From positions 1 through 20,948 of the IMG/VR virus record IMGVR_UViG_3300007734_000889: a stretch of 20,948 nt of DNA, one strand, 5' to 3'. Position 1 is the stretch's first letter. Each line of letters opens with the position of its first letter. Under the pieces are notes generated by a model that had not been told where the DNA came from, did not search any database, and was given only the letters and a program-made list of their open reading frames with translations. This stretch comes from a virus. Positions 1 to 20,948 of the stretch are shown in pieces. The translations under genes were made by a program, and so were the position numbers.

Positions 1-224
1 TTAATGGTTTAGGTAGTGATGACAATTGGAAAGGATACAACATTAAAAGTGGAATATTTGTAGACATGAAAGAGGCAGGCATCATTGATCCAACTAAAGT
101 AACAAGAAGTGCTTTAGAAAATGCAGCGTCAGTTGCTGGAGTAGTATTGTTAACTGAAGCATTAATAGTAGAAGTAAACAACGATAAAAAAGAAGAACCA
201 GCAGGTATGCCTGGAATGTACTAA
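1..224 (+). CDS. groEL: Phage GroEL-like chaperonin, C-terminal fragment (cut by window edge)
   Basis: The open frame runs in from the left edge (first full codon at base 3) and stops at 222-224. The last 73 residues match the end of the Hsp60/GroEL equatorial domain: [19 protein letters not shown], then [19 protein letters not shown], then an acidic tail ending [10 protein letters not shown]. The family's usual tail is Gly-Met rich (GGMPGMM), and this one keeps GMPGM. GroEL forms the double-ring cytosolic folding chamber. A phage copy would be expected to help fold capsid or other large phage proteins, which is inference. No groES is visible, but the upstream side is missing. The stop overlaps the next start by one base (TAATG), implying translational coupling. 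The family call is secure; whether the full protein is intact cannot be judged here. Confidence 0.93.
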
Positions 225-469
225 TGGAAAAAGAAGTATACATATTAATAGCAAAACGTGTTCCTCCAGGGGACCGTTTTGTTTTAATAGATGATAAAAC
301 AAACACTGTTCATTTATCATTGACCGAAACACTAGAAGCATACTTTGCTAAAGTACAAAAGGCATATGACTTTAAACTGTCGCCTTTAAAAGGAGAAATA
401 TACATTATTACAAATGAAGAAGTGGCTCCTGAACCACCTAAAAAATTTAACATTTACGGAGACTATTAA
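224..469 (+). CDS. Small unknown protein (81 aa)
   Basis: The 81-residue frame shares one base with the groEL stop, so the two are probably translated together. I do not recognise the family. The sequence looks like a small soluble alpha/beta protein: an opening strand (EVYILIAKRVP), a charged middle, a helix around residues 35-50 and a second strand (GEIYIITNE). There is no signal peptide, transmembrane segment or cysteine motif. Its position behind groEL could suggest a chaperone-linked role, but it shows no GroES features such as a mobile loop. The start is fixed by the overlap; no Shine-Dalgarno is present. Confidence 0.75.
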   Translation: MEKEVYILIAKRVPPGDRFVLIDDKTNTVHLSLTETLEAYFAKVQKAYDFKLSPLKGEIYIITNEEVAPEPPKKFNIYGDY

Positions 470-470
470 T

Positions 471-498
471 TTGGCTTACTAAAAAAACTTAGTATATT
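471..498 (+). promoter_or_regulatory. Candidate promoter TTGGCT-N16-TATATT
   Basis: TTGGCT (471-476) and TATATT (493-498) lie 16 bases apart in the 47-base gap before the gene at 517. TATATTTA also fits most of the Bacteroidetes -7 element TAnnTTTG. Similar arrangements occur at 2617-2645 and 20720-20748, each in a gap before a start codon. The evidence is pattern recurrence only, and the sequence is very AT-rich. Confidence 0.4.
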
Positions 499-516
499 TA
501 AATAAAAATAAAAGTT

Positions 517-819
517 ATGAAAATTGTACTAAAAGAAAACACTCAAAAAGAACTAAAACGTCTTAATTTATTGTATGGAGAAGAAAACTCTTTAGAGTAT
601 GATAATTGGGAAAAAATGTCTGAATTAGAAGTTCTAATCACAGACGCAGGAATGTACGCTGATGGAGCATATGAACAAAATGAATTTGATGATTTAAATG
701 AATGGTGTAAAAGTGTAGGTCCTATGGAATATGAACAAACATATTTAAACACTCATCCTAATGCTGTAAAAAGTAAAATAAATAAAATGTTGAGTAAAAA
801 TATAATTGAAATACTATAA
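517..819 (+). CDS. Small acidic unknown protein (100 aa)
   Basis: I do not recognise this protein. It is acidic, with several Glu/Asp runs in residues 20-75, and looks helical and soluble; a basic stretch (KSKINKMLSK) lies near the C-terminus. There is no membrane segment, cysteine cluster or known motif. The start at 517 has the A-rich AAAAGTTATG context that recurs before neighbouring genes, and a candidate promoter lies just upstream. It is first in a run of four unknown small genes with spacings of 3 to 11 bases, probably one transcript. Small acidic phage proteins are sometimes host-takeover or DNA-mimic proteins, but nothing specific supports that here. Confidence 0.75.
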   Translation: MKIVLKENTQKELKRLNLLYGEENSLEYDNWEKMSELEVLITDAGMYADGAYEQNEFDDLNEWCKSVGPMEYEQTYLNTHPNAVKSKINKMLSKNIIEIL

Positions 820-822
820 GTT

Positions 823-1368
823 ATGAAGTCAAATTTAACAGAAAAACTATTGTCAATATGTGGAAACTCAATGGAGGGTTTTAGCATTAACAATTCAACA
901 GAAAAACAACGTATTCAAGTAGAAGCAGAGTTAATCAAACATTTTGAATTTGATAAAATTGTATGGATGGACTTGCCTTCAGGACTAACAGAAGATAAAC
1001 AAACAGCAATATCTGTAAAGTCTTTAAGAATATCAGACTTAGACAATCCAACTTACAAACATAAAGTAGGATATGTTTACACAATATCATTTACTCCAAA
1101 AATGTACGATCCAGGAGAAATGTACAAACCAGTAAAAGATGGTTGTGTGTTTGGACCTATTGTGTATGACTCAGAAACATTTGAGCCAAAGCAAAGTATT
1201 ACTATATCTTGGTCACCTGATTTTCCTCAAGACATTGATGCTCCAGTAAGAACATATGAAGATGACAAACAAATGATTCGTGACATGTTAGAAAAGGTAC
1301 TAGACAATCATGAAGAGTATAGACCAAAAGGACACATAGGAGGTTTAATAAGATTTACAGCAGTATAA
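823..1368 (+). CDS. Unknown protein (181 aa)
   Basis: This 181-residue soluble protein starts 3 bases after the previous stop in the context ATAAGTTATG. I do not recognise the family. An N-terminal helical part (about 1-45) is followed by a strand-rich part with many Tyr, Pro and Asp residues (about 70-140, including VGYVYTISFTP and SITISWSPDF), then a helix (QMIRDMLEKVLDNHEEY) and a short Gly-rich end. No catalytic motif, signal peptide or membrane segment stands out. C-ending codons (GAC, TAC, AAC) are well represented, as in the replication genes and unlike the homing endonucleases, so it belongs to the resident phage gene set. Confidence 0.78.
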   Translation: MKSNLTEKLLSICGNSMEGFSINNSTEKQRIQVEAELIKHFEFDKIVWMDLPSGLTEDKQTAISVKSLRISDLDNPTYKHKVGYVYTISFTPKMYDPGEMYKPVKDGCVFGPIVYDSETFEPKQSITISWSPDFPQDIDAPVRTYEDDKQMIRDMLEKVLDNHEEYRPKGHIGGLIRFTAV

Positions 1369-1379
1369 AAATAAAAGTT

Positions 1380-1619
1380 ATGAAAGTATTAGTTAACAGA
1401 ATTCTCAACTTAGATGGAACATGGCAAGGTTATAAACTAACTCCACTTCCTGCTTGGGCAAAGCCAACATGGTCTGATCCAGGCAAACAATTTATATCAC
1501 TAGGTGAAATAGTTGAATTTTATCAATTACAAAATATACGTGAGTTAGGTGTAAAATATTCTTATGATAATAAAAATCAAAAATATGGTATTGAAGAATA
1601 TGAAGCAATTCTAAAATAA
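1380..1619 (+). CDS. Small unknown protein (79 aa)
   Basis: This is an unrecognised 79-residue protein. It opens with a strand (MKVLVNRIL), has a Trp/Pro-rich middle (residues 15-35, PLPAWAKPTW) and ends in a likely helix. It has no cysteines and no membrane segment. The start is preceded by ATAAAAGTTATG, one of the clearest copies of the local start-codon context. It lies 11 bases after the previous gene and 6 before the next. Confidence 0.72.
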   Translation: MKVLVNRILNLDGTWQGYKLTPLPAWAKPTWSDPGKQFISLGEIVEFYQLQNIRELGVKYSYDNKNQKYGIEEYEAILK

Positions 1620-1625
1620 AAGGTT

Positions 1626-1853
1626 ATGGAATATAGTACAAGACTCTTATATAAAGATAAAATGCATCCTGAAATATACAATTCAAATATTCCAATGGAT
1701 CAAAAAATATTTTTACAAGAACAATTAGAGTACTTAAAAGGTGACTTTGATAAGTTGCTTGAAGACATAGAAAAATATGCTGTACTTCCTGATGTAGAAG
1801 ATTATGAAAATGCTACACACATTAGAGATTATAGAAAAAGTTTACAAAAATAA
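1626..1853 (+). CDS. Small helical unknown protein (75 aa)
   Basis: This 75-residue protein is mostly helical by composition, with a central charged stretch (residues 24-50, including EQLEYLKGDFDKLLEDIEKY) that could form a short coiled coil. I recognise no family. The start follows AAAAGGTTATG, whose GG makes it marginally closer to a ribosome-binding site than its neighbours. It is the last gene before the first homing endonuclease, so its 3' flank marks that insertion boundary. Confidence 0.72.
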   Translation: MEYSTRLLYKDKMHPEIYNSNIPMDQKIFLQEQLEYLKGDFDKLLEDIEKYAVLPDVEDYENATHIRDYRKSLQK

Positions 1854-1856
1854 GTT

Positions 1857-1885
1857 ATGACAAAAAAGTACTCCTAACATATATT
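1857..1885 (+). promoter_or_regulatory. Ambiguous site: vestigial gene start or weak promoter
   Basis: After the stop at 1853 comes AAGTTATG, the start context used by the surrounding genes, but the frame is only MTKKYS and a stop (1857-1877). This resembles the start of the clamp-loader gene beyond the endonuclease (MSKKIN), so it may be a relic of the pre-insertion junction. The same bases can also be read as ATGACA-N17-TATATT (1857-1885), a weak promoter for the endonuclease. The sequence cannot separate the two. Confidence 0.3.
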
Positions 1886-1888
1886 AAG

Positions 1889-1900
1889 AATATTTATAAT
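1889..1900 (+). promoter_or_regulatory. AATATTTATAAT motif before homing endonuclease 1
   Basis: This exact 12-base motif ends 3 bases before the ATG at 1904. Copies also precede the start codons at 3881 (11 of 12 bases), 9468 and 11942. It contains TATAAT and resembles the T4 late-promoter core TATAAATA, but sits so close to the start that transcripts would be leaderless or nearly so. It may instead be an unstructured A/U-rich translation-initiation element. Confidence 0.4.
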
Positions 1901-1903
1901 AAA

Positions 1904-2638
1904 ATGACTTATATATATCTTGTTGAAAAATGTTTTGGAGATCCTAATAAAATATATGTTGGTAAAACAAAAGGATCTAGAAAAAGTAATCATAAAAAAA
2001 CCTATGGAGACCAAATTGAATATTCTATTATAGATGAAGTAAATTCACTTAAATATGAAGATTGGGAACCATTAGAAACATTTTGGATAGAGTATTTTAA
2101 ATTCTTAGGTTTTATAGTAGTAAATAAACGTAAAAAAGGTGGAAGTGGTTCTGAGTTTTGTACTAAAGAAACTCGTGATAAAATTAGTAAAGGAAATTTA
2201 GGTAAAAGCAGGCATACATTTATATCAAAACAAAAAATAAGTCTTAAATTAAGAGGTAAACCTAAATCTGAAGAAACTAAATGTAGGATGAGACATCCAA
2301 AATTATCATCTGAAAAGATGAAGAGACCTAAATTAACATCTAAAAAAGGATTAGAACATAAAACATATGGAACTAAAAAACCTATTGGTTTTGGAAAAAA
2401 TTTAAGTAAACAAAGAAAAGGAATACCTAAACCTATAGGAACAGGATATAATATAAGTAAAGGAAAAATAGGAAAAGGTCTTAAACCTATTATACAATAT
2501 GATTTAGAAGGAAATTTTATAAAAGAATGGAAAGGTATAGTAGAAGCAGAAAAATTTATAAAAGGAGATGTAGGAGCATGTTGTAGAGGAATTCAAAAAA
2601 CAGCTGGAAAGTACGTTTGGAAATTTAAAAATCCTTAA
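1904..2638 (+). CDS. GIY-YIG homing endonuclease with NUMOD repeats
   Basis: This is a probable free-standing homing endonuclease, an enzyme that cuts alleles lacking the gene so that repair copies it in. The N-terminal GIY-YIG domain (about 1-85) shows YIYLVE (3-8), KIYVGKT (16-22) and the probable catalytic Glu58 in LETFWIEYF. Residues 85-195 are Lys-rich NUMOD3-like DNA-binding repeats (CTKETRDKISKGNLGK, KPKSEETKCRMR). The C-terminus (195-242, IIQYDLEGNFIKEW to GKYVWKF) matches NUMOD1. It sits just upstream of the gp44-like clamp-loader gene, and replication genes are classic sites for such elements in T4-like phages. Codons are almost all A/T-ending, unlike the genes on either side, which supports recent arrival. 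All expected domains appear present, so it may be active. Confidence 0.9.
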   Translation: MTYIYLVEKCFGDPNKIYVGKTKGSRKSNHKKTYGDQIEYSIIDEVNSLKYEDWEPLETFWIEYFKFLGFIVVNKRKKGGSGSEFCTKETRDKISKGNLGKSRHTFISKQKISLKLRGKPKSEETKCRMRHPKLSSEKMKRPKLTSKKGLEHKTYGTKKPIGFGKNLSKQRKGIPKPIGTGYNISKGKIGKGLKPIIQYDLEGNFIKEWKGIVEAEKFIKGDVGACCRGIQKTAGKYVWKFKNP

Positions 2639-2645
2639 ATATATT
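2617..2645 (+). promoter_or_regulatory. Candidate promoter TTGGAA-N17-TATATT
   Basis: TTGGAA (2617-2622) and TATATT (2640-2645) are 17 bases apart. The first element lies within the last codons of the homing endonuclease and the second in the 21-base gap before the clamp-loader gene. It resembles the sites at 471 and 20720. It could restore transcription of the clamp loader downstream of the inserted endonuclease. Support is pattern only. Confidence 0.35.
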
Positions 2646-2659
2646 TAAATAAAAGTTAT

Positions 2660-3580
2660 ATGAGTAAAAAAATTAATTACATATTAAACGAAAAATATAG
2701 ACCTGATACTTTAGAAGGATATATTTGTAAAGATGAAATTAAAGTTAAGTTTCAAGAATTTATAGTTGCCAATCAGATCCCACACCTCCTGTTTGCAGGA
2801 AAACCAGGCGCAGGAAAAACAACACTTGCAAAAATATTAGTCAACAACATTGACTGTGACTTTCTTTACATCAATGCTACTGATGAAAGATCAATAGACA
2901 TTATGAGAGACAAGGTAGGAGCATTTGCTGCTGCTGGATCATTTAAGCCACTCAAAATAGTGATACTTGATGAAGCAACTCACATTTTACAAGCATCTCA
3001 AGTCATTCTGTTAAACATGATGGAAACATATTCTTTAACAACTCGTTTTATTTTAACAGGAAACTACGCAGAACGATTGATTGAACCTTTAAGAAGCAGA
3101 TGTCAAGAATTTGACTTGTCACCTCCAAGTAAAAAAGTAGTGGCACAACACATTAGCGTCATCTTAGACAAGGAAGACATTGAGTATGAAATTCAAGATC
3201 TAGTAACAATTGTAAACAAGTTTTATCCTGACTTTAGAAAAATCATCAACAACTGTCAAAAGTACACTGTTGATGGAACTTTAACATTAGACAATTCAGT
3301 AAATTTAACTGACGACTATCAAGTAAAAATACTAGAAGAATTAAAAAAACCGTCTATCAAATCGTTTAATCTTATAAGACAAATTATCGCAAATGCTGAA
3401 GTAGAGTCTTTTGAAAGTTTATATAGATTTTTATATGACAAGTTAAGTGAGTATGCTAACGGAAATGAAGGATGTATAATTTGTACTTTAGAGGAGTACA
3501 TGTACCACGCAACATTTAGACTTGACAAAGAAATAAACATCATGTCGTGTATAAGTAAAATTTTAGAAACAATCAAATAA
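2660..3580 (+). CDS. 44: Sliding-clamp loader large subunit (T4 gp44-like AAA+ ATPase)
   Basis: This is the ATPase that opens and loads the sliding clamp onto primed DNA. The AAA+ core shows Walker A GKPGAGKTT (47-55), Walker B VILDEA (101-106), sensor 1 in ILTGN (131-135) and the SRC motif (146-148) whose arginine acts as a finger on the neighbouring subunit's ATP. An RFC-like start (KYRPDTLEGYICKDE) lies at 12-26, and a helical collar domain fills about 230-306. At 306 residues it is close to T4 gp44 (319). It works with the gp62-like subunit at 4776, but an 83-residue gene and a homing endonuclease separate the two. The start uses GTTATATG. C-ending codons are common, as in the resident phage genes. 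Confidence 0.94.
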   Translation: MSKKINYILNEKYRPDTLEGYICKDEIKVKFQEFIVANQIPHLLFAGKPGAGKTTLAKILVNNIDCDFLYINATDERSIDIMRDKVGAFAAAGSFKPLKIVILDEATHILQASQVILLNMMETYSLTTRFILTGNYAERLIEPLRSRCQEFDLSPPSKKVVAQHISVILDKEDIEYEIQDLVTIVNKFYPDFRKIINNCQKYTVDGTLTLDNSVNLTDDYQVKILEELKKPSIKSFNLIRQIIANAEVESFESLYRFLYDKLSEYANGNEGCIICTLEEYMYHATFRLDKEINIMSCISKILETIK

Positions 3581-3591
3581 ACAAATAAAAA

Positions 3592-3843
3592 ATGAGTCAA
3601 GAACAATTAAAAATGAATGTGGACATTAAACAAACCACACCAGTTAAAGTAAATGGGAAAATTTTAATTTTAAATGAAGGTACTATTCTTAGAAAAGGAA
3701 GTAGATTTCTACTAGGGACAGACTCCGATCCATTAATCCCTATCCCTATATATTTTGATATAGAAACTAACAAAATATTATTAGATTTATTACCAAAAGA
3801 AATTAGAGATGAATATAAAGAAATAGGATTTTCATTGGAATAA
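3592..3843 (+). CDS. Small unknown protein (83 aa)
   Basis: This 83-residue protein follows the clamp-loader ATPase by 11 bases and ends in a double stop (TAATAG). I do not recognise it. Residues 15-60 look like a compact beta structure (VKVNGKILILNEGTIL, RFLLG, IPIYFDIETNKI), followed by an acidic helix. It has no cysteines or membrane segments. It lies between gp44-like and gp62-like genes, which are adjacent in T4, so it is either an added replication accessory gene or a passenger of the insertion that brought the neighbouring endonuclease. Confidence 0.7.
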   Translation: MSQEQLKMNVDIKQTTPVKVNGKILILNEGTILRKGSRFLLGTDSDPLIPIPIYFDIETNKILLDLLPKEIRDEYKEIGFSLE

Positions 3844-3865
3844 TAGCGTCTTTTATAGTTTCCAT

Positions 3866-3876
3866 AATATTTATAA
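3866..3876 (+). promoter_or_regulatory. AATATTTATAA motif before homing endonuclease 2
   Basis: This is a second copy of the A/T motif found before the starts at 1904, 9468 and 11942. Here it extends as TTTATAAATA, so it holds a perfect T4 late-promoter octamer TATAAATA (3872-3879) one base before the ATG at 3881. That is too close to give a transcript with a normal leader. Confidence 0.4.
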
Positions 3877-3880
3877 ATAA

Positions 3881-4798
3881 ATGGAAAAATATACCAAGCA
3901 GCATTATTTAAATATAATAAAAAATAAATGTAATATAAATGATATAGATCTACATATAAGTAATAAATCTATGGAAACCAGAATTACTTTTAAATGTGAT
4001 AAACATGGAGAAAGTATTTGGAGATGGCAAAATGCTAAAAACAAAGATACTATAAATTGTAAAAAATGTTCTGAATTAGAAAGAAATTTAAAGTATTTTA
4101 ATATTGAATTATCAAATTTAAATTTTGAATTAATTACACCTGAATTATATTTAGGATCTAAATCTAAAATTTTAGTTAAATGTACCATTCATGGTGAAAT
4201 ATTTTTAAAAACAGATAGAAATACGCTTTTAAATAAATCTACTGTTTGTTCTTTATGTCAAAGAGATAAATATAAAGAAATATATAAAAATAAATTTATA
4301 GAAAAAGCAAAAATAATACATGATGATTTTTATTCATATGAAAATATTAATTACATAGATGTAATGTCTAAAATAGAAATTCCATGCCCCAAACATGGGG
4401 TATTTTTACAGACCCCAGATGCACATATTAGAGGACAAAAATGTCCTAAATGTGTTATTTCATATAAAGAAAACTACATAAAAGAAATTTTAGAAAAATA
4501 TAAATTTGAATATGTTTTTAATAAAGGACATAAACTTTTAATAAATCCAAAAACAAATTATCCTCTAAAACCAGATTTTTGGTTAGAAAAATATAATCTA
4601 GTTATAGAATATGATGGAATATCTCATTTTAAACAAATATATTCAAAAGAAGGATTTGAAAGAACACAAAAGTTAGATGTTTTAAAAAACAAATTATGTA
4701 AGAAGCATAAAATTAAAATTTGGAGATTTAATAAAAATAATTTATATTTATTAGAAAAAAAATTAATAAAATTATATGAAATCTACAACAACAAGTAA
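3881..4798 (+). CDS. Homing-type endonuclease: zinc knuckles plus Vsr-like PD-(D/E)xK nuclease
   Basis: The N-terminal two thirds hold three repeats of the form C-x2-HG then CxxC: Cys39/HG42/Cys60/Cys63, Cys101/HG104/Cys123/Cys126 and Cys169/HG172/Cys188/Cys191. These are probable zinc-binding DNA-recognition modules. The C-terminus (about 195-305) has a Vsr-like PD-(D/E)xK core: KPDFWLE (230-236), LVIEYDGISHF (240-250) and a late KIKIWRF strand. Such proteins are known as free-standing mobile endonucleases in phages and giant viruses. It interrupts the clamp-loader operon just before the gp62-like gene, and its last 23 bases overlap that gene's start, so coupling is maintained. Asp codons are almost all GAT, unlike the neighbours. 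The fold call is good; mobility is inferred. Confidence 0.82.
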   Translation: MEKYTKQHYLNIIKNKCNINDIDLHISNKSMETRITFKCDKHGESIWRWQNAKNKDTINCKKCSELERNLKYFNIELSNLNFELITPELYLGSKSKILVKCTIHGEIFLKTDRNTLLNKSTVCSLCQRDKYKEIYKNKFIEKAKIIHDDFYSYENINYIDVMSKIEIPCPKHGVFLQTPDAHIRGQKCPKCVISYKENYIKEILEKYKFEYVFNKGHKLLINPKTNYPLKPDFWLEKYNLVIEYDGISHFKQIYSKEGFERTQKLDVLKNKLCKKHKIKIWRFNKNNLYLLEKKLIKLYEIYNNK

Positions 4799-5225
4799 AG
4801 CAAAAACATTTACCATCTTTGACTTTCTTAAGGCAATAATTGACACAAAACCAAATTGGGAAACGTTTAGTCCAGAACAATGTAAAATATTTCAACCATA
4901 TCTTATTAATCGTTTTTTAAGCATGAATCCAAAGTACATTGACATTGTAAACTACATTCAAGGACTAAACATTCAAGACAGTAAAAAGTTATATGAAGTG
5001 TACTGTTTTATGATTCCACAAAGTAAAAACACTTACTCTGCTTACATCAAGTCAAATGTAAAGAAAACGTCGTCACCTGAAGTACTCCAACACGTTTCTG
5101 AGTATTTTAAATGTTCAACAGTTGAAGCGTCAGAGTACATTCAATTGACAGATGAAAAATGGTTAGAGAATATATTAGTAAGTAAGGGAATAGACGAAAA
5201 ACAAGTTAAAAAACTTATAAAATAA
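4776..5225 (+). CDS. 62: Sliding-clamp loader small subunit (T4 gp62-like)
   Basis: This is the non-ATPase subunit that completes the clamp loader with the gp44-like ATPase. It has the gp62 pattern: an early FDFLKAI helix (residues 16-22), then YLINRFLSMNPKYID (about 47-61), a central YCFMIPQSKN segment, and a C-terminal helical part with VLQHVSEYFKCSTVEASEYI. It is 149 residues against 187 in T4, within the range for distant relatives. The ATG lies inside the end of the upstream endonuclease (23-base overlap), and the stop overlaps the next start by one base. Its C-ending codon use matches the gp44-like gene rather than the endonuclease. Identification rests on motif resemblance and on its position beside gp44. 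Confidence 0.8.
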   Translation: MKSTTTSKAKTFTIFDFLKAIIDTKPNWETFSPEQCKIFQPYLINRFLSMNPKYIDIVNYIQGLNIQDSKKLYEVYCFMIPQSKNTYSAYIKSNVKKTSSPEVLQHVSEYFKCSTVEASEYIQLTDEKWLENILVSKGIDEKQVKKLIK

Positions 5226-5587
5226 TGGCTAAAGAAGAAAAAGAATACGCTGAACTATCAGTTATAGCTCAACTAGAAGAAGAATATCCAACCATTGCAA
5301 ATGGATACAAGAAAATCATTAGAGAACAGTATGAACTGTTTGCTAGAAAACATCTTGACTATGGCTTAACTAATGTAGCGGCAGGTACTCAACTAGCAAA
5401 TGATGAAGAAAAACAATTCGCTTTAACAGGCTTGTTTTTCAGACTAAACGATAAAGTGAGTAGATGGAAAAATCTTATCATGACTAAACAAACTGCTAAA
5501 AATGAAACTTTAACAGACACTTATCAAGACATCACTAACTATGGTATTATAGCACAGTTAGTAGAGAGAGGATTGTGGAAAAAATAA
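5225..5587 (+). CDS. DUF1599 / Nmad1 nucleotide-modification-associated protein
   Basis: Residues 25-120 match DUF1599, also named nucleotide modification associated domain 1: FARKHLDYG (39-47), GLFFRLNDKVSRWKNL (69-84), then NETLTDTYQDITNYGIIAQL (93-112). The family occurs in phages and bacteria, often near nucleotide-metabolism or base-modification genes; its biochemical reaction is not firmly established as far as I know. The length of 120 residues is typical. The start overlaps the gp62-like stop by one base, and the next gene begins one base after its own stop, so it is part of the replication and nucleotide operon. The neighbouring HAD hydrolase strengthens a nucleotide-related role, which is inference. 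Confidence 0.82.
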   Translation: MAKEEKEYAELSVIAQLEEEYPTIANGYKKIIREQYELFARKHLDYGLTNVAAGTQLANDEEKQFALTGLFFRLNDKVSRWKNLIMTKQTAKNETLTDTYQDITNYGIIAQLVERGLWKK

Positions 5588-5588
5588 T

Positions 5589-5987
5589 ATGGACATAGCA
5601 GTTGATTTTGATGGAACATGTGTAACACATGAATATCCTAAAGTAGGTGAAGACATAGGAGCAGTACCTGTGTTAAAAGCACTAGTGGAAAAAGGTCACA
5701 GACTAATGTTGTGGACTATGAGAGGTAATAAACCAACTTCAGAAGGAGTAAATACTTTACAAGACGCTGTTGATTGGTTTAAGAAGAATGATATACTACT
5801 TTGGGGTATAAATGAAAATCCTGAACAAAAGTCAAGTGGATGGACCAACAGTAACAAACAATATGCTCAATTATATATTGATGACACTGCATTAGGATGT
5901 CCATTAATGTATGATTGGGGAATTGAAAGACCATTTGTTAATTGGAGAGAAGTAGAAAAAATGTTAAAAGAAAAAGGTATACTATAA
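5589..5987 (+). CDS. HAD-superfamily hydrolase, BT0820-type
   Basis: This is a small cap-less HAD phosphohydrolase of 132 residues. Motif I is VDFDGT (5-10) with the nucleophile Asp6 and Asp8. Motif II is probably Thr43 in LMLWTMRG, and motif IV is the Asp pair in YIDDTALG (98-99). The family resembles the Bacteroides BT0820 hydrolase, a hint that the host is in the Bacteroidetes. It would act in the cytosol on a small phosphorylated substrate, possibly a nucleotide given its neighbours. The stop shares one base with the next start. Confidence 0.85.
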   Translation: MDIAVDFDGTCVTHEYPKVGEDIGAVPVLKALVEKGHRLMLWTMRGNKPTSEGVNTLQDAVDWFKKNDILLWGINENPEQKSSGWTNSNKQYAQLYIDDTALGCPLMYDWGIERPFVNWREVEKMLKEKGIL

Positions 5988-6940
5988 TGGCTAAAAACAA
6001 AATTCCTTCTATCATAAAGAAAATACAGGAGTACAAGCCAACAGCTGTTGACTATGCATTTCAAAAAAGCATATCTTACTCACAACTGTCAATGTATTTG
6101 TCTTGTCCTAAAAAGTGGTCTTTACAGTATAAGGAAGGACATAAAATACCTAGTTTTTCTATCAACATGACTTTTGGAACTGCAGTGCATGAAACACTGC
6201 AAAACTACTTGTCTGTGATGTACAATGAAAGTGGAGTAAAGGCAGATGCCATAAACATAGAAGAATACTTTGAAGAAAGATTTAGAGAAAACTATGCTAA
6301 AGGATATAAGGACAACAAGAATGTTCATTTCAGCAGTCCAAAAGAAATGAGAGAATTTTATGATGATGGTTTAGCCATATTAGACTTTATCAAGAAAAAA
6401 CGAAGTGAATATTTTAGTTTGAAAGATTGGCATTTAGTGGGAATTGAAATTCCCATTGTTATTGCGCCAAATAAAACACACAACAACGTTTTATTTAATG
6501 GATTTATCGACTTAGTATTGTATCATGAACCTACAAACAAATTCGTTATATACGACATAAAGACTAGTGGAAGAGGTTGGTCAGACAAGGAAAAGAAAGA
6601 CGAAGTCAAACAATTTCAAATATTGTTGTACAAGTCATATTTTAGTGAACAGTTTGGAGTAGACATTGAAAATATTGATGTTGAATTTTTTATTGTAAAA
6701 AGAAAAATATGGGAGGAATGTGAATTTCCTCAAAAACGTGTTCAACAGTTTGCACCTGCAAATGGCAAAACAAAAGTTAAAAAGTCTAAAGCAGCGTTGG
6801 ATACTTTTATAGAAGAAACATTTAATCTTGATGGTTCATATAAGACTGTAAGTCATCAAGCAACACCGTCAAAATGGGCCTGTGCTTACTGTCCTTACAA
6901 ATTAAATAAGGAGTTGTGCAATAAGGCAATTTTAAAATAG
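5987..6940 (+). CDS. PD-(D/E)XK nuclease, Cas4/RecB-like with probable Fe-S cluster
   Basis: This 317-residue nuclease has the RecB/Cas4 layout. YSQLSMYLSCPKKW (31-44) carries the first cluster cysteine, Cys40. GTAVHE (64-69) gives the family's His68. GFIDLV (172-177) supplies Asp175 and YDIKT (189-193) supplies Asp190 and Lys192. QILLY (211-215) is the QxxxY motif. Cys299, Cys302 and Cys311 near the C-terminus complete a C...CxxC...C set typical of Fe-S nucleases such as Cas4 and AddB. It probably processes DNA ends during replication or recombination, or degrades host DNA. I chose the start at 5987 (TAATG overlap with the HAD gene); an in-frame ATG at 5942 would add 15 residues inside that gene. 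Confidence 0.88.
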   Translation: MAKNKIPSIIKKIQEYKPTAVDYAFQKSISYSQLSMYLSCPKKWSLQYKEGHKIPSFSINMTFGTAVHETLQNYLSVMYNESGVKADAINIEEYFEERFRENYAKGYKDNKNVHFSSPKEMREFYDDGLAILDFIKKKRSEYFSLKDWHLVGIEIPIVIAPNKTHNNVLFNGFIDLVLYHEPTNKFVIYDIKTSGRGWSDKEKKDEVKQFQILLYKSYFSEQFGVDIENIDVEFFIVKRKIWEECEFPQKRVQQFAPANGKTKVKKSKAALDTFIEETFNLDGSYKTVSHQATPSKWACAYCPYKLNKELCNKAILK

Positions 6941-6976
6941 AATACATATATTTATATATAACCAATATATACTACT

Positions 6977-7153
6977 ATGGACAATAAAGAAGACATCTTA
7001 ACATCAGTAAAAGTAAATCAGGAGTTATTTGATACTTTTAAAATAGAATGTGTAAAGCGAAAGTTTTCACTAAATAAGCTTGTAAATCGAGCAATGGATT
7101 TATATCTTAACTCAGAAGAATTTAGAAAACAAGTTACAAATCACAATAAGTAA
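6977..7153 (+). CDS. Ribbon-helix-helix DNA-binding protein (58 aa)
   Basis: This 58-residue protein has the ribbon-helix-helix (Arc/CopG/ParD) pattern: a short strand ILTSVKVNQ (7-15), a first helix ELFDTFKIECVKRK (16-29), a Ser-Leu-Asn-Lys turn at 31-34 and a second helix LVNRAMDLYLNS (35-46). Such proteins dimerise and bind DNA operators through the strand, commonly as transcriptional repressors or type II antitoxins. The 36-base gap before it is nearly all A/T with repeated TATAT runs and could hold its own operator. Its stop abuts the start of the ART-like gene (TAAATG), so the two are almost certainly co-translated. A small regulator fused by operon to a possible toxin-fold enzyme is notable. 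Confidence 0.75.
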   Translation: MDNKEDILTSVKVNQELFDTFKIECVKRKFSLNKLVNRAMDLYLNSEEFRKQVTNHNK

Positions 7154-7987
7154 ATGGAAGATTTTTTAGAAAGTTATAAAAGAACACTAGAAGAACTTAG
7201 AAAAGAATACCCAACATACAATATATGGAGTGATAACTATTTTTTTACATTCTATGGACAGATTTTAGAAGAACAAATGCTAAATGAATTCATTACTAAA
7301 ACTATAGACATAAATAAAACCGTAGAAGAGTTAAAAAACAGATTTAGTAAAAAATTTTATAGTGTAAAAAAGGACAATGGTGATGTTATAATTTCATTTG
7401 AAAAGGGTTTAGAGAGGATTATAAATAGTCAATTTGAAAATATTGATGAAATAAATAAATTTATGGATTCATTTGGTTGGTTTTCTTCAAAAGTTAATGG
7501 GTTTAAATTTAATGAAAAAACATTAGATGCCAAAAAACAAACAGCAGATGATATTTATATTAGATATGAAGGTAAATACGATACTTACATAACCCCAAAT
7601 GAAAAATACTATTATCACTTATCTCCAGACACATCTTGGTCTCAAATAAAATCAAACGGTCTTACTCCAAAATCTAAATCTAAGTTATCATATCATCCTG
7701 AAAGAGTATATTTGATTAAAAAACATGATCCTGATGAGTTTATAGATATGGCTAAAAAATTGTTTAGTTATATTAATTCTAAAACTAAAGAATACATCAG
7801 AGACTATTATGTTTTAAGAATAGATGTAGAAGCTTTAATCAAATCTGGAAGAGATAAATTTTATAAAGATCCAAATTATATGTTAGGCATATGGACATAT
7901 GAAAATATACCTCCATCATATGTAGAAAGAATAGCTACAATAGAAGTTAACCCAAATCAAGATAAAAATATATACAATAAAATCTAA
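7154..7987 (+). CDS. Probable ADP-ribosyltransferase-fold protein (KptA/DarT-like)
   Basis: The C-terminal half (about 150-265) resembles the ADP-ribosyltransferase fold of RNA 2'-phosphotransferase (KptA) and DarT-like enzymes: YYYHLSP (152-158), a GLTP turn (169-172), a basic segment, PERVYLIKK (182-190), a YVLRIDVEAL strand (219-228) and WTYENIPPSYVERI (247-260). The N-terminal 130 residues are helical and unrecognised. By analogy, the enzyme might transfer ADP-ribose from NAD to protein or nucleic acid, or process 2'-phosphates. Phage enzymes of this fold (T4 Alt, ModA, ModB) reprogramme the host, but this one is not obviously related to them. Co-transcription with an RHH protein suggests tight regulation or a toxin-antitoxin-like pair. 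The fold call is moderate and the activity unknown. Confidence 0.5.
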   Translation: MEDFLESYKRTLEELRKEYPTYNIWSDNYFFTFYGQILEEQMLNEFITKTIDINKTVEELKNRFSKKFYSVKKDNGDVIISFEKGLERIINSQFENIDEINKFMDSFGWFSSKVNGFKFNEKTLDAKKQTADDIYIRYEGKYDTYITPNEKYYYHLSPDTSWSQIKSNGLTPKSKSKLSYHPERVYLIKKHDPDEFIDMAKKLFSYINSKTKEYIRDYYVLRIDVEALIKSGRDKFYKDPNYMLGIWTYENIPPSYVERIATIEVNPNQDKNIYNKI

Positions 7988-7999
7988 CAAATAAGTTAT

Positions 8000-9445
8000 A
8001 TGAATTCAAGTTTTGCCTATTTACCTCGAAACGAGAGGAAGAAAATTATGTTAATATGTGATGACATAAGAGTCCATAGTGGAGTAGCAACAGTCGCTCG
8101 AGAAATGGTTCTTAACACAGCCCAACATTTTAACTGGATACAAGTTGCAGGAGCAATGAATCATCCAGATAAAGGAAAAAAATTAGACATTTCAGAAGAC
8201 ACAAATGTTAACACTAAATTAAAAGATTCATCAGTAATGATTTATCCAGTAGATGGATATGGAGATCCAAATTTAATTAAAAATTTAATCAACATTGAAA
8301 AACCAGACGCAATCTTTTTAATTACAGATCCAAGATATTTTATTTGGCTGTTTCAAATCGAAAATGAAATAAGAAAAAAAATACCTATTGTTTACTTAAA
8401 CATTTGGGACAATTATCCAGCTCCAATGTACAACAGACCATACTATGAAGCATGTGATGCTTTGTTAGGCATTTCTAAACAAACTGTTAACATCAACAAA
8501 TTGGTGTTAGGAAGTAAGGTTAAAAGTAAAATAATTGAGTATGTGCCTCATGGATTAAATGAAGAAATGTTTAGACCATTTACAGATGAAGACAAGAAAA
8601 ATGATGAGTACATTAAGTTGAAAAATGAAGTGTTTAAAGGAAAAGAATATGACTTTGTTTTGTTTTTCAACTCAAGAAACATTCGCAGAAAACAAATACC
8701 TGACACTTTATTAGCGTACAAGTACTTTATAGACAAGTTGCCAGAAGAAAAAGCAAAAAGATGTGCTTTCTTACTACACACTCAACCTATAGACGACAAC
8801 GGAACTGATTTAGTTACAGTAAGTGAATTTTTATTCAACAATGACAAAAAATACAACATACATTTTACCCGTGGAATGTTTAGTCCTCAACAAATGGGTT
8901 TGTTGTACAACATGACTGATTGTCAAATTCTACTAACATCAAATGAAGGTTGGGGACTGTCATTAACTGAAGCTATCTTGTCAGGAAATCCAATTATAGC
9001 AAATGTAACAGGTGGAATGCAAGATCAAATGCGTTTTGAAAATAATGGTAAATGGATGGAATTAGACGCTGATTTTCCTTCAAACCATAATGGCACTATA
9101 AAAGACTGTGGCGACTGGGCATTTCCAGTATTTCCATCAAATAGATCAATTCAGGGTTCTCCTGTTACTCCATACATTTGGGATGATAGATGCACAGCAG
9201 AAGATGCTGCTTTACAAATTGAACAAGTGTACATGTTAAGTAAAGAAGATCGTAAAGCTAAAGGATTAAAAGGCAGAGAATGGGCATTAAGTGATGAAGC
9301 AGGATTTACTGGAGAAAAAATGGGTAAACGAATTATAAAACACTTAGACACATTATTTTCAACTTGGGAACCTAGAAGCAATTTTGAATTAATTGACATA
9401 AAAAATGTTGAAAAAAGAGTTTTAAATCATAAATTAACATATTAG
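8000..9445 (+). CDS. GT-B glycosyltransferase (GT4-like)
   Basis: This 481-residue cytosolic glycosyltransferase has two Rossmann domains. The N-terminal domain (about 14-185) begins KKIMLICDDIRVHSGVATVA, with the acceptor-side Gly-rich turn. The C-terminal donor domain (about 215-460) contains FFNSRNIRRKQIPD (222-235) and the E-x7-E signature Glu316/Glu324 in NEGWGLSLTE, followed by GNPIIANVTGGMQDQM, the usual nucleotide-sugar contact region. A retaining mechanism is expected for the GT4 group. It lies just upstream of the lysozyme and of a second GT-B gene, ahead of the large glycan block, so it may share that pathway. Donor and acceptor are unknown. The start at 8000 has GTTATATG, as at the clamp-loader gene. 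Confidence 0.88.
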   Translation: MNSSFAYLPRNERKKIMLICDDIRVHSGVATVAREMVLNTAQHFNWIQVAGAMNHPDKGKKLDISEDTNVNTKLKDSSVMIYPVDGYGDPNLIKNLINIEKPDAIFLITDPRYFIWLFQIENEIRKKIPIVYLNIWDNYPAPMYNRPYYEACDALLGISKQTVNINKLVLGSKVKSKIIEYVPHGLNEEMFRPFTDEDKKNDEYIKLKNEVFKGKEYDFVLFFNSRNIRRKQIPDTLLAYKYFIDKLPEEKAKRCAFLLHTQPIDDNGTDLVTVSEFLFNNDKKYNIHFTRGMFSPQQMGLLYNMTDCQILLTSNEGWGLSLTEAILSGNPIIANVTGGMQDQMRFENNGKWMELDADFPSNHNGTIKDCGDWAFPVFPSNRSIQGSPVTPYIWDDRCTAEDAALQIEQVYMLSKEDRKAKGLKGREWALSDEAGFTGEKMGKRIIKHLDTLFSTWEPRSNFELIDIKNVEKRVLNHKLTY

Positions 9446-9449
9446 TTTA

Positions 9450-9461
9450 AATATTTATAAT
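9450..9461 (+). promoter_or_regulatory. AATATTTATAAT motif before lysozyme
   Basis: This is an exact 12-base copy of the motif before homing endonucleases 1 and 3, ending 6 bases before the lysozyme ATG. A weak TTAACA lies 16 bases upstream of its TATAAT core. A lysis gene is expected to be expressed late, so the copy fits a late-promoter reading, though the closeness to the ATG is unusual. Confidence 0.42.
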
Positions 9462-9467
9462 AAAAAT

Positions 9468-10061
9468 ATGTTTGGAATAGATGTAAGTGTTTGGCAGGGA
9501 GTAATTGATTTTGATAAAGTTATCAAAGACAAAAAGAAACCAGAGTTCATATTTATTAAAGCGTCTCAAGGGACATCTTTAATTGATAAAAAATTAGTAA
9601 GAAATGCAACTGAAGCAAAGCGTGTTGGATTGAAGATAGGTTACTATCACTTTGTAAATTTAAACACAAAAGATGTTGTTAAGTCTGCAACAGCACAAGC
9701 ATTGCACTTTCTTAAAGCAATTCAAAATTTACCAATGAACGACTTGCCATTAGCAATAGACGTTGAAAAAGAAGAAATTGATTTAAATTCAACAGAGTTT
9801 GCATTGTTTTTAACTACATTTATTGACGTACTCAAATCAGCAGGTAGAACATATTGTATATATTCTGGCTATTATTTCTTGAACGCAAACTTACCTATTA
9901 ACCACTCATTTGGAAATGTACCATTATGGCACGCCCAATACACAGACGCAAAGTTACCACGCATAGCAAAAGGTTGGTCAAAAGTAGAGTGGTGGCAATA
10001 TTCAAGTAAAGGCAGCATAGATGGAATTAAAGGAAATGTTGATTTAAATAAAACAATATAA
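9468..10061 (+). CDS. GH25 lysozyme (endolysin)
   Basis: This is a glycoside hydrolase family 25 muramidase that cleaves the beta-1,4 bond between N-acetylmuramic acid and N-acetylglucosamine. The whole 197-residue chain is the catalytic domain: GIDVSVWQG (3-11) with Asp5, FIKASQGTS (29-37), IGYYHFVN (57-64), AIDVEKE (96-102) with the Asp98/Glu100 pair, IYSGYYFLN, LWHAQYTD, and WWQYSSKGSIDGIKGNVDLN near the end. There is no signal peptide or wall-binding domain, so release would need a holin, which I do not see here. The start is fixed because the conserved GIDVS strand begins at residue 3. It is flanked by glycosyltransferase genes on both sides rather than by other lysis genes. Confidence 0.93.
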   Translation: MFGIDVSVWQGVIDFDKVIKDKKKPEFIFIKASQGTSLIDKKLVRNATEAKRVGLKIGYYHFVNLNTKDVVKSATAQALHFLKAIQNLPMNDLPLAIDVEKEEIDLNSTEFALFLTTFIDVLKSAGRTYCIYSGYYFLNANLPINHSFGNVPLWHAQYTDAKLPRIAKGWSKVEWWQYSSKGSIDGIKGNVDLNKTI

Positions 10062-10070
10062 AAAATAAAT

Positions 10071-10601
10071 ATGAGTAAAAATAGTTGTGTAATTTACGCC
10101 CCAATAGATACTTTATCGGGGTATGGGTCTAGAGCTCGTGATACTGTAAAATCTATCATAGAACTAAAAAAAGACGAATGGGATATTAAACTAATTTCTT
10201 GCCCTTGGGGCAACACACCATCCGGTTTTATTAATGAAAATCCAGAATGGCATTTTTTAATTAAACACATGTTAACTCATCAGTTAAATTATCAACCAGA
10301 CATTTTTATTTGGATAACTATTCCACCAGAATTTCAAAAAGCAGGAAAATACAACATTGGCATAACAGCTGGTTTAGAAACAAACATCATTCCAGGAGAT
10401 TGGATTGAAGGAGTAAACAGAATGGACTTAGTATTAGTGTCGTCTGAACATTCTAAAAAAGCATTTCTCAATTCTAAATTTCAGAAAATAAATGATAAAA
10501 CAAAACAAGTTGAATCATTATTAGAAATTAAAACACCTGTAGAAGTCATATTTGAAGGAGTTTCAACTGAAGTATATCAACATATAGAATGGATTAATTA
10601 A
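10071..10601 (+). CDS. GT-B glycosyltransferase, N-terminal half of a split gene
   Basis: These 176 residues form only the acceptor-side Rossmann domain of a GT-B enzyme: SCVIYAPIDTLSGYGSRARD (5-24), a QPDIFIWITIPPEF segment, NIGITAGLETNIIPGDW, then LVLVSSEHSKKAF and VIFEGVSTEVY close to the end. The donor domain is missing and is encoded by the next gene at 10647, in the same reading frame after 45 bases holding two in-frame stops (TAA at 10599 and 10632). The two products together equal one normal GT4-like protein. Either they assemble as two subunits, or the gene has been inactivated. It starts 9 bases after the lysozyme. Confidence 0.75.
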   Translation: MSKNSCVIYAPIDTLSGYGSRARDTVKSIIELKKDEWDIKLISCPWGNTPSGFINENPEWHFLIKHMLTHQLNYQPDIFIWITIPPEFQKAGKYNIGITAGLETNIIPGDWIEGVNRMDLVLVSSEHSKKAFLNSKFQKINDKTKQVESLLEIKTPVEVIFEGVSTEVYQHIEWIN

Positions 10602-10646
10602 TGTATCTTTAATTTATCCTTACATATTAAATAAAAAATAAAATTT

Positions 10647-11441
10647 ATGAAACAAGTAAAAAAAACAGACAGTAAAATATACCAATCACTACAAAAGATT
10701 CCTGAGGGATTTTGTTATTTATTTTGTGGAATGTGGTTACAAGGAGATTTAGGTGAAGATAGAAAAAATGTAGGCTTGTTAGTTAAAGGATTTTTAGAAA
10801 CGTTTAAAAATAAAAAACACAAACCTGCTCTTCTTTTAAAAACATCAATGGTCGGACCATCTTACATAGACAGAGATGAAATTATAAAAAGAATTAATCA
10901 AATCAAAAGTACAGTTAATGGATATGATTTGCCTAACATATATTTGTTACATGGTGAATTTACAGACGGAGAGATGAATGAAATATACAATCATCCAAAA
11001 GTAAAAGCAATGGTTTCATTAACTAAAGGTGAAGGATTTGGAAGACCATTACTTGAATTTACCCAAAGTAAAAAACCAATTATAGCAACTAATTGGAGTG
11101 GTCACTTAGACTTTTTAAACCCAGAATTTACCGTTTTAATTAATGGAACTTTAACAAACGTCCATCCAAGTGCCGCTAATCAATATTTAATAAAAGAAGC
11201 ACAATGGTTTTCACCTGATGCTGGTCAAATAGGATATTGGTTAAAAGAAATGTATGAAAATTATAAAGATTACATTATTAAAGGTAAACGTCAAGGATTT
11301 TATTGTAAAACAAATTTCTCATTTGAAAAAATGACTGAGAAAATGGCTGAACATTTAAAAAGAATTCCTGAATTTCCAAAACAAATAGCACTTAAACTAC
11401 CTCAACTTAAAAAAATTGAATTACCAAAAAATATAAAATGA
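10647..11441 (+). CDS. GT-B glycosyltransferase, C-terminal half of a split gene
   Basis: This 264-residue protein is the nucleotide-sugar-binding half of a GT4-like enzyme: FCYLFCGMWLQGDLGEDRKN (22-41), ALLLKTSMVGP, IYLLHGEFTDGEMNEIYN, and the E-x7-E motif Glu129/Glu137 in KGEGFGRPLLEF, followed by KKPIIATNWSGHLDFL. The N-terminal domain is the preceding gene, in the same frame. It has its own plausible start (AAATTTATG), so separate translation and reassembly are possible. The motif region is intact, which argues against old decay. The TGA stop overlaps the next start (ATGA). A role with the GT-B gene at 8000 and the downstream glycan genes is inferred. Confidence 0.8.
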   Translation: MKQVKKTDSKIYQSLQKIPEGFCYLFCGMWLQGDLGEDRKNVGLLVKGFLETFKNKKHKPALLLKTSMVGPSYIDRDEIIKRINQIKSTVNGYDLPNIYLLHGEFTDGEMNEIYNHPKVKAMVSLTKGEGFGRPLLEFTQSKKPIIATNWSGHLDFLNPEFTVLINGTLTNVHPSAANQYLIKEAQWFSPDAGQIGYWLKEMYENYKDYIIKGKRQGFYCKTNFSFEKMTEKMAEHLKRIPEFPKQIALKLPQLKKIELPKNIK

Positions 11442-11899
11442 CAGACAACTTAATTATATGTCCTCACTGTGAAAGTGACGCATGCTATGTAACAGAAAAT
11501 TCTCCAACCGTTAAAACATACTCATGTTTTGGATGTGGATTTACAAGTAACTCTTTAATGAAAGAAGGAGAGGAATTTTACACTCAACAACTAGAAGTGT
11601 TACCTGAACTGTATAAAGATGTAGTGTTTAAAGATGAAGATGGTTTAATTTGGATGCCTACAACAGTAAACCTACCTCAAAACGGAATGGTGTTTTACAA
11701 CGGTACAAGTAAAGAAAATGCTAAATGGGCAGCAGTGAAAGCAGTAGAAGTAACAGAGGAAGAAAAAGAAAAGTACCCAATCAAAAATAAGCCAGGCGAA
11801 TTTTATCAGTGGAGAATGGACATGACAACTATGAAGCCTTTTGAAATGAAGGATTTTATGAGTGCTTTAGAATATATAAATGTATTTAACAACTTGTGA
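11438..11899 (+). CDS. Zinc-ribbon protein of unknown function
   Basis: Residues 1-40 form a zinc ribbon: CPHC (Cys8, Cys11) and CFGC (Cys30, Cys33) around a short loop (TVKTYS). The rest is an unrecognised acidic domain with several Trp residues (MVFYNGTSKENAKW, FYQWRMDMTTMKPFE), length 153 in all. Such small ribbon proteins in phages can bind nucleic acid or proteins, but no function is assignable. Its ATG lies in the stop of the glycosyltransferase before it. The stop falls inside a 12-base tandem repeat that marks the border with homing endonuclease 3. Confidence 0.75.
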   Translation: MTDNLIICPHCESDACYVTENSPTVKTYSCFGCGFTSNSLMKEGEEFYTQQLEVLPELYKDVVFKDEDGLIWMPTTVNLPQNGMVFYNGTSKENAKWAAVKAVEVTEEEKEKYPIKNKPGEFYQWRMDMTTMKPFEMKDFMSALEYINVFNNL

Positions 11900-11917
11900 T
11901 CTTTTTTGTGATCTTTA
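11894..11917 (+). repeat. 12-base tandem direct repeat at homing-endonuclease border
   Basis: TTGTGATCTTTT (11894-11905) is followed at once by TTGTGATCTTTA (11906-11917), identical in 11 of 12 bases. The first copy contains the TGA stop of the zinc-ribbon gene. It sits exactly at the 5' edge of the third homing endonuclease region, so it may be a scar of insertion or repair, or simple slippage. Confidence 0.6.
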
Positions 11918-11927
11918 TAAAATCTAT

Positions 11928-11939
11928 AATATTTATAAT
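11928..11939 (+). promoter_or_regulatory. AATATTTATAAT motif before homing endonuclease 3
   Basis: This is an exact copy of the motif before the starts at 1904 and 9468, ending 2 bases before the ATG at 11942. Its presence is one reason to take 11942, not a later codon, as the original start of the endonuclease gene. Confidence 0.42.
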
Positions 11940-11941
11940 CG

Positions 11942-12088
11942 ATGGGAAGAATTAAAAAATATCTAACACCTGAAGAAAAACAGGCAGCTAAGACTAGTGC
12001 TTCTAAAAAATATTATTGGAAAAATAAAGAACAAGAAGATGAAAAAGCAAAACAGCGGTACAATAAAAAAAGAATGTCAAACTTGTAA
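11942..12088 (+). pseudogene. N-terminal fragment of frameshifted homing endonuclease 3 (48 aa)
   Basis: The frame from the ATG at 11942 gives 48 residues: MGRIKKYLTPEEKQAAK, then SKKYYWKNKEQ and KAKQRYNKKR. To my recollection, this kind of basic helical leader occurs at the start of phage homing-endonuclease proteins. It ends at TAA 12086-12088, but at the seven-A run 12065-12071 removal of one A (a +1 shift) would join it to the frame encoding the zinc-finger and nuclease domains. So the gene is broken by a one-base indel, is read by ribosomal slippage, or contains a homopolymer sequencing error. A genuinely separate 48-residue peptide is less likely. Confidence 0.55.
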
Positions 12089-12728
12089 TGTAGGATTTAT
12101 TTCTTTTTTAAGTGATGAAAGAAAATTTTGTAGTAGAAAATGTTTTGAAAGAAGAAGAAAAAATTCTATATGTAAAGGATGTGGTATAGAATTTTATATT
12201 CCTGGAGAAACAAATATGAAATATCATGATAAAGAATGTTATCATAGAAATGGAAATAAAGGAACATTTAAAAAAGGACATAAAATAAATCAAAATAAAA
12301 CTCATTCTGAAGAGACTAAACAAAAAATAAGTAAAGCTCATTTTGGAAAGAAAATATCTGAAGAGACTAAAATAAAAATGTCTCAAACTGCTATAAAAAA
12401 TTCTCATAATCATAACACCCAGAAATATGGAAAATGGTCACCTAATTATAACATAATAGCTTGTAAAATTATAGAGGAATATGGAAAAAATAATGGATAC
12501 AGCTTTCAACATGCTTTAAATGGAGGAGAATTTCATATAAAAGAATTAGGATATTGGATAGATGGTTATGATAAAGAAAAAAATATAGTTATAGAATATT
12601 TAGAAAAATACCATTTAAATCCTAAACGAATAGAAAAAGATAAAAGAAGAAGAGAAGAAATTATTAAAATTTTGAAACCTAAATTTATTTTTATATATTT
12701 TGATAATAAAATAGAAATATGGGAATAG
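11997..12728 (+). CDS. Homing endonuclease 3 main frame: zinc fingers, NUMOD3, PD-(D/E)xK-like nuclease
   Basis: This frame is open from a GTG at 11997 (first ATG 12039), but the first 20 or so residues overlap the other-frame fragment and are low-complexity Lys/Asn, so authentic sequence probably begins near 12072. The domains in order are paired Cys clusters CQTC, CSRKC, CKGC and HDKEC (12075-12245), probable treble-clef zinc fingers; NUMOD3 repeats HSEETKQKISKAHFGKK and SEETKIKMSQ (about 12300-12390); and a nuclease-like C-terminus (GEFHIKELGYWIDGYDKEKN, IVIEYLEKYH). Relatives usually read IEYDEKHH, so the catalytic region may be degenerate. The last 10 bases overlap the GT2 gene at 12719. 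Codons are strongly A/T-ending. Confidence 0.72.
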   Translation: MLLKNIIGKIKNKKMKKQNSGTIKKECQTCNVGFISFLSDERKFCSRKCFERRRKNSICKGCGIEFYIPGETNMKYHDKECYHRNGNKGTFKKGHKINQNKTHSEETKQKISKAHFGKKISEETKIKMSQTAIKNSHNHNTQKYGKWSPNYNIIACKIIEEYGKNNGYSFQHALNGGEFHIKELGYWIDGYDKEKNIVIEYLEKYHLNPKRIEKDKRRREEIIKILKPKFIFIYFDNKIEIWE

Positions 12729-13345
12729 TTATATCATACGGGATTACAGTTTGTAATGAATTTACAGAAATTCAACATTTATTAGGTTTTCTACTTAATG
12801 TTAAACGTGAAGAAGATGAAATTGTTATTTTATATGATGAAGCTAATGGTGACTCTTCAATAGAAGAATATTTAAGAGCTAATTCAATTAATAAAGGATT
12901 TGTTTGGCATAAAGCTAAATTTGACAGACATTTTGCAAATTGGAAAAATAAATTAAACAGTTTGTGTAGTGGAGATTATATTTTTAACATAGATGCTGAT
13001 GAAATTCCACACTCACACTTAATTGAAAATCTACCATTTATTTTAGAAAATAATAAATCAGACATTCTTTTAGTCCCAAGAGTAAACACAGTTGAAGGAA
13101 TTACTGACCAACATGTTAAAATATGGGGTTGGAAGAAAAATGAAAAAGGATGGTTACAATGGCCAGATCATCAGTGGAGAATTTATAAAAATACTCCTGA
13201 AATTAAATGGATAAACAAACTACATGAAGTTTTAGATGGATATAAAAGTTATGCTTATTTGCCTGAGTTAGAAGAATATGCTTTATATCATCCAAAAAGC
13301 ATTCAAAAACAAGAAAAACAAAATGGCTATTATGCAACTTTATAA
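12719..13345 (+). CDS. GT2-type glycosyltransferase (GT-A fold)
   Basis: This 208-residue GT-A enzyme has an opening strand and Asn-Glu turn ISYGITVCNEFTEI (5-18), the DEIVILYDEANGD segment, then the DxD-type metal and nucleotide site NIDADEIPHSHL (90-101). WRIYKN and IKWINKLHE follow, a pattern seen in LPS-type GT2 enzymes. At about 210 residues it is short, but the core is complete. It is the first gene of the dense glycan block, its start overlaps the end of homing endonuclease 3 by 10 bases, and its end overlaps the FkbM gene. Its 5' two thirds use more C-ending codons than the genes that follow. Donor and acceptor are unknown. Confidence 0.82.
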   Translation: MGIVISYGITVCNEFTEIQHLLGFLLNVKREEDEIVILYDEANGDSSIEEYLRANSINKGFVWHKAKFDRHFANWKNKLNSLCSGDYIFNIDADEIPHSHLIENLPFILENNKSDILLVPRVNTVEGITDQHVKIWGWKKNEKGWLQWPDHQWRIYKNTPEIKWINKLHEVLDGYKSYAYLPELEEYALYHPKSIQKQEKQNGYYATL

Positions 13346-13952
13346 AATAACAAAACATTTCTATCCTGATAGAATATTGGATATAGGAGCTAATATAGGA
13401 CAATTCCATATATTGGCTAAAAATGAATTTCCATCAAGCTTTATTTTTTCAATTGAAGCTAGTAAAGAATGTGAAGTATTGTTAAAAACAATAACTGACA
13501 ATTATTATATAGGAATGTTAGCAAAAGATAACTCTGAATATAAATTTTACAAAACAAAAGAAAATCCAACAAGTACAGGAAATTCATTTTATAGAGAACT
13601 TACTCAATTTTATTCAGATGATAAATTAGATATTGTAAATGAAAAAGGAATCATGTTAGATGATTTATTTGAACAAGAATCTGAGTTTGATTTAATTAAA
13701 ATAGATACACAAGGTTCTGAATTAGATATTATTACTGGTGGTATTAATTTATGTAGTAAAGCTAAAGGAATATTATTGGAAGTATCATTAAATGAATATA
13801 ATGAAAATTCTCCTTTATATGATGAAGTAATAACGTACATGGAAAAAATAGGATTTAAATCTAAAGAAATATTAGACGAACAACATAATCATGGATCACA
13901 TCAACAAGATATACTTTTTATAAATGAAAAATTTAATAATAGGAGCAATTAG
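13323..13952 (+). CDS. FkbM-family SAM-dependent methyltransferase
   Basis: This is a class I methyltransferase of the FkbM type, most of which O-methylate sugars or natural products. It shows the SAM-binding motif ILDIGANIGQ (18-27 from the chosen start), FSIEAS (the acidic residue for the ribose) and the family's DLIKIDTQGSELDIITGG motif near the middle. The length of 209 residues is typical. I chose the ATG at 13323 (MAIMQLYK) because the extension to an ATG at 13278 is Lys/Asn-rich and lies wholly inside the preceding gene. It overlaps the previous stop by 23 bases and the next start by 29. It probably methylates the glycan made by the neighbouring transferases. Confidence 0.85.
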   Translation: MAIMQLYKITKHFYPDRILDIGANIGQFHILAKNEFPSSFIFSIEASKECEVLLKTITDNYYIGMLAKDNSEYKFYKTKENPTSTGNSFYRELTQFYSDDKLDIVNEKGIMLDDLFEQESEFDLIKIDTQGSELDIITGGINLCSKAKGILLEVSLNEYNENSPLYDEVITYMEKIGFKSKEILDEQHNHGSHQQDILFINEKFNNRSN

Positions 13953-14700
13953 TGGAAATTATTTTCCACAAGATTTAAAAAACTGGATAGAAACCTCAAA
14001 TTGGAACGACTGTGAACGAGTTTTATTACTCTATAATCCATCCAATAATGGAATAGAAGAATACCTAAAAGATCATAATATAAATGTTGTATATCCTAAT
14101 TTTGATTTTTGGGGTAATGAAAAAAGCCAATTTAATTTTGACACAGGAATTTGTGACTTTGCTACTTCATATGATTTAATCCATAATATTAGATTCTTTC
14201 ATATATGGAATTATTTACAAAATAACATATACAATAAAGTATTAATTACAGATGTACGTGATGTTTATTTTAACAGTAATCCATTTTCACATTTAGATTC
14301 TAATTTTTTAGTTGCTACAAGTGAAGAAATTATATATGAAAACGAAGAATGGAATAAAAATCATATACATTATAATTTAGGTATAGCAGGATTAGAAAAA
14401 CTCTCAGACAAACCAGTATATAACGTAGGTGTATTTGGAGGAGGACATGAATTAGTAAAAGAAATGTGTATCGATATATACTTAATGTCAGTAGGAAAAT
14501 ATAAAGTAGCAGATCAAACATCATATAATTATTTGATTCAAACTAAATATAAAGATAAAACAATTTTTACAGATCTGAAAGATAAATTAGCAGTTCATTT
14601 ACATGTTATAAATGCCGGTTTAATTGAATTTGATATAAATAATATAAACGAATATAAAATCATCCATCAATATGATCGAATCCCAGGATATAAAATATAG
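13924..14700 (+). CDS. Putative glycosyltransferase with DxxD motif
   Basis: This 258-residue protein looks like a GT-A nucleotide-diphospho-sugar transferase: an N-terminal strand MKNLIIGAISGNY, a VLLLYNP strand, and KVLITDVRDVYFNSNPF (105-121), in which Asp110 and Asp113 occupy the metal-binding position. It then continues NFLVATSEE and VYNVGVFGGGHELVKEM, the acceptor-side pattern seen in stand-alone transferases of this kind. It resembles eukaryote-type nucleotide-sugar transferases more than classic bacterial GT2 proteins. It overlaps both neighbours by 29 bases. The fold is likely; the sugar is not predictable. Confidence 0.7.
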   Translation: MKNLIIGAISGNYFPQDLKNWIETSNWNDCERVLLLYNPSNNGIEEYLKDHNINVVYPNFDFWGNEKSQFNFDTGICDFATSYDLIHNIRFFHIWNYLQNNIYNKVLITDVRDVYFNSNPFSHLDSNFLVATSEEIIYENEEWNKNHIHYNLGIAGLEKLSDKPVYNVGVFGGGHELVKEMCIDIYLMSVGKYKVADQTSYNYLIQTKYKDKTIFTDLKDKLAVHLHVINAGLIEFDINNINEYKIIHQYDRIPGYKI

Positions 14701-15394
14701 TATTATAATTTCTTATAGAGATAGAGAAGAACATTTATCTATTTTATTACCACAATTAAAAGATATTTTTCTTAATAAATCTTATGAAATAATAATCGCA
14801 GAACAAGATAATAATGAAAAATTTCAAAAAAATTCACTATATAATATAGCCGCTCAAAAAGCAACAGGAGATATTTTTATTTTTCATGATGTAGATTATT
14901 ATCCAAGTGATAATGTTTCATATTATACTACACCAGATATTCCTTTATACCCTGTAAGAAATTTAATTTTTCTAAATCAAGAAGGATCTCAAAGAGATTT
15001 TGATGATATTCCTGAAGGTTATAGAAACTTTCATCAAAATGTAGGAGATCATTCAGGTGGGGTATTTGTATTACATCGAGAATTATTTTACGAGATGAAT
15101 GGATTAAATCCATATTATAAAGGATGGGGTAAAGAAGATGACGATACTAGAGATAGATTAAGATTATTAGGATACAATTGGAAAAGAAATGAAGAAGGTT
15201 TATTTTATGGATTATATCACATTCATAACTACCCTGAGCATGGTGATACTGATTTTATTAATAATCATATTCTTCTATCTCAATTAAAAAACAATTTACA
15301 TTTAGGTTATAAAAATGTAAGTGCTGATTTAAAAGAGTTTAAAACAGATGATAATATTAAATGGTTAAAAATTAAAAACTTTAAATATGAATAA
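14672..15394 (+). CDS. GT7-like galactosyltransferase (beta-1,4-galactosyltransferase-like fold)
   Basis: The motifs match glycosyltransferase family 7 from end to end: ISYRDREEHLSILLPQL (13-29), IIAEQDN (41-47), a LYNIA helix, the metal site IFHDVDYYP (70-78), HSGGVFVLHRELFYEMNG (127-144), and GWGKEDDDTRDRL (151-163). In animal beta-1,4-galactosyltransferases these are the YRxR, EQ, FHDVD, GGV and GWGxEDDD motifs that bind Mn2+, UDP-sugar and acceptor. Here the protein is 240 residues, cytosolic, with no membrane anchor. It probably adds galactose or an N-acetylhexosamine to the phage-directed glycan. It overlaps the previous gene by 29 bases and the next by 8. There is no other ATG near the front, so the start is well supported. 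Confidence 0.85.
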   Translation: MIESQDIKYSIIISYRDREEHLSILLPQLKDIFLNKSYEIIIAEQDNNEKFQKNSLYNIAAQKATGDIFIFHDVDYYPSDNVSYYTTPDIPLYPVRNLIFLNQEGSQRDFDDIPEGYRNFHQNVGDHSGGVFVLHRELFYEMNGLNPYYKGWGKEDDDTRDRLRLLGYNWKRNEEGLFYGLYHIHNYPEHGDTDFINNHILLSQLKNNLHLGYKNVSADLKEFKTDDNIKWLKIKNFKYE

Positions 15395-16064
15395 ATTAGA
15401 AACATTATTTAACAAATACAAATCCGATAAAGGAACAGAAATAGGTCCTAAACATTCATATGCTGGTTTCTATGAAAAATACTTGGAACCAATTAAAGAT
15501 GATAAACTATTAATTCTAGAAATAGGATTATGTGATGGTAAATCACTTAAAACATGGTATGAATATTTACCTAATAGTATTATCATTGGATTAGATATTG
15601 ATGATAAACTAGAACATAATAATGATAGAGTTTTTACTTTTAAATTAGATCAATCTAAATCTGATCAGTTAGAAAGTTTTGTTAAAGAATGTAAAGATAA
15701 AGGATATGAATTTGATATGATATTAGATGATGGAAGTCACCACATGTTAGATCAGCAAATTACCTTAGGATATTTATTTCCACTTTTAAAATCTGGTGGA
15801 TTATTCTTTATAGAAGATTTACATACTTCTTTAGCGGATAATGATTTTCCTCTTTATGGAAAAGCACTAGATATACAAGAAAATAGAAAAAATACAACTT
15901 TATACTATCTAATGGAATCATTTAATAGTTTATATCTTACCCAAAATCAAAACTACTATCTACAACAAAATATTGATTATATTGAAATTCACAATAAATT
16001 TAATAAATATCAAGAACCTCAATTCAAATATAGAAGTATTACTTCATTGATAAAGAAAAAATGA
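15387..16064 (+). CDS. SAM-dependent methyltransferase, MycE-like
   Basis: This 225-residue class I methyltransferase shows YKSDKGTEIGPKHSY (11-25), LEIGLCDGKSLKTWYEYLP (44-62, SAM motif I), IIGLDID (66-72), FDMILDDGSHHMLDQQ (109-124) and GGLFFIEDLHTS (137-148). The combination DDGSH plus EDLHTS is typical of the mycinamicin-type sugar 2''-O-methyltransferases, which use a metal ion. The likely target is a deoxy- or amino-sugar in the glycan built by neighbouring enzymes. It overlaps the next gene by four bases (ATGA). Confidence 0.82.
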   Translation: MNKLETLFNKYKSDKGTEIGPKHSYAGFYEKYLEPIKDDKLLILEIGLCDGKSLKTWYEYLPNSIIIGLDIDDKLEHNNDRVFTFKLDQSKSDQLESFVKECKDKGYEFDMILDDGSHHMLDQQITLGYLFPLLKSGGLFFIEDLHTSLADNDFPLYGKALDIQENRKNTTLYYLMESFNSLYLTQNQNYYLQQNIDYIEIHNKFNKYQEPQFKYRSITSLIKKK

Positions 16065-17413
16065 TTAAGTTAATTATATTTGATTTAGATGGAGTTTTGG
16101 TTGAAGCCAAAAATATTCATTTTGATGCTTTAAATGAAGCTTTAGGACCTAAATATTCTATAGAATGGAATGAACATTTAAGTAAATATGATGGGTTAAA
16201 AACAAATCAAAAACTTGAAATGTTAACTAAAGAAAAAGGATTACCAACAGAATTATATAAACAAGTTTGGGATGAAAAACAACGTTTAACATTAAAAAAG
16301 TTAAGTGATTTACTCCCTTCAACTCAATTACAAGTTTGTATTAATTTATTAGTTAATAATGGATATAAAATAGCTTGCTGTAGTAATAGTATTCGTAAAA
16401 CAGTAATAACAGTGTTATCTAAATTAGGTATCATTGAACATTTTGATTTAATTTTATCTAATGAGGATGTTAAAAATAGTAAACCACACCCAGAAATATA
16501 TTGGAAGGCTATTTCAATGATGGGTTATTTACCTGAAGAAACATTAATAATTGAAGATTCTCCATTTGGATTATTAGCAGCAAGTAGATCAAAATCTCAT
16601 GTAATGAGAGTTGGATCCCCTAAAGATGTCACGTATAATAATATTTATAAACACTTAAACAATCAAATAAGTATGATTCCTAAATGGAAAAATGAAAAAT
16701 TAAATGTACTAATTCCTATGGCGGGAGCAGGAAGTAGATTTGAGAATGCTGGATATGCATTTCCAAAACCTTTAATTGAAGTCAATGGTAAACCAATGAT
16801 TCAAGTTGTAATTGAAAATCTAAACATAGACGCTAATTACATTTATGTAGTTCAAAAATCACATCGTGAAAAATATAATTTAGACGCTTTACTCAACTTA
16901 CTAACTCCAGGATGTAAAATTGTTGAATCAGATGGATTAACTAAAGGAGCAGCATGTACAGCATTATTAGCTAAAGATTATATTAATAATGACAATCCTT
17001 TATTCTTTGCAAATTCTGATCAGTTTATAGAATGGGATTCAAATGAATTTATGTATAAGATGCAAGAAACAGATGCTGATGGAGGAATTGTTTCTTTTAC
17101 AGCTACACACCCAAAATGGTCATTTGCTAAAGTAGACGAAAATGGTTTAGTAACTGAAGTAGCAGAAAAAAATCCTATATCTGACATTGCAACTGTAGGT
17201 TATTATTATTGGAAACATGGTTCTGATTTTGTTAAATATGCAGAACAAATGATTAAAAAAGACATTCATGTAAATAATGAATTTTATGTTTGCCCTGTAT
17301 TTAATCAAGCTATTGAAGATAGAAAGAAAATTAGAACATTTAATGTTGCTAAAATGTGGGGACTAGGAACTCCAGAAGACTTAAACTTTTACTTATTAAA
17401 CTATAAATCATGA
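16061..17413 (+). CDS. Bifunctional HAD phosphatase / sugar-1-phosphate nucleotidyltransferase
   Basis: Two enzymes are fused in 450 residues. The N-terminal HAD domain (1-205) is of the beta-phosphoglucomutase type: FDLDGVLVE (7-15; Asp8, Asp10), CCSNS (106-110, Ser108), NSKPHPEIY (139-147, Lys141) and IIEDSPFG (163-170, Asp166). The C-terminal domain (about 213-450) is an NTP-transferase: IPMAGAGSRF (218-227), FPKPLIEVNGKPMIQ (234-248), an NSDQ metal site (318-321), NNEFYVCP and WGLGTPEDL near the end. It would remove or move a sugar phosphate and then form an NDP-sugar, the donor for the transferases around it. The start and stop overlap both neighbours by four bases (ATGA). Confidence 0.9.
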   Translation: MIKLIIFDLDGVLVEAKNIHFDALNEALGPKYSIEWNEHLSKYDGLKTNQKLEMLTKEKGLPTELYKQVWDEKQRLTLKKLSDLLPSTQLQVCINLLVNNGYKIACCSNSIRKTVITVLSKLGIIEHFDLILSNEDVKNSKPHPEIYWKAISMMGYLPEETLIIEDSPFGLLAASRSKSHVMRVGSPKDVTYNNIYKHLNNQISMIPKWKNEKLNVLIPMAGAGSRFENAGYAFPKPLIEVNGKPMIQVVIENLNIDANYIYVVQKSHREKYNLDALLNLLTPGCKIVESDGLTKGAACTALLAKDYINNDNPLFFANSDQFIEWDSNEFMYKMQETDADGGIVSFTATHPKWSFAKVDENGLVTEVAEKNPISDIATVGYYYWKHGSDFVKYAEQMIKKDIHVNNEFYVCPVFNQAIEDRKKIRTFNVAKMWGLGTPEDLNFYLLNYKS

Positions 17414-18108
17414 TAAATATAAACAATTTAGAAACTTCCCAAACATCACAAGCTATTTTTGATAATTTTAACTCTTTTATATTAAGTGAAGATAGACGAG
17501 TTTTTAATAAATTAGTAGCAAGAACATTAATTTATAATCAGGTAAAAAACATTCCAGGAGATATTGTTGAATGTGGAATATTTAAAGGAACAGGATTATA
17601 TACTTTCTTAAAATTAAAAAATGTTTTTAATCCTAACAGTTCAAAAAAAGTAATTGGTTTTGATTTCTTTGATACAGATAGTTTAATATCTTCAATAGAA
17701 GAAGGAATCGATAAAGAAGCAATGGGAGCATTATTTGAAGGTAGAAATTTTAAACATGATGAGTCATCAGTAGATGTATTATATAATCAACTTATATCAC
17801 ATGGTTTTCAAAAATCTGAATTTGAATTGATTCAAGGAGACATATCAATAACTAGTAAACATTTTTCTGAAAACAATCCTGGATTTAAAATATCTTTATT
17901 GTATATGGATTTAGATTTAGAACAACCAACATATGATACTTTAAATAATTTATGGGACAATGTAACAAAAGGAGGTATTATTGTATTTGATGAGTATGGT
18001 TATCATAAATGGAGTGAATCTCGAGGAGTTGATAAATTCATAGAGGAGAAAAACTTACAAATAAGATCATTAGATTATTCATGTCCCACAGCTTATATAG
18101 TAAAGTAA
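17410..18108 (+). CDS. TylF/MycF-family O-methyltransferase
   Basis: This 232-residue class I methyltransferase is close to the macrocin O-methyltransferase (TylF/MycF) group, enzymes that methylate hydroxyls of antibiotic sugars with a divalent metal. Motifs are PGDIVECGIFKGTG (49-62), VIGFDFFD (81-88), LLYMDLDLEQPTYDTL (163-178) with the metal-binding Asp residues, GGIIVFDEYG (188-197) and the WSESRGVDKF segment (201-210) found in the family. It starts inside the previous stop and is followed with no gap by the next gene. With MycE-like and FkbM genes nearby, this block has three sugar-methylating candidates. Confidence 0.88.
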   Translation: MININNLETSQTSQAIFDNFNSFILSEDRRVFNKLVARTLIYNQVKNIPGDIVECGIFKGTGLYTFLKLKNVFNPNSSKKVIGFDFFDTDSLISSIEEGIDKEAMGALFEGRNFKHDESSVDVLYNQLISHGFQKSEFELIQGDISITSKHFSENNPGFKISLLYMDLDLEQPTYDTLNNLWDNVTKGGIIVFDEYGYHKWSESRGVDKFIEEKNLQIRSLDYSCPTAYIVK

Positions 18109-18801
18109 ATGAGAGTAGCATTATGTTTATCAGGACAAGCTAGATTTTTAGAAACATGTTACTATGAATCTATGAAATCCAATATAATAGATGATTTAAA
18201 CCCTGATGTGTTTATCCATACTTGGGATATATCAAACATGGTAGATCAACATTTTATAAATGGAAATGGATGGGTAATGGGAGATAAAATATCACATGAT
18301 TTAATGGAGACTATGGTTAGTTTATATAAACCAAAAAAACATGTTATTGAGCCTCAAAAATATTTTGAACAAAATAAATGGAGTAATAGGTTAATGCCTA
18401 GTATTAAAAGTGATCACATGTATAGTATGTTTTATTCAATTAATGAATCTAATAAACTTAAAAAACAATATGAAGAAGAAAATAACTTTATATATGATTG
18501 GGTTATTCGAATTAGATTTGACATGGCTATTCCTAGCGGACCTCTAAATTTAAGTAGTCTAACTAATGATCATTTATGGGTAGCCACAGGATGTTTTGAT
18601 AACAGAGGTGGTTATTTAGATTCATTAGGTTATTCAAGCTCTCAAATAATGGATATCTACTCAGATACATTTAATCATGTAGATGAAATTGCTGATGAAA
18701 ATCCAACTATGGGAATATGTGGAGAATATATTTTACGAAAACATATAGATAAAAATAATATTCCAGTAATGGAAAACGGAACTCATAAAGCATATAGATG
18801 A
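18109..18801 (+). CDS. Putative glycosyltransferase-like protein with SGQAR motif
   Basis: This 230-residue protein begins with a strand MRVALCLSGQAR (1-12) and continues with PDVFIHTWD (32-40), SMFYSINESNKLKK and WVIRIRFDMAIP (131-142), where the Asp after Arg-Phe occupies the place of a DxD site. Proteins with an SGQxR start plus DVFIHTW occur in polysaccharide and viral glycan clusters and are presumed GT-A transferases, but I know of no characterised activity that applies. It follows the TylF-like gene without a gap and overlaps the next by four bases. Confidence 0.62.
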   Translation: MRVALCLSGQARFLETCYYESMKSNIIDDLNPDVFIHTWDISNMVDQHFINGNGWVMGDKISHDLMETMVSLYKPKKHVIEPQKYFEQNKWSNRLMPSIKSDHMYSMFYSINESNKLKKQYEEENNFIYDWVIRIRFDMAIPSGPLNLSSLTNDHLWVATGCFDNRGGYLDSLGYSSSQIMDIYSDTFNHVDEIADENPTMGICGEYILRKHIDKNNIPVMENGTHKAYR

Positions 18802-19250
18802 TATTAATAGCTCATAGAGGTAATATTAATGGTAGATTTGAATCATTAGAAAATGAACCAACATATATTGATTTAGCTATTGAAAAAGGTTATGATGTAG
18901 AAATTGATATATGGTATAAAGATAATACCATATGGTTAGGACATGATGAACCTATTTATCCAATTGATATTTTTTGGTTGTTTAAAAGAAAATCAAAATT
19001 ATGGATTCATTGTAAAAATGTTGAAGCAATTGTATTTTTACAAGAATGTAAATGTAAATTTAATTATTTTTGGCATCAAGAAGATACATTAACTTTAACT
19101 AGTCAAAATTATATTTGGGCTTACCCTGGTAAACAACCAATTAAAAATAGTATAGCTGTAATGCCTGAATTAAATAATGATGATATATCTAAATGTTTAG
19201 GAATTTGTAGTGATTATATAGAAAAATACAAAAATGAAAATAATTTATAG
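18798..19250 (+). CDS. Short GDPD-like (PI-PLC TIM-barrel) phosphodiesterase
   Basis: The start ILIAHRGNINGRFESLENEP (2-21) is the glycerophosphodiester phosphodiesterase HRG...EN signature with His6 and Arg7. VEIDIW (34-39) gives the metal-binding Glu35/Asp37, and LGHDEP (47-52) gives the second catalytic His49. LWIHCKN, FNYFWHQED and YIWAYPGK follow. At 150 residues it is far below the usual 230-300, yet all the front active-site motifs are intact, so it seems a compact form rather than a decayed one. It could cleave or transfer a phosphodiester on the glycan (glycerol-phosphate or teichoic-like linkage) or on host lipid. It overlaps the neighbours by 4 and 17 bases. Confidence 0.75.
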   Translation: MILIAHRGNINGRFESLENEPTYIDLAIEKGYDVEIDIWYKDNTIWLGHDEPIYPIDIFWLFKRKSKLWIHCKNVEAIVFLQECKCKFNYFWHQEDTLTLTSQNYIWAYPGKQPIKNSIAVMPELNNDDISKCLGICSDYIEKYKNENNL

Positions 19251-19962
19251 AATCTCAGACACTGGATACAACAAAGTAAAGCCAGACTACATTACAAACG
19301 AATCTTGCTTAAAAAACTTCTGCAGTGTATTTTTTGAAAACATTTGGGACATTCATGTTATAGCAGACAACGTCTGTCAACAAACAAGAGACATGATTTG
19401 TAAGTACATAGACAAATCTCAAATCACTTATGCTTCAGTAGGACATGGAGCAGGAACATTCAACTTAGCTTTAGACATGGCTTTGAAAGGAAAAGACGAT
19501 GAAATAGTTTATTTTGTAGAAAACGATTACATTCATCTACCTAACTCAGCTCAAATAATAGAAGAAGGATTTAACTTAGGAGCACCATATGTAACTTTAT
19601 ATCTTCATCCAGATAAATTTATTCCTCCATTCCAAGGAGGAAACCCAGAAGTAGATCAAGATGGAGGATACACAACTAAAATATTTAGAGGCGAAACTCA
19701 ATTATTTGGAATGTTCAACAGCACAACTATGACTTTCGCTGCTAAAGTAAAAACATTAAAAGAAGACGAAGCAACATTAAGAAAATGGACAAATGGAAAG
19801 CACCCAGATGACTTTAAAATGTTTCTTGAGTTGAGAGACAATGGAAAAGCATTGTTGTGTCCTTTAAACACATTTAGTACTCATGGAGAGTCAATGTGGC
19901 TTGCTCCTTTATATAAAGTAAAACAAGAAAATTTAGTTGAAGAATGGAAAAAACACCTCTAA
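19234..19962 (+). CDS. Putative GT-A glycosyltransferase
   Basis: This 242-residue protein opens IIYRISDTGYNKVKPDYI (3-20), then IHVIADN (40-46), a Gly-rich helix start SVGHGAGTFNLALDMAL (68-84), and IVYFVENDYIHLP (91-103), whose Glu-Asn-Asp takes the place of the GT2 metal site. The later HPDDFKMFLEL and STHGESMW fit an acceptor domain. I recognise it as a phage glycosyltransferase-like type with no known substrate. Codon use shifts sharply here: GAC and AAC reappear at high frequency after the A/T-ending block, so this gene belongs with the resident phage set. Its start overlaps the GDPD-like stop by 17 bases. Confidence 0.68.
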   Translation: MKIIYRISDTGYNKVKPDYITNESCLKNFCSVFFENIWDIHVIADNVCQQTRDMICKYIDKSQITYASVGHGAGTFNLALDMALKGKDDEIVYFVENDYIHLPNSAQIIEEGFNLGAPYVTLYLHPDKFIPPFQGGNPEVDQDGGYTTKIFRGETQLFGMFNSTTMTFAAKVKTLKEDEATLRKWTNGKHPDDFKMFLELRDNGKALLCPLNTFSTHGESMWLAPLYKVKQENLVEEWKKHL

Positions 19963-20714
19963 TATCAGTAATCATCCCCACCTACAAAAGTCCAGACACC
20001 TTAGACTTATGTCTTAAATCAGCAATTGAAGGACAAGTCAGTGAAAATCAAATTATAGTTGTTGTAGATGGTTTTTACGATGTCAACAAAGAAGTGTTGG
20101 AAAAATACGTTAAATCAATTGATATATTAACTTTAGAAGAAAATGTAGGCCTTTGTCGAGGCACTAATTTAGGCGTTTATAATGCGTCTAATGAGTTGAT
20201 TTTAATAGTAAATGATGACAATGTATTTCCACAAAACTGGGACTTGTCTTTATTAGAATCTTATCAACCAAACTCAGTTGTATCTCCAAACCAAATAGAA
20301 CCCACACCAAGTATGTTTTCTCAATTTGTAATTGAGGATTTAGGAAGAGATCCTAAAATATTTGATTTAGAGAAATTTTGGATGTTTGATTACCATGTTG
20401 CCTCAGGTAATAAAGTAGATGAAACAGGATCTACATTACCTATCTTTATGTCTAAAATAGACTATTTAAGAGTAGGTGGTTGGGACGAAAACTATCAAGA
20501 TGGAATGGTAGCAGATTGGGACTTTTTTCTCAAATGTAGATCATCTGGGATGAAAATGCTTAGAACATACGAATGTCACTTTTATCACTTTGCTTCTATA
20601 TCTGTAAACGGAGAAAAAAGAGCACAAGCCGAGATGAATGGTCACGAATATGCTAAGTACAAGTGGGGATGTTACATAAAACACAACCCAATAAATAATT
20701 TAAAGTTTCTATAA
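19944..20714 (+). CDS. GT2-family glycosyltransferase
   Basis: This is a classic inverting GT-A enzyme of family 2, 256 residues. It shows LISVIIPTYKSPDTLDLCLKS with the nucleotide-binding start (6-26), IIVVVDG (37-43), ENVGLCRGTNLGVYNAS (66-82), the metal site LIVNDDNVFP (87-96), and the acceptor signature GGWDENYQDGMVADWDFFLK (178-197), with Asp191 in the catalytic-base region. A C-terminal extension (CHFYHFASISV) follows. It is the last transferase of the block and overlaps the previous gene by 19 bases. Its C-ending codon use matches that gene. Substrate unknown. Confidence 0.9.
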   Translation: MEKTPLISVIIPTYKSPDTLDLCLKSAIEGQVSENQIIVVVDGFYDVNKEVLEKYVKSIDILTLEENVGLCRGTNLGVYNASNELILIVNDDNVFPQNWDLSLLESYQPNSVVSPNQIEPTPSMFSQFVIEDLGRDPKIFDLEKFWMFDYHVASGNKVDETGSTLPIFMSKIDYLRVGGWDENYQDGMVADWDFFLKCRSSGMKMLRTYECHFYHFASISVNGEKRAQAEMNGHEYAKYKWGCYIKHNPINNLKFL

Positions 20715-20719
20715 AAAAC

Positions 20720-20748
20720 TTGGCTTTTAAAATATTTATTCATATATT
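20720..20748 (+). promoter_or_regulatory. Candidate promoter TTGGCT-N17-TATATT
   Basis: TTGGCT (20720-20725) and TATATT (20743-20748) lie 17 bases apart in the gap after the glycan block. Both elements and the following TTAAA match the site at 471. The next start codon is at 20765. A new transcription unit may begin here, separate from the glycosyltransferases. Confidence 0.42.
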
Positions 20749-20764
20749 TAAAAAAATAAAGATT

Positions 20765-20947
20765 ATGCTAAAATATAATAGTTACTTTTACTACTCTATA
20801 AATGATGTAAAATGTGAATGTATTGACAAAGTATTAGCTTATAATTATGAAGGCGCTTTACATTACTTTTTAAAAAGAAAAAAATTAGATGAACTTGAAT
20901 TTTTACACTTATATAAAATAGTAAAAGATGAAAATGAATTTAAATAA
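20765..20947 (+). CDS. Small unknown protein (60 aa)
   Basis: This unrecognised 60-residue protein is rich in Tyr, Lys and Leu and ends one base before the window edge. It is mainly helical by composition (VLAYNYEGALHYFLKRKKLDELEFLHLYKIV); the RKKLDELEFLHLYKI part resembles a small helical repeat found in some phage proteins, but I cannot name it. I take the ATG at 20765, preceded by AAAGATTATG, over an in-frame TTG at 20720 that would add 15 hydrophobic/basic residues. A candidate promoter lies directly upstream. Confidence 0.65.
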   Translation: MLKYNSYFYYSINDVKCECIDKVLAYNYEGALHYFLKRKKLDELEFLHLYKIVKDENEFK

Positions 20948-20948
20948 T

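Follow-up and report, generated by a model that had tools for sequence, protein, structure and literature searches.

Gene content of the glycan block

Positions 12719-20714 of the window (the whole stretch of viral DNA analysed, 20,948 nucleotides) are occupied by eleven plus-strand ORFs, A to K, each of which abuts or overlaps the next; a sequence-only reading of this DNA had counted ten genes. Families were assigned with Pfam for A, B, D, F, G, H, and K and with PHROGs for C and E.

12719..13345, +, A: GT2 glycosyltransferase, framework gene at the block start (PF00535 E=6e-8; 25/25 framework loci)
13323..13952, +, B: FkbM methyltransferase (probable start 13323, first ATG 13278; PF05050 E=2e-14; TIGR01444 above cut-off)
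13924..14700, +, C: glycosyltransferase (phrog_1579 E=8e-9)
14672..15394, +, D: GT7, beta-1,4-galactosyltransferase-like (PF13733 E=3e-15, PF02709 E=9e-11; DVD and WGKEDDD motifs)
15387..16064, +, E: TylE/MycE-like sugar O-methyltransferase (PDB 8ia9, demethylmacrocin O-methyltransferase TylE, E=3e-19; 3ssm, MycE, E=2e-13)
16061..17413, +, F: HAD (beta-PGM-like) + nucleotidyltransferase fusion (PF13419 E=6e-28, PF00483 E=5e-12; model matches 4evw and beta-PGM)
17410..18108, +, G: TylF-type O-methyltransferase (PF05711 E=1e-11)
18109..18801, +, H: DUF7796, putative glycosyltransferase (PF25072 E=1e-8; glycosyltransferase role from context only)
18798..19250, +, I: compact GDPD-fold enzyme, partner of F (AF2 pLDDT 95; Z 10.9 to GDPD 1o1z over 141 residues; conserved GDPD catalytic motifs)
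19234..19962, +, J: probable GT2-type glycosyltransferase (PF00535 in 2/9 family members, best E=8e-4; weak PDB glycosyl transferase match, E=0.03)
19944..20714, +, K: GT2 glycosyltransferase, block end (PF00535 E=1e-16)

Six of the eleven genes (A, C, D, H, J, K) are likely to encode glycosyltransferases. D lies above the cut-off for both Pfam GT7 domains (56.5 and 41.7 bits), H gave a single weak and irrelevant match in the PDB, and profile comparison detected no relationship of J to C or D. The overlaps of up to 29 bases described by the sequence-only reading are found between B and C and between C and D, while A and B share 68 bases if B starts at its first ATG and 23 if it starts at 13323. 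The same reading had named FkbM, MycE-like, and TylF-like methyltransferases, which are matched by B, E, and G (PF05050, PDB 3ssm, and PF05711, respectively), a HAD/nucleotidyltransferase fusion, which F is by its two Pfam domains, and a GDPD-like enzyme, to which I corresponds in motifs and modelled structure. Its outline of NDP-sugar synthesis, oligosaccharide assembly, and methylation is likewise consistent with the gene content, which reads as synthesis of an activated sugar (or CDP-polyol), glycan assembly, and methylation.

Matches to the T4 late promoter TATAAATA numbered 10 against 7.2 expected, and scans for sigma-70 promoters and terminators did no better than on shuffled sequence. 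PADLOC matched no defence or anti-defence gene among the ten block proteins A to J.

A conserved slot with an exchangeable interior

The block occupies a slot in the replication region, adjoining clamp-loader genes. The slot framework is formed by an exonuclease, two GT4 genes, a zinc-ribbon ORF, and gene A, and its interior varies among relatives.

5942..6940, +: PD-(D/E)XK-type exonuclease, left slot landmark (phrog_69 E=8e-22; same position in Flavobacterium phage immuto and 23/25 GT4a-seeded loci)
8000..9445, +: GT4 glycosyltransferase, framework gene 1 (PF00534 E=1e-6; 54% identity to immuto gp181)
10071..10601, +: N-terminal part of GT4b, split gene (two in-frame stops between the halves in the window; a single unbroken frame in contig L172)
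10647..11441, +: C-terminal part of GT4b (PF00534 E=1e-7)
11438..11899, +: zinc-ribbon ORF, framework gene 3 (present in 25/25 GT4a-seeded loci)

As these stops interrupt the framework gene GT4b, the pathway may be changed in part in the phage of the window.

To the sequence-only reading, no phage pathway of this exact composition was known; as a gene set the claim falls, for gene-order comparison found the same ordered A to K, at 54–91% amino-acid identity, in the independent contig L172. The dN/dS ratios between the window and L172 range from 0.07 to 0.55 across every A-K gene, indicative of purifying selection on all eleven. Hence, the set is not a chance assembly. Contig L020 carries A to H, reaching its contig end, and subsets of the block were observed in several more contigs. 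In two of these, L175 and L176, the order is A-B-C-D-E-J-K: the F-G-H-I module is cleanly missing, and the matches to E and J are at most 10 bases apart. The module is a minority option, as neither F nor I occurs in any of the 25 GT4a-seeded loci.

We conclude that in a group of T4-like phages, with immuto as the closest isolate, this conserved slot houses a hypervariable glycan cassette, and that the block is one of its alleles. The host is probably a member of the Bacteroidota, judging by a relative's capsid gene. A cyanophage host for this group is unlikely, with psbA in 0/20 long relatives.

The enzymes F and I

In the HAD half of F, the nucleophile and acid/base aspartates D8 and D10 are invariant among 26 homologues, as are the cap/hinge residues H20 and K73, the latter aligned to K76 of beta-phosphoglucomutase. 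The position of beta-phosphoglucomutase R49, which binds the distal phosphate, lacks an arginine, and the T16 position is occupied by A, S, or T; F was not filed as a beta-phosphoglucomutase. The score against the NCBIfam equivalog TIGR01990 is 87.8 bits, under the cut-off of 189.4. Another match of the HAD half is the mannitol-1-phosphate phosphatase domain of MtlD. The second half scores 46.4 bits against PF00483 (gathering score 21.2), with the residues of the GxGxRF...PKP motif and the metal-site D320 invariant or nearly so, and is structurally closest to NDP-sugar pyrophosphorylases (4evw, RmlA). Among the close homologues of F, we found none with experimental characterisation. Two leads for its reaction were set aside: the GmhB/HddC heptose route, whose HAD belongs to another subclass by family matches, and the CDP-glucitol enzymes of Campylobacter, described as a cytidylyltransferase and an oxidoreductase with no mention of a HAD partner (PMC10918830).

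The protein I belongs to a PHROG without assigned function, and as a single sequence it gave no GDPD match in Pfam at E up to 1. It carries the GDPD motifs HRG, ExD, and GHD: among 119 sequences, H6, R7, E35, D37, G48, and H49 are present in 99–100%, G8 in 94%, and D50 in 98%. The structure model aligns with 1o1z at an rmsd of 3.2, and many GDPD entries score Z 8.5–10.9, compared with 6 to 6.5 for other barrels. Motifs and model together suggest that I is a GDPD-like enzyme.

Linkage of F and I in phages and bacteria

A homologue of I lies near F in 72 of the 83 viral loci (80 F-seeded loci and three isolates) and in 47 of the 78 bacterial ones, and is adjacent to it within 50 bases in 33 and 42 loci, respectively. 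Among loci not chosen by F or I, both genes occur in three, neither in 34, and one alone in none (Fisher p ~1e-4, assuming independent loci). Among isolated phages, I occurs in 16 records, the same 16 that are listed with the F nucleotidyltransferase domain at an identity of at least 35%. The link between I and the nucleotidyltransferase domain of F is strong in phages, in cyanophage isolates, and on bacterial chromosomes alike. The sequence-only reading had noted neither this pairing nor the slot and its module exchange.

Bacterial homologues of F and I were found in genomes of SAR11, SAR86, Prochlorococcus, and Methylophilaceae; in SAR11 they stand beside WavE-like LPS genes. In nine Legionella-type loci, LicD (E=4e-43) takes the place of I immediately upstream of F, and no locus contains both LicD and I. 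LicD represents a transferase family using CDP-activated donors. This replacement, together with the GDPD active site retained in I and the MtlD match of the F HAD half, raises the possibility of a phosphoglycan product in place of an ordinary sugar chain: the nucleotidyltransferase of F would make a CDP-linked polyol or phospho-alcohol, and I (LicD in Legionella) would transfer or trim a phosphodiester. We consider this quite possible, if short of even odds, given that the nearest structures to the nucleotidyltransferase half are NDP-sugar pyrophosphorylases and that the F relative of cyanophage S-SM2 stands among genes annotated as heptose-pathway enzymes. Phosphoglycan chemistry fits all three candidate targets (virion, host surface, and DNA), and its likelihood is not exclusive of the other explanations.

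Proposed pathway and its acceptor

From this gene content, F would supply a nucleotide-activated donor made from a phosphorylated sugar or polyol: the HAD half would remove or move a phosphate, and the second half would add the nucleotide. I, as a compact phosphodiesterase, may act on a phosphodiester of the same pathway. The glycosyltransferases would then build a short glycan as the substrate of the methyltransferases B, E, and G. All steps would be cytoplasmic, with virion proteins as the most likely acceptor, and phages of the group would thus differ in 'serotype'.

None of the block proteins has a predicted transmembrane (TM) segment, and ORFs with at least four such segments constitute 0/729 of the viral neighbours and 62/676 of the bacterial ones. 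Since the phage cassettes are without polytopic membrane proteins, a cytoplasmic acceptor, most likely a virion protein, fits better than an exported polymer. Phages in general carry few membrane proteins. Even without such proteins, a phage could use lipid-linked intermediates of the host or the host's export route. Two known kinds of surface loci were rejected on the TM scan: GtrABC O-antigen conversion, as no polytopic flippase or membrane-bound transferase stands beside GT2, and a Wzx/Wzy locus, whose flippase, polymerase, and initiating transferase are absent, the block also having no such Pfam matches.

The best explanation, to which we give a probability of about 0.5, is a swappable cassette in a conserved slot whose enzymes build a methylated glycan in the cytoplasm, with virion proteins as its most likely carrier. 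A bolder version, in which the fixed slot and exchanged modules constitute a widespread phage 'serotype' system, with a strain-specific methylated virion glycan and a previously undescribed pair of nucleotidyltransferase and mini-GDPD making or handling an unusual phosphodiester-linked donor, is speculative and rather improbable.

The sequence-only reading had also named the host surface and phage DNA as targets, and the evidence makes an independent exported surface polymer and T4-type DNA glucosylation less likely. A cassette that alters the host LPS O-chain or capsule by editing host lipid-linked intermediates, relying on host export and blocking superinfection, would be in line with the F and I homologues in marine bacteria and with their WavE-like and LicD neighbours (in SAR11 and Legionella-type loci, respectively). 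Such O-chain modification is argued for in the work on pelagimyophages, whose glycosyltransferase-rich hypervariable region was proposed to change the host surface (PMC7029224). However, the phage cassettes and their neighbourhoods show no flippase, polymerase, or carrier-lipid transferase, and, as a general argument, a lytic cycle leaves little time for recoating the cell; we regard this target as doubtful.

Distinctly less likely is a glycan on modified phage DNA bases that counters restriction, an elaborated form of T4 DNA glucosylation. DNA-glycosylating phage glycosyltransferases are well known (PMC12838424, PMC13216743), and the slot lies beside clamp-loader genes. On the other hand, methylated multi-sugar glycans would be unusual on DNA, and the block proteins scanned show no match to T4 DNA glucosyltransferase families. 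The hydroxymethylase of T4-type glucosylation derives from the ThyA family, and a gene of this family (thymidylate synthase or hydroxymethylase, either type) is absent from 8 and present in 4 of the 12 long relatives, which are mostly 150–190 kb, the window's own genome being incomplete. Conceivably, a modified base could arise by a route independent of the ThyA family.

Finally, that the block is passing cargo, i.e., transient host sugar genes without joint function, would suit the great differences in block content among relatives but is highly improbable, as all eleven genes have dN/dS <1, the whole ordered set recurs in L172, reading frames overlap, and the F-I linkage is non-random.

If the virion is the target of the cassette, these aquatic phages would diversify the chemistry of their surface by exchanging modules, in much the way that bacteria diversify their O-antigens. 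This would matter for receptor use, for phage classification, and for how hosts and grazers recognise the phages. The F-I pair, common to SAR11 and other marine bacteria, offers a concrete target for enzymology, and its product would show which sugar or polyol is activated.

Comparison with known systems

Glycan-modification islands are already known in phages, while we found no study of the present cassette, of its modular layout, or of its core of two enzymes, and the literature yielded no experimental characterisation of the cluster. The nearest isolate, Flavobacterium phage vB_FspM_immuto (Immutovirus), so judged by a relative's capsid gene and by GT4, has the same slot as the window (nuclease, GT4, GT4, small ORF, GT2). 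In contrast to the window, its interior contains aminotransferases, an epimerase, and other transferases, without F or I.

Both F and I are found among abutting glycosyltransferase genes in the Synechococcus myoviruses S-CAM9, S-PRM1, DSL-LC03, and B23 (Kyanoviridae), at 55–60% identity for the F fusion and 48–51% for I. These islands differ in setting and in other cargo (GT11, epimerases), none has the full A-K set, and S-CAM9 and DSL-LC03 have psbA; their genes are annotated but, as far as we found, unstudied. Pelagimyophages share with the present group a variable glycosyltransferase cargo in T4-like aquatic phages, whereas their region is near the tail-fibre module and rich in GT8, and the F-I pairing is not mentioned in the available part of that report (PMC7029224). 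In mycobacteriophages, according to work cited in PMC12619734, glycans are known by experiment on capsid and tail tube subunits of a phage that has its own glycosyltransferases, as has the block.

A parallel in role to F is provided by the cytidylyl-activation pathways of LicC/LicD and PntC (PMC6697681), in which a nucleotidyltransferase activates a phospho-compound for surface glycans, and LicD itself stands beside F in the Legionella-type loci. F differs in that it carries a HAD domain in the same protein and usually has a GDPD-fold enzyme as its partner.

Gene content and recurrence of the block

The region 12719-20714 of this viral record (20,948 bases) is occupied over its whole span by 11 abutting or overlapping plus-strand ORFs (genes A to K), rather than the ten counted in the sequence-only reading, whose family assignments were nevertheless borne out in nearly all cases by family searches.

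12719-13345, plus strand: gene A, GT2 (family search)
plus strand: gene B, FkbM (family search)
plus strand: gene C, glycosyltransferase (PHROG match)
plus strand: gene D, GT7 (both Pfam domains matched)
plus strand: gene E, methyltransferase, TylE/MycE-like (family search)
16061-17413, plus strand: gene F, HAD and nucleotidyltransferase fusion (family search)
plus strand: gene G, TylF (family search)
plus strand: gene H, DUF7796 (family search)
18798-19250, plus strand: gene I, unrecognised by Pfam, with motifs of glycerophosphodiester phosphodiesterases (GDPD)
plus strand: gene J, weakly suggested by its sequence to be a glycosyltransferase
19944-20714, plus strand: gene K, GT2 (family search)

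For H, we infer a glycosyltransferase role. A scan with E recovered a contig (L172) that holds all of A-K in the same slot and order at 54-91% identity. Pairwise dN/dS between the window and L172 is 0.07-0.55 across every A-K gene, these values being approximate, as some synonymous distances are high. A second contig (L020) carries A-H, the run stopping at the contig end. The block is real and its genes are under selection; the claim in the sequence-only reading of a set unmatched in any phage pathway is not supported, since L172 has all of A-K in order and L020 has A-H. A literature search found no paper studying the A-K set.

Contig L002 is identical to the window across 12744-20948 and adds approximately 4.5 kb, in which no further glycan genes were seen past K. 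Downstream of the block, at L002 10194-12720, five small ORFs share an N-terminal MKxSELRQLIREEI-type peptide, possibly a targeting signal, e.g., a prohead-entry sequence.

Host and site of action

The host likely belongs to Bacteroidota; the capsid gene of a relative, like the GT4 of the window, has its closest counterpart in Flavobacterium phage vB_FspM_immuto, and psbA was found in none of 20 long relatives.

By a simple hydropathy count, at least four membrane segments were predicted for 0/729 viral neighbour ORFs and 62/676 bacterial-locus ORFs. The phages therefore supply neither a flippase nor a polymerase, making a cytoplasmic acceptor more likely. DNA is weakened as the acceptor because a ThyA-family gene is absent from 8 of 12 long relatives. 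Elimination, together with an analogy to mycobacteriophages (cited in PMC12619734), leads us to virion protein as the putative acceptor.

The F-I pair

The predicted structure of I (150 residues, pLDDT 95) aligns with GDPD enzymes over nearly its whole length (Z up to 10.9). The HRG, ExD, GHD, HxKN, and final GICSD motifs are all kept, which marks I as a compact barrel rather than a fragment. One half of the predicted F structure matches beta-PGM/MtlD phosphatase and the other NDP-sugar pyrophosphorylases. As equivalents of the beta-PGM catalytic aspartates, H20, and K76 are kept and R49 is missing, the HAD half may be either a phosphatase or a mutase.

Relatives of F number 159 in bacterial and archaeal genomes; in viral contigs, the best 80 of 297 candidates were used. 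Of 83 viral loci (these 80 plus three isolates), 72 have I close to F; some of those lacking it are truncated where the contig stops. The two genes are likewise close in 47/78 bacterial loci, where they are usually adjacent, and a divergent I-like ORF is present in six further bacterial loci. Among loci not chosen for F or I, with the window and duplicates left out, both genes occur in 3, neither in 34, and one alone in 0. Across 50,697 phage records, I occurs in 16, the same 16 that are listed as carrying the F nucleotidyltransferase domain at ≥35% identity; they represent about seven lineages rather than 16 independent events. Contigs selected for I (n = 80) contain the fusion (57), a nucleotidyltransferase of that family on its own (15), or neither (8).

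The accompanying supply genes differ: a cupin and a RuBisCO-like protein in L335 and L336; a split transketolase, HAD, and PfkB kinase in L302; and a transketolase, kinase, aldolase, and genes annotated phosphoheptose-isomerase in S-SM2. The core that stays constant is the nucleotidyltransferase together with I. LicD precedes the F fusion, and I is absent, in nine Legionella-type loci (L096-L102, L129, L163).

The viral RuBisCO-like genes (L335 4079-5323, PF00016 E=1e-41; L336 4757-5989, PF00016 E=9e-33) adjoin the cupin, the F-family nucleotidyltransferase, and the mini-GDPD I. ORFs matched to them by length and position alone occur in L305, L307, L316, L322, L331, and L334. A literature search for RuBisCO-like proteins in phages found no obvious precedent.

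Module exchange in a conserved slot

The framework GT4-GT4-Zn-ribbon ORF-A is present in 25/25 contigs recovered with the first GT4 gene (non-redundant, with enough sequence downstream); F or I occurs in 0/25, and J or K in some. Since two contigs (L175, L176) read A-B-C-D-E-J-K, with J immediately after E, F-G-H-I behaves as a unit, either present or absent. Another (L192) reads A-B-C-D-F-H-I-J-K.

Elsewhere in the window, the second GT4 gene (10071-11441) is apparently split by two in-frame stops, either genuinely or through a sequence error, and is a single open frame in L172. Three likely homing endonucleases (1904-2638, 3881-4798, 11997-12728) include one between clamp-loader genes and one just upstream of A. 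A small HAD-like protein (5589-5987) matches phrog_1238, whose phosphoheptose isomerase label looks doubtful from the sequence.

The block is ordinary in kind and unusual in organisation, its most original elements being the pairing of F with I and the exchange of modules, both outside the initial description. The isolated phage immuto has the same framework, in the order nuclease, GT4, GT4, a small ORF, and GT2, followed by quite different sugar genes; a related one, along with J/K-like genes, occurs in Microcystis phage Mel-JY01.
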